Part shown: positions 1 to 64,000 of the stretch, piece by piece
Numbering within the stretch: the stretch's first letter is position 1
Layout of the letters: each line of letters begins with the position of its first letter
Assembly: GCF_007752135.1 (NCBI RefSeq)
Contig: NZ_CP036298.1
Span: 2,542,001 to 2,606,000 of the forward strand
Direction of reading: 5' to 3'
Source of the DNA: Aureliella helgolandensis
GTDB taxonomy: Bacteria > Planctomycetota > Planctomycetia > Pirellulales > Pirellulaceae
DNA: 64,000 nucleotides
Translations under genes and position numbers: made by a program
Notes under the pieces: generated by a model
What the model was told of the DNA's origin: nothing
The model's database searches: none
The model's input: the letters and a program-made list of their open reading frames with translations, nothing else

Positions 1-747
1 GTCTGGAAGCTGCTGTTCGGGGGTGGGAGTCAATTCAACGACAACATCTGGACTCGACGGCTGTAAATGCGCCGGAAGCGCAAGAAGCAATCGGCCGCGA
101 GTGGCGGCTGGTAGGTCCAGTGCAAAAGTTCGCGTTGAACCGACGGTTTTTCCTCTAGCGGTGAAGCCAAACCAGTAGACTGGGGTCTCACTTTGGTAGG
201 GGATGTAGAGGTTGCCCGCAACATCGCAGCTTAGAAAATCAACCAGCTGGCGTTGTGTGGGGTCGAGCTGACGGGCATTTCCCAATGCTAAGGAAGTCGG
301 CCCTAACTGGATCGGCTGGCTCTCCTCAATTCCATTGGTAACCCAGGCCGATTTCTCGGAGACCAAGCGATCTCCTTCGAGGACAACCACATAGCTCGCA
401 TCCGATATGCCGCTACCCTCCAGGCTGAATGCACGACGACGCTGGGCCTCTTCGGCTAACAATTCGTCGAGCAATTCAATCTTGATCGGGGAGTAATCAT
501 CGGTAGCAAGTTTAAGAATTAGATCGGGGTCGTCCTCGAGATAGACGCGCATTACATCCCAACCGGCCGGAGGAGCAGCGGGCAGGAGGGAGGGCGCAAG
601 GCTGACGAACTGAAACAGGAGGCAAGCGACCCAAAACACGACTCGGACGGGGAGCGAGAAAACGCTAGGCCCAGCCAGTTGGCATTGCGGCGGAGATGGA
701 CGCTTGATCTCCACGGCGATGTAGGGCTTAAGTGGACCGTACGGCAT
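1..747 (-). CDS. Secreted/membrane protein of unknown function, 3' part beyond window
   Basis: The frame is open from an ATG at 747-745 to the window edge, about 249 codons, so the C-terminus is missing. The N-terminus starts MPYGPLKPYIAVEIK and has a hydrophobic stretch at about residues 30-58 (VRVVFWVACLLFQFVSL), which could be a signal anchor or signal peptide. The rest is soluble, without a motif I recognise. The start codon directly follows the TAG (750-748) of the large upstream gene, so the two are almost certainly co-transcribed and probably translationally coupled. Function is unknown. The coupling suggests the products act together at the envelope, which is inference. Confidence 0.7.
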   Translation of the reverse strand, partial: MPYGPLKPYIAVEIKRPSPPQCQLAGPSVFSLPVRVVFWVACLLFQFVSLAPSLLPAAPPAGWDVMRVYLEDDPDLILKLATDDYSPIKIELLDELLAEEAQRRRAFSLEGSGISDASYVVVLEGDRLVSEKSAWVTNGIEESQPIQLGPTSLALGNARQLDPTQRQLVDFLSCDVAGNLYIPYQSETPVYWFGFTARGKTVGSTRTFALDLPAATRGRLLLALPAHLQPSSPDVVVELTPTPEQQLPD

Positions 748-3700
748 CTAATTCCCTCCGTTGGCTGCAACGGAGGAGCCGCCATGGGTTGTCGAAGGTG
801 AGGCCGGTGCGGCAAAAGCGGGGCCCGAGTTTCGCGTTCCCGAATAGTGAGCATTGGAATCGACATGGGAAGCGGGACGGTGCGTAAAGACACTTCGCCG
901 ACGGACCCGAGAATCGATCGCGATTTGCGTCGACCACACGAGCCCAACCAGACTCAAGGCAATCACGGACGTCTGCCCGAGGACCATTGCCAAATCGGGG
1001 ACGATCGTGGCCAACCCACCTAGGCCTACCGCATACACCATGAGCGACACGGGGCGGCGGAATACCGAATAATTCAGCAGCAAGTACGACATGGCAATTG
1101 CGAAGACACCGACTGGAAACCAAAGTGCGAAACGGGAGACGATCCAAGTGTGCATAGCACCACTCGCGTTGGGGCCGCCACTCAATCGGCTACTCATCAG
1201 ATAGCGGTTCATCGCCGGTGGCAAGTTGGCCTGTTTGGTGGCGCCAATGGAACGCTCTAGGTCGGTATCCCCGCTGCTTCGAAACCACCAGAGACCACTC
1301 CATTGCCAGAGCCATTCCGCAGTCAGTTGTTCGGGCGGCCATAGAAGGTGTTGTACCTGGGGCGTGACCAATTGCCAGTAGAAGACGTCTAGGTACTCGG
1401 CGCCTGTGATTTGCGGAGCCTTGATATCAATTCTGGTGAACCAAGAGAGGTTTTCCTGCAAGAAATAGGAGACTTCGATGACGTGCAACTGCTTGGTGCC
1501 ACTAGGCGATTGGATAACAAGTGTGTCGGACGTGTTGTCGTAGCGATAGGTTAAATCCGTCTGTTGGACTCCATCCACGTAAACCATTAGCTTTCGAATA
1601 AACTTAGGCAATTGCAGCCGCAGCTCACTGGCGGTCGTTGAGACCTGGGCGACGTAGCGATCGCGCCGCTCGTCTCCGGTGATTGCAGTTTGAAGCCAGC
1701 TTCGTTCAACGCGGATGGAAGCTGCCTCTCGTTGCTGGTGGATGGTCAGCTCCAATTCGATGTCGGTTTGCAGGGGAGGCAGTTGCCGAATTGTATTCCC
1801 CTCGTCGTCCAAGCTGAAGCTGGGCTGATTTTGTCCCGTTACTGGTTGGACGCCGAGTTGTTGATTGTGCAGCAACACCCACTGCTCTTTGAGCCGCAGT
1901 GTATTGGCGGGGATCAGCAGGCGAGCCAGCGGCACGTGTACACGCTTCGTTTGGCGTTCTGGAGCGACTGCTTTGTCCGGTGACTCCGCTGAGTTACCGG
2001 GAAGCGCCGTGGCGGAATTGTCCCATGTAATGCTGGTTTCCAATAGGATTCGCTTCGTCCCCAACAGTTCTGGGACGCCCACGAATTGATAGATTTGCCA
2101 AGTTGAAGGCGTTGCTTCGCTCGACTTGCTCTTCGCGTTCTCTTTGCTCAAGGGCTCGGGTGCCATGACGCCCGGGTAGGCTGCGGCCAATTCCGCAGCT
2201 CCCATGGTTTCCACCAACTCAACATAGGTCGAATTGCCATCCACGATGACTTGGGGAGGGTGAACTTGGTCGGCATCCTGTCGCACCGCAAATCGCAATT
2301 TCTCCAGAGGTTCGTTCGAAATTTGCAGATCGAACATCTGCTGAATCTCTATCTGGGAATTGAGGACTTCGATGGTGGCGTTTTGCGAGAGGCTAATTTG
2401 CTGGGGAAGGAGTCCGACATTACCCGCCCAGTAGGGAGTGGTACTTTGGTTTTGAAAGCGAAAAACGAGTGGTTTGCGAACGCCAATCCGTTTGACATAT
2501 TTTTGGTATTCGGTGGAAAAGGTGTCGGTTAGCAAGCCTGAGCTTCTCGAGTCGCGAAGCAAAATATTATCTTCACTACTAACTAACAACGTCCCGGAAC
2601 CGGGGTCGATCAAAGGGGCTCCGTCGAGCTGTCCTCGAATGATTTCCGGGATGCGGAATTCCAGCGCATTGTCATTGTCCGGTTTCCATTCTCGTTCGGC
2701 CACGATCCGCCAAATCTGCTCGATCCTACGGTTGCTATTGGCGTTGCTGGCTGACGAATCAGGCGCGGTCAAGATGTAGGTTCCGTCGTTGTCCTCGGGA
2801 CTTCGGACTCGGAGCACCTCACCTGTATCTTCAAAAGGGCTTTCCGGATTGGTGAGCGTCCGCGCGGTATTCTCCTGTAGAATCCAACTGTCTGGCATGA
2901 CCAAGCCGATCTCGCGTTGCAGTTGGTTGGGATCAAACGAACAATCTAGCCAACCGGTGAGTACCAGCTTGTTGCGATCCACTCGGACGTGATAAGTGGG
3001 GCGAACGATGGGCAGACTCTGGGAGCGCCGAAACGCAATGACCAGATCAAAATTTTGGCGATCGAAGTCGAACAGAATCCTCTTTCCAGCAAAGCCATCA
3101 TCTGAGGAGGGACCTTGTTGCAGCAGGCTGGCGCCAGAAAGCGATTCGAAAACAATCGAATACAACGACGGGAGCCGACACTCGAGTCTTCCATGATGCG
3201 AGTCGACGCCCTCGATCACAATACCAGGGATCTTTGCTTTCACCGACAGCTCGTTGTCCTCCTGCAGCCCTGGCGTCCACTCCCAGCTTAAGGGGAGGTC
3301 GATGGAACGATTTTGCTTGATATCAAAGTTCTCCAAGAGAAGTTCTTCAACAATCAGCCCAGGAGAAGGGGGACTCTGCTCTGGAGGTAGATCTTGGGCG
3401 GTCGAGGTATCTGGATTCTGCTCGGATTCTGGCGCGATCGAGCTCTCGCGGCGAGTTAGGCGATACCGCTCAAAATCAGAATTGGGAATATTCCGCCAGC
3501 GGGCCCCAGGAGGGAGTCGAATGATGACTTGGTCTTCTGCGTCGGTACCGTACCAACGGACTTCAAGATTGGTCGTGCACTGCCAAGTAAGCGCGGGGTC
3601 TCCCACCTCAAAACTGGTTTGACTCTCCGCCTCCACGGCTGCCACGCGAGTTCCGCCACCCCCGACTCGCCAGCTCAGTACAAATTCCCCGCCGCGACTG

Positions 3701-4548
3701 GCAACCTTCAGTTCAACGGATTGTTCTCCAACCGATTGTTCGATAATGTCCTCGGATCGGGCGCGAACGTCTACGACGCCCAAGGGCAGGGTAATCTTTA
3801 GATTGCAAGGAGTTTGCGGAAGGGAGAACCGCAGGCTGCGACGATCCGCGTCTTGCTCAATAATGCTCTTTCCTTGCAGCGTGATCGAATGATCGACGGC
3901 AGTATCTCCGATCAAGAGCCATTCGTATCCAGTCGAGTCGCTACTGGGGCGGAAGGCCTGCTTGGTCGCTTCGCCGGTCATGACCGGTCGCGTCGTAAGA
4001 CGACAGGAGTCGAAGTATAGAGGCACTTGGGCCACCCGATCCGCAGCCCCCAACGCGACACTGAACTTGCCCTCGACCTCAGCCAGCTCGCCGCGAGCAT
4101 CTGCCACAACGGAAACTTCCGTAAAGCTGTAGTTGGGGAAGGCATTGCTCAGTCCGGCGGTGGAGTCCTGGCCTCGCAATTTCAAAATCTCTTCCAACGA
4201 GCTGTTGGCCAGGAGCACGATTTTGCCATCTTCTCCACGAAACCAGATCCGGGCTTGGGTATTCAAGGTGCCGTTCTGGAGAATATTGGGCCACGAGCTA
4301 TTGGTTCGATCTACCGTCTCGCTGTCCTCTTGGGCCTGGCCTATCGGGGGGGCTAGGAGGCAGACTAGAAAGAAGAGCATGGCCCATGTGCTACTCCAGG
4401 CTAAGCTCCATCGAGGTGCGCAGGAACGCGGACCGCTGGCGATGGCCCGCATCCCGAGTGGTCGACCGCCCCTGACAGCGGCCCAACAGCGGTGCAGAGC
4501 CCCACCCACGAACTGTGCGATTTTCGATTGTGACGAGAGTTGGACCAT
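748..4548 (-). CDS. Large membrane-anchored protein of unknown function (1266 aa)
   Basis: The protein starts with a basic stretch and a hydrophobic segment around residues 50-73 (ending PPIGQAQ), which fits a signal peptide. About 1,050 residues of mostly beta-rich sequence follow (many Ser/Thr/Gln, repeated 'xLRLQLP' and 'IELELT' type strands). Near the C-terminus, about residues 1150-1220, there are two or three hydrophobic helices (LWFPVGVFAIAMSYLLL and VIALSLVGLVWS), then a polar tail. This suggests an exported domain held by C-terminal membrane helices. No catalytic motif was recognised. It is followed without a gap by the partial gene at 747-1. Similar large beta-rich proteins of unknown role are common in planctomycetes. 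The ATG at 4548 is used; an inner Met at residue 33 is an alternative start. Confidence 0.8.
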   Translation of the reverse strand: MVQLSSQSKIAQFVGGALHRCWAAVRGGRPLGMRAIASGPRSCAPRWSLAWSSTWAMLFFLVCLLAPPIGQAQEDSETVDRTNSSWPNILQNGTLNTQARIWFRGEDGKIVLLANSSLEEILKLRGQDSTAGLSNAFPNYSFTEVSVVADARGELAEVEGKFSVALGAADRVAQVPLYFDSCRLTTRPVMTGEATKQAFRPSSDSTGYEWLLIGDTAVDHSITLQGKSIIEQDADRRSLRFSLPQTPCNLKITLPLGVVDVRARSEDIIEQSVGEQSVELKVASRGGEFVLSWRVGGGGTRVAAVEAESQTSFEVGDPALTWQCTTNLEVRWYGTDAEDQVIIRLPPGARWRNIPNSDFERYRLTRRESSIAPESEQNPDTSTAQDLPPEQSPPSPGLIVEELLLENFDIKQNRSIDLPLSWEWTPGLQEDNELSVKAKIPGIVIEGVDSHHGRLECRLPSLYSIVFESLSGASLLQQGPSSDDGFAGKRILFDFDRQNFDLVIAFRRSQSLPIVRPTYHVRVDRNKLVLTGWLDCSFDPNQLQREIGLVMPDSWILQENTARTLTNPESPFEDTGEVLRVRSPEDNDGTYILTAPDSSASNANSNRRIEQIWRIVAEREWKPDNDNALEFRIPEIIRGQLDGAPLIDPGSGTLLVSSEDNILLRDSRSSGLLTDTFSTEYQKYVKRIGVRKPLVFRFQNQSTTPYWAGNVGLLPQQISLSQNATIEVLNSQIEIQQMFDLQISNEPLEKLRFAVRQDADQVHPPQVIVDGNSTYVELVETMGAAELAAAYPGVMAPEPLSKENAKSKSSEATPSTWQIYQFVGVPELLGTKRILLETSITWDNSATALPGNSAESPDKAVAPERQTKRVHVPLARLLIPANTLRLKEQWVLLHNQQLGVQPVTGQNQPSFSLDDEGNTIRQLPPLQTDIELELTIHQQREAASIRVERSWLQTAITGDERRDRYVAQVSTTASELRLQLPKFIRKLMVYVDGVQQTDLTYRYDNTSDTLVIQSPSGTKQLHVIEVSYFLQENLSWFTRIDIKAPQITGAEYLDVFYWQLVTPQVQHLLWPPEQLTAEWLWQWSGLWWFRSSGDTDLERSIGATKQANLPPAMNRYLMSSRLSGGPNASGAMHTWIVSRFALWFPVGVFAIAMSYLLLNYSVFRRPVSLMVYAVGLGGLATIVPDLAMVLGQTSVIALSLVGLVWSTQIAIDSRVRRRSVFTHRPASHVDSNAHYSGTRNSGPAFAAPASPSTTHGGSSVAANGGN

Positions 4549-4767
4549 CCAAGTTGGCTTAGCAAGAAGAGAGGCGACACGAGTTCATTACCTATGTTAC
4601 GCAACCTGCAAAGTCTTTTGAACTAGCAGCCTAGTGGTTAATCCAATTACTAACCTGAAACTCGCGCATCGCCCCTTATTTTAGCCCGATAATCCGCAAA
4701 ACCCTCACAGATGAACTTTAGGGAACTGGCTTCCCCATTGCTTTGGGCAAGGCGTCTGTCTGCAGCT

Positions 4768-6507
4768 CTAGAAGATGGCGGGTTCCTCGCCCGGACTGTT
4801 GCCTTCGAGGAAATCAAAATCGCACCCCTCATGGGCCTGTGTCACATGTTTCCCAAACAGAGCTTGGTAGCCACGTACTGCGGATTGGGCGGGGGGCTTC
4901 CAGGCAGCCTTGCGTTTTTCGATCTCCTCAGGCGGGACGTTCCAGTTGAGCTGCCGTGCCGTAACGTTCAGCTCTATCTCGTCACCCGTTTGGACTAGTG
5001 CCAAGGGGCCGCCCAGATGAGATTCGGGAGAAACATGCAGGATGCAGGTACCGTAGCTGGTGCCGCTCATCCGCGAATCGGAGATGCGTACCATATCGCG
5101 TACGCCCTGTTGCAAAAGTTTGTTCGGGATAGGGAGCATGCCCCATTCCGGAAATCCCGGGGCGCCCAGTGGTCCAGCACTGCGGAGAATAAGCACGGTG
5201 TCCGCAGTCACTGGTAGGTCAGGGTCGTTGAGCATCTTTTTCAAATGCGGGTAGTTGTCGAACACCAACGCGGGGCCCTTATGATGCAACAATTTGGGAT
5301 CCGCAGCGACCGTTTTAAGGACGCAACCATCGGGTGCGAGATTTCCTCGGAGGACGCATGTTCCGCCGGTCGTGGCAAGAGGTCGCGTGCGAGGCCGAAT
5401 CACTTCGTCGTCGATCACTTCCCCTTGCTCGATTTGCTCGCCAAGAGTCCTGCCGTTGATGGTTGGACAGTCTAAGTGTAGGAGGTCGTCGATGTTTTTA
5501 AGCAGGGCGCGCAAGCCTCCGGCGTTGAATAGATCTTCCATCAGAAAACGACCGCTGGGCCGCAAGTCGCAGAGCACGGGTACCTGTTGCGAGAGTTCGT
5601 CGAAGCGGTCGAGAGACAATTGGAATCCAATGCGTCGTGCAAAAGCCAAAATATGGACGATGGCATTGGTAGAACCACCAATGGTGAGCAACGTGGTGAT
5701 GGCGTTGTCGATCGACTTGGCACTCAGAACTTTTGAAGGAGTCACTTGTTCCCAAGCGAGTTCGACGCAGCGTCGACCGGTCGCGACGGCTAGGCGGCTG
5801 TGCTCGGCCATCACCGCTGGAACGCTGGCGGCATTGGGGAGGGTCATGCCCATCGCTTCGGCGATACAGGCCATGGTGGATGCGGTTCCCATGGTCATGC
5901 ATGTACCTGCCGAACGAGCGATACCGTTTTCGATTTCCCCCCAAGCGGCATCGCACAAGTTGCCCGCGCATCGCTCGGCCCAGTACTTCCATGCGTCGGA
6001 ACCACTCCCCAGCGTTTCGTTCCGCCAACGGCCTTTGAGCATGGGGCCGGCTGGTAGAAACGCGACTGGGATATCGGCTGAGATGGCTCCCATGAGCAGA
6101 CCTGGTACGGTCTTGTCACACCCTCCCATCAATACCGCGGCGTCAATGGGGTGACAACGGAGCACCTCTTCAGTCTCCATGGCCAGCATATTGCGATACA
6201 ACATGGTCGTGGGCTTCATTAGCATTTCCCCCAGACTCATGACAGGGACTTCGACCGGGAAGCCACCGGCTTGAAGGATTCCGCGTCGCACTTCATCGGC
6301 CCGTTCACGAAAGTGTGAGTGGCAGGTGTTGAGATCACTCCAGGTATTGAGAATTCCAATCACTGGCTTGTCGCGAAAATCTTCGTCATCAATCCCCATT
6401 CCTTTTAGACGTGAGCGGTGACCAAACGATCGCAGGTCATCCGGGGTGAACCAGCGGGAGCTGCGAAGTTGACTGGGATCTCGCGAAGTCGTTTCAGGAT
6501 TGGACAT
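4768..6507 (-). CDS. IlvD/Edd-family dehydratase, probably L-arabinonate (sugar acid) dehydratase
   Basis: At 579 residues it has the normal length for the IlvD/Edd family, [2Fe-2S] and Mg-dependent enzymes that remove water from sugar acids or dihydroxy acids. Visible signatures are GILNTWSDLNTCHSHF with Cys62, GGCDKT with Cys130 and Lys132, and SAGTCMTMGTASTM with Cys203. The spacing matches the three Fe-S cysteines of characterised L-arabinonate dehydratase almost exactly. The C-terminal RISDSRMSGTSYG segment carries the serine expected to act as base. The GILNTWSDLN opening favours the sugar-acid branch over biosynthetic dihydroxyacid dehydratase (IlvD). It diverges from a GntP-type permease, which also fits catabolism of an imported aldonate. 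The precise substrate (arabinonate, xylonate, galactonate, fuconate) cannot be fixed from sequence alone. Confidence 0.87.
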   Translation of the reverse strand: MSNPETTSRDPSQLRSSRWFTPDDLRSFGHRSRLKGMGIDDEDFRDKPVIGILNTWSDLNTCHSHFRERADEVRRGILQAGGFPVEVPVMSLGEMLMKPTTMLYRNMLAMETEEVLRCHPIDAAVLMGGCDKTVPGLLMGAISADIPVAFLPAGPMLKGRWRNETLGSGSDAWKYWAERCAGNLCDAAWGEIENGIARSAGTCMTMGTASTMACIAEAMGMTLPNAASVPAVMAEHSRLAVATGRRCVELAWEQVTPSKVLSAKSIDNAITTLLTIGGSTNAIVHILAFARRIGFQLSLDRFDELSQQVPVLCDLRPSGRFLMEDLFNAGGLRALLKNIDDLLHLDCPTINGRTLGEQIEQGEVIDDEVIRPRTRPLATTGGTCVLRGNLAPDGCVLKTVAADPKLLHHKGPALVFDNYPHLKKMLNDPDLPVTADTVLILRSAGPLGAPGFPEWGMLPIPNKLLQQGVRDMVRISDSRMSGTSYGTCILHVSPESHLGGPLALVQTGDEIELNVTARQLNWNVPPEEIEKRKAAWKPPAQSAVRGYQALFGKHVTQAHEGCDFDFLEGNSPGEEPAIF

Positions 6508-6808
6508 GACAAGTGCTAACTTAATGGGAAATCGAGTGGTTCACGGTTTCAATGCGGACCGGCGGGACGGGCTGCATTTGGAAATTGCGGCAGAGTTCTT
6601 GAATTCAGGGGAGGCTTCGCTGCTGAGGAGCCTGACCAGTTGAGGTAACCATCGACAACAAAAATATAGCCGTCGCTCCCAGTTAGCCAGTCCCGACCAC
6701 TGCACTAGGTTAAACTCTTGCAGGACGAGCCCGAAGTATGTAGATCCATTGTTCCCGAATCGAGGGATCTTGGAAACGGGCGTTGAGGCATCAAACGAGA
6801 TTGGTTCT
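6508..6808. promoter_or_regulatory. Divergent intergenic region between dehydratase and permease
   Basis: This 301-base gap separates two divergently transcribed sugar-acid genes and must hold promoters for both. I see no clear operator palindrome or riboswitch. An in-frame TTG at 6749 would extend the permease by 20 residues, but that leader is hydrophilic and lacks a ribosome binding site, so the ATG at 6809 is preferred. Confidence 0.4.
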
Positions 6809-8575
6809 ATGAGTGTATTGGCGGTTGCGGGCGTGGGAATAGCCGTTGTGTTGGTTGCGATTCTATTATTGCGACTGCACCCGTTGATTGCCTTGCTCAT
6901 CGGAAGTCTGTTTCTGCTGGCGGCTACGCCACCCGAGATTAAGATCCGCAATCAGCTGAGCTCCGTGCGGCATCAAGTCTTGCAGATTGCCACCGACTCG
7001 CCTCTGATTGGACTTGCCGAGGCTGTCGCTACGGGGGACTACCATTGGTGGCCGCAAGAGAGTCCGATACCTCCCAAAACAAGAGTCAAACTGCAACGTG
7101 TGGCGACGCCTGAGGGGAGTTTAGAGGTTCGCACCCTGGCCAAAGAGGGCGAACCTGAACAGAGCGATGCGGAAGTCGATCACGATTTGGTTTGGTATCA
7201 CGTCGAATCGTATGAGCCGCTGGAGACCGCCCAACAAGGTCCGTCGGCTAGGTCGGTGGCACCCGAGGTTGGCGTGTTTCCGGGGGTGCTTGGCGATTCG
7301 TTGGTTGCTGTAGAAGATGTGCAACAAGCACAAGATCATCTGTGGACAGGTCTCGGAAGCCAGCTCGCCGAAGGATTTGCGAAAACGTTCCGCAAGCTTG
7401 GCATTCCAGTTACGATGGCAGCGATTGTAGGGGTATGCCTGCTCGAGAGCGGGGCAGCGGCGCGCTTGGTCGGTGCCGTAGTCTGGCTGTTCGGAGTGAA
7501 AGGTACCAACGTAGCACTAACTTTTAGCGGATTTGTGTTAGGGGTGCCCGTCTACTTCGATAACGTGTTTTATCTCTTGTTGCCGCTCGCCAAAGCCGCA
7601 GGACGCGTGCGTCCAGAAATTTTTCTAGCCTCGGTGATGGCCATTATTGTGGGGGCGACAATGGCGCATTCGCTGGTGCCACCGACACCAGGGCCGCTCC
7701 TGGTTGCCTCTGCACTGAACGTCAATGTTGGAACCATGATGTTGGCTGGATTGATCGTTGGCGGTGCCGCGGCTAGTGTCGGCTTTAGCTACGGAATGGT
7801 TTGTCATCGCTGGGTCAAGCTTCGCCCCGAACAACTGCCCACAAGTGATGCTCCGCGAAAGAGTGCTCCCGCCGGCACGAGGAAGATGCCCTTGTGGCTA
7901 GCCGCAATTCCCGTTGCGATACCCATAGCGCTGCTCGGCGGTTCGGAGATTGTGCAGTACTGGACGGAAGGCACGGATTCCAGCGGTTGGCAGCAACTCA
8001 GTTTATGGTTGTCCCTGTTCAAAGATCCCAATTTGATCTTTATTGGTACGGCTGTCTTCTCCATTGCCATGTTGCGATACTACTCCAGCAAGGAAGTTGT
8101 GGGGAGTTCCGTGACGCGTGGGCTGTCCGATGCGGGCACAATTGTCTTGCTGACCTGCGCCGGTGGAGCCTTCGGCGCTGCTCTTCAACAATTGCAATTA
8201 GCGACAGCCATTGGCCAGCGATTCGAAGGGCTGACCGCTCCTTGGGGGATGCTCGCCACTGCATTCTTCTTGACCACCATTATTCGCGCGGCACAAGGAA
8301 GCGCTACGGTTGCGATGATTACGTCAGCATCAATCGTGGCGCCGGTGGCTGCGTCGGTACCGCTTCCCTTTCATCCGGTTTATGTCGCATTGGCGATTGG
8401 GTGTGGCTCCAAGCCGTTGCCATGGATGAACGATAGTGGTTTCTGGCAGGTAGCGACGATGACAGGTATGACGCCTGGTCAGACTCTCAAGTCGTTTTCG
8501 GTTGCACTGACCCTGATGGGGCTTACCGGTTTTGCAGTGACCCTCTTGGGCGCTTGGCTGTTCCCGATGATCTAG
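6809..8575 (+). CDS. GntP-family sugar-acid permease with a large soluble insertion
   Basis: This is a multi-helix inner-membrane protein of the gluconate:H+ symporter (GntP) family. Recognisable family segments are FSGFVLGVPVYFDNVFYLLLPLAK, the AHSLVPPTPGPLLVA loop, and GCGSKPLPWMNDSGFW near the C-terminus. From the ATG at 6809 it is 588 residues, while GntP proteins are usually about 440-450. The excess is a polar block at about residues 46-170, between the first hydrophobic segment and the conserved helix beginning VTMAAIVGVCLL. It contains acidic and Gln-rich sequence and a WW pair. The gene diverges from the sugar-acid dehydratase, so it probably imports that enzyme's substrate. The start is chosen because MSVLAVAGVGIAVVLVAILL begins the first helix. 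Confidence 0.88.
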   Translation: MSVLAVAGVGIAVVLVAILLLRLHPLIALLIGSLFLLAATPPEIKIRNQLSSVRHQVLQIATDSPLIGLAEAVATGDYHWWPQESPIPPKTRVKLQRVATPEGSLEVRTLAKEGEPEQSDAEVDHDLVWYHVESYEPLETAQQGPSARSVAPEVGVFPGVLGDSLVAVEDVQQAQDHLWTGLGSQLAEGFAKTFRKLGIPVTMAAIVGVCLLESGAAARLVGAVVWLFGVKGTNVALTFSGFVLGVPVYFDNVFYLLLPLAKAAGRVRPEIFLASVMAIIVGATMAHSLVPPTPGPLLVASALNVNVGTMMLAGLIVGGAAASVGFSYGMVCHRWVKLRPEQLPTSDAPRKSAPAGTRKMPLWLAAIPVAIPIALLGGSEIVQYWTEGTDSSGWQQLSLWLSLFKDPNLIFIGTAVFSIAMLRYYSSKEVVGSSVTRGLSDAGTIVLLTCAGGAFGAALQQLQLATAIGQRFEGLTAPWGMLATAFFLTTIIRAAQGSATVAMITSASIVAPVAASVPLPFHPVYVALAIGCGSKPLPWMNDSGFWQVATMTGMTPGQTLKSFSVALTLMGLTGFAVTLLGAWLFPMI

Positions 8576-8849
8576 CAGATTGATTGCGTTGACCTTGCCG
8601 TCTGTTGGCGAGGCAACGGCCGGAGCGGTTCTAACAAGTGGGGCTTCCGTAGCGTGCGTAGGTTTGTTGGCAAACTCTGGGGACCGAGTTCGACGATACC
8701 TCCAGGACACCTCCCACTATTTTCCATGGGCGTTGGACGCTAACGTTTCGCACTGTCTCTGTCGATTTGGGTCGATGGTGATGGACTTTAGGGCGAACCA
8801 TACGAGATGCGTTTGAACGTTCTTCACACGATTTAATGCAGGATCGCGT

Positions 8850-10025
8850 ATGCCATTTCTGTCTGGTAGCCTTGGGTTCGAACGTTTCAGTGTCACGGGT
8901 TTCGATGCGCCCCATTTCGAAGAAGAGATCATCGAAAAACTGTCGCACCACGCCAGTGGCAAGTTCCAAACTTCGTCGACGGAGAATACGTCGATTGGGT
9001 TTATTGGTGGAGATCACTTGTTTGATCAACATTTCGATTTCGGTAAGAATATTATCCACGACGCGCTGCACTGTGGGGTACGGGTAGACACCAATCAAGT
9101 CCCAGCAGCCATTCGCAAAGCTTGGTTGCAGATGGAAATCGCTGGCTTGGCCAAGGACAATGCCTCAGGTCGTCCAACCAAAACGCAGAAACTAGAGGCC
9201 AAAGAGGCGGTCGAGGCGCGGTGCGAAGCCGAAGCGGCTACTGGGAAATATCGCAAGATGTCCAGCTTTTCGGTGCTGTGGGACCGCCTGCAGAGCTTGC
9301 TCTATTTTGGTGGTTCCGGTGCAGCTGCAGCTGGACATTGTGCCGACCTGTTCGAGCGCGCCTTTGACGTGGAACTTAGCCGAGTGACGGCCGGTACGGT
9401 GGCCATCAATTGGGCGATCGGAGCTGGAAAGCTAGCTGAGGTGGAAGACCTTCGACCTGCCGCATTCGTCCCTGCCCATACACATGGTGAGCTTGCCTGG
9501 GCTAACGTGGACTCCAGCAATCCCGATTTTCTGGGCAACGAGTTTATCTTGTGGCTTTGGTGGACGCTAGAGAATGAGACCGACACGATTCAACTTTCCG
9601 ATGAATCTGAGGTTACGATTATGTTGACCAAGACGCTGACGTTGGAATGCCCGCTGGGAGAACACGGCAAAGAGACGATCTCGGCCGAGTCCCCCGTTAA
9701 GCTTTCCGAAGCCATGCAGGCCGTTCGGGCTGGGAAACTGCCCCGCAAGACTGGCATGACTCTGGTCCGCAACGGAACGCAATACGATTTAGTCTTGCAA
9801 GCCGAATCGTTCGCCATCAGTGGTGCCAAGATTCATGTAGACGAAGATGATGGCTATGGTATCGAGGACCGAATTGACGGAATTCGTGAGCTTAGTGAGA
9901 CCGTGGACCTTCTGTTTCAGCATTTCTTGGCGCGGAGAGTCAGTTCAGCGTGGTCCCAAGAGTTGCAACAAATTAGCAGCTGGCTTAGTAGTGAAAAGCC
10001 CCTCCTGCAGAGTTCCGCTGCCTAA
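8850..10025 (+). CDS. RdgC-like recombination-associated protein
   Basis: A 391-residue soluble protein. The layout resembles RdgC-family proteins: an N-terminal alpha/beta part, then a helical segment rich in Lys and Glu (PTKTQKLEAKEAVEARCEAE, residues about 109-128) leading into YRKMSSFSVLWD, followed by a GNEFILWLWW segment (about residues 230-239) like the 'FLTWLW' stretch I associate with deltaproteobacterial RdgC-like proteins. In proteobacteria RdgC binds DNA and limits RecA function. The assignment is by remembered resemblance, not a search, so it is moderate. AGGA lies 6-7 bases before the ATG at 8850. The gene stands alone, with permease upstream and a convergent gene downstream. 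Confidence 0.55.
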   Translation: MPFLSGSLGFERFSVTGFDAPHFEEEIIEKLSHHASGKFQTSSTENTSIGFIGGDHLFDQHFDFGKNIIHDALHCGVRVDTNQVPAAIRKAWLQMEIAGLAKDNASGRPTKTQKLEAKEAVEARCEAEAATGKYRKMSSFSVLWDRLQSLLYFGGSGAAAAGHCADLFERAFDVELSRVTAGTVAINWAIGAGKLAEVEDLRPAAFVPAHTHGELAWANVDSSNPDFLGNEFILWLWWTLENETDTIQLSDESEVTIMLTKTLTLECPLGEHGKETISAESPVKLSEAMQAVRAGKLPRKTGMTLVRNGTQYDLVLQAESFAISGAKIHVDEDDGYGIEDRIDGIRELSETVDLLFQHFLARRVSSAWSQELQQISSWLSSEKPLLQSSAA

Positions 10026-10147
10026 GTGGGGCGGAATCACTGCAACCTCCAGCGGCCGGAGTGGTAGAGCTAGGCCAAGTGCGCGACCGACAGGGAACTT
10101 GGAACTTGTTGCGTCGTGCACCTGGCATCCGCGAGACTTAGGAACGC

Positions 10148-11266
10148 TCAACTGATGAGCGAGTCGACGACCACCCAGCGAAAAGTGAGGAGTACACAGA
10201 CCAGGCACATCCACCAAGTTGCCAGTTGAATCTTCTCATTGCGTCGCATGGCGTACAGAATGCCACAGGCGCCAAGGGTGGCCACGGCTTTGAAGCCCGC
10301 CAAGGCCCAGGGGGAGTGGATGAAATAGGCTGCAAAGGGATTTAGCTCGGTCATTTCTCCAGCTTGTGCCGCCAAAATCGTCCACACTAAATCTAAGCAA
10401 CTCATCCCCAGCATGAGTGCGATGGCAATTTTCATGGCGTTCTCTGCCGCGTCGCGATCCACGACCGCTGGCCAACGCAATGTATGCCCCAATGCAACCA
10501 CCCCTAGAAGCATCCCCAAAATCGTCAGGGGATACGATGCGTGACGCAGTCGTGACACGGCCGAATTGTGATCCAAATTGGCCTCTTCGACCGAATCAAA
10601 GCTGTTGATCACCACGTTCATCCATTGTCGGGTCTCAGCATCTGGGGTGAATGAGTTCAGCAACTGGCTCCATTGCGAGCGCCGTTCGGAGGGAGCCAGT
10701 TCGAGAAAATCGTGGAGCACTTCATCCGACGGGGGAGAATCAGAGAATGCCGAATAGAAATCATGGCGGTCTCCCATGGAGCTTAGGTATTGGGATTCTT
10801 GATCGAAACAGACGACAATTGCGTTCTGTTCCAAGTTGCTGGCTAGAACTTTAGCCAGATTGTCACAGGATTCCCGCTGACGCCCCCAAACGCCCTCGAA
10901 GCGGCGAGAATTCTGAGGCCTCGAACGACCAAACCGATTTCCATCGCCACGCAAAGGAGGCGCGTTATCCACGGAATGCCCGCTGGAGGAACTGATCAAA
11001 TGAATGGAATCAGCTCTTTGAGCTAGTTCTCGATCTTGGATTGCAAAGAAGACCCTATCATTGACGGTGATCTGCTGCTCTGTGGCAACAATGCGGTAGG
11101 GCGCCGAAATATGCTGACCGTCCAGGAAAACCAGGCCAGACGAGATGTTGTTCACGTAGAGCACGTTCTGGTCAACGACATCTGCTGCCGAGAAAGCCGT
11201 GGTCCCCAAACTCACAAGAACGAATGCCGCCAGAGCGGTTATGGGCAGTCGACGCATCGATGACAT
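10148..11266 (-). CDS. Membrane protein with DUF5658-like C-terminal domain
   Basis: The protein has an N-terminal signal peptide (LPITALAAFVLVSLGTTAFSA), a soluble exported part of about 210 residues with no known motif, and four hydrophobic helices in the last 150 residues. The helix pair around ELNPFAAYF and GFKAVATLGACGILYAMRR resembles the DUF5658 type of small membrane domain (an 'E-x-N-P' turn followed by a helix beginning with Lys). Function is unknown. Two in-frame ATGs, at 11266 and 11257, compete; the second has better spacing from an AGG. It is convergent with the RdgC-like gene and shows no operon partner. Confidence 0.72.
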   Translation of the reverse strand: MSSMRRLPITALAAFVLVSLGTTAFSAADVVDQNVLYVNNISSGLVFLDGQHISAPYRIVATEQQITVNDRVFFAIQDRELAQRADSIHLISSSSGHSVDNAPPLRGDGNRFGRSRPQNSRRFEGVWGRQRESCDNLAKVLASNLEQNAIVVCFDQESQYLSSMGDRHDFYSAFSDSPPSDEVLHDFLELAPSERRSQWSQLLNSFTPDAETRQWMNVVINSFDSVEEANLDHNSAVSRLRHASYPLTILGMLLGVVALGHTLRWPAVVDRDAAENAMKIAIALMLGMSCLDLVWTILAAQAGEMTELNPFAAYFIHSPWALAGFKAVATLGACGILYAMRRNEKIQLATWWMCLVCVLLTFRWVVVDSLIS

Positions 11267-11503
11267 CCTGTTGGTCCTGCATTCGAATGGCAGCAGCCCG
11301 AGGAGGGGCTCAGCTTGAACAGTTATTGAGGTAGTGACCCAAACACCTCAACTTCCTACGAGTTTCGTCCGTGGTGTAGAATATAACTTGCTATCACCCC
11401 TTGCGGGTGGTAGTTGCTGGATATCCCACCGCGTTGACTGCTTCCCACCTTCCCGAATCCTACCGCTATTTGGCACTGGGCCACACGTTCCCAGTGGTAT
11501 GCA

Positions 11504-14500
11504 ATGCTCAATTTCTTGAAGATTCATCGTACCATCGTTTGGGGGCTCATTGTAGTCGGAATTGGTGGTGGGACTGCGGGAGAAGTACTGGCATTTGCTG
11601 CGCCCCCTCCAGAGCCCGTAGCGAGCTGGGAGTTTAGTGCAGAGGAATCGACGCCCTTGCGGCCGCATGGCGGCGTGCACCGTGATCAGCCGGGACCGCG
11701 TCCGCCCGAGTATCCCGATTTTGATGCGAGCAACACTGCGGTCAAATTCGATGGCCGTGGGGCTTATTTCTCACTAGAAGATTCAGGGGAGCAGAGTTCC
11801 TTCGATTTCACTAACGGAGAGACCATCAGCTTGGAAGCTTGGGTCCGCGTAGAGGATTTAAATCGCAATGAGAACTCCTATATCATTGGCAAGGGGCGAA
11901 CGGGAAGCCCTGGCTTTGCAAAGAATAACCAAAATTGGGCGCTTCGAGTACGGGAATCCGGGGGGCTAGCCAGCGTCAGCTTCCTGTTCGCAACGCTGGG
12001 GGACTCCGATGTGGACGGTTCTCTCTGGCACCGTTGGACCACGAAGTCTGGTTTTCAGCCTGGCAGAGGCTGGCATCATGTGGCAATTACTTATCGGTTT
12101 GGTGAACCGGAGAGTATGCGAGGGTGGATTGATGGTGCGCCACAACCGGGGAGCTGGGACCTTGCGGGGCCCACCACTGAGGCCCCCATGGTTGATGATG
12201 ATGCGATCTGGATAGGTTCGTCTCAACAAGGCAATCCAGGCAACAGCTTTCGTGGCTCCCTGGATTCAATTGCGATCTTTCGCAGCGCTTTTGACGATGA
12301 AATGATGAAGGCGCGCTATCGTCGGCTAGGAGAGGATCTACCAATTCTCCCGGCTGAAGATGTGATGCCTCGCCTCACGGAATTGCCCTCCCATCGCGTT
12401 CGATTTTCGATTCATGAAGGGATGCCAAGCCACAGTCGCTGGTTGAACAACAACGAGGAACTCCCTCCCGAGACTCTTTCCTGGGAAATGGATAGCTTTC
12501 TGCTCGATCGCGTTCCCACACGCTATGACGAATGGGGAATTCGATCTGCGTGGGGCACTCCCGTGCTATTGCGTATGGCCACTCGAACTCAATTGCCCCC
12601 CGGCCCCTGCCGGCTGATGATGCGCGTTCGTGGGCTGGGGCGCTTGTGGGTGAATGGAAAGGTTGTAGCGCGGAGTGTACCGCTGTTAGCATCTCCGAAT
12701 GGAGAGGAGCCGTTGACGCCTGTGACCGACGTTCCAGTTGCTGGCATGCGGATTGCCGAACATCGTCAACAGCAAGTCCTGGGAATGGCAGAAGTGCCCG
12801 CAGACGGCTGGTGTGAGATCGTACTGGAGATGATCGTGGGTGGGGAAGACTTCCGTCCAGATCCAGGGGAAACGTGCGTTGCAGCAGAGACGATCGTCGG
12901 AGCGCCATTTACTCTGTTGCCCGCGGCCGGGGAGTCGGCGGTGTCCTTAGTGGATACTCAGATCGAAGCGGCATTGCTCCAGAGCGAGACCACGCTTCAG
13001 AGCTTGGACAATCAGCGGCGGCGCATCCTCTCGAAGAGCCAAGACACCTTTTGGGAAATGCGGCATGCGGCCGCCAAAACATGGGTGGAGGAACACCTCG
13101 TGCCCGTCCCCGTCAGCCAAGAAAGGCATCCTATAGATGCTTTCCTGCAAGCGAAGATTGCCAAGACATTGCAGGCCGTGGGAAATACCCCACCTGAACA
13201 AGCGGAAAGTTTTCATGGGGAAGTCCTACCGATCCTACGCAGTCATTGTTTCCGCTGTCATGGCGAAAAGGCTCAAGGAGGATTGTTGCTCAACGACCGA
13301 GCAGCCCTCCTACGCGGAGGCGATTCAGGGAATCCGATTGTCATCCCTGGGAGCTTGGCGGACAGCGAGTTGGTTCGTCGAATTCGTGCGCAGGATGACG
13401 ACGAACGGATGCCGCCTGGTGACCAGGGATTGTCCGAATCGCAGATTGCGACGCTTGAAAAATGGATTGCAGCTGGGGCCGCCTGGCCAGCAATTCCGGT
13501 TTCGCCAGAATCGCTAGAGCCGGGCCCGCCCTTGAACGACGCCGCCTTGTTGCGTCGCATCTACCTGGATGTTGTCGGGGTGCCGCCCACGGAGGCTGAA
13601 GTGCGGGCGTTTTTAGCAGATAGGCGGTCAGACAAACGCCAACGCGCCATCGACCGCTTGTTGGAAGACCCGCGTTGGGCGGATCATTGGGTCAGCTATT
13701 GGCAGGATGTTTTGGCTGAAAACCCCACGATCATTAACAAAAGTCTCAATTCGACAGGGCCGTTTCGTTGGTTTCTGTACGAAGCGCTACGCGACAACAA
13801 AGCGATGGATCGCATGGTTACAGAATTGATACTATTGCGTGGAGATGCCCATGAAGGGGGAAGTGCTGGTTTTGGAATTGCCGGGAATAACGATGCCCCC
13901 TTTGCCGCCAAGGGGCAGATTGTGGCTAGCGCGTTCCTGGGAATTGATCTGCAGTGCGCGAGATGTCATGACTCACCCTATCACAGCACATTGCAGCGTG
14001 ATCTGTATGCCTTGGCTGCCATGTTCGAACAGAAATCGGTAGTCGTACCTCAATCGAGCCGTGTTCCCAAAGAGTTCTTCGAGCAGCAGCTGCGGGAATC
14101 GTTGATCCAAGTTACCTTGCAGCCCAATGAGCAGGTGGCACCTGTGTGGCCATTTGCGGAGGTGACGGGATGCCAGGATGACTCTTCACTGGATCGACTG
14201 TTGCATGATCCCAGCAATACACGTCACCGCTTGGCGGGCTTGTTAACGGCACCTCAGAACACGCGGTTCACCCAAGTAATCGCCAATCGAGTTTGGCGAC
14301 GTTTGATGGGAGCCGGGCTGATCGAATCTCCGGATGACTGGGAGGGGAAAACAGCCAGCCATCCAGAATTGTTGGCTTGGTTGTCCCAAGAGTTAATGAC
14401 GCACCGCTACGATGTCAAGCATCTCACACGATTGATCATGACGAGCGATCTTTATCAACGCCAAGCGGTGGGAGAAAATCGAAGTAGCGAGGCGGTGGCG

Positions 14501-15247
14501 CGATTCTTCGTCGCTCCTGACCGTCGACGTTTAACGGCGGAGCAACTGGTGGACTCCTTATATGCCTCCGCCGGACAGCCGATGCACGTTGAAGAATTTA
14601 CCTTTGACCCGGATGGGAGGCGAGCGGCCGACAATCGTCTGACCCTAGGCAGGCCTTCGCGAGCCTGGATGTTTGCGAGTTTAGCGAACGAACGCGATCG
14701 ACCAAGTCTTAGTTTGCCGGCAGCCCGCGCTGTCGCTGATGTCTTAGAAGCCTTTGGTTGGTCGGGCTCCCGACAGAATCCTCGCACCAATCGTGAGACC
14801 ATGCCCGATCTACTGCAACCAGGAGTCCTCGCTAATGGTACGGCGTCCAACTGGCTAACTCGTATCACAGCCAATGGAGAATTGTCTGAAGTGGCCCTCC
14901 ACAGCAGTTCTCCCGATGAGGTGGTCGAGCGTCTCTTTCTGCGCTACCTCAGTCGGTTCCCCAGCACCGCGGAAAGAGAGGCTCTCGTTGCTCAACTAAC
15001 GCCTGGGTTTGAATCGCGGATTTTGCCACCAGATCAACAGCCCAAATCGCCGCGGGAAGAGGTCCTTCCTCGCGTCACTTGGTCCAATCACTTGCGACCA
15101 GAGGCAAATCAGATCGCTCTGGAGATGGAAATGCGAGCGCGGCGCGGTCCTCTGCCGGATCCACGCCTGAACCCTGCTTGGCGAGAGCGCCTCGAGGATG
15201 TGGTCTGGAGTATTGTCAACCTAAGTGAGTTTGTTTGGGTCCCGTAG
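11504..15247 (+). CDS. Secreted LamG / planctomycete cytochrome / DUF1549 / DUF1553 protein
   Basis: A 1247-residue exported protein in four parts. After a signal peptide (VWGLIVVGIGGGTAGEVLAFA) comes a LamG-like concanavalin fold at about residues 45-270. A Planctomycete-type cytochrome C motif, SHCFRCHGEKAQGG, lies near residue 582. DUF1549 follows at about 675-880, with a second CxxCH (LQCARCHDSPY) near residue 818. DUF1553 at about 930-1190 includes FTQVIANRVWRRLMGAGL and LTRLIMTSDLYQRQAV. The following DUF1501 gene starts 29 bases downstream, the usual planctomycete pairing. Such pairs are abundant in these genomes and often suspected to serve polysaccharide or other exported-substrate turnover, but no reaction is established. 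The LamG part suggests a carbohydrate or surface ligand. Confidence 0.9.
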   Translation: MLNFLKIHRTIVWGLIVVGIGGGTAGEVLAFAAPPPEPVASWEFSAEESTPLRPHGGVHRDQPGPRPPEYPDFDASNTAVKFDGRGAYFSLEDSGEQSSFDFTNGETISLEAWVRVEDLNRNENSYIIGKGRTGSPGFAKNNQNWALRVRESGGLASVSFLFATLGDSDVDGSLWHRWTTKSGFQPGRGWHHVAITYRFGEPESMRGWIDGAPQPGSWDLAGPTTEAPMVDDDAIWIGSSQQGNPGNSFRGSLDSIAIFRSAFDDEMMKARYRRLGEDLPILPAEDVMPRLTELPSHRVRFSIHEGMPSHSRWLNNNEELPPETLSWEMDSFLLDRVPTRYDEWGIRSAWGTPVLLRMATRTQLPPGPCRLMMRVRGLGRLWVNGKVVARSVPLLASPNGEEPLTPVTDVPVAGMRIAEHRQQQVLGMAEVPADGWCEIVLEMIVGGEDFRPDPGETCVAAETIVGAPFTLLPAAGESAVSLVDTQIEAALLQSETTLQSLDNQRRRILSKSQDTFWEMRHAAAKTWVEEHLVPVPVSQERHPIDAFLQAKIAKTLQAVGNTPPEQAESFHGEVLPILRSHCFRCHGEKAQGGLLLNDRAALLRGGDSGNPIVIPGSLADSELVRRIRAQDDDERMPPGDQGLSESQIATLEKWIAAGAAWPAIPVSPESLEPGPPLNDAALLRRIYLDVVGVPPTEAEVRAFLADRRSDKRQRAIDRLLEDPRWADHWVSYWQDVLAENPTIINKSLNSTGPFRWFLYEALRDNKAMDRMVTELILLRGDAHEGGSAGFGIAGNNDAPFAAKGQIVASAFLGIDLQCARCHDSPYHSTLQRDLYALAAMFEQKSVVVPQSSRVPKEFFEQQLRESLIQVTLQPNEQVAPVWPFAEVTGCQDDSSLDRLLHDPSNTRHRLAGLLTAPQNTRFTQVIANRVWRRLMGAGLIESPDDWEGKTASHPELLAWLSQELMTHRYDVKHLTRLIMTSDLYQRQAVGENRSSEAVARFFVAPDRRRLTAEQLVDSLYASAGQPMHVEEFTFDPDGRRAADNRLTLGRPSRAWMFASLANERDRPSLSLPAARAVADVLEAFGWSGSRQNPRTNRETMPDLLQPGVLANGTASNWLTRITANGELSEVALHSSSPDEVVERLFLRYLSRFPSTAEREALVAQLTPGFESRILPPDQQPKSPREEVLPRVTWSNHLRPEANQIALEMEMRARRGPLPDPRLNPAWRERLEDVVWSIVNLSEFVWVP

Positions 15248-15276
15248 CAACACATTACCCACACTGAGAGAAGATT

Positions 15277-16560
15277 ATGAGTATGTTTCCACGCCGAAAC
15301 TTTTTAGCGCAGGCCGGTACCACCGCAGCGGCGTTCGCAGCTATGGGGCCGGTTTGCCAGGGAGCGTCAACGCCCTTAAAAGGGCAAGCGGAGCATGTGA
15401 TCTCCATTTGGCTCGGAGGCGGGATGGGAGCCATCGATACCTTCGATCCCAAACGCAAAGGTGATCCTAAAACCAAAACACCGGGCGGCTACTATGACCC
15501 CATCGAGACGTCGGTACCCGGTGTGCAACTCTGTGAGCATCTAAAAAACTTAGCACCTTTGATGGAGCATGTAACTGCGGTCCGAACCGTCAATCACGAT
15601 ATGATTGATGAGCATGCTGCTGCTACGAATCGTATGCACACCGGTAGGCCGGTCAGTGGAACAGTCGTCTACCCATCGTTGGGCTCGGTGATTGCACATG
15701 AGCGTGGCGCGGCCGCAGATGGGGCCCCTGCCTATGTCTTGATTGGATACCCCAACATTACGCGCGGCCCCGGATTTCTCGGCTCGCGGGCGGGGTATCT
15801 CTACCTGACCGATACGAGTCAGGGGCCCGCTGGGCTGTCACGTCCCGAGGGGATCACTGCGGTGCGCCAAGATCGGCGGAACGCTCTGCTTGGTAGGCTG
15901 AGGTCTGCTCAATTGCGGCAAGCGGATCCACAGATCCTGGACTATGAGGCAGCTATCGAACAGAGTTTGAAACTGAGTGGCCCAGAGTTCGGCGGTTGCT
16001 TCAAGCTCGAAGAAGAGCCTGATGACTTGCGGAATCGCTATGGCGGCGAATTCGGCCAACGCTGCTTGCTCTCTCGCCGGCTAATTGAGCGCGGAGTGCG
16101 ATTTGTAGAAGTTTCCCATAACTTGAATTTCCTAAATGGAGCTGGGTGGGATGTCCATTACGAAGGTATTCTCCAGCAACACGCCTTGATTCAAGAGATG
16201 GATCAAGCCGTAAGTGCACTCATTGTCGATTTGAAGGACAAGCGGCTATTGGACAAAACCCTGATTGTCATTACTTCAGAATTTGGACGACCGCCAGAAT
16301 TTGACAGCGGCGGTGGCCGTGGGCACCAGGGATCCGCCTTTACCTGTGTGCTGGCAGGAGGAGGTTTGAGGCATGCGGGAGCCTATGGCGAGACGGACGA
16401 GCTCGGTAGAAAAATTGTCTCTAGCCCGGTAGGTGTGCCGGACTTTTTCGCGACGATCCATGCTGCCTTGGGGATCGATTACGGCAAGTATCTGTACGAC
16501 GGAGATCGACCGGTGCCAATCACCGATCTCGGGAAACCCATCACCGCCCTATTCGGTTAA
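15277..16560 (+). CDS. Tat-exported DUF1501 protein (sulfatase/phosphatase-like fold)
   Basis: A 427-residue protein beginning with a twin-arginine type signal ([18 protein letters not shown]) that should send it folded across the inner membrane. DUF1501 features include [17 protein letters not shown] near the mature N-terminus, the [16 protein letters not shown] and [13 protein letters not shown] stretches, and [12 protein letters not shown] with [17 protein letters not shown] towards the C-terminus, the likely metal-binding parts of an alkaline-phosphatase-like fold. It is the normal partner of the DUF1549/DUF1553 gene just upstream, and the GAGAGAAG before its ATG is a good ribosome binding site. 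The actual substrate is unknown. Its TAA shares the TTAA at 16557-16560 with the stop codon of the convergent tssG. Confidence 0.9.
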
Positions 16561-17792
16561 GCTGCTTCGACGAATGTCGCATCGTCGACCAACTCCACCT
16601 GTTCGTCGCTCGGAAGCCACGTATTCCAACCCAAGCGGAGCCCTGCCTGGTCGTCATCCGAGACTTGGCACTCGGGGACCTCGTCGCCCGCTAGCGTCAT
16701 CTGGAATTCGAAATCAAATTCCGGTCCAACAAAGAGTCGCGTTAATTCACTGAGCAACTCAAATTGGTTCTTGTGGGGCGCCGATTCACGATCTGGTATG
16801 AGATCACAGAATTGTTGCCAAGTAAGAGGGCCAATGCGCACGACGATCTTATTTTGCCTCTCCCAGGTTTGATTGCCAATTACGGCATTCTCAGCCAACA
16901 CGCAATTGCCCCCGAGCACTCCCAATTGAGTTTGAGCTTCCTCGTCGATCGAGAGCCAGTTTCCCTGCAATTGAAGAACTTGGGTAGGAAGTTCGAAATA
17001 GTCCTCCAGCAGTGCCTGGAGATTGGCCGCCGTACGAGGCCGTTGCGAAAGGAGGCCGCAATAACGCAGCAGCGATTGCCGCACGGTGGTGGTAGGAGTC
17101 CCCGTCGGTTGTTCCGCTGCAATGACGTCCGTGATGGTTGGTTGAGTTCGCGGCAGAGAAAAGTGGCTGATTTGCCGGCTCACTGCAGGGAGCCCAACAC
17201 CAAAAGTACTCTGCAAAATCTGCGTAAAGCGATCGACGGTTTCATGTTGCCCGACAGGCTGCAGAGCTTGATGGAAGGAGGTGTACGGGCGGTATTTCTT
17301 CCAGCTTGAATAGAAAAGTGCAATGATGCGGTTGTTGAAGAGGTCCAACCAATCGCGCAGTGCGTGCTTCTGCGCGGAGCGGCTTTCGATTTCGATGCGC
17401 CGCAACAGCTCGGTATAGTGATCGGGCAAAATGCCCGCAGGGCCGGTCAACCCCATAAAGCCAACCGTCATCTTAGCAAGCGGTTGCTCGGTCGTGGCGG
17501 GGGAAATGCAATGAATGGCGCTTGAGGCAAAGCCCAGAGAGGTGGAATGGGCGGCAAATTTGACGGCAGCTGGTTTCCCAAATTCACTGACTTCACCGAT
17601 GCGCTTTCGCTCTGGGTAGATGGTTTCCAGCAGCATCGCAGCTTGAAAGAAGTCAAAGTCGCAGCCATCTTCAAACAGTGCTTGTGCAATGGTCTTGGGG
17701 GGAGTGCGACGGTTGGCTAGTGCAATCCCTGAAGTGCTGAAGGGAGTTGCATTCAACAGGGAAGGGCTGATTGAGGGGATTGGATTGTCCAT
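16557..17792 (-). CDS. tssG: T6SS baseplate subunit TssG
   Basis: TssG forms the wedge of the contractile-injection baseplate with TssE, TssF and TssK. From the ATG at 17792 it is 411 residues, somewhat longer than typical (about 330-350). Family features are the N-terminal [15 protein letters not shown]-type helix, the [17 protein letters not shown] segment (the TssG hallmark 'GLxGPxGxLPxHYTE'), and [25 protein letters not shown]. Its ATG overlaps the TAA of tssF by one base, so the two are translationally coupled. A longer reading to 17825 would run into tssF and is not needed. Confidence 0.95.
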
Positions 17793-19636
17793 TATAAGTG
17801 TTCCGCTCCAAGCAATGGGCTCCAATGTCGCAACGGTGCTTCGCGTTGCTTAGTCTTGGCGAGCAATTCGGTAAAGGAATTGATGGATGCATATTTGGCG
17901 AAGAAATGTCGCATCACGCACGAGAACAGGAATGCGCCCACTCCAATGTATTTTTCCTCATCGAGTTCCAACGTAATCTCGAGACCGCGGCAAAAAGCGC
18001 TTTCATCGGCTTTGCCAATACGACGCGTCACTCTGCGATTCGAGACGCTGAGAATGCCTTCCACCATCTGGCGATTGACCGCCGTGAGTTTGCTGTTGGA
18101 ATTGGAATCGGAGAAATCGTAGAGTCTCAACATTTGACGAAGACTCTCTACACCTTCATCGCTATCGGTAATCGACAAATGATTGAGCGTTAGGTGAGAG
18201 ACCAAGGACCAGTGCGCCTTGCGTCGCATGGGAGCTCTCAATGGCGAAGTGACATGTTGAAGGTTGGTGATTCCTCGCAATGGAATTGCGGATTCCAGTT
18301 CAAAGGAGAGTCGCTCGTGGTAACTCTGCAATTGCAGCGGTAGGTCGCGATTGGTGCAGGTAGCGATTACCGTCAAAGCTGCTTCGGCGGGAAGATGTGG
18401 GTCGAAGTCGGGGTCCACCAAATGTAGGTGAACATCGGTACCCAGATCACCGGCGATCAAAGAGCTGGTGCGAGTGGTAAACCAGTACGCCTCGGTCGCA
18501 TTGCTTCTACCTGGACGATGGAATGAATAGAACGGTTTGAGATCGCGATCCACGTGCGGGTCGGCACTCTTGACCGTATTGACTGAGTAAATTTCCATGC
18601 CTTTGGGATGGTGGACATCGGGAACGATCTTGTAGCGATAATCCTTATGCGATAGCTGAATTGGTTCACAGATCCGTTCGAACAGGTTGACCACCGGTGT
18701 GCAGCCAAGTCGAAAAGTGTTTCGATTGACTTCGCGTTCTAATCGCTCTTGGGCTTCCGACAAATAGAAAGTCACTTCGACTTGAGTTCCAAGTTGTGCC
18801 TCTCGCACCTGTTGCCAACCTCCTAGGTCGACATAGGCAAATTTTCCGGGAAAGGAAAATAGCTCGCTGAGGAGTTGGAACCCAACAAACGAATTTTTGG
18901 GGAAGGGGAGAATCGCATCTTCGGCTTCGAAGCCGACGGGAAACAGACACTCTTCGGGATCCAATTGAATTTGACTTTTTCCTGCGGTGTCGTGCGTCGC
19001 GCGGACGCTTACTCCAATCGTACGATTGAGCAGCATTTCATGGACTTTTCCCACAAGGCGAGAATCGCCGTCAATGTGCAGTCGTAGCTTCTCCAGTGAG
19101 AGATCTTCAAAACGCATCCCGCCGGTGCATTTGATCTGCAACTTAAGGGCTGCCATCGCATTGCTAGGCAGATCAAGATCGTCGGCAAACGGAGCGGAAA
19201 CGAGTTGTGCATTCTCGATCTCCACAGGCCACAATTCGACAGGATAGCAGGTTCGGAATTTGCATGGCAAACCGTGGACGGGCTGCGTGTGCAGTGCACT
19301 ATGACGCTCGATCGCCATCCCGCTGGCTTGTAAGTTAGCTGGCTCACCGTGGAATTGCAGCGTCGTCATCGCGGGGATCGGCGCCATAAAGTGAGGATAC
19401 AGAATCGACAAAAGTGCATCGGTCAATTCTGGGAAATCGTCATCGAGCTTCTTCCGAATCCTGGCATTCAGGAACGAGAAAGACTGGATGAGGCGTTCAA
19501 CATGAGGATCAGCGGTCTGCCCTTGATCGATTTGCAGACGACCAGCAGCGGAAGGATAGCGTTCCGCGAACTCACGCGATTCCTGTTGAAAGCTGGCTAG
19601 CTCGTCTTCGTAGTATCGGTACAGCGTATCGCTCAT
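17792..19636 (-). CDS. tssF: T6SS baseplate subunit TssF
   Basis: A 614-residue cytoplasmic protein with the family opening LYRYYEDELASFQQESREFAERYP, then AAGRLQIDQGQTADPHVERLIQSFSFLNARIRKKLDDDFPELTDALL in the order typical of TssF (the longer motif is split between residues 30 and 80). The C-terminal part GVGAFLFSCVMRHFFAKYASINSFTELLAKT is also characteristic. With TssG and TssE it builds the baseplate wedge. It sits 29 bases after tssE and overlaps tssG by one base, within the leftward tssA-B-C-hcp-E-F-G run. The ATG at 19636 is the clear start. Confidence 0.96.
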   Translation of the reverse strand: MSDTLYRYYEDELASFQQESREFAERYPSAAGRLQIDQGQTADPHVERLIQSFSFLNARIRKKLDDDFPELTDALLSILYPHFMAPIPAMTTLQFHGEPANLQASGMAIERHSALHTQPVHGLPCKFRTCYPVELWPVEIENAQLVSAPFADDLDLPSNAMAALKLQIKCTGGMRFEDLSLEKLRLHIDGDSRLVGKVHEMLLNRTIGVSVRATHDTAGKSQIQLDPEECLFPVGFEAEDAILPFPKNSFVGFQLLSELFSFPGKFAYVDLGGWQQVREAQLGTQVEVTFYLSEAQERLEREVNRNTFRLGCTPVVNLFERICEPIQLSHKDYRYKIVPDVHHPKGMEIYSVNTVKSADPHVDRDLKPFYSFHRPGRSNATEAYWFTTRTSSLIAGDLGTDVHLHLVDPDFDPHLPAEAALTVIATCTNRDLPLQLQSYHERLSFELESAIPLRGITNLQHVTSPLRAPMRRKAHWSLVSHLTLNHLSITDSDEGVESLRQMLRLYDFSDSNSNSKLTAVNRQMVEGILSVSNRRVTRRIGKADESAFCRGLEITLELDEEKYIGVGAFLFSCVMRHFFAKYASINSFTELLAKTKQREAPLRHWSPLLGAEHL

Positions 19637-19665
19637 GGCAATGTTTCTTGTCGAACGAGGGAGGG

Positions 19666-20157
19666 CTAGAGCTTGGGGGATCGCGTGTCGACTTCCGATT
19701 CAACGTGAAAGTGCCCCGTACTCAACTGCAGCGTTGTGTCAAAGGCAAATTCGCGGGCCTGATCCACTTTCAGTTTGGCGTTGATGCGAAACTGCATTTT
19801 GGTCAGGCTTTGTTCGGAACTCTCAATAAAGGCAACCTGCACGTCGGAGACACGCGGTTCGAAAGTACGGATGACCGATTCCACCGTTCTGAAGAACCGT
19901 GCTCTCGAAGCGGGGGTCTCCATATCGAAGCCGGATACATCGGGCAGCCCAAAGTTGATAATGGATTCGTTGAGCTTGGGATACTTGAGCGTGGCCGTAT
20001 TGGTCTGTCGGGCGTTCAGTAGATTTTCCAAGTCGCGCTGGACAGAAGCCAGGAGTTCCTTCTCGTCGTACCAAGCGTTGGAATCATGATACATGCTTGC
20101 ATCGACCAATCGATCCAAAACGGAGGGTACCATCGCTTGAGATGCTGGTCCGTACAT
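19666..20157 (-). CDS. tssE: T6SS baseplate subunit TssE (gp25-like)
   Basis: The gp25-like fold is supported by MVPSVLDRLVD near the N-terminus, the VQRDLENLLNAR segment typical of TssE, and IRTFEPRVSDVQVAFIE, which carries the conserved 'FEPRL' type motif. Family members are mostly 130-170 residues. An open frame reaches a TTG at 20262, but those extra 35 residues are proline-rich and lie inside a strong hairpin, so I place the start at the ATG at 20157 (163 aa); an ATG at 20133 is also possible. The gene is between hcp and tssF. TssE joins TssF/TssG in the baseplate wedge. Confidence 0.85.
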   Translation of the reverse strand: MYGPASQAMVPSVLDRLVDASMYHDSNAWYDEKELLASVQRDLENLLNARQTNTATLKYPKLNESIINFGLPDVSGFDMETPASRARFFRTVESVIRTFEPRVSDVQVAFIESSEQSLTKMQFRINAKLKVDQAREFAFDTTLQLSTGHFHVESEVDTRSPKL

Positions 20158-20252
20158 ATTGCTCGCAAGGAAGAAGGGGAGACGGAGGTGGGGCGGTGAT
20201 TGGGGGAGAGGAGGTGTTGCAGCCAGACCCAGATTCTCAGGCCCTAAACGGA

Positions 20253-20285
20253 CGATCGCCAATGGGCTGAGCTCATTGGCGATCG
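20253..20285 (-). terminator. Perfect 12-bp hairpin downstream of hcp
   Basis: The arms 20253-20264 (CGATCGCCAATG) and 20274-20285 are perfect reverse complements around a 9-base loop. On the leftward transcript the hairpin starts 19 bases after the hcp stop codon. No T-run follows, so it is more likely a 3'-end stabiliser or partial attenuator than a complete rho-independent terminator. Confidence 0.6.
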
Positions 20286-20304
20286 ATCGCGTTTAAAGCG
20301 ACAA

Positions 20305-20817
20305 TTAGACGGTCTTGTTAGCGACCAAGTTGTAGCCAGCTTTGACGGGAGTGTCTAACGCTCCGTCGGCTTTCTGTGGCTTATATTCAAACTCGATCTT
20401 ACCGAAGCTGAAGCAGATTTCGTCGGTAGGCCGGCCCTCGACCTTATCGTCTTGCGTCACGCTATCGCTGCTGGGATGGCTCATCGTACGGAATTTGGAG
20501 ACGACGATCTCGCTCATCTTGATGGAGTAGAATTCCTGTTGGTCCCCGCCCGCTTTGCGGCAGTTCAGAGTCGCGGAAGGAATATGCTTTCCGCTGGCAC
20601 AGAACAGCATCAATTTGGGAGTTGCCTTGCACGTGGGCATGACAAACTTGAATGCTTCCATGTGGACCTTGCCGGCTCCGCCCCCGCCGCCTTGTGCGAA
20701 GGAACCGTTCTGGGATTCAGTCCAGTCATAGGAAATGATTTCAATTTCATTGGCGTGCTTGTCGTCATGCGAGTCGCCGTCAATACCATCAATCTTCAAG
20801 AAATAATCAACTGACAT
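20305..20817 (-). CDS. hcp: T6SS tube protein Hcp (TssD)
   Basis: A 170-residue protein of the Hcp family, which stacks as hexameric rings to form the inner tube expelled by sheath contraction. The sequence has the usual start MSVDYFLKIDGIDGDSHD, the SYDWTESQNG segment, a Gly-rich loop (QGGGGGAGKVH) followed by the FKFVMPTCKATPKLMLFCASG strand-helix, and the ending FEYKPQKADGAL. AAGGA lies 7 bases before the ATG. Perfect 12-bp hairpins stand on both sides of the gene (20875-20903 and 20253-20285). This is unusual within the operon and may let hcp mRNA accumulate more than its neighbours. Confidence 0.96.
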   Translation of the reverse strand: MSVDYFLKIDGIDGDSHDDKHANEIEIISYDWTESQNGSFAQGGGGGAGKVHMEAFKFVMPTCKATPKLMLFCASGKHIPSATLNCRKAGGDQQEFYSIKMSEIVVSKFRTMSHPSSDSVTQDDKVEGRPTDEICFSFGKIEFEYKPQKADGALDTPVKAGYNLVANKTV

Positions 20818-20874
20818 TATCGTGTCCTTTAAATGGAATGTAGCTAAGCTAACCGGGGTAATTGAGAGAGGTCG

Positions 20875-20903
20875 CGCTCCGATGTCGGATAGACATCGGA
20901 GCG
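20875..20903 (-). terminator. Perfect 12-bp hairpin between tssC and hcp
   Basis: The arms 20875-20886 (CGCTCCGATGTC) and 20892-20903 are perfect reverse complements with a 5-base loop. It lies 50 bases after the tssC stop and 58 bases before the hcp start on the leftward transcript. No T-run follows. It could be an RNA-processing or stability element, or a leaky terminator that separates hcp from tssABC. Confidence 0.6.
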
Positions 20904-20952
20904 AATAGGAAATTTAGATGTAGGTGGACTAAGTACACTAGTCTCGAGGGGC

Positions 20953-22428
20953 TTAAGCCTTTTGTGGGACTTCAGCGACCAGACGCATCGATGCGGTCAA
21001 CGTTTCCAACTGGAAGTGAGGTCGCAGATGGGCTACTGCTTGATACCAGCCTGGACGACCCTCAATCTCTGTGACCTCAACCGAAGCGGCAGAGAGTGGG
21101 CAGCGGGCCTTCATTTCTTCACCAGCTGTTTCAGGATCACAGACGTAGTTTCCGATCCAATTATTCAACCAACGCTCGCATTCGAAGCGTTCCATGCCGG
21201 AGCCAATCTTGTCGCGAGCCATCACCTTGAGGTAATGGCCGAAGCGAGATACACACAGCAGGTAGTTGATCTTCGCCGACAGTTCGGCATTGGCATTGGC
21301 ATCCGCTTCGAAGTAGGTCTTCGGCTTTTGCGCTGACTGGGCACCCATGAACACTGCATAGTCGTGATTCTTGGCATGCAATAGTGGCAGGAAGCCGAGG
21401 TTGGATAGTTCGAATTCGCGACGATCGGTGATGGCGATCTCGGTTGGACATTTCATGGCCACATCGCCATCGTCTGTTGGGAACGTGTGAACGGGCAGGC
21501 CTTCAACCTTGCCACCGCCCTCAACGCCACGGATGTTGGCCATCCAACCGCTCTTCGAGAATGCATCGGTAATTCGCGAAGCGTAAGCCCAACTTGAATT
21601 CATCCAGAGGTACTTGTCGTGGTCTTTGCCATCAACGAATTCTTCGAAGTTGAATTCTTCAACTTGCTTGAATTCTGCTCCGTAGGGTAGGCGGCCGAGC
21701 ACGTGTGGCAGGGTGATTGCGCAATAGCGGGAATCTTCCGATTCTCGGAATGAACGCCAGCTGGCGTATTCAACGCCATCGAAGATCTTGGCCAAATCGC
21801 GAGGGTTTGCCAGTTCTGTAAACTCGTTCATGTTGAACAGTTTGGGATCAGCACTGGATACCAATGGAGCGTGAGCTGCGGCAGCTACATTCGACAGCAA
21901 CTTCAACAGGTTGATGTCATCTGCCGAGCGGCTAAATGCGTAGTCACCCACTAGAAGGCCGTAAGGCTCGCCACCAAGTTGGCCGTATTCCTCTTCGTAG
22001 ACCTTACGGAAGATTGTGCTTTGGTCGAACTCAATCGCCTTCTCCAGGTCCTTCTGCAGGTCCTTCTTGGCGACGTTCATGACTCGAATCTTGAGGGAAG
22101 ATCCCGTTTCCGACTGATGCACCAGATAGTGCAAGCCACGCCAGGTGCCTTCGATCTTCTGGAAGGCTTCGCTGTGCATTACTTCATTGAGCTGGGAAGA
22201 TAGCTTTTGGTCGATGCTGGCGATCCAGTAGTTGATGTTCGCAATAACATCCTTGGAAACCGCTTGTCCGCTGGTAACCTTGCGCAGGTATTCTTCGATG
22301 TAGGTGCGATTGAGATCGCGTTCTGTGCTGTCCATAGCACGGGTCTCGACCAAGATTTGGTCTAGTAGCGAGGCGTCCTCGACTGCGACACCGCCTGCAT
22401 CCGATTGTTCTTGTAGTTCTGACGACAT
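20953..22428 (-). CDS. tssC: T6SS sheath large subunit TssC
   Basis: A 491-residue cytoplasmic protein that pairs with TssB to form the contractile sheath. Recognisable TssC sequence includes IDQKLSSQLNEVMHSEAF, EGTWRGLHYLV (a hallmark), EEYGQLGGEPYGLLVGDY, the FMGAQSAQKPKTYFE stretch, and CVSRFGHYLKVMARDKIGS. I use the ATG at 22428 because GGAG lies 7 bases before it; a longer TTG or GTG reading to 22473 has no ribosome binding site. The gene follows tssB by about 100 bases and precedes hcp. Confidence 0.97.
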   Translation of the reverse strand: MSSELQEQSDAGGVAVEDASLLDQILVETRAMDSTERDLNRTYIEEYLRKVTSGQAVSKDVIANINYWIASIDQKLSSQLNEVMHSEAFQKIEGTWRGLHYLVHQSETGSSLKIRVMNVAKKDLQKDLEKAIEFDQSTIFRKVYEEEYGQLGGEPYGLLVGDYAFSRSADDINLLKLLSNVAAAAHAPLVSSADPKLFNMNEFTELANPRDLAKIFDGVEYASWRSFRESEDSRYCAITLPHVLGRLPYGAEFKQVEEFNFEEFVDGKDHDKYLWMNSSWAYASRITDAFSKSGWMANIRGVEGGGKVEGLPVHTFPTDDGDVAMKCPTEIAITDRREFELSNLGFLPLLHAKNHDYAVFMGAQSAQKPKTYFEADANANAELSAKINYLLCVSRFGHYLKVMARDKIGSGMERFECERWLNNWIGNYVCDPETAGEEMKARCPLSAASVEVTEIEGRPGWYQAVAHLRPHFQLETLTASMRLVAEVPQKA

Positions 22429-22527
22429 GTTGAGCTCCGTTTGGGTTTTGTATTGAGATGATGGTACGGGCAAAAGTGCCCCGAATAGTCAATTCGCGAG
22501 TGAGGATGGCCTTGCAGCCGCAGCCAA

Positions 22528-23055
22528 CTAGCCAGCTGGTGCAGGCTCGGGCTCACTCACTTCGACACCCATTTCCGATGCCAGAACTCCGGCAACGTCA
22601 CTGTTGTTCAACACGTCGGCTAAGAGCGATTCAAGCTTGTCATTACCTTCGAGCTTGTTCAACAGTTGAGCCAATTGGCCACGCATGTCGAGCAACTCGT
22701 TCAACGCTGGGATCTGCTTAGCAATGTTGGCTGGTTCGAAGTCTTCCATGTTTTTGATGGAGAGTTCGACGGGCAATTCTGTATTGTCGTCCGTCAGACG
22801 GTTGGCGACACGCGTTGCAACGCGGGTGTCCGATTTCGAAAGAACCTCGTTGAAGTTGTCACGATCAATGGGAACGAATTTGCGTTCCTTCATTGGCGCC
22901 AAGGCTTCTTTGGGATTGCCGGAGAGATCGGCCATGACACCTACGACGAAAGGCAATTCGCACTTTTCTAGTGCGTCACCGGTTTCTACGTCATAGCTGA
23001 TTTGCACGCGCGGACGGCGGACTCGATCCAGTTTGTGCTGAAGACTCTCGCTCAT
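22528..23055 (-). CDS. tssB: T6SS sheath small subunit TssB
   Basis: A 175-residue protein with the canonical TssB/VipA pattern: RRPRVQISYDVETGDALEK at the start, LPFVVGVMADLSGNP, ERKFVPIDRDNFNEVL, and the ELSIKNMEDFEPANIAKQIP region that contacts TssC. The C-terminus ends in a Pro/Ala/Glu tail (EVSEPEPAPAG). The start is set at the ATG at 23055, with AGGAG 7 bases upstream; a longer reading to 23094 is less likely. It lies directly upstream of tssC. Confidence 0.97.
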   Translation of the reverse strand: MSESLQHKLDRVRRPRVQISYDVETGDALEKCELPFVVGVMADLSGNPKEALAPMKERKFVPIDRDNFNEVLSKSDTRVATRVANRLTDDNTELPVELSIKNMEDFEPANIAKQIPALNELLDMRGQLAQLLNKLEGNDKLESLLADVLNNSDVAGVLASEMGVEVSEPEPAPAG

Positions 23056-23125
23056 AAAATTGCTCCTGATCAAAGAACGAATGGATACTGACAAAAAGTA
23101 CGAAGGAACTCGAGGTGATCAAGAG

Positions 23126-24256
23126 TCAATTCGCGGTTTCATTTTGCTCTAAGCAAGCTTCTGGAATTCCGAATTCACGACGTAGTTCATTCAGAATACT
23201 CTCTTCACGGACAAGCTTCGTAACCAGATTGGGAAACGAAAGTTGTCCGAGGTCCACTGCCCGATTTACCATGTAAGGAATAGGGCTGTGTGGTTCAAGG
23301 GACTGCAAAAACGTGGAGGCTTCCGAGAGAAGCCGATATGCATCATCACGTGTTCGTAGCCGATAGACGGTGTGTGTTTCTGTACCTAACTCTGCCACTG
23401 CTATGGCCGCGCCAAATCCCGATGTGCCGTTTACGGAAGCTAAGTCCGTAGAGTCGGTCAATCCATCCACCGAAGGGGAGTCACTTGCCTCCATGGGCAC
23501 GGGAGCAGGTTCTGTTTTTGCTAAGTATCGCGAAACAACGGAATTACAATCTTCAAGAGCGGTGCGAAGATAGGTGAACCCCGGCGCTTGCTCTCCGATT
23601 TTGGCTTCCAGCGTGGTTTTCAATTCCTGCAATCGCTGAAGCGCCGCTTGGATCTCCTCGGAGCGCTGTTTAAGCGTCTCGTACGTGGAGGCCGTAGCTG
23701 CAGCTTCCAAAGTGGCCTGTTTCTCCGCCTCGTTCGAACTCAGCGCGGACTGGAAGTCCAGAAAACAGATGGATTGATCGCCAGCGCCCAATAGTGGTAG
23801 TTGGCGGACGGTAATGGGGAAGCAGATGCCGCGACTTGAGTCATCGAGCATGTTCTCCATGGGGGAGATGCGACTGTCGACATCGTTCTCTTCTAGGGGA
23901 GGATTGCACCGATCCCAGCATTCGCTCAAAAGTTCGGTCAGGATTTCCAGCGATGTGCTTAGGCCCGCGAAACCATTCAGTCGAGTTTCAGCTTCAATGA
24001 TATGGCAAACCAAACGAATGTCTTTGGTGCGCGTGGCGAGGGCCGTTTGGGCCGTATCGACGATGGCTTGCCAATCCGGGGTTCGTCGGAAGGACATGTC
24101 TGCATCGCCCGAAGGCACTTCCGGTCTGCGGAGATTCAGCAGAGGTTCGCGAAGTTCTCGGGAGTAAATGTGAGGATCACCACTGGGTGATGACTCGCTA
24201 ATCGGAAGAAGCAGGTCTTCGATGTTGAAACGGATGAGCTGGCTGGATTCCGTCAT
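23126..24256 (-). CDS. tssA: T6SS protein TssA (ImpA N-terminal domain)
   Basis: TssA primes and caps tube and sheath assembly. This 376-residue protein has the ImpA-type N-terminal domain at about residues 10-130, shown by IEDLLLPISESSPSGDPH, PDWQAIVDTAQTALATRTKDIRLVC and GLSTSLEILTELLSECWDRCNP. A helical middle follows, and the C-terminal segment VYRLRTRDDAYRLLSEASTFL with EPHSPIPYMVNRAVDLG is typical of TssA proteins with a short C-terminal domain. It heads the leftward tssA-B-C-hcp-E-F-G run and diverges from tssL. Confidence 0.93.
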   Translation of the reverse strand: MTESSQLIRFNIEDLLLPISESSPSGDPHIYSRELREPLLNLRRPEVPSGDADMSFRRTPDWQAIVDTAQTALATRTKDIRLVCHIIEAETRLNGFAGLSTSLEILTELLSECWDRCNPPLEENDVDSRISPMENMLDDSSRGICFPITVRQLPLLGAGDQSICFLDFQSALSSNEAEKQATLEAAATASTYETLKQRSEEIQAALQRLQELKTTLEAKIGEQAPGFTYLRTALEDCNSVVSRYLAKTEPAPVPMEASDSPSVDGLTDSTDLASVNGTSGFGAAIAVAELGTETHTVYRLRTRDDAYRLLSEASTFLQSLEPHSPIPYMVNRAVDLGQLSFPNLVTKLVREESILNELRREFGIPEACLEQNETAN

Positions 24257-24549
24257 GTTTCTCTGATCGAAAAAGTTTAGGCAAACGGGAAAGCTTCTCG
24301 GGGGTGAGGAAACATAACTCGCAGTTGATGCTAGTCAAACAAAATTGTTTCATTCTGTGCACTGAGCTGACTGTAGGGCTTTTACTGGTCACGGTGAGAA
24401 TGCATTCAGCGCAGACTTGCTGAATTGCAGCGCCAGGTACTTAGCGTGATGTAGAGTATCCCGTCTATGTATTCGATGACTGTTGGTTTGGCAGGCATGA
24501 GATAGGCACGGTAATTCCTGTAGACCTTGCAATCAGCGGTGGTGCCAGC
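24257..24549. promoter_or_regulatory. Divergent promoter region between tssA and tssL
   Basis: This 293-base gap lies between the two divergent T6SS transcription units, so promoters for both should be here. I found no convincing sigma-54 (GG-N10-GC) site and no obvious operator palindrome. Confidence 0.4.
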
Positions 24550-25242
24550 ATGAACGATGCGTTTTCTAATATCGTGCATCCGGTAATCGAATACGGCCTA
24601 AGTCTTAAGTCCCGAATCGATGCGGGAGCCGAATTGGACTTGGAGTATCAACAATCGCGACTAAGGGACCTGCTCCTGTCCGAAGATGAGTCGCAGTTGC
24701 ATGCCGAGTTCGGATCCGACCAACAACCGGCAAATCTACATACGGCTACTGATCTCAGTGCGACGCCCGGAAGAATGACCAATCGGTTTTGGGGGGTACG
24801 GTACGGACTGGTATGTTGGCTAGACGAGCTGTTTACCAATTGCCCCCAGTGGGAACAAGCTTGGAACGAAAACAAGCTAGAGTCGCAATTATACGGTACC
24901 AACGACCGCGCCTGGAAGTTCTGGGAGCAGGCTCGATTGGCGCAGACTCGCGCGGGGCTTAGCGCCTTTGAGTGCTTCTATCTGTGTGCAAGTCTTGGGT
25001 TCCGCGGCGAACTGCGGGACCAACCTGACAAGCTGCGGACGTGGTGCCAGCAAGCGAAGTTGCGTTTAGGAAGCGTTTCGGAAATTCAATTTCCGTATGT
25101 GACCGAAGTGAATCATTTCGATAATGCGCCACCCTTGCGCGGTGCTACCATGTTCAATCGGATGGCGGTTTCCTGTTGGATCGCGACGCTCGTCATCATA
25201 CCTCTCATCGCATTTGCATTCATGAATCGACTTGGCGATTGA
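24550..25242 (+). CDS. tssL: T6SS membrane-complex protein TssL (DotU-like)
   Basis: A 230-residue protein with a cytoplasmic helical domain and one C-terminal membrane helix (SCWIATLVIIPLIAFAFMN), the TssL/DotU plan. Family signatures are FWGVRYGLVCWLDELF (the 'Y-x-x-A-x-x-D-E-x' helix), NKLESQLYGTNDRAWKFW (counterpart of 'LE-x-x-LFG'), and LSAFECFYLCASLGFRGEL (compare 'LELYYLCLLLGFEGKY'). It lacks a C-terminal peptidoglycan-binding domain. TssL anchors TssM and contacts the baseplate. It lies 176 bases upstream of the short tssM. Confidence 0.93.
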   Translation: MNDAFSNIVHPVIEYGLSLKSRIDAGAELDLEYQQSRLRDLLLSEDESQLHAEFGSDQQPANLHTATDLSATPGRMTNRFWGVRYGLVCWLDELFTNCPQWEQAWNENKLESQLYGTNDRAWKFWEQARLAQTRAGLSAFECFYLCASLGFRGELRDQPDKLRTWCQQAKLRLGSVSEIQFPYVTEVNHFDNAPPLRGATMFNRMAVSCWIATLVIIPLIAFAFMNRLGD

Positions 25243-25418
25243 CTATTGGCAATTGACGGAGAGTAGGCCGCTAGAGCTGAGGGACGGAGTCTTGAGTACA
25301 CGCAGATCAACAACCGCGAAGCAAGTTTAGGCAAATACTGCCGCGCTCCGCTTCCGAGACGGTCGACCGTGACGGTCGGCTTTCCCCTTTGAGCAACGTT
25401 TAGAGAACTGATAGAAAT

Positions 25419-27185
25419 ATGAAGTGGATCACTCAAGCAATCGGTTCTCATTTGAAGCAACTAGGCGCGATCCTCGCCCTCCCGTTTCTGGATAAGAAGG
25501 GGGCAAGTTTAAGCCAGCGCATCGCGCGTTGGAGCCTGCACTTTGTGTGTGTTGTAGGGATTGTGTTGGGGTTAGCCTACCTCAATATCAAGCTGCATCT
25601 GGATGCCCTCTTGCTAACGCCAATCCCGGCCATGCGTCAGTATTGGCTACCCGCGGTCTTTTTGCAGGTATATGCGTTAAGCTGGATCGCTTGGTGGATG
25701 TTCCGATTGTCCTCGTCGCAGCAACCAGCGGCCGCATATCCAGCTATCTTCCGAGCGTGGAATCGGGCACTGGCGTCCCTAGAGAATGCGCAGATTGATC
25801 CCACGAACACGCCTTTGTTCTTAGTAATTGGCAAGCCACAGGGTGGTACGGCAAATTTCCTCAACGCGGGGCAAGTAGAGCGTGCGATTGCCTGCACGTC
25901 GCCAGACTCTGAGATGCCGGTGCAAATCTATGCGGGGAGGGAAGCCATCTATGTATGCTGTGAGGAGACTTCCTTGCTGGGGCGGCAAGCAGATCTGATT
26001 GCCCAATCGCAGCAGGAAACCAACATCGGTAGTTTGAGTGCCCTGAGGGGCCGGACTGCAGTGCGCCCCACCGAGCCCGTGTGTCCGGCTGAATTTGAGG
26101 CAACCGGAAGCGAGGGGCTGAGCATAGCGGCCGTCGGAGCCGATCCCGTGGAATCGTCACGAACACCTCCCGCCTTGCCGAACGGAAGTCTACCGCAGGG
26201 GGCAGGACCCTCCCTGCTAGAAATGCAGCAGCCTCTCCCGGCCGGTAGCCAAGATCGGATGCAAGCACTGACAACCCTGCAGACGCATCTCGACTTGCTC
26301 GGAGATCCTGCACCAGCAGACGGGCCAACGAACGCCACGTCTGCTAGCCCATCGCCGACCTACCAACCGGCGCTGAAGCAGCGACTGAGATTGTTGCAAG
26401 ATGCTCAAGAGATTCAAGAGACGAATGCGCAACTCAAATACCTTTGCAGTTTGATCAAGCAGGCTCGCTATCCGTATTGCCCAATTAATGGAATTGTAAC
26501 GCTCATTCCATTGGCGGCCACGGAGACTTCCGCCGTTGCAAACCACGCTGGGATGCTGATTGAGTACGACTTGCAGGCGATTACCGATTCGCTGCAAATT
26601 CGAGCGCCACGCGTGGCGGTCATTTGTGATATCCAAAACGAAGAGGGAGGGCTCGATGTCCTTGACCGCTTTCCAGAACAGCAGAGGCATCGCCGCTTAG
26701 GTGTGAAATTTCCTTGCGTACCGAGCTGCAATGCGTCCGACATGGATCGCATGATCTCGGACGGTATCAAGTGGCTTTGCCAGCGAATGGTGCCTCCTTT
26801 GATCAACCGACTTTTTCAAACCGAGCGTTCCAACGGGACCTCTCAGGATGCGGCTAGCTCTTGCAATCGTCGCCTCTACCACTTCATGTACAGCATTCAT
26901 CAGCGAAGCGGCAATCTGGAACGTCTCATTCGACGCGCTTTCTTGGGCAATCAACAGCCCGGAGAGTTGCTCCGCGGATGCTACTTGGCAGCCACTGGAC
27001 GCGATACGGTCAGCGAGCAAGGCTTTGCGGCTGGTATCGTCAGCCAATTGATGGACATGCAGAATGATGTTCAGTGGACCGATGAGGCGTTGTTGCATGA
27101 CCGAGATTGCCGCCGTTGGTCGATCCTGGGATATGTGAGCGTATCGATGGTGGCTTGCATCGCAATATTGCTGATCCTCCTGTAG
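25419..27185 (+). CDS. tssM: Short TssM/IcmF-like protein lacking the periplasmic domain
   Basis: TssM normally has about 1,100-1,200 residues, with cytoplasmic NTPase-like and large periplasmic domains. This one has 588. It opens with two hydrophobic segments at about residues 32-55 and 70-92. An NTPase-like part follows, starting FLVIGKPQGGTANFLNAG (residues about 130-148), where the P-loop Gly-Lys-Thr/Ser is not preserved. A long Ser/Pro/Gln-rich insert covers about residues 190-320. IcmF-like sequence then resumes with YLCSLIKQARYPYCPINGIV, matching the 'L-x-x-x-R-x-x-x-P-x-NG' motif. It ends with a third helix (ILGYVSVSMVACIAILLILL) and stops there. The frame ends at a hairpin shared with a convergent gene, so it is a complete gene. 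Identification rests on these motifs and the tssL neighbour. Confidence 0.82.
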   Translation: MKWITQAIGSHLKQLGAILALPFLDKKGASLSQRIARWSLHFVCVVGIVLGLAYLNIKLHLDALLLTPIPAMRQYWLPAVFLQVYALSWIAWWMFRLSSSQQPAAAYPAIFRAWNRALASLENAQIDPTNTPLFLVIGKPQGGTANFLNAGQVERAIACTSPDSEMPVQIYAGREAIYVCCEETSLLGRQADLIAQSQQETNIGSLSALRGRTAVRPTEPVCPAEFEATGSEGLSIAAVGADPVESSRTPPALPNGSLPQGAGPSLLEMQQPLPAGSQDRMQALTTLQTHLDLLGDPAPADGPTNATSASPSPTYQPALKQRLRLLQDAQEIQETNAQLKYLCSLIKQARYPYCPINGIVTLIPLAATETSAVANHAGMLIEYDLQAITDSLQIRAPRVAVICDIQNEEGGLDVLDRFPEQQRHRRLGVKFPCVPSCNASDMDRMISDGIKWLCQRMVPPLINRLFQTERSNGTSQDAASSCNRRLYHFMYSIHQRSGNLERLIRRAFLGNQQPGELLRGCYLAATGRDTVSEQGFAAGIVSQLMDMQNDVQWTDEALLHDRDCRRWSILGYVSVSMVACIAILLILL

Positions 27186-27197
27186 CGGATCCACCAG

Positions 27198-27222
27198 CCC
27201 TGCAAGCCGCCGGCTTACAGGG
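27198..27222. terminator. Hairpin between convergent tssM and giant protein gene
   Basis: Arms of 11 bases (CCCTGCAAGCC and GGCTTACAGGG) around a 3-base loop form a strong stem with one mismatch. The stop codon of the leftward gene (27217-27215) is inside the stem. It probably acts as a bidirectional terminator. Confidence 0.6.
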
Positions 27223-30200
27223 ACAGGGAGACGTCTCCTCGGGCAGTCTGTCCCGCAGCTACGTTGACGATCAATCCCCCTTTGCGACCATTGGCCGGTT
27301 TGCTGGAATGCACCGTGTATTGGCCAGCTGGAATACTCTCGAACTCAAATTGCCCATCAAAGCGTGTCTTCGTCTTGGCAACCAGCTGGTTCTTCTTGCC
27401 CAGCAAGATGACTTCTAAATTGGGTTGACGGATCACACCTTCGAAGACTTGGCCCGCAATGTTACCGACGTCCAGTTCCTTGGCAGGTACAACGTCGATG
27501 GACTGTGTCTCAACCGTGGTTAAGCCAGCGCCATTAGTCACGATTGCAGATATTTGCACGGTTCCTAGAGCTTTCGGTATTGCTATCTGACCTGTCCAGC
27601 TGGAAACATCCTCGGTGGATACTAGTTGCGTTACGGGTGCGCCAGCCGGGGGCTTGCCGTCCTTCATTTCTCCGAGGAAGACTTCCCCCGCTTGGATTCC
27701 AGTTAAAGGGGATTCAGCGGAAACTTGGATGTTAAGTTCAGTGCCTGCAGCCACCCGAGAAGGGAGCTCTGAGAATCGCACCGAATCGGGAGGTCGGTTG
27801 TCAAGAGAGATGGGAAGCGTTTGCTGGGCGAGACTGTTGGCTCCGAGTGCCAAATTTGCAGTTAGGTCGCGTCGGCCGACAAGATTGGTGGTGTCCAGCT
27901 TGAGGTCCCAGTCCTGGCAGGAGACGCTGAACAGCAGCTCCCCAGCCGGTAAGGCCACGAAGCCGATACGCGTCTTCTGAGGACTCGCAAGCGCGACGTG
28001 AAGGTCGGGTTGCGCACCTTCGGAATTGGGTTTGGCAAAGCTCAGGTCGAGGTGAGCATCGATTGGAGCGTTGTCTACCTGGACTCTGACTGGAAACTCA
28101 GGACCGGCCAGCCTTCGCTCAGAGGCCTTGATCTGAATTTGCGGACGGGTGACTAGCCGAGGAGTGGTAGGGCCCCCTTGGCAAGCGAAGGTGGATTCGA
28201 ACAGAAAGCTTCTAGCAACACCATCGATCGCGATTTCGAATCGCCCCGCTTCGTTTACAACTTCGTCGAACCGCAAATTCTCTGCGTACAGAAGAGTTGG
28301 ACTGCCATCGGTGGGCAGTTCGGTCTCAACCTTGCCTCCAGACACGGAGATAAATCCCGGCATGCTGTCGGAATGGAATCGGAGTTCAGCCGTGCAGGGA
28401 GGACCGGCAGGAATTTCGTGGCCGCGCAGCCAAACTTCTAATCGATTCCGCGATTGCGCAAACGGTGTGAAACTGGCTGACAGGATTTCCACGTATTCCC
28501 TCGGTGCCGCTATCTTGATCGAATAGGTTTCCGAGGTGAGGACTTTCGACGATTCCGAATCCAGGACTTGGACATGCAGCGGGTTGACCAGATCGGGGAA
28601 TTCGTCAGCGGTTTTGGGACGTTTGCCGGTGAAGGGAATCGGAATGGTTTGCAGGGGGCCGAGCGTGACGGGGATAGCGGTAGCACCCATCACGATCTTC
28701 ACCACTCGCTTTTGACTTTCTAAGTTTTGCAATTGCAACTGATAGCTCTGCAGTGTCGCTGATGGACGCAGATCTAGGGAATTCAACGGCTCCGATTTGC
28801 CCGCCGCCGTCAAGAGTAAACGCAGGGATTGAATCGTTCGTTGCGAATGGACAGAGACGCGATGGAGATAGGTTGCGCCGGATAACTTGATCTCCGCAAA
28901 GAAGCCTTGTGGTGATACTCCAGGGGGCGTAGCTGGAGAATCGCCGATTTCAACTTTGAGCCGTAGTGAAGAAGAGCTACCGGGTGCCACTCGAATGGTC
29001 TCAACGGATGGGTGAGCGATCAACTCAGAATTGGTCGGAGGTAAACATGCGACTTGCAAGGTAGCCCGTGAATCGGAAATTGAAGGACTTGCGGGAGCTG
29101 ACGTCACATGGTGCGGTGCCGAGACCATGTAGGGAATCTGGAGCGTTGCTTGGGGAGTCTCTTGGCTGAGTGGCGGGCTTGCCGATTGTCCCGCTACGAC
29201 GAGTGGAGGAGTCGAGGGAGCATTGGAGGCTCGGCGGTAGCGTTGCGCCAGGCCGGCATAGTGCTCGGCGAGCGGCGAATCCTGGGAGAGTTGCAGATAA
29301 ATACTAGCTCTCTTTGCCCAGAAGTGTTGCGCGAGCAGCAAGCGTGTGGCGACGTCCGACTCCATCGATCTTGGATGGTTCTTAGGTTTGCTATGACCGG
29401 TGGAAGAATTTCCAGCCTGCGGTTGAAACGTCGCAAGACTTTGCTGGTACATGAGTCCGACTTCGCGCTGCAGGGAGTTTGCTGGGAGGCTGAATTTCGG
29501 CGGTGCGTTCCACGCCTCACTTTTCTCGCTGTTCCAAACTGAGTGGTGCAAGCGTTTCGATAGCGAGATGGCAGCATGGAAGAGCGTCACTCGATCCTGC
29601 GTCTCGAGAAGGCTAGTGGAAAGCAGATTGCGTAGTTCCGCTAGAACCGAGGTGTCGGCGGTTTGCTTCGAACTGGCTTCAGCCAATTGAGCGACGTTTT
29701 CCGACGAGTAGACGGAGCTGAGTTCTCCCAGCAATCGCTCCAAAGTTTGTGCGGAAGCAATCGCATCATTGAGCCGCCGCTGACGGCTGGGAGTGATGGG
29801 GATTTCCTGGCTACGCAGTGCAGAGTCAGGGAGACTTAAACTCTCTTCCAAAGCAAGCGTTGCCTCCAATGCTTGCTTCCACAGTTCAAATCGGTGAGGG
29901 TGGGAGTGGAGTATGGGGAAATATTGTGGAAGGACCCAATGGGCTTGGGTGATATGGTCCAATGCACTCTGCAGCAGGGTCGACTGGGCAAGCAATTCGC
30001 TTTGAAGTTGTTTGGCCGACTCCAGCCGTTTCTTAAAGTATTGGTGCGACACAAATGCAGGATGCCAGAAGAGCGTTTCTACAACGTAGCGTTCATTTGC
30101 GGCTTGTGCGTATTGGGAGGCCAGCCAAGGCCAAACGCGTTGCTCGGTCGTGCCATCGGAGTCTCCTGCAATGAGTCGCAGCGTATCTTGGACATACTGC

Positions 30201-32020
30201 AGCGGCCATGGGAAATCTGAATCCCCGGCAGTTTGCTGAGCCAATGTAACCAAAATTGCCGTTTTCGTCCCACGCGGCTTACTAGCGCATGCTTCTGAGA
30301 TTGTGGCCACAACGCTCAGCTGACGAGGATGCAAATTTGCGGCTTGGCAGACAGAATCGTACAGAGCGTCGGTTGTTTTCTCTGTGGGAGTCGCAGATGT
30401 CTTGGCGAGATAGGCATCTACTAGCTTTGAGATCTTACCGGCAATCTGTGGCTCTGGACCGGCTGTGTATACGGCTTCGATGGCGGCTAATAGCGTGGCG
30501 GTAGCGTCCATGAGTTGTGAGCGTGATAAAGCCTGGGGAGGTTTGTCAGAACTCTGGGCTCCGGCAGGCTGCGGCGGTCCACCGGCCGCGTCAGGAGATG
30601 CCGGCACTGCGGCTGGCGGCGTTAGTTGGACTGCAAGTTCAAATGGTGGATTGCTTAAGAGAAGCACAGGGTCCGTGAGCGAATCTCGCTCGGTTGCATA
30701 GGAGTCGAGAATTTTGGAGAGGTCGAGCTGAAGTTTGGGCTCGATCCATTCCGCCAGCGTGTCTCGTCTCCAGTTGTTCTCTGCGTCTAAGATCGCTTTC
30801 TCGTATTCGATTAACAAACGAGAGTTGATGCGATAGGCTTGGTTGGCGACGAGATTGTCTCGCGATTGCCAAGCGGCGATCAGCCAAGTGGGATACTCCG
30901 GATGAGTTAATTCGGTTGAGTGCTGTGCCGGTTTCTGTGACTGAGGGGGGGCCGGCGTCGGCGCAGTAGTGTCCGCAGTGTCCCCAGTGTTGGTCTTTGC
31001 AACGAGTTTGGTTGCAGAGGGGGCTTGAGGCTTGGCTGCGGAGTTGGATTGTTGAGCAGTACTGCCGCTCTTCGTACTGAACAGGTTGGGCGTTCGAGAG
31101 GCGTTCGTAGAGTAGGTGACCAAATCGAAATCCGAGGTGGCACCCAGCCGACGGGGAGTTTGTGGCGAGGCGCCAGCTTGCTGCGCGTAGTTCGCAACCA
31201 TCGTTGTTAGGTAGTCTGCAAGCTCTCGCGTGTCGACTCGACCGTTGGGAGTTTGACCTTCGAATCCATCGGCTCTACCCTTCAAGGCTTGTTCGAATTG
31301 AAATCCGAAAATGGACCGGTGGGGAGCATAGATTAATTGAGGCTGTTGTCCTGCGGAACAGGAGGTGATCACGACAAGGTGTTCGTCCTTAGAAGCTGCA
31401 ACCTCACGTTCCACCTCCGCAAACAAGTCATGTGCTTGCTGCTCTTGAACGGTGGCTGGCCCCAACGAAGCGATGTCGAGCACTAACAGCTTTTGCGTTG
31501 ACGGACACGCCTTGAACTTGAGGAGCAGATCGGAAAGCTTCATGCGATTGTCGGCGGACTGGCTGCCATGCTGGTTGAGAAGCAGTGAGACATTGGTCTC
31601 AGAGTCTACTTTGCCCCACCCTGAGAAGTAAAATAGGATGGGGGTATCCGAATCCACCAGCTGCAATTGCTGTAGCTGGGCAAAGAAGTGCTGTTTGGGA
31701 GAATCGAGTGATGTGCGAACTACATGCTCAGGGAAACATCCCTCGAGTGCCACTTGGTCATCAGCGACGGGGCCTATGTCACCACTGAATTGATCGGTTT
31801 CGATCATGATCCAGGCTGGAAAGAAGAGCGTTACTGGTTTGACGCTCAGAAGCGACAGCAGACCGAGCGTCGTGCCAGAGGTAACGAGGAACGCGAGCAG
31901 CAAGAGTTTCGATACGCGGACCAGCAGCATCGACCGCCAAGTCGTTGGGGCATCTTGCTCCGCACGCCAACGCGGACTCACTGGAGATCCTGCCTGGGAC
32001 TCATTCGGCGTTTGCGACAT
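27215..32020 (-). CDS. Giant membrane-anchored protein with degenerate caspase-like domain and carboxypeptidase-regulatory-like C-terminus
   Basis: From the ATG at 32020 the protein has 1601 residues. One membrane helix (SKLLLLAFLVTSGTTLGLL) lies near residue 45. At about residues 65-320 is a caspase-like (peptidase C14) fold: ILFYFSGWGK near 132 sits where YFSGHG would be, and LLVLDIASLG near 181 where LxLDxCxSG would be, so both catalytic His and Cys are lost. VVITSCSAGQQP and the end RVDTRELADYL fit the fold. A Pro/Ser/Ala-rich linker, a long helical part (about 400-980) and beta-rich Ig-like segments follow. The last 80 residues (TKTRFDGQFEFESIPAGQYTV) form a carboxypeptidase-regulatory-like domain. 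It lies inside the T6SS island, 49 bases after a paralogue. A reading to 32125 would overlap that gene. Confidence 0.8.
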   Translation of the reverse strand: MSQTPNESQAGSPVSPRWRAEQDAPTTWRSMLLVRVSKLLLLAFLVTSGTTLGLLSLLSVKPVTLFFPAWIMIETDQFSGDIGPVADDQVALEGCFPEHVVRTSLDSPKQHFFAQLQQLQLVDSDTPILFYFSGWGKVDSETNVSLLLNQHGSQSADNRMKLSDLLLKFKACPSTQKLLVLDIASLGPATVQEQQAHDLFAEVEREVAASKDEHLVVITSCSAGQQPQLIYAPHRSIFGFQFEQALKGRADGFEGQTPNGRVDTRELADYLTTMVANYAQQAGASPQTPRRLGATSDFDLVTYSTNASRTPNLFSTKSGSTAQQSNSAAKPQAPSATKLVAKTNTGDTADTTAPTPAPPQSQKPAQHSTELTHPEYPTWLIAAWQSRDNLVANQAYRINSRLLIEYEKAILDAENNWRRDTLAEWIEPKLQLDLSKILDSYATERDSLTDPVLLLSNPPFELAVQLTPPAAVPASPDAAGGPPQPAGAQSSDKPPQALSRSQLMDATATLLAAIEAVYTAGPEPQIAGKISKLVDAYLAKTSATPTEKTTDALYDSVCQAANLHPRQLSVVATISEACASKPRGTKTAILVTLAQQTAGDSDFPWPLQYVQDTLRLIAGDSDGTTEQRVWPWLASQYAQAANERYVVETLFWHPAFVSHQYFKKRLESAKQLQSELLAQSTLLQSALDHITQAHWVLPQYFPILHSHPHRFELWKQALEATLALEESLSLPDSALRSQEIPITPSRQRRLNDAIASAQTLERLLGELSSVYSSENVAQLAEASSKQTADTSVLAELRNLLSTSLLETQDRVTLFHAAISLSKRLHHSVWNSEKSEAWNAPPKFSLPANSLQREVGLMYQQSLATFQPQAGNSSTGHSKPKNHPRSMESDVATRLLLAQHFWAKRASIYLQLSQDSPLAEHYAGLAQRYRRASNAPSTPPLVVAGQSASPPLSQETPQATLQIPYMVSAPHHVTSAPASPSISDSRATLQVACLPPTNSELIAHPSVETIRVAPGSSSSLRLKVEIGDSPATPPGVSPQGFFAEIKLSGATYLHRVSVHSQRTIQSLRLLLTAAGKSEPLNSLDLRPSATLQSYQLQLQNLESQKRVVKIVMGATAIPVTLGPLQTIPIPFTGKRPKTADEFPDLVNPLHVQVLDSESSKVLTSETYSIKIAAPREYVEILSASFTPFAQSRNRLEVWLRGHEIPAGPPCTAELRFHSDSMPGFISVSGGKVETELPTDGSPTLLYAENLRFDEVVNEAGRFEIAIDGVARSFLFESTFACQGGPTTPRLVTRPQIQIKASERRLAGPEFPVRVQVDNAPIDAHLDLSFAKPNSEGAQPDLHVALASPQKTRIGFVALPAGELLFSVSCQDWDLKLDTTNLVGRRDLTANLALGANSLAQQTLPISLDNRPPDSVRFSELPSRVAAGTELNIQVSAESPLTGIQAGEVFLGEMKDGKPPAGAPVTQLVSTEDVSSWTGQIAIPKALGTVQISAIVTNGAGLTTVETQSIDVVPAKELDVGNIAGQVFEGVIRQPNLEVILLGKKNQLVAKTKTRFDGQFEFESIPAGQYTVHSSKPANGRKGGLIVNVAAGQTARGDVSLSL

Positions 32021-32069
32021 ACGTTTCGCTCTTTGCAATTGACTGCGGTTGGATGCTACAAATGATCGA

Positions 32070-35000
32070 CTACAACGGTCGAGCGGCGTTGGACTGTGGC
32101 GCCACAAGAGGCGGGAAAGCGACATCGTCCGAGGATGGAGTCGTCAGGCTGTCCAGGTTGAGAATGTAGCCTTGTTGTTCCGCAGTCTTCTTCAGATCTC
32201 GCAGTGAAATCAGTTCAATACCGGAAAGACTGTGCAAGGCATCTTCAGGTAAAATGGGCCAAAATACGCCTGTGTATTTACCAATTTCATCAAAGTACGA
32301 TTCCTGTTTACCCGTGAATTCTAGGCCTATTGGACGAATCCAGAATTGCTCGCCCGGAGTGTGCCGAATTCGAACGACGAGACATGGCTGCTGAGTGCTC
32401 TTGCCCTCGCTGGTCTCGATGGTGCGTTTTTCGATACTAGCTGACTCGATCACGACGGTTCCGCCTTCCACATCGACGCTGCGAGCATTCAACTCTGTTA
32501 ACGTGTTGTAGTCGCGGTGCAGTTCAAATCGGACGGCTGCCTGAGTCTTGCGCTCCGGATTGAACCAAACCTTTAACTTGGGAAGTATCGGTTGGTTGGT
32601 CTTTGGCGCACGCTTCCAGTTCGTTGAATCGATCTTCCAAGTTGGCACTGGATAACCATAGCTACGTGTCCAGGTCATGGGAGACGAAATTTTCTGCCCT
32701 GTTTCATCGGAGAGTTCGAACCAGATGTCCGCCGGAGACAGTTGCTGAAGGAGCGAAGTGCCCTGGTCAGGAATTAGTTCAATACCGAACAACAGGCTTA
32801 GCTTGCTGCTTGAGTCGATGCGATTTTCCAGAGCCGTACCGATCCAGTTCTTGGCGGTTTGATTGGGTTTCCAGCTAAAGTCTGTTTGGAGGTAAGGGAG
32901 GCGTCTGAATGCAAGCTGCTCCCCGTCGCGTTGGAGTTGCACGATCATGCGATCGTCCGCGTGGAGGAACAATTGCGTAGGTGTTGCCGAAACGCTATTC
33001 CATAATTTGTAGTTTCCAGCAGGTAAGGGATTGGGATACCACTTGTCATCATTGGTCAGCTCACCCGCGTCAAATTTCTCGCGTGTGGGGCTGAGCTGTT
33101 GATTGGCGTAGTTATCAATCCAGTACTGGAGACGCTGGTGGAGCAAAGTCGTTAGCGTCCGCGCTAGTTCGGGAGCATTGCGAGTTTCGACATACGCTCC
33201 GGGAGGAGTGAAGGTGCGGGTCACTTCGAATTGTTTCCGTGCGGCGGCTTGTTCAGCAGCCTCGACTTTGAAACCCACCACGTTGAGGCAAATGTCACTG
33301 TGGTCGAATGCCGCCTTCAGAGCCTCGCCAACGCTGGCAACTTTTTGCCCAGCAGCAATTGGATTGTCGCCCAACGATTTACCGAAGCGGTTGTCCATGC
33401 CGTCAGTGATGACCAGGACGGTTTTGTAGCCGGGAATTCCTAGCAGATCTTGTTTGGCGGCCAGAATCGTTTCAACAATCGGGGATTCGTTCCATGGTTC
33501 GATATTGGGATAGTCAATCTCTTGCAGGATGGATTCAATTCGACCGCTATCCTGCGTATTCCAGATCACGGGTGCAACGACACGATGAATGGTTTCTTCA
33601 GCATGGCGCACTGTTTTTTCTGGACCGACCGCTTGGCCCGAGATCCAGATGCTGAGGGTCACGCCACTCGGCAATGCTTCGAGCACCGACTTGAGAGCTC
33701 GTGTTGCCTCATAATACTTGGCCGATGGACCGAACGGCTTATCCCGTGGGGATCCCATGCTGCCCGAAGCATCCAGGACGATCGCCACACCGCCAGCTCC
33801 CTTGCCATAAGTACTGTGTACATCGTGGGCCGCCCGTACGGAGAGCATGGCAGGTGCCAGGGAAAGTTGGCTCGTGGTTAAGAGGTCAGGTATCGGGTGA
33901 AAGTGAACTGGAATGTTTTTAGTTGCGATAGCTCCCCGGAAAAAGCTGTTGACGGTTATCTGCTGTTGGTCGTTCAATTTCGGTGTGGCACCGGGAGAGG
34001 CGGTACGACTCACGTAACGTGGCGATTGTGCGTTGGCGGGTTGGCGGGGATCTACGTCTGTCGCTGATTCGGTGAATGGATTTCCAACATAGCAGGCTTC
34101 CAGGCTAGCCTTATGGCCCAGCTCAATTTTCTGAACCAACTTCTGGGAGGGGAGCGGCCGTTCGATGTGCAAGGCATCCTGATCCGCGACCCACAGAAGT
34201 GGAAAGCCGCTCAAGGCTGAGTCTTTCTCGCCGAGTTCCACCCCGAGTTCAAACTGTAGTTGAGGCTCGGTGGTCAATTCGAGCTGCTTGGGGACGATCA
34301 ATTGGAGGTCCGCGGGATGGTCTAGGCGTTGCTGCACAGAGGCCAGTTGGTCGTTGTGGTCCCACAGCCGCTTGGCCGCTTGCAGAAGTTCTTCGGCGGA
34401 CTGTATGTAAAAGGGACGCGGCGTCTCCAAGCCTGCCCAGTGGTCGAGTTCCACCCGTGCAGCAAGCTCGACGAGCAAACGCGATTGCATTCGGTCGCGA
34501 TGAGCGATTCCGACCGAATTGCGAGGAGCTGCCGTACCTAAACCGCCAAAGATGCGGGCTGCATTGAGAAGTCTATTGTTGCCATTTTCTGTTGAAGAGG
34601 GGATGGCTGCGGCCGCCAGCGTGGTCGTAGACGTCGGCGCCGGTTTGGTGTTCGCCGTGCCTGTAGTGGCCGCAGCCTTTGCTCCTTCGGTGAGCCCCGA
34701 GGGGATGTTCTCGCGCGAAACCGGCTTGCCTGCAGAAGCTGGGGAAGAAACATCTAGAGTGTTGAGACGCACGGCGATTTGCTGAGAAATCAAATGGAAG
34801 GATTTTCTCCAGTCATCTTCTGTGGGGAGCACCTTCAAGCGGTATTGGGTTTGTTCGTAAGAATCGAATTCTGTCGAAGGAAGTGAATTGAAGAGATCAC
34901 GGCCAATGAGCGACAGAGCTAAACGTCCTTGAACGACTGCGGTTCCGATCGCTTGTTCGCGCTCGAGGTGTGAAACTTGGTTCAAGGAGGCAGCCTTCGA

Positions 35001-37370
35001 ATCCTTCGAGGACTGAGAGGCAGAGGCCTGTTGCTGAGTTCGGTGGGGTGTGGCTAGGTGGCGTAGATTACCACGACGTTCATGTTTTAAGAGTGCCAGT
35101 CGGACCGTGGGTGCGCCATACGGGATTGACAACATTAGCGAATTGGCGGCACTGGAATCGGGTTGCGGGCCGTCGGTTTGCGACTTCCACCAGGTTGCAA
35201 GACGATCAGAAAGGGTGGAATAGGCAGTCGTGACAATTTCGGTCTGCCGAACAACCTGCTCCAAGTTCGAAACAAGCTTGGGGACTGGGACAGACGCTTC
35301 GGTTGTTGCTGGCGGGCAATCGAGAAGTTGGGTCAGTTGGTGAGCGCCTTCCAAAAGTGCTTCGAACTGTTGCAGGAGGCTGTCCTGTTGGGAATGAAGA
35401 TGAGCACTGGCGTTCGCGGCGACAGCACTGGCAAAGTGTGGCGCTCGGGAGAAGACTTCATTCCGAAGGGCAAGTGCGGCACCGATTTGCGCACTGGCAT
35501 GCATGGCCCGCTGGTAGCCGGCGGTAGCACGCGCGAAGAGAGGATCTGCTTTCACGCGATCGTCCGCATCTGCGAAGAGCAGGTCTTCCGCGAGACGTCT
35601 CTGGTGATCCGCTTCCCGAACTTCCTGTTGAATCCAAGGTAGAAGCTCTTCGGAATAGGTGTAGCCGACTCCCGTGAACCCGAGGGCGGCATGCTCGGCC
35701 TGTTGCCGAATCGTAAACGCCGTTTGTAGGCGTTCCCTATCAGACGCGTCGAACGCTTGGAGCGGTAAATGCTTCTCCAGCATTCGCAAAAAGTGAATCT
35801 CGGTCGGTTCCGAGACCAAGGGGTCGGAGATGACTTGTGCAATTTTGGCTGCTTGCGGAAGCAGGCTGGTGGGGGCTGCCACCACGCGATCGTAGATTAG
35901 ATTGAAGACGGCAATTCGCATTTCGGCGATCGCTACGGAATCGTTGTTGAGTTTTCCGGTAGCCGTTTGCCAAATCGTATCGCGCTGTGTTTCGTTCGCA
36001 TTCCACAAATCGTTTGCAATGGATTGGGCCGTGCTGGGATTGGCGGAATGGCCGCTCAGAGCCGTTCCCAACACGAGTGAATTTTGGGAAGCGGCTATGG
36101 CCTGCTGCGCATCCCATTGGAGCTGAAAGCTTAAGGTCAGCATGCGTGCGTGAACCGCATTGGCGCCGGCCATGTCACCCGCCTGAATCAGACTTTCATA
36201 GCGAAGCAGTATCTCTTCAAATTCACGCCAACGCGCCGGGGAGTGCGTAAAGGGTTTGATGGGTTGGGCAAGCATCTTGTGATACTGCTCCCATGCCTCG
36301 GCGAGCGAGGGCGGTGGAGGATTGCTTGCTGCCAAGTTGGATTCAGAGGGGGCCGACGGAGTGAGGAGATTCAACTGGATTTCGGCAGCGCGCTTGTGTC
36401 CCAGTGCTCCGGTCGGCAGCAACCAGGCCTGTTGAGCGCCCACATGGTTTTCGGCAACCCATTGGTGGATGTTCCGATTGGTGTTGTCGTAAACTTCCCA
36501 GGCATCGATCCTTCCATCCAGGTTGGCATCTTCGACAGAGCCGCTAAGGGCGTCAACCATGAAATGCCCAAAGAGAGTTTGATTCTGCGGCCCAGCCAAG
36601 GACAACTGGCCATCGCTGGCTGCACACACCACCACTAGGTTTGGAACGGCCACAATATCTTGTTCAAGCTCTTCCAGCGAACGCGCAAAGTCATTGCGTA
36701 GCATCCCATATCGCCAATTGGTGTCGAAGTGGGTCGCGTCCAGAATTAGCAGCTTGTGCTTTTCTGCGGGCAGCTTGCTGAGAGTGGCGATGATCTGTTG
36801 AACTCTGAGGCGTCCGCTCAGGTCGGTGGGCTCGCAATCATGGGGGAGGAGATAGGCCCCCTTCTGATCCGCGGCTCCATGCGCGTTGAAATAGAGGACA
36901 AGCGTTTCTTCTGGAAATCGGTCGAGACCGAAATCCCAAGGTTGTCCGCTCTGCAAAACGATCGGTGGTTGGTGTAGGTGCCATTCCGAGTGGGCACCGG
37001 TGGGGAGTGAGCCGGTGGCGAGTGAGCCGCTGGGGTCCACCAGTTCAGCCAAGGCCAATAGCGAGTTCCAGCCCTGCACATTGTGAGGAACCGTCAAATT
37101 CTCCTGGTAAGCAGCGCCGACCAAGGTCAAGCGAATTGGGGAGGAAGGCTTGAGCCAAGTCAGCATCCACCACAGCGAAGCCCCCAGAGCCACCAATGCG
37201 ATCCAAGCGACGATATAGCGCGCCGATTGCAGGTGCTGCGATAGGGCACCCGTGCGTGGCCGCCAATTGCGTCGTTGGGCGGCTAGCGGCATGGGAAACT
37301 CATCTGCTGGTAGCAGATCACCGTCAACCGCTCCGTCACTGCTGGAACTCATCTGTGCATCCGTTCTCAT
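32070..37370 (-). CDS. Giant membrane-anchored protein with degenerate caspase-like and VWA domains (1766 aa)
   Basis: The N-terminal 50 residues are basic and cytoplasmic, followed by one membrane helix (YIVAWIALVALGASLWWML). At about residues 80-330 is a caspase-like fold: LVLYFNAHGAADQKGAYLLP near 155-175 keeps the His, but LLILDATHFD near 205 lacks the catalytic Cys, so it is probably inactive. A long helical part follows (about 350-950). Near residue 1198 GGVAIVLDASGSMGSP gives a VWA domain with an intact DxSxS metal site (about 1185-1400). The final 350 residues are beta-rich. The domain order resembles that of the next gene, so the two are probably paralogues. They sit between tssM and vgrG, and a role in the T6SS envelope complex is proposed. 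The ATG at 37370 is used; 37352 is an alternative. Confidence 0.8.
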   Translation of the reverse strand: MRTDAQMSSSSDGAVDGDLLPADEFPMPLAAQRRNWRPRTGALSQHLQSARYIVAWIALVALGASLWWMLTWLKPSSPIRLTLVGAAYQENLTVPHNVQGWNSLLALAELVDPSGSLATGSLPTGAHSEWHLHQPPIVLQSGQPWDFGLDRFPEETLVLYFNAHGAADQKGAYLLPHDCEPTDLSGRLRVQQIIATLSKLPAEKHKLLILDATHFDTNWRYGMLRNDFARSLEELEQDIVAVPNLVVVCAASDGQLSLAGPQNQTLFGHFMVDALSGSVEDANLDGRIDAWEVYDNTNRNIHQWVAENHVGAQQAWLLPTGALGHKRAAEIQLNLLTPSAPSESNLAASNPPPPSLAEAWEQYHKMLAQPIKPFTHSPARWREFEEILLRYESLIQAGDMAGANAVHARMLTLSFQLQWDAQQAIAASQNSLVLGTALSGHSANPSTAQSIANDLWNANETQRDTIWQTATGKLNNDSVAIAEMRIAVFNLIYDRVVAAPTSLLPQAAKIAQVISDPLVSEPTEIHFLRMLEKHLPLQAFDASDRERLQTAFTIRQQAEHAALGFTGVGYTYSEELLPWIQQEVREADHQRRLAEDLLFADADDRVKADPLFARATAGYQRAMHASAQIGAALALRNEVFSRAPHFASAVAANASAHLHSQQDSLLQQFEALLEGAHQLTQLLDCPPATTEASVPVPKLVSNLEQVVRQTEIVTTAYSTLSDRLATWWKSQTDGPQPDSSAANSLMLSIPYGAPTVRLALLKHERRGNLRHLATPHRTQQQASASQSSKDSKAASLNQVSHLEREQAIGTAVVQGRLALSLIGRDLFNSLPSTEFDSYEQTQYRLKVLPTEDDWRKSFHLISQQIAVRLNTLDVSSPASAGKPVSRENIPSGLTEGAKAAATTGTANTKPAPTSTTTLAAAAIPSSTENGNNRLLNAARIFGGLGTAAPRNSVGIAHRDRMQSRLLVELAARVELDHWAGLETPRPFYIQSAEELLQAAKRLWDHNDQLASVQQRLDHPADLQLIVPKQLELTTEPQLQFELGVELGEKDSALSGFPLLWVADQDALHIERPLPSQKLVQKIELGHKASLEACYVGNPFTESATDVDPRQPANAQSPRYVSRTASPGATPKLNDQQQITVNSFFRGAIATKNIPVHFHPIPDLLTTSQLSLAPAMLSVRAAHDVHSTYGKGAGGVAIVLDASGSMGSPRDKPFGPSAKYYEATRALKSVLEALPSGVTLSIWISGQAVGPEKTVRHAEETIHRVVAPVIWNTQDSGRIESILQEIDYPNIEPWNESPIVETILAAKQDLLGIPGYKTVLVITDGMDNRFGKSLGDNPIAAGQKVASVGEALKAAFDHSDICLNVVGFKVEAAEQAAARKQFEVTRTFTPPGAYVETRNAPELARTLTTLLHQRLQYWIDNYANQQLSPTREKFDAGELTNDDKWYPNPLPAGNYKLWNSVSATPTQLFLHADDRMIVQLQRDGEQLAFRRLPYLQTDFSWKPNQTAKNWIGTALENRIDSSSKLSLLFGIELIPDQGTSLLQQLSPADIWFELSDETGQKISSPMTWTRSYGYPVPTWKIDSTNWKRAPKTNQPILPKLKVWFNPERKTQAAVRFELHRDYNTLTELNARSVDVEGGTVVIESASIEKRTIETSEGKSTQQPCLVVRIRHTPGEQFWIRPIGLEFTGKQESYFDEIGKYTGVFWPILPEDALHSLSGIELISLRDLKKTAEQQGYILNLDSLTTPSSDDVAFPPLVAPQSNAARPL

Positions 37371-37877
37371 TTAACACCAGTGGCCGCACCTCACGCTCGG
37401 CAGATCCGTGCGGTGAGGCCTTGCTTTCTAACGGCAGGACATGAAATGGAGGAACAATCGGTTTGTCCCTGCGCTCCTGACTGTCGAAAAAAGAAGTCCT
37501 GGGGAATGTTTCGGAGTTTGAGACCTCTGTTCATTGCTCGATGACGCGATGAAACGGATGTGACACTGGCGTAAGCAATACACAGCGTTCTAATCATAGG
37601 GAGGCTAACTAGCGCCAAAGCCTACGAGTGCTATATCGGGCACAATCGGATTGTTGGCAAACTGGATAAAGGCTGAGGGCTGGAGCGGACGATAGCTGCC
37701 AGGTTGCGAATGCTTGGACTGCAAACAAGCCAACCGTGGAAGGATGCCCGGCAACAAGCCACATCAGAATCAGCGCGCCAACACGCAACCATGTCGTAAG
37801 CAGGGAGGTAGTAAGCGGCGAGATGCTTCATTTCTGCGGGACATTGAAAATTGAATCCAACCAATCACAATCGAAAA
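37371..37877. promoter_or_regulatory. Divergent intergenic region between giant VWA gene and vgrG
   Basis: This 507-base region must hold promoters for the leftward giant-gene pair and the rightward vgrG set. No gene is convincing here; a 75-codon leftward frame at 37618-37391 has no known motif. An in-frame TTG at 37851 could extend VgrG by nine residues. Confidence 0.4.
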
Positions 37878-40865
37878 ATGCGTCTAACGACGCCCTTGCC
37901 GGAGGGGAGCCTCTTCATCTCCAAGCTCAATGGGCGCGAAGCAATCTCGGAGCTCTATTCGCTTGAGTGGGACGTGCAAGCCCCCCGGCATCGTCAGTTC
38001 GACATCTTCTCCTTGCTGGGCAAGGATGTACGGGCAGATATCGAATTGCCCCGCTCTGACTCGGTGCAGGCCTTGGTCAACGGGCAGGTTCCCGAATTGA
38101 AGACACGCCGATTCTGCGGAATGGTGCGGGAGGCAACCGAGCGATTTGAAGATGACGATTTTCGGTATTTCCGTCTGACGGTCTGTCCACGCTTGTGGCT
38201 CTCGACGCAAAGCTCCAACTGCCGAATCTTCCAAGAGCAGACCATTCCCGAGATTCTGAAGAAGCTCCTGCACGGCCTCAACGTGGAGTATCATCTCCAC
38301 GATGAATATCTCCCTCGCCCCTATTGCGTGCAGTACAACGAGACCCAATTCGAGTTTCTCAAACGTCTGTGCGCCGAAGCGGGAATCTTCTTCTACTTCA
38401 AACACCAGTATGAGGGCCAAGATGACGAACAACGCCAACGTGGGGAACGTCTTGTCCTTACTGACGCTGTGCCTGGTCTGCCGTTGATCGAATCCTATCC
38501 CGATCTCCTCGATCTTTCTGGGGACCATGCTGACGGCATTGTGGAGTATGAACGTAGCGATGGCGGAACGCGCGAAGATCTACGAATCACACGCTGGAAT
38601 AGAACACAGCGATTGGTAACGACAAAATGTACGGTCCGTGACCAATCGTTTCAGCTACCGGGCCAAACGTTGGAAGCCAACGAAGAAATTGTAAAATCGG
38701 TCGATGTCGGAGGGGTGCAGCATGAGTTGAAGTGCGTCGACGATGATTTAGAAATCTTTGCGTACCCTGGACGCTATGCGAAGTGTTTCGACGGCATTGC
38801 ACCAGGCGGAGACCAACGCCCCGACTCACTCAAGCATATCTTCAGCCAAAATGCTCTCGTGGCCGATCGGCAGATGCAACGCCAGGCAGCCGCCAGCATC
38901 GCAATCGATGGGGCGAGCAATTGTCCAAACTTGGTACCAGGGCATCGCTTCCAACTAAGCCATTCGGGGAAAACTACGGGACCGTATTTCGTGCTAGCGG
39001 TCCAGCATGCTGCCCAGTTGAACGCCGATTTTCGCTCGGCGGACTCCCAGGAGGAACTCAGCTACGAGAATCAATTCACTTGCCAAGCAGTATCCCTGCC
39101 CTACCAACCGCTTGAAGTGCATACGCAACCGCGCATTCACGGTTTTCAAACGGCCACGGTCGTCGGGCCTGAGAACGAAGAGCTCTTCAGCGATAAGTTT
39201 GGTCGAGTCAAGGTGAAATTTAATTGGGATCGCGAGAGTGCAGCCAATGCTGACAGCTCGTGCTGGATCCGTGTCGCGCAGGTGTGGGCAGGCAACCGGT
39301 GGGGAGCCTTTTTCTGGCCGCGAGTCGGGCATGAAGTTGTGGTTGTTTTTGAACATGGAGATCCCGATCAGCCGCTGATTGTGGGAAGCGTTTACAACGC
39401 CAAAAATATGCCACCCATTCAGCTGCCTGGTGGATTGAAGTCTGGCGGAATCAAGTCGTGCACCGTGGGGGGGAATCCCATCGAAAATTTCAGCTGTGTG
39501 ATATTCCACGACAATCCCGGGAGGGAGTATTTGCAGTTGCACTCAGAAACGCATGAATGTGTGACGAGCGAAACGGCGAAAGTCAATTACTCTACCGGCC
39601 CTGGGATCAATTTTCAGGGTGGCTCGAATCACCTGATGAAGATGTTTGGCAGTGGAGCGGGAGGGGGCCCCTCGACGCCGCTTCCCGCCAGCGCTCGCGA
39701 ACAATCCAAGGGCGAAAGTACTTCCAAACAGCCATGGGGAATGGCCAATGGCCCGAACCTCAGTGAATTCGAAGGAATCCTAGATCGCAATGTGATTGAG
39801 GCGATCGAAGCATTCCAGGAGGTGGGAAGTGGAAGTGGGGGATGGATCGCTGGTGTAATCGAAAGTGCTGGGGGATTTCCCAAGCAGGGAGAGCACGCGA
39901 AGGAAGCCGCCGAACGGGTCGGCATGAAGAATGAGGTTGGTTCGCTAGCCGTGGTTACTGGGAACTCGTTGGAAATCGGTCTGGGCGGAGAGGTCAAACA
40001 CCAGTTCGCAGGAAGCACGACTGTTGTCGCGGATCTCGAGGGGTTGGTGGAGAGTTTGTTGGTGGCTCTGGCCACGCTGGCGGTCACACGGGAAAAAACT
40101 GATTTCCTCAAATGGACTCAAGGCGGCGAATTGAAGCAATTCTACGGCTCCAAGAAAGATATCGTTTACGGGCATGCCGTCGACATCCATCGCGGCACCG
40201 AGATGAAAGTCACTGCAGAGCACTTTCTACGGGGCCCGGTACGAGTCGTTGTCGCGGGGAATGACAAGCTGACCTATGGATCTGCATTGTCAGCTACCGC
40301 TCATTCCGCGGTACGTGCCATCGCCATTCTGCTGCTACTATTCGATATTGCCGTGGCGATCGCCATCAAAGTTGAGATGGAAACGCCCCCCAAAGAGTCA
40401 GAAAAACCAGAAGACTCCGACAAAGATAAAAGCAAAGCTGGAGACTCGAAAAAAAATGAGTCAGTGAAAACTTCGGAATCGACTGAAGCGTCTAAAAAGC
40501 CCACTAGCGCCGAGATCGCTTGGAAAAAGCATATCGATACGCTGGCGGTGTGGTCGACGCGCGGTGAAGCCGTTCTACTGAAGCTCGAAACACTCTTCGA
40601 GCAAGTTTTTGCCGCCACCACTCAAATCGAGAACGATACCACTAAGCAAGTGGACGACTTAAAAAATATTACCTTCGGTCTTGTGCGGGTCGAAACGTGG
40701 AGCAAGCTAAGAGACGGGATCAAGCAGAAAGCGGAAAGCGTTAAGAATTCAATCGTCAAAAATCAACGTGAGCTTATTCTGCTGGCTGCAGGAATCGTGT
40801 TTTTCGCGGGGATAGTTGGCTGCGCCGCTGCGGAAGGACTTACTTCAAACAAGAGCGACAATTAG
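37878..40865 (+). CDS. vgrG: T6SS spike protein VgrG (TssI) with long C-terminal extension
   Basis: VgrG trimers cap the Hcp tube. The core is clear: LTTPLPEGSLFISKLNGREAISELYSLEW at the start (split at residues 1-30), FCGMVREATERFED, the gp27-like YCVQYNETQFEFLKRLCAEAGIFFYF, then a gp5-like OB fold at about residues 425-515 with FGRVKVKFNWDRE, SSCWIRVAQVWAG and FWPRVGHEVVVVFEHGDPD. After residue about 575 comes an extension of some 420 residues that is not standard VgrG. It has a Gly/Ser-rich part, a helix-prone part, a hydrophobic segment (AIAILLLLFDIAVAIAI, about 812-828), a Lys/Glu/Ser-rich linker, a predicted coiled coil, and a last hydrophobic segment (ILLAAGIVFFAGIVGCAAA). The extension may be an effector domain. 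The ATG at 37878 is preferred. Confidence 0.93.
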   Translation: MRLTTPLPEGSLFISKLNGREAISELYSLEWDVQAPRHRQFDIFSLLGKDVRADIELPRSDSVQALVNGQVPELKTRRFCGMVREATERFEDDDFRYFRLTVCPRLWLSTQSSNCRIFQEQTIPEILKKLLHGLNVEYHLHDEYLPRPYCVQYNETQFEFLKRLCAEAGIFFYFKHQYEGQDDEQRQRGERLVLTDAVPGLPLIESYPDLLDLSGDHADGIVEYERSDGGTREDLRITRWNRTQRLVTTKCTVRDQSFQLPGQTLEANEEIVKSVDVGGVQHELKCVDDDLEIFAYPGRYAKCFDGIAPGGDQRPDSLKHIFSQNALVADRQMQRQAAASIAIDGASNCPNLVPGHRFQLSHSGKTTGPYFVLAVQHAAQLNADFRSADSQEELSYENQFTCQAVSLPYQPLEVHTQPRIHGFQTATVVGPENEELFSDKFGRVKVKFNWDRESAANADSSCWIRVAQVWAGNRWGAFFWPRVGHEVVVVFEHGDPDQPLIVGSVYNAKNMPPIQLPGGLKSGGIKSCTVGGNPIENFSCVIFHDNPGREYLQLHSETHECVTSETAKVNYSTGPGINFQGGSNHLMKMFGSGAGGGPSTPLPASAREQSKGESTSKQPWGMANGPNLSEFEGILDRNVIEAIEAFQEVGSGSGGWIAGVIESAGGFPKQGEHAKEAAERVGMKNEVGSLAVVTGNSLEIGLGGEVKHQFAGSTTVVADLEGLVESLLVALATLAVTREKTDFLKWTQGGELKQFYGSKKDIVYGHAVDIHRGTEMKVTAEHFLRGPVRVVVAGNDKLTYGSALSATAHSAVRAIAILLLLFDIAVAIAIKVEMETPPKESEKPEDSDKDKSKAGDSKKNESVKTSESTEASKKPTSAEIAWKKHIDTLAVWSTRGEAVLLKLETLFEQVFAATTQIENDTTKQVDDLKNITFGLVRVETWSKLRDGIKQKAESVKNSIVKNQRELILLAAGIVFFAGIVGCAAAEGLTSNKSDN

Positions 40866-40948
40866 CAAGCAGCTATCAGTCGAAATAGTTCTTTTGACCT
40901 CCATTATGACATGCATTTTTACGTCGATTCAACATAGGCAAATTGGGA

Positions 40949-41578
40949 ATGGACCATACACACATAGTAGAAGGCACGCATGAGATCGTTGCTTCCGGGG
41001 TCGAGATTACTTCCAAGGTGGACTTGGGAGACTCGACCATCAATCTCTATGCACAGGGATGCGGGGTGGGAACGGGGACCGGCAACATTGAACTCAATGC
41101 GAACGGAAAAGTCGCAGCCTACGCAGGTGAAGCAACATTCCAACTCGCTTGCTCGGTGGACGGAATCTCCTCGGCAATCCTGGATGGAGGACCATTGGGA
41201 TCAGTTGTTCTCGCCAATAGTCTTCCGGTGGGAACCGCTCAGACAATCGAGCTGAGCGCGATGTCGCAGTCCATTGAGATTTCCAACGGGAACGTTCCAG
41301 GGGCGACACAACTAATCAAGCTCGATGCAGAGTCGCAAAGCATTGAAATCAGTGCAGGAGGTCTACCAGTGTCGCCCACAATCAAGATGTCGCCAATGGG
41401 AATTAAGCTCTCCGCCGGTCCGACCAGTTTCATTGAAATTACACCTGAGGGGGTCACGATCAGCGGCTTGATGGTGTCCGTGAAAGGCGAAGCTCAGACT
41501 GAAATCAGCGGTGCGATGGTGAATCTTGAGGCGGAAGGCATTGCTGCCATCAAGGGCGCCTTGGTGCAGATCCAGTAG
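40949..41578 (+). CDS. Beta-helix-type protein next to vgrG
   Basis: A 209-residue protein made almost wholly of short alternating strands with repeated 'IELSAxSQSIEIS', 'IKLDAESQSIEIS' and 'ITPEGVTISG' units, the pattern of the triple-stranded beta-helix that forms the needle of VgrG and phage gp5. The upstream VgrG shows no clear needle of its own after its OB fold, so this may be a separate spike element or an adaptor binding the VgrG tip. This is inference from repeat pattern and position. The ATG at 40949 is preferred to a TTG two codons earlier. The PAAR gene follows after 126 bases. Confidence 0.7.
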   Translation: MDHTHIVEGTHEIVASGVEITSKVDLGDSTINLYAQGCGVGTGTGNIELNANGKVAAYAGEATFQLACSVDGISSAILDGGPLGSVVLANSLPVGTAQTIELSAMSQSIEISNGNVPGATQLIKLDAESQSIEISAGGLPVSPTIKMSPMGIKLSAGPTSFIEITPEGVTISGLMVSVKGEAQTEISGAMVNLEAEGIAAIKGALVQIQ

Positions 41579-41704
41579 CGTCCGGGGCACCCTCCGCGTC
41601 GGATATTTTGGGGGGCTGAACGCTGCCCACATTGCGACGGAACACAACGCCGGTTACTTACAACGACATCCCATGGTGGATGCAGTGAAAGCAGGAGATT
41701 ACGA

Positions 41705-42004
41705 ATGGGACAACCCGCGGCACGAGTTGGAGATATGCACGTTTGCCCGATGGTAACACCGGGATTACCTCCTATTCCACACGTGGGTGGTCCTATTTCA
41801 GGTCCAGGTTGCCCCACCGTTTTAATCGGCGGGCAGCCAGCCTCTGTCATGGGGGATATCGCGGTTTGTGTGGGCCCACCAGATACGGTGGCGAAGGGAT
41901 CCGCAACGGTTTTGCTTGGTGGCAAGCCAGCGGCGCGGATGGGGGACACCTGTGCTCATGGAGGCACGATCGTTCTGGGTTTGCCCTTAGTTTTAATTGG
42001 TTAG
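41705..42004 (+). CDS. PAAR-domain spike tip protein
   Basis: A 99-residue protein that is a single PAAR domain, the sharp metal-binding tip on VgrG. It starts MGQPAARVGDMHVCPM and has the internal repeats PTVLIGGQPASVMGD and ATVLLGGKPAARMGD, with Cys and His residues (VCPM, HVGG, CAHGG) that could bind the metal ion. GGAG lies 8 bases before the ATG. It is preceded by the beta-helix protein and followed 12 bases later by a DUF6931-like gene. There is no attached toxin domain, so effectors would be cargo on other spike parts. Confidence 0.95.
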   Translation: MGQPAARVGDMHVCPMVTPGLPPIPHVGGPISGPGCPTVLIGGQPASVMGDIAVCVGPPDTVAKGSATVLLGGKPAARMGDTCAHGGTIVLGLPLVLIG

Positions 42005-42016
42005 ATACTAGGATTG

Positions 42017-42616
42017 ATGATGTCTGCTACGATTGATCGTGTTGCTACACCCGAGCCCGTCCCTGTCTCTACACTGCTGAGCCGCTATCACGCGCCTCCT
42101 GCGATACAAGAGCTCGCAACCAAGCAGCCGACGGCTATTGGCTTGTTCAATGAGCTCGTGGAGCTAGGTCAATTCGGCGATGCGATTGATCTTTTGGCTC
42201 ATTGGATGCCAGCGCAAGCGAGTGTTTGGTGGGGGTGCCTTACCCTGTGGGAAGCCAATCGTAAACAGGAGCCGCCACATTTCTCGGAAGCGATGCAACT
42301 CATCATCGCTTGGTTGCAAAGGCCTGAAGAGTCCCAAAGACGAGAGCTGGTCCAGGTCGAGGGATGGTTTTCCACCAAAGTGCCGATGGGCTTACTGGCC
42401 AAGGCGGCCTGTTTCAGCCACGGGAGCATGGCTGGCCCGGATGTTCCTCCTGTGCCCCCCCCGCCGTTTTTGTACGCGATTTTTTCTGCAGCAGCCATCA
42501 AGCTACAGCTCGCACTAAAACACAATAGTCCAGAAGCCCTTCTTCCCACGCAGGTGATCCAGTTTGGAAGGGAAGTCTTGGCGGGACAGAACCAGTGGAC
42601 TGACGACGCTAAGTAG
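42017..42616 (+). CDS. DUF6931-like helical protein, T6SS-associated
   Basis: A roughly 200-residue helical, probably cytoplasmic protein without signal peptide. The stretch ELGQFGDAIDLLAHWMPAQASVWWGCLTLWEA resembles a family I recall as DUF6931 (written here in part: LLAHWMPAQASVWWGCL, residues about 60-76). The FLYAIFSAAAIKLQLAL segment near the C-terminus is another helix. Two adjacent ATGs (42017 and 42020) follow an AGGA at 42010-42013. It directly follows the PAAR gene and is probably co-transcribed. Its position suggests an adaptor or chaperone role for spike loading, by analogy with other small proteins next to PAAR genes. This is not proven from sequence. Confidence 0.6.
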   Translation: MMSATIDRVATPEPVPVSTLLSRYHAPPAIQELATKQPTAIGLFNELVELGQFGDAIDLLAHWMPAQASVWWGCLTLWEANRKQEPPHFSEAMQLIIAWLQRPEESQRRELVQVEGWFSTKVPMGLLAKAACFSHGSMAGPDVPPVPPPPFLYAIFSAAAIKLQLALKHNSPEALLPTQVIQFGREVLAGQNQWTDDAK

Positions 42617-42690
42617 ATCGACCGGAAAAGTTGGAAACGCAATCCAACCGCTCTCAATTTCACAGATGTTTGAACCAGGGAAGCCACTCG

Positions 42691-43170
42691 ATGAATTCTG
42701 AAACGGTAACGCCGATCGACTACCAGGACCTTCTCAAGGTCATGACACAAACGCGGTCTTGGGTAGGTGAGGCTGGGCAAAAAATGCGGGGTGAAGCGCG
42801 ACAGCAGTTTGATGTGCTGCTTAATGCGATCGATGACCATTTTCAGGAGTTTAAGTCGGTAGTTCCCAAAGCGGCTGAAACGTTCCATAAGAAGGCGTCG
42901 GATTTGCAAACTCAGCATGAGCAAAACGCCAGCAAGTTGGCCGAACTCGAAAAACAATTTGAAGAGGTGCAAAAGCGGATGGCTCAAGCGAAGTCCGCCA
43001 AGCCCGTGCTGCCCAAAGTCCCGCCAGCGGTGCCCGAATTGGGAAGTGCTCTGCGGAACGAGTTGCTCGCAAAGTTTGCGCCTGTGCAACAATCCGAGGT
43101 GCTCCCCTTAGGAGAGGCCTGGCAAGATTGGCAGATGAACGGTACCTGGAACAAGGCGGAACAAGAGTAG
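42691..43170 (+). CDS. Small coiled-coil protein of the spike gene set
   Basis: A 159-residue hydrophilic protein. A helical, coiled-coil-prone segment covers roughly residues 25-105 (for example QTQHEQNASKLAELEKQFEE and VQKRMAQAKSAK), followed by a Pro/Val-rich turn and a short C-terminal helix. There is no signal peptide or membrane segment. The start at the ATG at 42691 has AGGGAAG about 8 bases upstream, which is better than the longer reading to 42631. I do not recognise the family. Its place between the DUF6931-like gene and the peptidase gene suggests a part in effector loading. Confidence 0.65.
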   Translation: MNSETVTPIDYQDLLKVMTQTRSWVGEAGQKMRGEARQQFDVLLNAIDDHFQEFKSVVPKAAETFHKKASDLQTQHEQNASKLAELEKQFEEVQKRMAQAKSAKPVLPKVPPAVPELGSALRNELLAKFAPVQQSEVLPLGEAWQDWQMNGTWNKAEQE

Positions 43171-43212
43171 CAGCCAGAGAAGGCGGACTTCCCATTCAAA
43201 CGGATTCAGACA

Positions 43213-43905
43213 TTGAGTTTTCTCTCTACGTTCACCAGCGGTGTCGACGGGTGGTATGAGCCACAGCAGACGCTGCCTAAGCAGCGGATGTGTGGGGCTG
43301 CGGCCCTGGTGATGGCCTATCGACGCTGTGGCATCGACATTGACCAAAACTCCGTATGGGACGAGATTGCCCATGAATTTGAAGGGTTCCATCGAGCCAG
43401 CACGCGTGATTTAGCAGTCCACGCATTGCAAACTGGACTTGAAGCTGTCGTCGTACAAACGCATCTTCCTTTTCAGGCTCTCGAGTCGTGCTGGCAGAAT
43501 AACCTACCTGCAATTCTGAACCACCGCGTGGCAGAAGCGTCACCGGAAGGGCATTTTTCCCTCCTGGCGGGGATCAATCATGAATCCGTTTTCCTCAGTG
43601 ATCCGATCGATGGTCCGTGCGTGGAAAAAACACGGCAAGAGTTCGGCCAACTGTGGCTCCCAACCAAGAGTGGCAGTGAGATCGCGGGCAACGTACTGGT
43701 GATCTTAGGGAACCCGGAGGAACAGCCAAGCCTGTGGTGCCACTGCAATCGCTTGTTTCCGCACTCCATCGAATGTGAGCGCTGTGCCGCCACCGTACCA
43801 CTGCGTCCAACGCGAGGCTTGGGATGCTGGAATCCTGGGTGCACTTCGCGCCTGTGGTGGCGGTTGTTCTGCCCCTATTGCGATCATGCGATCCATGCAT
43901 TCTGA
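43213..43905 (+). CDS. C39-like cysteine peptidase with Cys-rich C-terminal tail; candidate T6SS effector
   Basis: A 230-residue protein with a papain-like C39 arrangement: QRMCGAAALVMAYR with Cys27 at a helix start, EGHFSLLAGIN with His114, and FLSDPIDGP with Asp130. The spacing fits an active peptidase. The last 55 residues carry paired cysteines (WCHCNRLF, ECERCAATV, CWNPGC, FCPYCD) suggesting one or two zinc ribbons. There is no secretion signal, so export by the T6SS with the adjacent spike proteins is a reasonable idea, although an immunity gene is not obvious. It may instead process a spike component. The only long reading begins at TTG 43213, as the next Met is directly before the catalytic Cys; start confidence is therefore lower. 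Confidence 0.72.
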   Translation: MSFLSTFTSGVDGWYEPQQTLPKQRMCGAAALVMAYRRCGIDIDQNSVWDEIAHEFEGFHRASTRDLAVHALQTGLEAVVVQTHLPFQALESCWQNNLPAILNHRVAEASPEGHFSLLAGINHESVFLSDPIDGPCVEKTRQEFGQLWLPTKSGSEIAGNVLVILGNPEEQPSLWCHCNRLFPHSIECERCAATVPLRPTRGLGCWNPGCTSRLWWRLFCPYCDHAIHAF

Positions 43906-43967
43906 GCGGGGCGAAGCGTCCACGGAACAGCCCGCCGATTCGCAGCTTGGCATTGCTAGTGCTCGCC

Positions 43968-44153
43968 CCCTAGTGTCGAAACTGCCTAGTGCATTGTCAA
44001 AGTTTAATTTTCGGGTTGCCCGGAAAAAGGTGTCCGACACCAAAAGCCGGAACGGCCCTTCGGGGGCTTTGCACTTTTGGTGTCGGACACCTTTTTCCGA
44101 ACGCTCGCTAAACCATAATTCTTAGTGCTGACAATGCCCTAGTGTCGAAACTG
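43968..44153. repeat. MITE-like palindromic element with flanking direct repeats
   Basis: A 17-base direct repeat (CCCTAGTGTCGAAACTG) occurs at 43968-43984 and 44137-44153. Inside lie 12-base inverted ends with one mismatch (43987-43998 and 44130-44141) and, at the centre, a perfect 25-bp inverted repeat (44022-44046 and 44074-44098), whose arms contain the near-palindrome GGTGTCSGACACC. The same core recurs at 53103-53129. No gene fits inside. The stop codon of the leftward gene (44141-44139) lies in the right-hand end. Confidence 0.75.
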
Positions 44154-45710
44154 AATCTCAGTTCGCACGGAGCTTCCTGGCCAGCTTTGGCCGGAAATAT
44201 CGAACAGGCTTCCAAAGCCAATGTTTAGCTTATTGCAGATGTTCAATCGCAGGCCGCCACCGAGTTGTGCTGCGTGTTGATTAGAAGCCGAAATGGCGTG
44301 CCCGCTGGTAGAGTCCGTGTAGGCGCCATCCTGAAAGAAGGTACCGGTGTATTCTAGTGTGCCGGTAAGGGAGGTGCCATTGACGCTTCCCAGAAGAGTT
44401 CGATTGTAGCTAGTCGAGTACTGCAGCATGGCTCCCGAGTAGTCGCGATCTCCGGCAATGGGGATCCATTCGCTGAATTGAAGTTGTAGGTAGCTGATGG
44501 AAGACAGCTGGACGCCGAATAGCAGGGATGGTTCCAGGGAAACGTGAGCATTGCCTAAGCCCTTGCGGGGATTCGCCGAGGGGATGTGCGTGGCAAACTG
44601 TAACGCAACCTGCGTCAGAGCGGTGTCGAACAGGAGCGTTTTGGTGCCCGTTGTTAGATCGGCGAAACCGGCATAGTGCCCGCCACTATCTAGATAGAGT
44701 GAGCGGTAGGGGGTGTTCACAAAGAACGAGAATTTTTCCGATCCGGTTTCGATGTACATGGACAATTCGTGGTAGTCGACAGACGCTTCGGGCGCTGGTC
44801 CGCGAACACCGCTACGCGCCCAAAGATATTCAGACCGATCTGGATGGCGAAAATCGTCGTAGTAGCTCCAACGAAACTGCTGCCTCGACTGCGGACGAAC
44901 TGGATCGGTGAAGAGACTTGCGTTGGCAAGCATGGTCCAGCGAGGTTGGTAGCAGGGATCGGGACAGCAGACGCCTGCGTAGACTCCTTCGATGAATCTA
45001 CCGAATTGTGTTTCTGCAGTGCTGCGGCCACAGGCAAGGCAGCCACTGTTGCCGCAAGCCTGGCACGAGGTATTCGATTGTTCAGCCTCGTAAGCTGGGA
45101 TCGGCAGAAGAGCACTATTCTGGCTTACCAGATGAGGAGTCTCTGTGGGGACGGCATTCGCTGGCACGTTGATGCTTGGCAGGTGTTGCGACTCCGTCGA
45201 GGTGGGAGCAGGTGCACTAGTTGGAGCAGAAGTGGCTTCAGCGGGAGCTTCGGGACGCGGCAGCGGAGGTGCAGTTGCAGGGGGCTGGGAGGACATGCCA
45301 GCGCTGTGGGTTGGGCCGCTACTTGTTGTTAGGCTGGTGGCTGGTGGGCTCTCGGCTACTGCAAAGGTTGGCTGTGGCTGCCAGTGCACGACTCCTTCAA
45401 TCGGCTTCGATTCGTGCTGAGGATCGGCAGCTTGGGTGTAGTCGACTTGCTTCAACCGGTTAGCGGCTCGACTCAAATCGCTGAGTGGTAAATCGGAGAT
45501 GATGGGGGCGGTGGCTGGAGTTGGCGCGAGTCCGTGGGGGACGAGAGGAGTGAAGTTGCTTTCAGGCGGCGCAGGCAGACTCTTTACCGTAGTGCTGGAA
45601 CTCGATATCGCACTTTCGAACGCGGGATTTTCTCCCATCGAAAAAGCTGGATAGATTCCTGCCGCCACAAAGACGAAGGTTTTCAAACTCGATCGCGCTC
45701 TTCGTAGCAC
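44139..45710 (-). CDS. Outer-membrane beta-barrel-like protein with Cys-rich motif
   Basis: From a GTG at 45710, with GGAG five bases upstream, the protein has 523 residues and a signal peptide (RARSSLKTFVFVAAGIYPAFS). A Pro/Ser/Ala-rich linker covers about residues 35-220. A small Cys motif (SCQACGNSGCLACG) follows near 235. The final 280 residues alternate aromatic and polar residues in strands such as KFSFFVNTPYRSLYL, YLQLQFSEWIP and GTLEYTGTFFQDG, ending RTEIQFRH, which suggests a barrel with a C-terminal strand. An ATG reading to 45800 would put about 30 polar residues before the signal peptide. It sits in the T6SS island but shows no T6SS motif. A role in the outer membrane is inferred only from the fold pattern. 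Confidence 0.68.
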   Translation of the reverse strand: MLRRARSSLKTFVFVAAGIYPAFSMGENPAFESAISSSSTTVKSLPAPPESNFTPLVPHGLAPTPATAPIISDLPLSDLSRAANRLKQVDYTQAADPQHESKPIEGVVHWQPQPTFAVAESPPATSLTTSSGPTHSAGMSSQPPATAPPLPRPEAPAEATSAPTSAPAPTSTESQHLPSINVPANAVPTETPHLVSQNSALLPIPAYEAEQSNTSCQACGNSGCLACGRSTAETQFGRFIEGVYAGVCCPDPCYQPRWTMLANASLFTDPVRPQSRQQFRWSYYDDFRHPDRSEYLWARSGVRGPAPEASVDYHELSMYIETGSEKFSFFVNTPYRSLYLDSGGHYAGFADLTTGTKTLLFDTALTQVALQFATHIPSANPRKGLGNAHVSLEPSLLFGVQLSSISYLQLQFSEWIPIAGDRDYSGAMLQYSTSYNRTLLGSVNGTSLTGTLEYTGTFFQDGAYTDSTSGHAISASNQHAAQLGGGLRLNICNKLNIGFGSLFDISGQSWPGSSVRTEIQFRH

Positions 45711-45833
45711 AAGAACTCCGTCGTCTTTTGAGAAAATGTAGGGGTTGTGTATGCACTTGCCGATACATTCCCTACAGGCGTCACGGGCAGCCCATGTCAA
45801 CTATCGACCTTCTACTCTTGTTCGTTGAGCATT

Positions 45834-46892
45834 ATGAGCGGTATTTTAAAGCGAGTTCTATTGCTGTCATTAATGACCCTGGCTAGTCTGCCGAGCCTAG
45901 CGACCGGTCAAAGTCTAACTCCTCCTCCGGTAGGTGATCTTGGTGCCTCGAGCGTGGAAGCGGTTCCGGCCATACCAGCCGCTGGCTCCGAGTTCGCTGG
46001 ATTCAGTGGTGCTGGAGGGGCAGCCAATGGACCGCCGACTTCATTGATGAGCCGCAGTTTGGCTGGGTTTCAACATGTTTCCGCGGCGCATGCCCAGTGC
46101 AAAGCTAAGTTGCGTGCCTCACCGCTGGGAAAACTCATAGCCGGACTACGCAAGCCGCTGAGCAGTCTGACGGGAGGTCTGGTTCCCGCCGAAGCGACCC
46201 CTAACGCAGCCCAACTCAGCAAACCGGGGCCACAAGGCGTCGCAGCCAAAATCAAGAAGGATCAACTCGAGGCTCCGCAGCGAATGGCCGCGATCCAGGA
46301 ACTTGGGAAAGTCGATTGCCACTGGTATCCAGAAGCTTCCGTACAACTAGCTCTGGCGCTGCGAGCGGATCGTTCGGAGTGCGTACGATTTGAGGCAGCC
46401 AAGATCTTGTCGCGTTGCAGCTGTTGCACCCCGCAGGTTGTGCAAGCGCTGCGCACTTGTGTGGATGGCTCGGATCGTGACGGGAATCCTGGAGAGCTGT
46501 CTCTACGAATTCGCAATCAAGCCGCGATGGCTTTGGCGAGCTGTCTAGGAAGAACAGACGCGTCGGATGCGGCCGAAGGGCAGCCCATGCGCCCCGAGTA
46601 CCCGATACTCGGAGATCAAGTCTCTTCGCACTCGGCACCAAGCTTTGAATCTTCCACTGAGTATCGCGTCGTTGCCGCGTCTGCCGTGGAGGCCGCAGCT
46701 CCCCCAAGAACGATCCCGCTGATCGCTGACACTCAGAGCAGCGTTACTACTGTGACTCCGCAGCAGGAGTTATCCCTGTCGAATTCCGAAATTCTGCAAG
46801 CGCGTCGCACTCTTGAGCAATTTCGGCAAAGTCAATTGCCGAACATCACGACCCCGGAAGGGCTGATGGGCATCTGGGAGCGAGCCAAGTAA
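45834..46892 (+). CDS. Exported protein with HEAT-like repeats
   Basis: A 352-residue protein starting at the ATG at 45834, which begins the signal peptide (LKRVLLLSLMTLASLPSLATGQ). The N-terminal third is low complexity (Pro/Ala/Gly). At about residues 140-240, helical repeats resemble HEAT/PBS units: RMAAIQELGKVDC, ASVQLALALRADRSECVRFEAAKILSRC and LRIRNQAAMALASCLG (in pieces). The C-terminus is Ser/Thr-rich with a last helix (SNSEILQARRTLEQFRQSQL). HEAT-type proteins often act as binding scaffolds. It diverges from the barrel-like gene and converges on tssK. No function is assigned. Confidence 0.7.
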   Translation: MSGILKRVLLLSLMTLASLPSLATGQSLTPPPVGDLGASSVEAVPAIPAAGSEFAGFSGAGGAANGPPTSLMSRSLAGFQHVSAAHAQCKAKLRASPLGKLIAGLRKPLSSLTGGLVPAEATPNAAQLSKPGPQGVAAKIKKDQLEAPQRMAAIQELGKVDCHWYPEASVQLALALRADRSECVRFEAAKILSRCSCCTPQVVQALRTCVDGSDRDGNPGELSLRIRNQAAMALASCLGRTDASDAAEGQPMRPEYPILGDQVSSHSAPSFESSTEYRVVAASAVEAAAPPRTIPLIADTQSSVTTVTPQQELSLSNSEILQARRTLEQFRQSQLPNITTPEGLMGIWERAK

Positions 46893-46931
46893 CGGCACTG
46901 CACATGGGTGGGGCAGGCCGTGACGCAGGAC

Positions 46932-46959
46932 GATAGCTCCGGTTCAAGCCGGAGCCATC
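46932..46959. terminator. Bidirectional terminator-like hairpin before tssK
   Basis: GCTCCGG and CCGGAGC (46936-46942 and 46949-46955) form a perfect 7-bp stem with a 6-base loop, extended on both sides by GAT/ATC after one mismatch. It lies between the stops of the convergent HEAT-like gene and tssK. Confidence 0.55.
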
Positions 46960-47046
46960 GCCCGTATTGAGGACGAGGCGAACCTCAAGTGACCGCGACC
47001 AGGGACGGCTTCTTCGCCCAAGTTCAGCGGCAACTCTTCGGGGACA

Positions 47047-48462
47047 CTACTCTTCGGGCACGACGTAGACGGTGAATTTCAGCGAGGTTGTCTCTCCGCC
47101 AACTCGGATTGTCAGCGTGCGCTCTCCCTGGATATTCCCGGCGATTAGATTCTCGTTCAACCGTAGTGCCAGCGTGAGTGACTTCTTCACGGCAGTCCAT
47201 TCTTGTTCTTGAGACGCGCGATCGATCTCAAAATACAGTAAGCCAGGTTGACGCGGTAGTGCGCGCTGTTGATGGTGGCAGTAAGAGAATTTCAATCCAG
47301 CGGAGCCGGTACGGAAGATCTCGTCAACACGTGTCGAACTGCCGATTTTCATATCCAGACCACGAGTCAACAGACGCTCACACTCATCCGGCGTCAGCGA
47401 TGTGTGCACGCCCACAAAGATCTTCTTGCCCATTTCCAACCAGGCCGGTTCCATGGCAACCTGCATACGCATCCCTGCCCCGATGAGCGAGCGCTCACTG
47501 TATTCAGGTTCGACGACAATGTCGAGGCAGGCGTCTATCTGTTGCTTGGCACGCCAGAAACATCCCGCCAAATCATCATGGTCATATTGCGGCAGTGGAG
47601 CTATTCGGCGTTCTCCCGAAAAAATGGCCAACTTGCCGACCAACTCACTCAATGCTAGATAGGCGTCGAGGGGATGCAGGCCTTGAGCAAACAATCGCAC
47701 ACTGAGCGGCGCATAAATCTCGTTCATCGCGCGCAGCTGTTCGAACAACAGGCGGTCACCCTGCCCTTGGCTATCGAAGGTAATGTTTCGCGATACGATC
47801 TGACCCGATAGAAACTCCAATTTCTTGCCAATGCGATCGTACACCGGCTCAAGAACGCTGGCACGTAACGGATGCCAAGCGTCGCAGGCTAAGAGTGGCG
47901 GAATGAAAGTCTCATCCAACTCTGGCAGAGCCTCGGCTCGGTCGGCCCGCTTCAGCTTCGCCAACGGCAGCAATTCATAGCCCGAGCTATCATGATCTGA
48001 AGTCAAGAGTTTCACGTTCAAGCGTCGAATCTTGATTGGCTGTGGGTTCACTCCCGTGTTTTCGTCGTGGAGGTTTTGTGTGTCGATGACGAATCGAGCT
48101 AGATTTTCGGCTGCCGTGTTGCCAACGTTAGAGCGATTCGACTGAAGCAACGGCAGCGCCAGGTAGACGATTACGGAGCCCGACTGCGATAATGCGGATT
48201 TAATATCAAACGCGGGTAAGACGAGGTCATCCGGAATGGCAACCTGCGTGCCATCTCGGTAGCGAGCCTCAAGTGAGCGGACCACTAAGCGATAGTTTGA
48301 CAAAGCATCGCGATCAAACTCCAGCGACCGCAATCCCCAGTTGTAATACTGGTCCCATTTGTCCCCGCGGTCGCTGATCGCTTGTGAGTAGCGTGTCGAA
48401 ACTTGAAAGTGCTGTGGACGAAGAAACATGCCTTCGTGCCAATGTACCGGCTGGGTTTGCAT
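47047..48462 (-). CDS. tssK: T6SS baseplate subunit TssK
   Basis: TssK links the baseplate wedges to the TssL/TssM membrane complex. The 471-residue protein opens with the hallmark PVHWHEGMFLRPQHFQ, then WGLRSLEFDRDAL and IPDDLVLPAFDIKSAL. The C-terminal region KFSYCHHQQRALPRQPGLLYFEIDR is the usual TssK receptor-binding end. Length and order match the family. It lies alone, leftward, about 3 kb from the other T6SS genes of the island, separated by the barrel-like and HEAT-like genes. The ATG at 48462 is the start. Confidence 0.95.
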   Translation of the reverse strand: MQTQPVHWHEGMFLRPQHFQVSTRYSQAISDRGDKWDQYYNWGLRSLEFDRDALSNYRLVVRSLEARYRDGTQVAIPDDLVLPAFDIKSALSQSGSVIVYLALPLLQSNRSNVGNTAAENLARFVIDTQNLHDENTGVNPQPIKIRRLNVKLLTSDHDSSGYELLPLAKLKRADRAEALPELDETFIPPLLACDAWHPLRASVLEPVYDRIGKKLEFLSGQIVSRNITFDSQGQGDRLLFEQLRAMNEIYAPLSVRLFAQGLHPLDAYLALSELVGKLAIFSGERRIAPLPQYDHDDLAGCFWRAKQQIDACLDIVVEPEYSERSLIGAGMRMQVAMEPAWLEMGKKIFVGVHTSLTPDECERLLTRGLDMKIGSSTRVDEIFRTGSAGLKFSYCHHQQRALPRQPGLLYFEIDRASQEQEWTAVKKSLTLALRLNENLIAGNIQGERTLTIRVGGETTSLKFTVYVVPEE

Positions 48463-48872
48463 CGATAGTCCGTTCCAACGTGTCTGTCACAATTCGCACG
48501 ACTTGCCATCGGTCAATATTAGACGCGAGTGTGTGCGGGAAATTCTTTATCCGGACGTCGGTGGGATTGCCCCACGGGAAGCTCCTGCTCCAAAGTACCG
48601 GCCAATGATCCAACGCGTCCCTACGTAGGACTCCACGTAGTCCTAGGCAACTCATCGACTCTTCCGGACAGGCCGTTTAGGAACTCCATGAAATTGTTTA
48701 CTGAAGCGATTCTAACGGTTAGGGATAGTCTTCAATTGTGAGGATCGGTTTCGTTGTAGGGAATGGAGCGGCTTGACGTACGGGGTTCGCCGGTTCGATC
48801 CGAAAGTGGCCCACGCGACACGCAATCCGGGACTAGAGTTGGGAACGCCCACTTTCGACCACAACGCCAAGA
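48463..48872. promoter_or_regulatory. Divergent region between tssK and GGDEF gene
   Basis: This 410-base gap contains no convincing gene. It should hold the tssK promoter and that of the cyclase. A T-loop-like GGTTCGATCC at 48792-48801 was considered for a tRNA but has no matching stems. Confidence 0.35.
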
Positions 48873-49910
48873 TTGAATTCATCCGTGAGTAACGCGAATC
48901 AACAGGGATCAGCTATTGCAAGGTCTACTAGGTGGAGTCCGTCCGCAGAGTCAGAAGCGCCCCATCTGGGCGGATTCACCGAGCGGTTGGTGCACTGGAG
49001 CCAGTCGCTGCGCGGTTGGCAGGTTGCGTCTCTGCTCGTCGTCTATCTTCCGCTTGTCTGCTGGCTCGATCGATTGGCCGGAGATGAACTAATTCTCATC
49101 TTGCTGTATTTGCCAGCCGTTGCATTTGTGGCTGTGCGGCTAAGTTTGGGGTTCTCGGTGGGCATGTCGCTGATGTGCTGCTTTGCCTGGCTGTTCGATG
49201 ATATTTGGCAATCTGAGATTTCGCCTCCGGGGCTGAGTCGCTTGGTCAGTGGTGTACTCCACTTCCTATGCTTCTCGTTTATTGCGACGATCATCTCGCG
49301 TCTCAACGTAGCGTTGCTGCGCGAACACCGAGCTGCGCGTACCGATGGCTTAACCGGCCTGCGAAACATGCAGGCATTTGACTCCGAAGGGAGTGCTTGT
49401 ATGCGTCAATTCCAGAATACCAAGCAACCGTTTCTCACCGTGTTCTTGGATTGCGACAATTTTAAATCGGTCAATGACATTCTCGGGCACGCGACCGGGG
49501 ACGAACTGCTGCAAGTGGTTGCCAGTCAGTTGCGAGAGAATCTACGCGAAACGGACATCTGTGCCCGATACGGTGGCGATGAATTTGTGGCCATGCTGCC
49601 CAATACGACACTCACCGACGGGCAAGACCTGATCGAGCGCTTGCAAACGCAACTCAATCGAGCAATGCAGCAACGCAATTGGCCAGTGACGTTCAGTATT
49701 GGCATCGCCTATTTCCCTAAGCCTGTTCATGACTTCGAAATGTCTATTCGACTAGCCGACCAATTGATGTACGAATGCAAGAACGTTTCCAAAAATGGCA
49801 TTGTGGTCAAATCGCTCGAAGAGATTGTCCTGGAAGAAGAGAAAAATCCGAGGGCAATTGGTGGGGAAACCGCCAGTAACACTGATGTCGAGCAGCTCGT
49901 CAGGTGCTGA
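48873..49910 (+). CDS. Membrane-bound GGDEF diguanylate cyclase
   Basis: A protein of about 345 residues that should make cyclic di-GMP. Three or four hydrophobic helices cover about residues 48-145 (VASLLVVYLPLVCWL, LILLYLPAVAFVAV, GFSVGMSLMCCFAWLF and VSGVLHFLCFSFIATII). The GGDEF domain starts at DGLTGLRNMQAF (near 162). It contains LDCDNFKSVNDILGHATGDE and an intact ARYGGDEFVAML active site near residues 230-240. RETD lies exactly five residues before GGDEF, the usual spacing of the inhibitory I-site. The C-terminus holds SIGIAYFP and DQLMYECK. The start is a TTG at 48873 or a GTG at 48885; neither has a strong ribosome binding site. It diverges from tssK, but a link to T6SS control is only positional. 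Confidence 0.88.
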   Translation: MNSSVSNANQQGSAIARSTRWSPSAESEAPHLGGFTERLVHWSQSLRGWQVASLLVVYLPLVCWLDRLAGDELILILLYLPAVAFVAVRLSLGFSVGMSLMCCFAWLFDDIWQSEISPPGLSRLVSGVLHFLCFSFIATIISRLNVALLREHRAARTDGLTGLRNMQAFDSEGSACMRQFQNTKQPFLTVFLDCDNFKSVNDILGHATGDELLQVVASQLRENLRETDICARYGGDEFVAMLPNTTLTDGQDLIERLQTQLNRAMQQRNWPVTFSIGIAYFPKPVHDFEMSIRLADQLMYECKNVSKNGIVVKSLEEIVLEEEKNPRAIGGETASNTDVEQLVRC

Positions 49911-49968
49911 AGCATGCGCAGCTGGCTAGCGGGCAATGCATCGTCGCAGCCCATGCGTTTGAGAGTGC

Positions 49969-51087
49969 TCAAGGTGTTGGGGTTAGAATTCCCAGCTGCC
50001 AAGGAATATCCCCGTAACTTCCCTGGCGGTAGTCCCGATTGCTGGCGCCTTGGAAGAGCAGCTCGAGTTGGGCAGGATTAATTTCAAGAAGTTGGTTGTT
50101 GCCGCTACGAAGGAATTCACCATGGCTGTACGAATTTGCCCATGAAGTGCTTTGGTTCGAAACATTAGTTGGTGACACGAAGGGCTGTTGGCCGGCTGAA
50201 CTCAACTCGGTCCACTCTCCATCCAGCTTCCTCGCTACGTAGCCTCTGAAATATCGTCGTCTGTCCGCTTGCGCCTCGACGATCGTTAAGTACTGGTCCT
50301 GCCCCTTCAAGCGATAGGTATGACTCGCTTCATAGATATCCGCTTCGAATGCGATGACTGGAGCACTCCAGTCCGAAGCGGGGAAGTGTTCAAGAGGTGT
50401 TTCAGCTCGCCAAAGTTTCCCATTGAGACTTGTGAAGAAAAGGTAGGCGCGTTGTTCATCGCAGATTACCCAGTAATCAAGTCCAGCTTTGACACCCTCG
50501 GGAACAACGTACAGGGGCTGAGGTAGCGACCAATCGCTGGGACGGGTAATATCTGCGTTGGTGGAGAAGCAGGGGCCGTACTTTAATCCTCGAGTTTCGT
50601 CCTCCGCTTGATAGATCAAATACCATGTGTGGTGCGGCTCAAAATAGAAAATTTGAGGTGCACCGTGGTACCCCGGAGTCAACTCGAGGAGGGACCAGTC
50701 CGCCTTCCTCGCTTGCGCCCAGCTCTCGAACGAGAGATGGCCAACCCGAATTCGCCCATGACCCTGTTGCTGCTTTCTAAGTGTGCAGAATAGGTGCCAG
50801 CGATTCTCGTGCCGCACAATGCTGGGGTCTTTAACGGCTAACCAGGGATGAGAGGGCGAAGCAGGCAAGCGCTCAGGATCGACCGAAAGCAGTGGCGGGG
50901 AGACGCTCCACTCAAAAGGGCGATCGGTCTGCCAGGGATTGGCCACTGCCGTTTCTGGAGAAGCTGGAATTGGAGGGACTAGAATTGGAGGGACTAGAAT
51001 TGGAGGGACTTGGCCGCGCGAAGGCTGAGCTCCGCACCAGGCGAAGACCAGCGCCATGGAACAGCTTAACAGGGGGGCGAGTCGCAT
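49969..51087 (-). CDS. Secreted GH62 alpha-L-arabinofuranosidase
   Basis: A 372-residue exported glycoside hydrolase of the GH62 type, which removes arabinofuranosyl side groups from arabinoxylan or arabinan. Family sequence is clear: WHLFCTLRK, GAPQIFYFEPHHTWYLIYQ, YWVICDEQRAYLFFTSLNGK, IYEASHTYRLKGQDQYLTIVEA, and SYSHGEFLRSGNNQLLEINP. The three expected acidic residues are visible: Asp87 in VKDPS (base), Asp204 in GLDYW (pKa modulator) and Glu253 in IYEAS (acid). A signal peptide (LLSCSMALVFAWCGA) precedes a short PPILV repeat linker. The neighbour is a sulfatase, and a sugar-acid dehydratase of the arabinonate type lies 43 kb away. A polysaccharide role is therefore well supported. Confidence 0.85.
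   Translation of the reverse strand: MRLAPLLSCSMALVFAWCGAQPSRGQVPPILVPPILVPPIPASPETAVANPWQTDRPFEWSVSPPLLSVDPERLPASPSHPWLAVKDPSIVRHENRWHLFCTLRKQQQGHGRIRVGHLSFESWAQARKADWSLLELTPGYHGAPQIFYFEPHHTWYLIYQAEDETRGLKYGPCFSTNADITRPSDWSLPQPLYVVPEGVKAGLDYWVICDEQRAYLFFTSLNGKLWRAETPLEHFPASDWSAPVIAFEADIYEASHTYRLKGQDQYLTIVEAQADRRRYFRGYVARKLDGEWTELSSAGQQPFVSPTNVSNQSTSWANSYSHGEFLRSGNNQLLEINPAQLELLFQGASNRDYRQGSYGDIPWQLGILTPTP
50967..51011 (-). repeat. 15-bp triple tandem repeat coding for PPILV units
   Basis: Three consecutive units of GAATTGGAGGGACTA (the last ending in T) lie at 50967-50981, 50982-50996 and 50997-51011. Read leftward in frame they encode a PPILV-type repeat just after the GH62 signal peptide. 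Because a unit is five codons, unit number can change without a frameshift. Confidence 0.85.
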
Positions 51088-51123
51088 TGGTCACACTTCA
51101 AAAGTAAATTGTAACCGTTCAGG

Positions 51124-51465
51124 GTTGTCTGCAACTTAAGCTCCAACCTGAAGCAACGGTTGAAGCTGTCTGGTGGATGAGGAAGGTCGCGAACGACCGA
51201 CTAAATGCTTCGCAGCGGTGAGCTTGCTTAGTATTACTCCGCGCTGTTGAGTTTGGCTCGGGGCGAGTCGGGTGCAGCAGAGAATGTATGTGGCAGGAAA
51301 ATGTTGGCAGGAAGATAGCCAGAGCAATTCATCTTCCTGCCCCCATCTTCCTGTCAAAAAGTCCGCCTGGATGCTTCGAAACCGTTCGCCGTTGTTGTCA
51401 ACGACTTAAACTCCAACCTGAAGCAACGGTTGAAATTGTAAGTGGATAAGGAAGGTCGTGAACGG
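51124..51465. repeat. Two copies of an about 70-bp imperfect direct repeat
   Basis: The copies are at about 51124-51195 and 51394-51465. The most conserved part is CTCCAACCTGAAGCAACGGT (20 bases) followed by TGAA; a GGTGGATGAGGAAGGTCG-like stretch comes after. They lie in the gap between the GH62 and sulfatase genes and flank the palindromic cluster at 51291-51356. Confidence 0.75.
51291..51356. repeat. Nested palindromic cluster of CAGGAAGAT motifs
   Basis: Two left copies (51291-51302 and 51305-51316, TGGCAGGAAGAT-like) face two right inverted copies (51331-51341 and 51345-51356, ATCTTCCTGCC-like), with a 14-base centre. This could fold as a double stem on either strand. It is symmetrical and lies in an intergenic gap, so it is probably a dispersed REP-like element. 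Confidence 0.75.
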
Positions 51466-51484
51466 TTACAGTAAATTTACGCCA

Positions 51485-52936
51485 CTAACGTGGTTGCCAA
51501 TTGGGGTGCTCGGTGTGGGCGGATTGCATGATGGCTTCCATGCGCTGGACTATCTCGGGATGTTGTGCCGCCACATCGTGTTCTTCTCCCATATCCTGGC
51601 TCAAATCGAAGAGTTGGGTGGTGCCCGTTTTCCAAGGCATGCGAATGGCTTTCCACTGATTCGCGCGGACCGCTTGTTTCCCTTTCTGTTCATAGAATTC
51701 CCAATAGAGATATTCGTGTTCCGCTTGTTGAGCGGGTTTGCCGGTTAGCGTGGGAACCAAGCTCAGAGAGTCTAAGTCTTCCGGTGCTTGTGCCGCAGAA
51801 AGCTCTGCTGCGGTGGCCATGAAGTCACCGAAGTAGCCGATGTGATGGGAGGTGGCTCCGGCGGGAGTCGTTCCGGGCCAGCGTGCGATCAAGGGCACGC
51901 GCACACCACCTTCGTACAAATCGCGTTTCATGCCACGTAGCGGACCATTGGGATCAAAACGCTCGGTGTCATGCCCACCCTCATCGTGAGGTCCATTGTC
52001 GCTGGTAAACAGCACCAAAGTATCCTCCGCCAAATTCATTTCGTCGAGTAAGTCCAATAGTCTTCCGACATCCGCATCCATCCGCGTTATCATCGCGGCT
52101 TGCCCCTTGTCTTGGTTGCTCCAGTTCTCGCTCGCATAGGGGCCATAGTCAGGGACCTCTTGCCCGTCGCCCGTCCCACGTGTTCCTTCGTTATTCGCAT
52201 GGGGGATCGTAAAAGCGAGGTAGAGGAAAAAGGGCTTGGGAGCTTGAGTGGAACTTCCGCTACGACGAATAAAGTCGAGCGCTTCCTCGGCTACCAAATC
52301 ATGGCTGTAATCGACGCGGTGGGTGGCCCAACCACCGCTGAAACCACCAGAGGCACGCTGGACAGTATGGACAACGTTGTTGAGCTTCTCTTGCGTTTCG
52401 TTGCGCCACAAAAATTCTGGGAAGTAATTGTGCGCATGGACTTGATTCAGATAGCCGTACGCAAAGTCGAAACCTTGGCGACGTGGCAAGCCAGACTCGC
52501 CGCCCGGCGCCGCGTCGCCCAATCCCCACTTACCACACAGTCCAGTGGCGTAGCCAGCAGACTTGAGAACTTCGGCCACGGTCACATCTTCGTCTCGCAA
52601 GGATTGCTTGCTCATATCCGCGCCGCCTGCGTTGCCGCGGACATGCGTGTGCCCCATGTGCTGGCCGGTCATTAGCACACTGCGGGATGGGGCGCATACC
52701 GTGTTACCGGCATAGAAGTCGGTAAATCGCATCCCCTCCTCAGCCATTCTGTCGAGTCGCGGAGTTTGGAGCACTTTCTGGCCGTAGCAGCCCAGGTCTC
52801 CGTACCCCAAGTCGTCGGCCATGATGAAGATAATGTTGGGACGCGCCACATCCTGCGCGAATGCCCAAGACGGGACACAGCATAGAAGCGTTAGAGCGAG
52901 GCACATGGCAGGCAGTATTGGCGCAAAGGAGGGCAT
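51485..52936 (-). CDS. Secreted sulfatase (arylsulfatase family)
   Basis: A 483-residue exported hydrolase that removes sulfate esters, probably from polysaccharides. The ATG at 52936 begins a signal peptide ([21 protein letters not shown]); longer readings to 53098 have a polar leader. [21 protein letters not shown] gives the calcium-binding aspartates (residues about 41-42). [16 protein letters not shown] holds Cys81, which should be converted to formylglycine, in a CxPSR context. [14 protein letters not shown] provides further active-site residues (DN). Adjacent to the GH62 gene, it fits breakdown of sulfated, arabinose-bearing polysaccharide. A formylglycine-generating enzyme is not in the window. 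Confidence 0.93.
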
Positions 52937-53102
52937 TTCTGAAGAGTTCCGTAAGGAGTTACCGGCACGTTCGAGGACTTTAGATCTATTCAATGGTGAC
53001 TCAAGACATCCTAACATTCTTTCACGACCGCAAGAAAGGCCCTGCACCGAGCCTGAGCAATATTCCCTAAGCTGCTCCAAAGTCATTATCTCTCCCATCC
53101 TG

Positions 53103-53129
53103 CCAAAAAGGTGTCCGACACCTTTTTGG
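53103..53129. repeat. 27-bp palindrome sharing the core of the 43968 element
   Basis: CCAAAAAGGTGTC and GACACCTTTTTGG are reverse complements around a single base. The stem extends outward by ATCCT/AGGAT after one mismatch. The same GGTGTCSGACACC core with A-tracts forms the 25-bp arms at 44022-44046 and 44074-44098. It lies between the leftward PepSY gene and the sulfatase, so it could also terminate transcription. Confidence 0.8.
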
Positions 53130-53149
53130 AAGGATGGGAAGACTGGGGG

Positions 53150-53797
53150 CTAGGGGACCCAGGCGAGCCAAGCGGCAATAAGGAGAATCGTTCCCAAGAA
53201 AGCGACCAAGAAGCCCATCGCACGGCGTTTCTTAATGAAGAACAGCAGTCCAAAGCCTGAAAGGGAGACTAAGATCATGAATATGGCGGACACATCGATC
53301 ACGATCGACCAGGCGACGCCAGAGTCTCTCCCTTTGTGGAGGTCGTTCATGATGGCCATCATGCCTGTCGAGGTTACGCTTAGGGTGTATTGACCGCTTT
53401 CACGCGTGACAAAGGCATCTGCCGCGTAGCCTGGTCCCTTGAATACCAACATGCATTCGTAGGCATCGACTTCGAATTCGGCGACGCGCCCTCGCAACTG
53501 GTGTTGGCTGCGTAGCTGCTCGGCAATTTCGAGTTTGTCGACGGTGGGATTGAGCAGGTTTAACGGCAATTCGCCAGTAGCATCTCGGGTCGTTTGTTCC
53601 CCGGCTCCAAACCAAGTTGGATGGTTGAGAGTCAGGCCAGTAAATGCGAAGAACATCAAGGCAGCAAAGCTGAGCATCGAAAGATAGATGTGCAGCCAAC
53701 GAAATGCCACCGCGCTCTGCGCGTACCACCCTCGCTTTCGCTTGTGAGGAGGCTTCCGCGAACCGTTGGTGAGTGTCCCCGTCTGCTCAGTGTTCAT
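53150..53797 (-). CDS. PepSY-type membrane protein
   Basis: A 215-residue inner-membrane protein of the PepSY-associated transmembrane type. A polar N-terminus leads to FRWLHIYLSMLSFAALMFFAFTGLTLNHP, the conserved first helix with its His. A PepSY-like exported domain follows (about residues 65-150), then HKGRDSGVAWSIVIDVSAIFMILVSLSGFGLLFF and a last helix. The paired His residues could bind heme. Its ATG overlaps the stop of the ApbE-DUF2271 gene (ATGA, 53797-53794), showing translational coupling. The PepSY/ApbE/DUF2271 combination occurs in metal uptake or flavin-linked electron transfer clusters. The exact role is not known. Confidence 0.85.
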   Translation of the reverse strand: MNTEQTGTLTNGSRKPPHKRKRGWYAQSAVAFRWLHIYLSMLSFAALMFFAFTGLTLNHPTWFGAGEQTTRDATGELPLNLLNPTVDKLEIAEQLRSQHQLRGRVAEFEVDAYECMLVFKGPGYAADAFVTRESGQYTLSVTSTGMMAIMNDLHKGRDSGVAWSIVIDVSAIFMILVSLSGFGLLFFIKKRRAMGFLVAFLGTILLIAAWLAWVP

Positions 53798-55329
53798 TGC
53801 ACACTCACGTCTTGGGGACTAGCACTTTTGCTACCCACTGGAATGTACTGCAAACTCACATGGCTCATCTCAACATTTCCCTTCAGTTCACGCTTGTCGA
53901 TCGCCTCGTTTTTCCACTCGATGGGTTCACGAATAATCTGGTAGGTACCATGTTCGCGGGCGACTTCCAAACAGAGCGTGTACTTTCCCGGTTGGAGAGG
54001 ATGTCCGTTATTGTCGGTCCCGTCAAAGTGCGCGGAGTATTCACCTGGTCCGCGGGTAGCACTGGAAATGGTGCCAATTAAGTCTTCCTTCTCAATCAGC
54101 TTCCGGGTGCGATCACTGCGATACCAACGCGTTAAATCTCGGTGCCAACGGGGACCGGGTTGCTCGGTTTGCATCCACAGCAAGGCTGTTTTCACCGGAA
54201 AACCGTCGGTGTCTTCCAGCCAGATCGCCACGTATGGCCGCCGGTAACGTCCCCCCGTTGCACGCTCTAGCGTGAAGTGGACTATCAATCCCGATTGAGG
54301 TTTTTGCGTATCCTCGATGGCAATCAGTCTGTTTTGCATGGTGGCGGCGGATGAAGGCCAACCTGCTGATGCAAGGTGGCAGCCGTCTGACAGTATTAGT
54401 AGGCATTCCGTTGCATCCAGAGAGTTTACCAGCTCCAGGGAAGCCTTGGGGCTAAGAACGGAGAGGGCTGTCGCCAGTGCGTCTGCGTCCATAGCATTGG
54501 GGGCGAGCACCGTTGAACTCAGCACATTGCTGGCGGGCAGGCCGGTGCGTGGGTCGACTATGTGGGAATGTTTATGGTGATCGATTTCCACGAAACGTCG
54601 ATAGCCTCCACTGGTGGCCATGGCGACGGGGTGGTCGACGGAAAACCGGTCTACCGTTTCAGCATTCTCGTGTGGATGCTGGGGGTCGGAGATTGCAATG
54701 GCCAGTGGCTCGTGCCCCAGCTTCCGTAGGTCACCTCCCAGATTGATGGTAAAGGTGCGGAGCTCTGGGAACTGCCGTTCCATCTCTCGGCAGACAGCGT
54801 CGAGCAGATAGCCCTTGGCCAATCCATCGAGGTTGATGGAGAGCGAACTGTAGCGAGTGGTGAGCCCCTCGTTCGATACGCTGTAGGGTTGAGCGGCGAA
54901 CTGACGAACCAATTTGCGTCTTGCAGCGTCTGATGGAACCGTGCCTTGTCGCCACAGTTGCGTTAGATGGCCTGCTCGAACCTCAAAGGCGCCGTGAGTC
55001 GCGCTGCGCCAGTATTCCGCCCGCCGCAGAACCTCGGTCAGTTCCTGAGAGAGCCGAGTTGGGGCTGGAGTTTGCGATTGCCAGCGCATCAATTCACTGT
55101 TCGCATCCCAGCTACTAAGAATAAGTGCTAAGCGGTCGATCTCAGCGAGCGCGACTCGCTCGATGCGCTGAGCCGATTCGGCCGAATCTGCCTCGAATAG
55201 CAATTCCAATGACGTCCCCAAGACCGATTCAAAATTGCGTTGATAGGGCTTGGCGAACAGCACGCTAGGGGAAAACGCAATGCACAGCCAGGCAAGGGAG
55301 TGCATCACCAAATTTACATGGGACATCAA
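53794..55329 (-). CDS. ApbE-type FAD:protein FMN transferase fused to DUF2271
   Basis: A 511-residue exported fusion. After a signal peptide (SLAWLCIAFSPSVLFA), residues about 30-330 are an ApbE domain. ApbE attaches FMN from FAD to a Thr or Ser on partner redox proteins at the periplasmic face. Signatures are SINLDGLAKGYLLDAV, TINLGGDLRKLG, SHIVDPRTGLPAS and APNAMDADALATALSVL. Residues about 350-500 form a DUF2271 domain (RRPYVAIWLEDTDGFPVKTALLW, RWHRDLTRWYR). Separate genes are more common, so the fusion is notable. It overlaps the PepSY gene by four bases and lies 127 bases from the kelch protein gene. The PepSY protein may receive or use FMN. Confidence 0.88.
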   Translation of the reverse strand: MMSHVNLVMHSLAWLCIAFSPSVLFAKPYQRNFESVLGTSLELLFEADSAESAQRIERVALAEIDRLALILSSWDANSELMRWQSQTPAPTRLSQELTEVLRRAEYWRSATHGAFEVRAGHLTQLWRQGTVPSDAARRKLVRQFAAQPYSVSNEGLTTRYSSLSINLDGLAKGYLLDAVCREMERQFPELRTFTINLGGDLRKLGHEPLAIAISDPQHPHENAETVDRFSVDHPVAMATSGGYRRFVEIDHHKHSHIVDPRTGLPASNVLSSTVLAPNAMDADALATALSVLSPKASLELVNSLDATECLLILSDGCHLASAGWPSSAATMQNRLIAIEDTQKPQSGLIVHFTLERATGGRYRRPYVAIWLEDTDGFPVKTALLWMQTEQPGPRWHRDLTRWYRSDRTRKLIEKEDLIGTISSATRGPGEYSAHFDGTDNNGHPLQPGKYTLCLEVAREHGTYQIIREPIEWKNEAIDKRELKGNVEMSHVSLQYIPVGSKSASPQDVSVQ

Positions 55330-55456
55330 GAGAAATTCCTGGAATTGCTGAATTGAAAACCAATCGCGCCCTATCTGCCCAAGCGCGTCGACGTCGTCGA
55401 CAGCGCTCTGGAATGTCGGTGGCGCAGGATGCGAGGCCTATTGCCAATGGTGGGGC

Positions 55457-58426
55457 CTAGTTGGCGGAATCGCCTGCTGAGGACTTGTTGCCATTGGAGG
55501 TTGAGGTGGCAGCGTTGTCGGCTTCGGTAGCGGCTGCTTGCGCCTCGAGTGCTGCTTGCAACTCAGCCATATTTAGGAGCGAGTCTTTGTCGGTATCAGC
55601 CCCCTCAATCAACAGGGATAAGCGATCGCCCAGTTCGTCGCGTCCGAGTTTTCCATCCTTGTTGGAATCGCGTCGCATTAATAGTTTCGAGTTGCGAACC
55701 GCTGGGCTTTCGCCCGAAGCTCGGTTGCCGAAGCCGGTGCTAACGACCAATTCCGGATCTTGCTTGGGTGCCGGATCTAGCAGTACGAAATGCGCCAAAC
55801 CGGCCCGTTGGTCGTCTACTCCGTAGAACAGCAACCTCCCGTTGTAGTTCAGCATTGTCATGTTGGCAGATATACCAGTCAGTTGTTCGCTCACGATCGT
55901 CCAAGCGTTGGTATGGACGTCGTAGACTTCGAGCGATGTGGCTGGTGCGAAATGGCCATTGATTTTCGTAAAGCCGCCGTGCAGGTAGAGCTTGTCGGCT
56001 GTGGATACAAGGCTAGGAAAGACACGAGGTGTATGCGGGGCGGTGATCTGTCGCCAAGTGCGTTCGGTGAAGCTGAAAACATCGACGGTTTGCGCCAACT
56101 CGTTCCCTTCGCCGATCCCACCCACCGCAAAGAACTCGTTTCCAATCACTGCGCCACCAAACGAGCGTCGTGGTGTTGGGATGCCCGGAGCTTTCAAAGG
56201 AGCGATTGGGGATTCGTCGCCCCACCAATGTAGGATGGAATGGGCCAATCCTCGCTCGCGTCCTTGGCTTCCGCCCACTAGCCAAATCGCGTCCTCGTGA
56301 GCAATACCTTGCAGCATGGCGCGTGGTTCGGGCAACTGTTGAACGCCGGTGCTCCATGTTTTAGATTCGTGTGCGTATTCGTAAACCGACGATAGCGAAC
56401 CAAAGGCATCGTCCACAAAGCCAAGCCCACCTACGAGAAGCAGTCGTTGGTGCTTGCTGGTCTGCGACTGGATTATGGCCGTCCCAGCTTGGAGAGCTTG
56501 AGGAAGCTTCGGGAGTTGCTCAACAGTTTGGCTGCCGATATCGAAGGCAAAGGCTTCATCGACCAGCGCCTCTTTGGAGAAGTCGTGGGGTGCGCGACTG
56601 GCGTTGCCACCTAGGGCATAGAGTTTGGTACCCTGCAGTACCAAGCTCTGACTCTGAACGGCTCTTCCGGGGAAGGGAATTGACCAACGCGTTTGCTTAG
56701 GAACATCGGATGTGTAGATGTCGTCGGAGCCAACGTAAACGGACTCGACCACCGCCATGCGGCCCGATCCGTCTGCGCCTGTTCCCCCAACAGCCAGCAA
56801 TCGATTGGGGGTGGCGGGGAGCAATCGTAGAAACATTCTGGGGAAGAACATGCGATTGGCGACATGCCATTCTTGGTGGTCATCGCTCAATCGATAGATA
56901 ATTCCCGAGCTACCCGTATAGTAGAGGTGTTTCCCTGCGGCAAAGGAAGAGGTTGCGAAGCCCGCCATGGGACTATCCGACAGCAATTCAGGGCCAGCTG
57001 ACCAGGCTGCGGTGGCCGGGTCGTAAACGGAGACTTTACGTGTCATTCCTGTGGCCTGGATGCCTCCTAGCAGAAAGATTTTGTCATCATACGCAGCTAA
57101 GGAAATAGCTCGCGTTTGATAGCCTGGTCCGGGTAGCGTGTGCCAACCTGCCGCGGGGTAATCGAGGTCAAAGCGAAGCATGGTGTCATGCCAAGGAGCG
57201 TCTTGGGATGATGCGCCCTGCAGATTCCAACCGCCGGCTACATAGATAGAACGGTTTAAGACGACCGCATCCAGCGAGGAACGCGGCTCGGGCAACGGGG
57301 CTAGATCGGTCCATGTGTTGAGTTCCGCATCGTAACGAGCAAAGTGAGTGGTAGAATTGAAATTGGACTCTTCATCGGCGCCGCGATTGAGAAAGGAGAG
57401 TCCGGCAATTCGATACAAGTATTGACCGTCGCTGACGAGTGCCACGCTTTGCGCGGGGTCGTGCTGTGCCAGTTCTTCCCATTGGGCAGTGGGATCATCG
57501 AACTTAATTCGATGAAATCCTTCGGCGAGTAGATCGGCGCCAAAACCATGTGCATCGCCGCTGTGTCCGCTGAAGACGTACAGATAGTCGCCTTGTACGG
57601 CAGCACCGAAACTGGTTAAAGACTCTGGCAGGGGAGTGTGAATTCGTTCCAGACCCGTCGCGTGCTCCGGACCAGGGCCTTCACTCGCGGGGCTAGCCGG
57701 CTTGGAGGCGGAGGCTGTGGGGGCAACGAATGTAGCGGTCAAGTAATGCATGGCCGATTCGTAGGCCTGATCGTCTAGTTTGCCGGCTTCTCCGGCAATG
57801 GTGTGGCCGACCATGATTCCATTCAAGCCTTTTTCTAGATCTTGGGCGGCATAGGAGACTTTTCCACCCGCATCCGACTTGTGCGTTGGGCCTTGGTTTC
57901 CAACCTCGCTGTAGAGATTGACGTTGGCGTCGACTAGAGGTTCTCCGTCCCACAATAGGTAGACATCCAGTCCAGTCTCGGTAGCCACCAATTGGCACGA
58001 CAGTTTGAGCGTCGAGTCGATGGTCTTGTAAGCATCGCGACTGGTTGGTATCGCACCACTCTGATGCAGTGTGTAGTAGTTGAGCCGCGAGCCGCGGAAG
58101 ATCCCAAAGGTGACTTGAGACACCAAGGTTGCATTTGGGGGAAGTTTCTCAGCGGAAATTTTCCCCATGAAATCGTCGTTCTCGACGACCTCAAAGTTCA
58201 ATGTCTGCGGCTCTCCATCGGCTTGGAGCAATTGTATGGTTGCATTTACGACCGAGTCGGGCAATTTGTAAGTTCGGTCCGATGGATCCTCGCCGAAGAA
58301 GTAGCAAGGCTGCCCTTCTGCGGTTTGCGCTAGCCAGGGGAAATGGGCTTGAGATCGGTTCGCGAGGACACCGAATGCCAGTGCGGCAACGACGATAATT
58401 TGCAAGGGTTTTATCATAATGTTCAT
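55457..58426 (-). CDS. Exported DUF4198-kelch-EF-hand protein (989 aa)
   Basis: Three modules are visible. After a signal peptide (IIVVAALAFGVLANRSQAHF), residues about 25-245 resemble DUF4198, a domain often linked to metal uptake (FPWLAQTAEGQPCYFFGED). Residues about 265-885 are kelch-type repeats, for example YVFSGHSGD, RSSLDAVVLNRSIYVAGGW, KIFLLGGIQ and RSFGGAVIGNEFFAVGGIG, enough for two propellers. Residues about 915-975 have two EF-hand loops, DSNKDGKLGRDE and DTDKDSLLNMAE, which probably bind calcium. It lies between the lipoprotein gene and apbE, transcribed leftward. The combination is unusual, and a metal or ligand sensing or binding role is possible. Confidence 0.82.
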   Translation of the reverse strand: MNIMIKPLQIIVVAALAFGVLANRSQAHFPWLAQTAEGQPCYFFGEDPSDRTYKLPDSVVNATIQLLQADGEPQTLNFEVVENDDFMGKISAEKLPPNATLVSQVTFGIFRGSRLNYYTLHQSGAIPTSRDAYKTIDSTLKLSCQLVATETGLDVYLLWDGEPLVDANVNLYSEVGNQGPTHKSDAGGKVSYAAQDLEKGLNGIMVGHTIAGEAGKLDDQAYESAMHYLTATFVAPTASASKPASPASEGPGPEHATGLERIHTPLPESLTSFGAAVQGDYLYVFSGHSGDAHGFGADLLAEGFHRIKFDDPTAQWEELAQHDPAQSVALVSDGQYLYRIAGLSFLNRGADEESNFNSTTHFARYDAELNTWTDLAPLPEPRSSLDAVVLNRSIYVAGGWNLQGASSQDAPWHDTMLRFDLDYPAAGWHTLPGPGYQTRAISLAAYDDKIFLLGGIQATGMTRKVSVYDPATAAWSAGPELLSDSPMAGFATSSFAAGKHLYYTGSSGIIYRLSDDHQEWHVANRMFFPRMFLRLLPATPNRLLAVGGTGADGSGRMAVVESVYVGSDDIYTSDVPKQTRWSIPFPGRAVQSQSLVLQGTKLYALGGNASRAPHDFSKEALVDEAFAFDIGSQTVEQLPKLPQALQAGTAIIQSQTSKHQRLLLVGGLGFVDDAFGSLSSVYEYAHESKTWSTGVQQLPEPRAMLQGIAHEDAIWLVGGSQGRERGLAHSILHWWGDESPIAPLKAPGIPTPRRSFGGAVIGNEFFAVGGIGEGNELAQTVDVFSFTERTWRQITAPHTPRVFPSLVSTADKLYLHGGFTKINGHFAPATSLEVYDVHTNAWTIVSEQLTGISANMTMLNYNGRLLFYGVDDQRAGLAHFVLLDPAPKQDPELVVSTGFGNRASGESPAVRNSKLLMRRDSNKDGKLGRDELGDRLSLLIEGADTDKDSLLNMAELQAALEAQAAATEADNAATSTSNGNKSSAGDSAN

Positions 58427-58514
58427 GTTTATTGGATTCGTTAGGCAGGATGGCTTGGCGGCCCACGACGCACTTTCGTGTCGCGCGGAACCGCCTCACC
58501 AAAATGAATGGGAC

Positions 58515-58997
58515 TCAACGAGATGTTAGTTGGAAGACCAATGGTTCCATGGGTTGTGATGTGATGGTTGCCGAAAGTCTTCCGTCGGAACGATAGACCT
58601 TGGGGATTGATGGCTTACGGTGTGCTTTGACCAGCAGCGATGGATCTGCTTGAGCCGCTTCCAATTCGGGATCATGCGGATTGATGCGGACCGAAAATTC
58701 GCCAGCAGTGGGACCGACGTTGGCAGGCAACGCGAAGCGACCGTCGACGATGTCCGCTGCAGCTGCCAGGCCAGCACCTTGGGGAGTGAAAATAATGCTG
58801 GCGCCGTTGACTGGCTTACCGTCGAGCGTGACCTGCCCCTCCACCGCATATCGTGGTAGTTCTGCGGGGGAGCAACCGGTGCAGATCGGCATGGCTAGCA
58901 GACAGGGCATCGCTGCGCAGCCAATCAACAGCCGCAGTAGCTGACCGCCGGAGCTGCAGACTTTGCGAGCAGTACTCGATGAGGATTGAATGTTCAT
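58515..58997 (-). CDS. Lipoprotein of the planctomycete carboxypeptidase-regulatory type
   Basis: A 160-residue protein with a signal peptide ending in a lipobox-like LAMPICTGC, so it is probably lipid-anchored. The mature part YAVEGQVTLDGKPVNGASIIFTP has the 'G-x-V-x-x-x-G-x-P-x-x-x-A-x-V-x-F' pattern of a small carboxypeptidase-regulatory-like beta sandwich that is widespread in planctomycetes directly beside DUF1559 genes. Its ATG (58997) is immediately next to the stop of the DUF1559 gene (59000-58998), indicating coupled translation. The individual function is not known. Confidence 0.85.
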   Translation of the reverse strand: MNIQSSSSTARKVCSSGGQLLRLLIGCAAMPCLLAMPICTGCSPAELPRYAVEGQVTLDGKPVNGASIIFTPQGAGLAAAADIVDGRFALPANVGPTAGEFSVRINPHDPELEAAQADPSLLVKAHRKPSIPKVYRSDGRLSATITSQPMEPLVFQLTSR

Positions 58998-59891
58998 CTA
59001 CTCGTGCAACCCCGCAGTCTTGGACTCTCCTCCAGCGCGGGTGGCGGCCGCGTTGTAGACTGCGACGTCAATGCTCTGGCTCAGAAAGTGGATGCTCCCG
59101 TCACCGTAGCAAAAATTTCCGCCACCGGTGTGCATGCTTGCAAAGCCACCCATTGCGGCAGCCGTGTGCACATTGAAGGGATAGGCTGTGGTGCCTAGTG
59201 CAATCTTGGGGTACCCCACGACCCAACGAGCCGTACCGTACTTGGGGGTGCCAGCGTAGGGAGCTGGAGAGCTCGAGGGCCAGAGGTAGTCTTGGTAGTC
59301 GTAGACTGTTTCGCCAGCGAACAGCGTGTTGGACGTCCCATCGGTCAGATCGCGAAAGCTGCGATTGGGGTTGGAAAATCCATATCCGGGCCAATGGAGG
59401 CCAAACACGCCATCGCCCGTTGCCATGTAGTCGTCAGTACCTTCACAAAGCAGATAGCTCGATGGTCCCCCAGTCTCATCTGCGTCTCCCAGAGGGACCT
59501 CACGCGGTAGGCTCATCGAGGGGCAGAGGTAAGAGGCAATCTGCTGACTGGAGACCTCTTGGTTGTATGGATCGCTATACGACCGACCAAAGTCCCAGTT
59601 TTGGTAATTGTTGCCCTGTTCTAAGTAGGGCAGGATGGCGACGAGTGGACTGATGAAATTGCTCTGCCAGGAACCGACAGGAAACTTATGGTGGGTCGAT
59701 TCGTAGTTGTGCAGGGCCAGCCCGATTTGCTTCATGTTGTTCGAGCACTGCAGTCGCCGGGCCGCCTCTCGAGCCGACTGGACAGCCGGTAGTAGCAGGC
59801 CAACTAGGATGCCAATGATGGCAATCACGACTAGCAATTCGACCAAAGTGAATGCGGGACGCGCAGAACGGTAGCGTAAAGAGGTACGCAT
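58998..59891 (-). CDS. DUF1559 pilin-like protein
   Basis: A 297-residue protein with a type IV prepilin/pseudopilin N-terminus: [20 protein letters not shown] after a short basic leader ending RPA. Processing by a prepilin peptidase is expected before the Phe. DUF1559 features follow: [30 protein letters not shown], and the C-terminal H-x9-DG motif ([13 protein letters not shown]). A strong ribosome binding site GGAGG lies 6 bases before the ATG. It heads a leftward set with the lipoprotein, kelch, ApbE and PepSY genes. A Fur-box-like palindrome lies 113 bases upstream. Such proteins are numerous in planctomycetes and their function is not known. Confidence 0.92.
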
Positions 59892-60423
59892 GGAAATCCT
59901 CCAAGAGAGTCAGGTCAACAACAAATAGTCGTCGCGTTCCTGGCTGGCGGAGGGCTGAGCCGTCGATGGGACGGCAGGTCCTAGCTTGCTTGGTAGCTGC
60001 AACTGAGATTCAGTCTCAATAGTAGAGCCGAAACGGCGTCGCCGCACAAGCCCCAAGCGGAGAGTGTTTCATTTTGCATTCGGAAATCGCTTCACAGCGG
60101 GAAATACCGAACGGTAGAAGAAGCAAATGCAGCGATCCGATCACGCCTCAAACAAAGTGACGGCACGCGAACACCGATCTCCGGAGTGGCGACAGGTGTT
60201 GCTTCATCTGGTGATCAGCGATGCTCGTCAAGTCACACCGAGGTCCCGCGCCGAGCGGCTCGATCCGCCCGCCGCTGGGCGGCGAGAGAGCGAATACCTT
60301 CCGAGAGTCGAGAGTAGCGGTGTCTGGTCGGAATTATGCCGAATTCCGCTGGGCAGATCTTCATGGCCATCGCTGCAAGCCGCGGATTGGGTTGCCTACC
60401 AGACTGCTTTAGTGAACACAGCT
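59892..60423. promoter_or_regulatory. Long upstream region of the DUF1559-PepSY gene set
   Basis: This 532-base gap precedes the leftward DUF1559 operon. It holds the Fur-box-like palindrome at 60004-60018 and the end-of-gene duplication at 60406-60435. A rightward frame at 60127-60462 has no known motif and overlaps the next gene's 3' end, so I do not call it. Confidence 0.4.
60004..60018 (-). promoter_or_regulatory. Fur-box-like palindrome
   Basis: TGAGA-TTCAG-TCTCA is a perfect 5-5-5 inverted repeat. In the leftward direction it reads TTGAGACTGAATCTCAG, close to the TTGAGAATnATTCTCA form of Fur operators. It is 113 bases before the DUF1559 start. The downstream DUF4198, ApbE-DUF2271 and PepSY genes fit iron-linked control. 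It is a motif match only. Confidence 0.5.
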
Positions 60424-60435
60424 TTAGTGAACACA
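60406..60435 (-). repeat. 15-bp tandem duplication at the end of the PQQ-like gene
   Basis: GCTTTAGTGAACACA occurs at 60406-60420 and directly again at 60421-60435. Read leftward, each copy encodes Cys-Val-His-stop in the same frame, so the gene's stop is effectively duplicated. Confidence 0.85.
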
Positions 60436-61764
60436 GTAGAGACGATTGCCGATGCGAAGTAAGAGGCGGTCGTTGGCGACTGCGCAGCCATACAGCGTGG
60501 GCTTGCTGAACATGGCCGCAGATCGCCTTCGCTCCTCATTGGATTCGTCGGCAGGGGTGTTGGCCGTGGGCGGGATGTCCTCGGGGTTCCACAATTGGTT
60601 CGCTGCAAGTTCTTCGAACTCGCGACCTGCGCGAACAACCGTGGTGATCCCTTCCTTACCGAAGAAGTAGATGCGGTCATCCACTGCCAGGGGCGTTGCC
60701 CAACTCGATTGCTTAGCGCGCTTGGTATAGACCGCTTCCCCCGTCTCTACGTCAAAGCTGTAGATTACCCCTACGCGGTTGATCCAGTAGGCGATCCCTT
60801 GATGCACGATCGGCGAAGCCCAACTTGGTGTAGCATCCTCTGCAATCCACTTGCGCTCAATGGACCAACCGCCGTCCGACTGCGTGATTTGCAGGAGTGC
60901 GTTAGAGCGTTTGGCTTCTGCTGCATTCTCGCCGCCGCGACCCGGTGAGGCTGCGATCAGAAAACGTCCTTGTCCACAATCGATCGGAGTGGTGGCGGTA
61001 TTACCTGCAACATCGTCAAAACTCCACAGTGTATCGCCAGTTTGAGCGTCGTAGCCGACGACCGGTCCGCTGGAACTGACCACAACGTGCGGAACCCCAT
61101 TGACCGCAACAATTGCAGGAGAACTCCAGCTTTTCGCTGGCTCGCGGTCGATTTCCCAAGTGGTCGCACCGGTGGCTTTGTCGAGCGCGACGAGACAGCT
61201 TGGTCCCTCTTGTTCCAACAGCACGTACAGGTGAGTTTGGGTTTGGCAAGGAGAGGCACCAAGTCCAAACTCTGGTGTAAAGGGACCATACTCTTCACCA
61301 AGCTGACGACTCCACAGTTTTTCGCCAGTGTGGGTGTAGGCTACGCAGTCTCCGCTTTCGAACTGACAGATAATTCGCTCTGCATCCACCAAGGGGGTTG
61401 GGGCGGCGCGACTGACATACACACTACTGTCAACCGGTGAAGAGTTGGCGATTGATTTTCGCCACAGTTCGGCACCGGTGGCTAGATCGAAGCACAGCGT
61501 ATGGAACGTGTCTTTCTTTGGTCCTTCCACTGAAGTTACAAATACGCGATCGCCCCACAGAACTGGGCTTGATTGCCCGTAGCCTGTTAAGCCGATCTGC
61601 CAAGCAATATGGTCGGTGGGGGACCATTCAAGTGGCAGGGATTGCGTGACATCACGCTGGGCACCTGCACCCAGGAAAGCAGGCCAAGTCGTGATTGTTT
61701 CAGGGACGACAGCCAGCAGGATCAACAGCAATGGAGAGAGCATGGAGAAGATATCCGATCGCAA
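60424..61764 (-). CDS. Exported PQQ-like beta-propeller protein
   Basis: A 446-residue protein with a signal peptide (MLSPLLLILLAVVPETITTW). The remainder is a WD40/PQQ-type propeller, with repeated units such as LCFDLATGAELWRKSI, VAYTHTGEKLWSRQL, LVALDKATGATTWEID, VVGYDAQTGDTLWSFDD and IYSFDVETGEAVYTK. The opening WPAFLGAGAQRDV...LPLEWSPTDHIAWQIGLTG is typical of planctomycete 'PQQ-binding-like' exported proteins. There is no evidence of a true quinoprotein enzyme. It may serve as a binding scaffold. It lies 45 bases after the DUF4198 gene and is probably co-transcribed with it. The last codons are duplicated (60406-60435). Confidence 0.85.
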   Translation of the reverse strand: MRSDIFSMLSPLLLILLAVVPETITTWPAFLGAGAQRDVTQSLPLEWSPTDHIAWQIGLTGYGQSSPVLWGDRVFVTSVEGPKKDTFHTLCFDLATGAELWRKSIANSSPVDSSVYVSRAAPTPLVDAERIICQFESGDCVAYTHTGEKLWSRQLGEEYGPFTPEFGLGASPCQTQTHLYVLLEQEGPSCLVALDKATGATTWEIDREPAKSWSSPAIVAVNGVPHVVVSSSGPVVGYDAQTGDTLWSFDDVAGNTATTPIDCGQGRFLIAASPGRGGENAAEAKRSNALLQITQSDGGWSIERKWIAEDATPSWASPIVHQGIAYWINRVGVIYSFDVETGEAVYTKRAKQSSWATPLAVDDRIYFFGKEGITTVVRAGREFEELAANQLWNPEDIPPTANTPADESNEERRRSAAMFSKPTLYGCAVANDRLLLRIGNRLYCVH

Positions 61765-61809
61765 CAGGGGAGTTGACTATTCTATTTCGGCTTAAACGCT
61801 AGGAGCCGA

Positions 61810-62619
61810 CTACTTGCCGAAGGCGCGTTGAGGCACCGGAAGAACCATGGTAGCCGAATAGTGGGTTTGGTCGTAGTCCGGGCCAGTTTCGTCCTGCTCA
61901 AGATGGTGTACCACGGCCAGAATTAGATTGCCTTCACTGGGGACGAATTCGACATAACCATTCGCATCGCTGGTCCGCTCGTAATCGGGATCACGTTCAC
62001 TGGCTAGGGTCGTTCCACGAGGGATAAAGGCAACGCTCGCATTCGCTAATGGTTTTCCACTTCGCATGACTTGCAGTCGCAGCGGATGTCCAGCTGCCAA
62101 TTCAGCCGGAGGTGTAGCCAATACCAATTCCAAGCCGAGTTGGTGGCAAGTGGAGTATTGCGTGCCCGATGCGGGAAGCTTATTCAGTGAGTCGGTTGAT
62201 ACAAAGTAGGTCTTACCGCTCTTAACCGCTCGCGTTGTGTGGTGCAATGTATCCAGCGTATGCAGGACTTCGTGCAAGCCAGCTTCCTGCGGTATGTACT
62301 TGGCGGTCCAATATCCTTCCTTTTCCGCGTTGCCGGTATCGGTGAGGGATGGTTTCAAGTCAATGCGTTGACCGCTGGGGCTGCTCACCTCAAGCGTGCA
62401 GGGCGCGAGCGTAATCTGGCTGGCCAGTTTAAAATCGCGATGGTTGTTGCCATGATTCCCTAGTCGTAGGTCGACGTACAGCCAATCTCCCTGACGGTGT
62501 GCCAAGGAGCCCGCTTCGACCCAGGTGTCATGAGCATGAGTTGGCTTCAATCCAGTGCATGTAGCCAGAATTAGCAGGCTGAGAGTTGTCAATTTTGCAA
62601 AGTATTTAGGATGGTTCAT
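61810..62619 (-). CDS. Exported DUF4198 protein
   Basis: A 269-residue protein with a signal peptide (TTLSLLILATCTGLKPTHAHD) whose mature part starts HDTWVEAG, the usual opening of DUF4198 proteins ('AHxxWxx'). Other family features are VDLRLGNHGNNHRDF, YWTAKYIPQEAGLHEVLHTLD, LRLQVMRSGKPLANASVAFIPRG and TSDANGYVEFVPSEGNL. Some DUF4198 proteins are associated with nickel, cobalt or iron transport, and His residues are frequent here. A second DUF4198 unit lies in the kelch protein at 55457-58426. Upstream is a block of 20-bp tandem repeats. Confidence 0.87.
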   Translation of the reverse strand: MNHPKYFAKLTTLSLLILATCTGLKPTHAHDTWVEAGSLAHRQGDWLYVDLRLGNHGNNHRDFKLASQITLAPCTLEVSSPSGQRIDLKPSLTDTGNAEKEGYWTAKYIPQEAGLHEVLHTLDTLHHTTRAVKSGKTYFVSTDSLNKLPASGTQYSTCHQLGLELVLATPPAELAAGHPLRLQVMRSGKPLANASVAFIPRGTTLASERDPDYERTSDANGYVEFVPSEGNLILAVVHHLEQDETGPDYDQTHYSATMVLPVPQRAFGK

Positions 62620-62637
62620 CTCGTGAGTCTTTTGAAA

Positions 62638-62737
62638 GTAATTGTGAGGTGCAGAAAGTAATTGTGAGGTGTAGAAGGTAGATGTGAGGCGTAGAAGGTA
62701 GATGTGAGGTGTAGAAGGTAGATGTGAGGTGTAGAGG
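62638..62737. repeat. Five tandem 20-bp repeats upstream of the DUF4198 gene
   Basis: Units start at 62638, 62658, 62678, 62698 and 62718 and follow the pattern GTAGATGTGAGGTGTAGAAG with small changes (GTAATTGTGAGG in the first two). They begin 18 bases before the DUF4198 start codon, between it and the upstream DUF1559 gene. There are no spacers, so it is not a CRISPR array. Confidence 0.85.
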
Positions 62738-62801
62738 CAACGACGGACAGGGAGGCGGTCCTTTTGCGGGGCATCCCAGCTTGGTCGTGCGTGATGGTCT
62801 G

Positions 62802-63914
62802 TTAGGGGGAAGTCACACTGGCGACCTCATTGCCGCCTCGGGTACCGACGGAGCGCCATGTGGCAAGATCAATGCTGTCGCTCACAAACTGGATGCTGCC
62901 ATCACAGAGTGCCACGGTGACACCACCGGGATGATTGCTGCGCGACGCAAAGACGCCCCAACCACACGTTCCGACGTCTGGAGAATTGCTGTTCGGGGTG
63001 TGGTAGTGGGAGTAGCCGGTCCAGTACTCGCGCCCGTTGATCCAGCCAGCACCACGCTGTCCAGACCAGCCGCGGTGCAAACCACTGCCGTGCGTGTACT
63101 GTTCCAATAGAGTTGGGTCGGAGGGGAGTACATAGCCGGTCAGTCCGGGAACCGTCGGGGGCATTGAGCGATCGATAAAGGCGCAGGTGACGTTCATCAT
63201 CGTGCGATGCCGCTCTTGGTCGCTGGTCGGCTCCTGAGCAGTTTGGTCTTGCTGGCCAAGTAGGGATTCCGCAAAAGCGACGGTATTGCTGAGTCCATCT
63301 GAAATGCTGCCAAATTTGACGCTTGCATTGATCCATAGGATCCCGTCTGTTGGCTTGCGAGTGTCGTAGAGTGTGCCAACTCCAGTTCCAAAATTCATGT
63401 GATAGTTGGTACCGGTGTAGTACTGAGTGGGGCCCGAGCCACTTAAGGTAACTACGGAGTAGACGCGTTCCAAGCTTTCGCTGGGGCAACTCAGCACGGG
63501 AATGGGAGTGGCGGATGCGACGTCATGTGGAGGTACCAGTTTGCCCGGGCAACAACCCACGTGGAGCGGCTGTGAAAAATCGATGAGGTCGGCCAAGTTG
63601 CCTTGCTCGAAGTAAGGCGCTAACTGAGCAAACACCGAGAAGTTACCGCTAATGCCACTACCGTTGGTGTAGTTGGCTGGCAATCTGCGATGGGCGCTTT
63701 CGTAGTTGTGGAGGGACAGGCCCAGTTGCTTGAGATTGTTCGAACAAGACATGCGACGCGCTGCTTCGCGGGCTGCTTGTACGGCCGGAAGTAGCAAGCC
63801 GACGAGTATGCCGATGATCGCAATGACCACGAGCAGCTCGACCAGGGTGAATGCGCTCCGCTTGTGGTGGCGGGAGGTGCGCAGCGGTTGAAGGTATTTA
63901 GCAAGATATTTCAT
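62802..63914 (-). CDS. DUF1559 pilin-like protein
   Basis: A 370-residue protein with a prepilin-type leader (KRSA) and the helix [20 protein letters not shown], then [20 protein letters not shown] and [19 protein letters not shown]. The C-terminal H-x9-DG motif is visible as [20 protein letters not shown]. It is the second DUF1559 protein of the window and is longer than the one at 58998-59891, with an insert after about residue 100 that includes GCCPG. It is followed leftward by the DUF4198 and PQQ-like genes, with the 20-bp repeats in between. The ATG at 63914 is used; the promoter is probably at or beyond 63915-64000. Confidence 0.92.
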
Positions 63915-64000
63915 GGAGGGTTTCCTAATGTGTGGGGTAGTGGCAAGTTATTGTCATGCAGGGATCGCGCGCAGAGCCCTGGAGCTCGCGCTGGCGGCAG

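What the first reader, a model, noticed from the sequence alone, without database searches (positions are those of the whole stretch)
27215..37370. Two giant, single-helix, pseudo-caspase proteins inside the T6SS island: candidate replacement for the trans-periplasmic complex
Two adjacent genes of about 1,601 and 1,766 codons share one N-terminal membrane helix, a caspase-like fold without intact catalytic residues, a long helical part and beta-rich ends. They sit between the short tssM and vgrG. Large periplasmic proteins beside a TssM that lacks its periplasmic part suggest division of labour.
Basis: inference. Interest (0 to 1): 0.78.

Follow-up and report, generated by a model that had tools for sequence, protein, structure and literature searches.

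The report
Giant partners of a truncated T6SS TssM
In one class of planctomycetes the type VI secretion harpoon has an inner-membrane anchor that lacks its periplasm-crossing part, and very large, apparently inactive caspase-like membrane proteins accompany most such systems, so they are good candidates for a replacement anchor across the cell envelope.

Summary
Two adjacent ORFs (27215-32125, 32070-37370, minus strand; 1636 and 1766 aa) lie between vgrG and a 588-aa TssM that stops after its third membrane helix. Each has one N-terminal helix, a caspase-like domain without the catalytic Cys, a helical middle and a beta-rich end: Ig-like/CarboxypepD_reg in GIANT1, vWA with an intact metal site in GIANT2.

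In 347 genomes of the class, the short-TssM profile and GIANT2 (strict) coincide in 116; TssM only 31; GIANT2 only 2 (65-75% complete); neither 198. In other classes of the phylum the five complete TssM read are 1165-1482 aa, and no giant was recognised in stretches of 16 such genomes. Short TssM matches long TssM only up to TM3 and lacks Walker A. An exported HEAT-repeat protein and a probable outer-membrane barrel recur beside these systems.

Best reading: a trans-envelope complex in which the giants stand in for the periplasmic part of TssM, analogous to, not homologous with, TssNQOPR of Bacteroidota. This is inference from distribution and anatomy; no function is shown. GIANT1 was not counted class-wide. 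Sixteen of the 31 exceptions are in one family, where most TssM lengths were not seen.

The parts
25419..27185 (+). Short TssM, 588 aa; cytoplasmic (IcmF-related_N) part only
   Evidence: PF14331 1.9e-12, no IcmF_C; no PF06744 match in the genome; profile match to long TssM ends at TM3, E 7e-20; no Walker A
27123..27179 (+). TM3 of TssM; 1 residue follows the hydrophobic window
24550..25242 (+). TssL (DotU), 230 aa, one hydrophobic segment near the C end
   Evidence: PF09850 1e-14
27215..32125 (-). GIANT1, 1636 aa (1601 from Met36)
31850..31906 (-). GIANT1 membrane helix (residues 74-92)
31091..31663 (-). GIANT1 pseudo-caspase domain (about residues 155-345), Trp at the His place, Ala at the Cys place
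29225..30814 (-). GIANT1 helical part (about 438-967)
   Evidence: secondary structure of a low-confidence model
27239..28906 (-). GIANT1 string of Ig-like beta domains (about 1074-1629)
27224..27424 (-). GIANT1 CarboxypepD_reg-like end
   Evidence: PF13620 1.7e-6, 28.8 bits against a cut-off of 32.3
32070..37370 (-). GIANT2, 1766 aa
37158..37214 (-). GIANT2 membrane helix (residues 53-71)
36381..37133 (-). GIANT2 pseudo-caspase domain (about 80-330), His kept, Thr at the Cys place
   Evidence: PF00656 25.4 bits, over cut-off, for this piece, not listed in the whole-protein scan
34326..35672 (-). GIANT2 helical part (567-1015)
   Evidence: secondary structure of a low-confidence model
33114..33851 (-). 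GIANT2 vWA domain with DASGS and ITDG (about 1174-1419)
32193..33023 (-). GIANT2 beta-rich end (about 1450-1726)
45747..46892 (+). HEAT-repeat protein, exported by eye (signal-like stretch after an internal Met); family recurs in T6SS regions of the class
   Evidence: HEAT_2 0.0019, under cut-off; 8 of 14 members match HEAT at E up to 0.1
44139..45800 (-). Probable outer-membrane beta-barrel, 553 aa
   Evidence: no Pfam match itself; 4 of 9 family members match PF13557 (best 1.3e-4)
47047..48462 (-). TssK
   Evidence: PF05936 2.9e-74
37851..40865 (+). VgrG
   Evidence: PF05954 4.9e-59
16557..24256 (-). TssG, TssF, TssE, Hcp, TssC, TssB, TssA
   Evidence: Pfam matches

Best explanation
The giants are structural parts of a different trans-envelope (membrane) complex of this T6SS. 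TssL and the shortened TssM remain as the inner-membrane docking part for the TssK baseplate. GIANT1 and GIANT2, each held by one N-terminal helix with its tail in the cytoplasm, supply the periplasmic scaffold that TssM lacks: a pseudo-caspase domain next to the membrane as an interaction module, a long helical stalk, and beta-rich ends (vWA with a metal site in GIANT2; Ig-like and CarboxypepD_reg in GIANT1) that reach towards the outer membrane, where an exported HEAT protein and a probable beta-barrel would take the place of TssJ. Shown: gene anatomy, truncation of TssM, loss of the catalytic Cys, co-occurrence of TssM with GIANT2, neighbourhood, contrast with long TssM outside the class. 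Inferred: topology, contacts, order of domains across the periplasm, role in secretion.
For: Co-occurrence in 347 class genomes: both 116, TssM only 31, GIANT2 only 2, neither 198 (Fisher p 7e-60; the strict rule was set after seeing the hits; without it 121/26/9/191); without the 13 sampled genomes that gave rows to the profiles 103/31/2/198. The TssM places printed all have open frames under 1000 aa (largest 962; the list is cut). Complete aligned short TssM end 0-7 residues after the last helix in 12 of 13 and 17 in the other, and match long TssM only up to TM3. IcmF_C: 0 of 18 class genomes, 22 of 256 others. Outside the class: five complete TssM of 1165-1482 aa, three with recognised periplasmic IcmF domains, no giant recognised in 40-60 kb around them. 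In the 274-genome phylum sample, vWA-profile (A5) matches that start upstream of the vWA core (position 50 or less) occur in 7 of 7 T6SS-bearing class genomes; the matches outside the class all start at 80 or later; GIANT1-profile (A6) matches of E 1e-20 or better occur in 5 of those 7 and nowhere else in the sample. TssM lies between two giant-size frames in G164, G195, G251 and G473. G013 and G018, picked by TssF with no prior GIANT2 hit, had giants beside TssKLM (both giants in G013, one seen in G018). Precedent: in Bacteroidota TssNQOPR replaces TssJLM; TssR has a vWA domain, TssP one helix plus PKD domains (PMC10781749, two sections and passages).
Against: 31 of 147 TssM-bearing class genomes lack a strict GIANT2 hit; 16 of these are in family f109, where 16 of 23 lack it, with TssM matches of E 1e-14 to 1e-60 whose lengths were mostly not printed; the two seen (G433, G469) are 528 aa, on contigs of 6.8 and 12 kb without a giant. 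Five 19-20 kb stretches around TssM in GIANT2-negative genomes (G380, G364, G497, G484, G544) showed no giant. Several class genomes carry a second TssF lineage whose membrane complex I did not resolve. In G033, G032, G020 and G039 the giants lie far from TssF. Many of the regions that show neighbourhood were chosen because they hold a giant, so neighbourhood counts are biased. The giants show no profile similarity to long TssM (hhalign probability 0.2-0.4%). Models are low confidence. Nothing shows physical contact or need for secretion.
Confidence: 0.7

Rival explanations
1. The giants are a T6SS-dedicated periplasmic sensing and gating module: vWA and Ig-like ends detect attack or contact, the pseudo-caspase domains pass the signal, and another unseen protein makes the channel.
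For: Strict T6SS association fits a dedicated regulator too; vWA, Ig-like and pseudo-enzyme domains are common in sensing, and known T6SS sensor modules span the envelope (both recalled).
Against: A regulator would not call for a truncated TssM; the giants go with short TssM and were not recognised beside long TssM. No kinase or phosphatase family matched the island ORFs scanned.
Confidence: 0.17
2. They are surface-reaching adhesins or target-recognition arms that only share the T6SS neighbourhood.
For: GIANT1's end resembles adhesin and macroglobulin-type beta domains; metal-site vWA domains often bind ligands (recalled).
Against: Strict GIANT2 in only 2 of 200 genomes without TssM; both giants have an N-terminal inner-membrane-type helix.
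Confidence: 0.07
3. They are proteases or defence proteins (caspase-type), linked to T6SS by chance or as cargo.
For: PF00656 match of the GIANT2 piece; shorter caspase-like frames exist in the same genomes (for example 450-920 aa in G041).
Against: Catalytic Cys absent in 34 of 35; association with TssM across the class sample; size and membrane helix make cargo unlikely (inference).
Confidence: 0.03
4. The short TssM is enough alone, as part of a minimal T6SS without a periplasmic complex; the giants do something else.
For: TssM without a GIANT2 hit in 31 of 147 genomes.
Against: Part of these are search misses or short contigs; a tube must still cross the envelope (established knowledge).
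Confidence: 0.03

Closest known systems
T6SSi membrane complex TssJ-TssL-TssM (Proteobacteria)
   Same: Baseplate and tail genes, TssL, and the cytoplasmic part of TssM up to TM3
   Different: No periplasmic TssM domains, no Walker A in TssM, no TssJ match among the island ORFs scanned; two giants, a HEAT protein and a probable barrel in the island
T6SSiii membrane complex TssNQOPR (Bacteroidota; PMC10781749)
   Same: A replaced trans-envelope complex; proteins with a single N-terminal helix and a periplasmic part; one vWA and one Ig/PKD-type partner; loci can be split
   Different: TssL and a short TssM are kept here; no Pfam family of those components matched the giants or the scanned island proteins; GIANT2 is about twice the 790 residues given for TssR, has an N-terminal helix where TssR is a lipoprotein, and both giants carry a pseudo-caspase domain
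T6SSii (Francisella)
   Same: A divergent system with components of its own (PMC4793230, passages)
   Different: Its own parts were not looked for here; planctomycete TssB, C, F and G match the usual Pfam models strongly
Caspase/metacaspase family (Peptidase_C14, PF00656)
   Same: Recognisable domain in window GIANT2, and in GIANT1 through it
   Different: Catalytic Cys lost in 34 of 35; joined to a membrane helix, a helical part and beta domains, 1463-1902 aa in all

Membership tests
T6SSi | TssB, C, E, F, G, K, Hcp, VgrG | tested here: met
   Pfam matches in the window
T6SSi | TssM with three helices and a large periplasmic part | tested here: not met
   588 aa, ends after TM3; no PF06744 in the genome
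T6SSi | TssJ lipoprotein | tested here: inconclusive
   no match among the island ORFs scanned; gaps between these ORFs are under 500 bases; the rest of the genome was not searched for it
T6SSi | ClpV/TssH | not tested
   not among the scanned island ORFs; genome not searched for it
T6SSiii (TssNQOPR) | TssN and partners in place of TssL and TssM | tested here: not met
   TssL and short TssM present; the giants match no Pfam family of that system
Peptidase_C14 | caspase-type domain | tested here: met
   GIANT2 piece 25.4 bits, cut-off 21.4; GIANT1 only through GIANT2; not listed in the whole-protein scan, 6 of 35 pieces at E up to 0.1, no solved caspase matched
Peptidase_C14 | catalytic His and Cys | tested here: not met
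   Cys in 1 of 35, His in 21 of 35; motif places recalled
vWA with metal site | DxSxS and later T/D residues | tested here: met
   16 of 17 GIANT2 rows; solved vWA domains match; motif recalled
Outer-membrane barrel PF13557 (ORF 44139-45800) | profile match | tested here: inconclusive
   4 of 9 members at E up to 1, best 1.3e-4; the window member not
T6SS membrane-complex part | physical contact with TssL/TssM and need for secretion | not testable with these tools

The most novel reading that the evidence does not exclude
This class of planctomycetes (probably Planctomycetia, judged by the titles Singulisphaera and Gemmataceae) has a further kind of T6SS trans-envelope complex: TssL and a truncated, P-loop-less TssM in the inner membrane, two giant single-pass pseudo-caspase proteins as periplasmic scaffold (one with a metal-site vWA, one with Ig/CarboxypepD ends), an exported HEAT protein and a dedicated outer-membrane beta-barrel.
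Probability: 0.55. Interest if true: 0.9.

Novelty: new variant of a known kind. Interest (0 to 1): 0.8.

Why it matters
How the T6SS tube crosses the envelope is known for TssJLM and, in outline, for TssNQOPR. A further solution, built on the same baseplate and inner-membrane docking part but with another periplasmic scaffold, would show which part of TssM is the true core and which is exchangeable, may explain why detection models that require a canonical membrane complex could miss such systems, and makes the question testable by deleting two genes in a harmless cultured planctomycete. It would also be a case of a dead caspase domain used as a structural part of a secretion machine.

Tried and rejected
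Active protease: unlikely, catalytic Cys missing in 34 of 35. Giants as the displaced TssM periplasmic part: hhalign of five long TssM against GIANT1 and GIANT2 gives 0.2-0.4% probability. Homology with TssP or TssR: no such Pfam family matched either giant; the analogy rests on kinds of domains. Single origin of the class systems: a TssF tree of 55 rows needs 7 changes of the class label, supported branches force at least 2, and some branches are long, so one loss of the TssM periplasmic part is not shown. Full-length giant profiles over the phylum failed on the tool's side. Models of the last 1200 residues of each giant are low confidence; only the vWA and the last beta domains are trusted; their PDB matches say vWA and Ig-like, no more. 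Papers: ten library searches listed no paper whose title or shown abstract describes this complex; I opened passages only of PMC6461901, PMC5394234, PMC4793230, PMC2660368, PMC2654662, PMC8999054, PMC9230969 and PMC12172471 and passages plus two sections of PMC10781749. Those passages say that T6SS genes occur in Rhodopirellula baltica (PMC2660368, PMC5394234, PMC2654662) and in some freshwater planctomycetes (PMC6461901). The library lacks most subscription papers and all preprints.
Full report
Anatomy. The window holds a T6SS island: TssG, F, E, Hcp, C, B, A on the minus strand (16557-24256), TssL and TssM on the plus strand (24550-27185), the two giants on the minus strand (27215-37370), VgrG (37851-40865), small ORFs including a DUF6931 and a Peptidase_C39 protein, a 553-aa ORF (44139-45800), a HEAT-repeat ORF (45747-46892) and TssK (47047-48462). 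The genome (8.44 Mb, one contig) carries a second TssF at 5.126 Mb with its own TssKLM and two further giants near it.

TssM. The window TssM is 588 aa and one residue follows its last hydrophobic window. No IcmF_C match exists in the genome. Of 13 class TssM aligned, 12 end 0-7 residues after the last helix and one 17. A profile of these 13 matches a profile of five long TssM from other classes over columns 95-442 of 1378, that is up to TM3, with E = 7e-20. Walker A is present in 5 of 5 long and 0 of 13 short TssM.

Giants. Rows of alignments A1 (17 GIANT2) and A2 (18 GIANT1) have one N-terminal hydrophobic segment each and no other at the threshold (35 of 35; the N-terminal one is 1.73 and 1.59 in two rows), with more positive charge before than after it in 31 of 35. 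The caspase-like piece of window GIANT2 is over Pfam's cut-off and GIANT1 matches it at E = 6e-6; but the whole-protein scan did not list it, only 6 of 35 pieces match PF00656 at E up to 0.1, and a profile of the 35 pieces found no solved caspase. The Cys place holds Cys in 1 of 35 (G032 GIANT2); His is kept in 16 of 17 GIANT2 and 5 of 18 GIANT1. One row (L094) is an outlier that lacks the dyad and the vWA motif; it was left in these counts. GIANT2 carries DxSxS in 16 of 17 rows and its C half matches solved vWA domains (best 5e-9). GIANT1's end matches NOMO2, SdrD and Ig-type adhesin domains (best 3e-22). Models of the last 1200 residues (6 and 5 rows) have mean pLDDT 59 and 54; helices come first, then beta domains.

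Co-occurrence. In 60 relatives (own genome included) tblastn with GIANT2 finds matches in 19 of 27 TssF-bearing and 3 of 33 TssF-free genomes; the best frames in those three are 679, 797 and 1191 aa, not giants, and not every match in the 19 is a full giant (G003 is a 276-aa frame at a contig end). Of the 8 TssF-bearing genomes without a hit (G005, G006, G007, G010, G011, G013, G018, G046), G013 proved to hold both giants and G018 one beside TssKLM, and G006 and G007 gained GIANT2 hits in frames of 1689 and 1503 aa with the better profile. In 347 class genomes: TssM profile 147, GIANT2 profile 130 at E 1e-10. Twelve of the 130, with weak hits in short or unlisted frames, were dropped after inspection, leaving 118. 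Both 116, TssM only 31, GIANT2 only 2 (G609 and G623, 75% and 65% complete), neither 198. Without dropping the 12: 121, 26, 9, 191. Without the 13 sampled genomes that supplied rows: 103, 31, 2, 198. Only 3-4 candidates per genome were scored by the tool, so misses are expected. GIANT1 was not searched class-wide.

Exceptions. I fetched TssM regions for 15 of the 31 and for 4 GIANT2-positive genomes. Of the 15: G597 has both giants, G579 the GIANT1 end at a contig edge, G440 a 730-aa caspase-like frame next to TssM; 12 showed no giant, 7 of them on contigs of 5-12 kb and 5 on stretches of 19-20 kb (G380, G364, G497, G484, G544). Of the 4 positives, G439, G333 and G473 have both giants beside TssM; G421 shows none in its 20 kb. 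Sixteen of the 31 are in family f109 (16 of its 23 TssM-bearing genomes), with TssM matches of E 1e-14 to 1e-60, most without a printed length. In the same family G407, G425 and G439 (a contig of the same length as that of Singulisphaera sp. GP187, L183) have TssKLM next to both giants, while G389 and G472 show none in the 12 kb read around TssM.

Contrast outside the class. In 274 genomes drawn over the phylum, TssF is in 63, of which 7 are among the 18 class genomes. IcmF_C is in 22, none of them in the class, 21 of them with TssF. I read stretches of 16 out-of-class genomes, 20-60 kb each. Where TssM could be read in full (G131 1482, G223 1479, G145 1178, G106 1165, G231 1302 aa) it was long, and the caspase, vWA and GIANT1-end profiles found no giant in the 40-60 kb around it. 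G109, G304 and G155 have TssM frames cut by an end; in the other eight a TssM was not identified in the stretch. G109 also has a 1959-aa vWA frame on another contig (that stretch was chosen for its vWA hit) without membrane helix or caspase-like match. Three of the five long TssM carry recognised periplasmic IcmF domains. By contrast class TssM in G164, G195 and G251 are 556-561 aa with a giant-size frame on each side; the first of these in G195 is cut by the contig end and has no profile hit.

Further parts. The 553-aa ORF family (A11, 9 members) looks exported and its C half looks like an outer-membrane barrel; 4 of 9 match PF13557, the window member does not. The HEAT family (A12, 14 members) has signal-like N-termini, 5 of 14 with a Cys after a short hydrophobic stretch (both read by eye). 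Neither family was hit at E 1e-4 in the out-of-class stretches. Their class-wide distribution was not searched.

Interpretation. A TssM without its periplasmic part, with giant membrane-anchored proteins that go with it across several families of the class, is best explained by replacement of the trans-envelope scaffold. Bacteroidota are a precedent: TssNQOPR replaces TssJLM, with a vWA domain in TssR and PKD domains in the single-helix TssP, all five needed for Hcp release (PMC10781749, sections 6 and 16 and passages). The likeness is in kinds of domains and topology; membership is not claimed. The most serious open points are the f109 exceptions, the second TssF lineage within the class, the thin sequence support for the caspase fold in most rows, and the complete lack of functional data.

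Noticed in passing
44139-45800 (-) and 45747-46892 (+): A probable outer-membrane barrel and an exported HEAT-repeat protein recur with these T6SS (G042, G018, G439 and L184 have both; L186 and G022 the barrel); candidates for the outer-membrane side of the complex.
   Followed up: partly
L051, L052, L093 (own genome, about 5.085-5.145 Mb): A second T6SS in the same genome with its own short TssM (533 aa) and two giants of another subtype.
   Followed up: partly
L052/L093, L055/L092, L101, L082, L151: Several class systems of the second subtype carry two TssC-like genes in tandem, the second scoring lower.
   Followed up: no
L062:1658-3211, L065:1288-2862, L123:10234-11787, L181:3964-5694: Proteins of about 515-575 aa that match the TssC profile more weakly (those in L123 and L181 also TssB); possibly another contractile system or a fused sheath.
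   Followed up: no
L094:7578-12680 and TssF rows G012C67, G012C124, G003C703, G023C105, G034C170: A second T6SS lineage inside the class by TssF tree; in G012 one such locus has a 1700-aa single-helix protein without recognisable caspase or vWA motifs next to a HEAT gene.
   Followed up: partly
L186 / L195: A contig titled Candidatus Kuenenia stuttgartiensis bears both giants; a contig of the same length (77940) is in G363, which the genome search places in the same class (family f109), so the title is probably wrong.
   Followed up: partly
40943-41578 (+): 211-aa ORF after VgrG with repetitive beta-type sequence; relatives near VgrG in G042, G020 and G032; unknown role.
   Followed up: no
48873-49910 (+): A GGDEF (diguanylate cyclase) protein lies next to TssK; a possible c-di-GMP link was not followed.
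   Followed up: no
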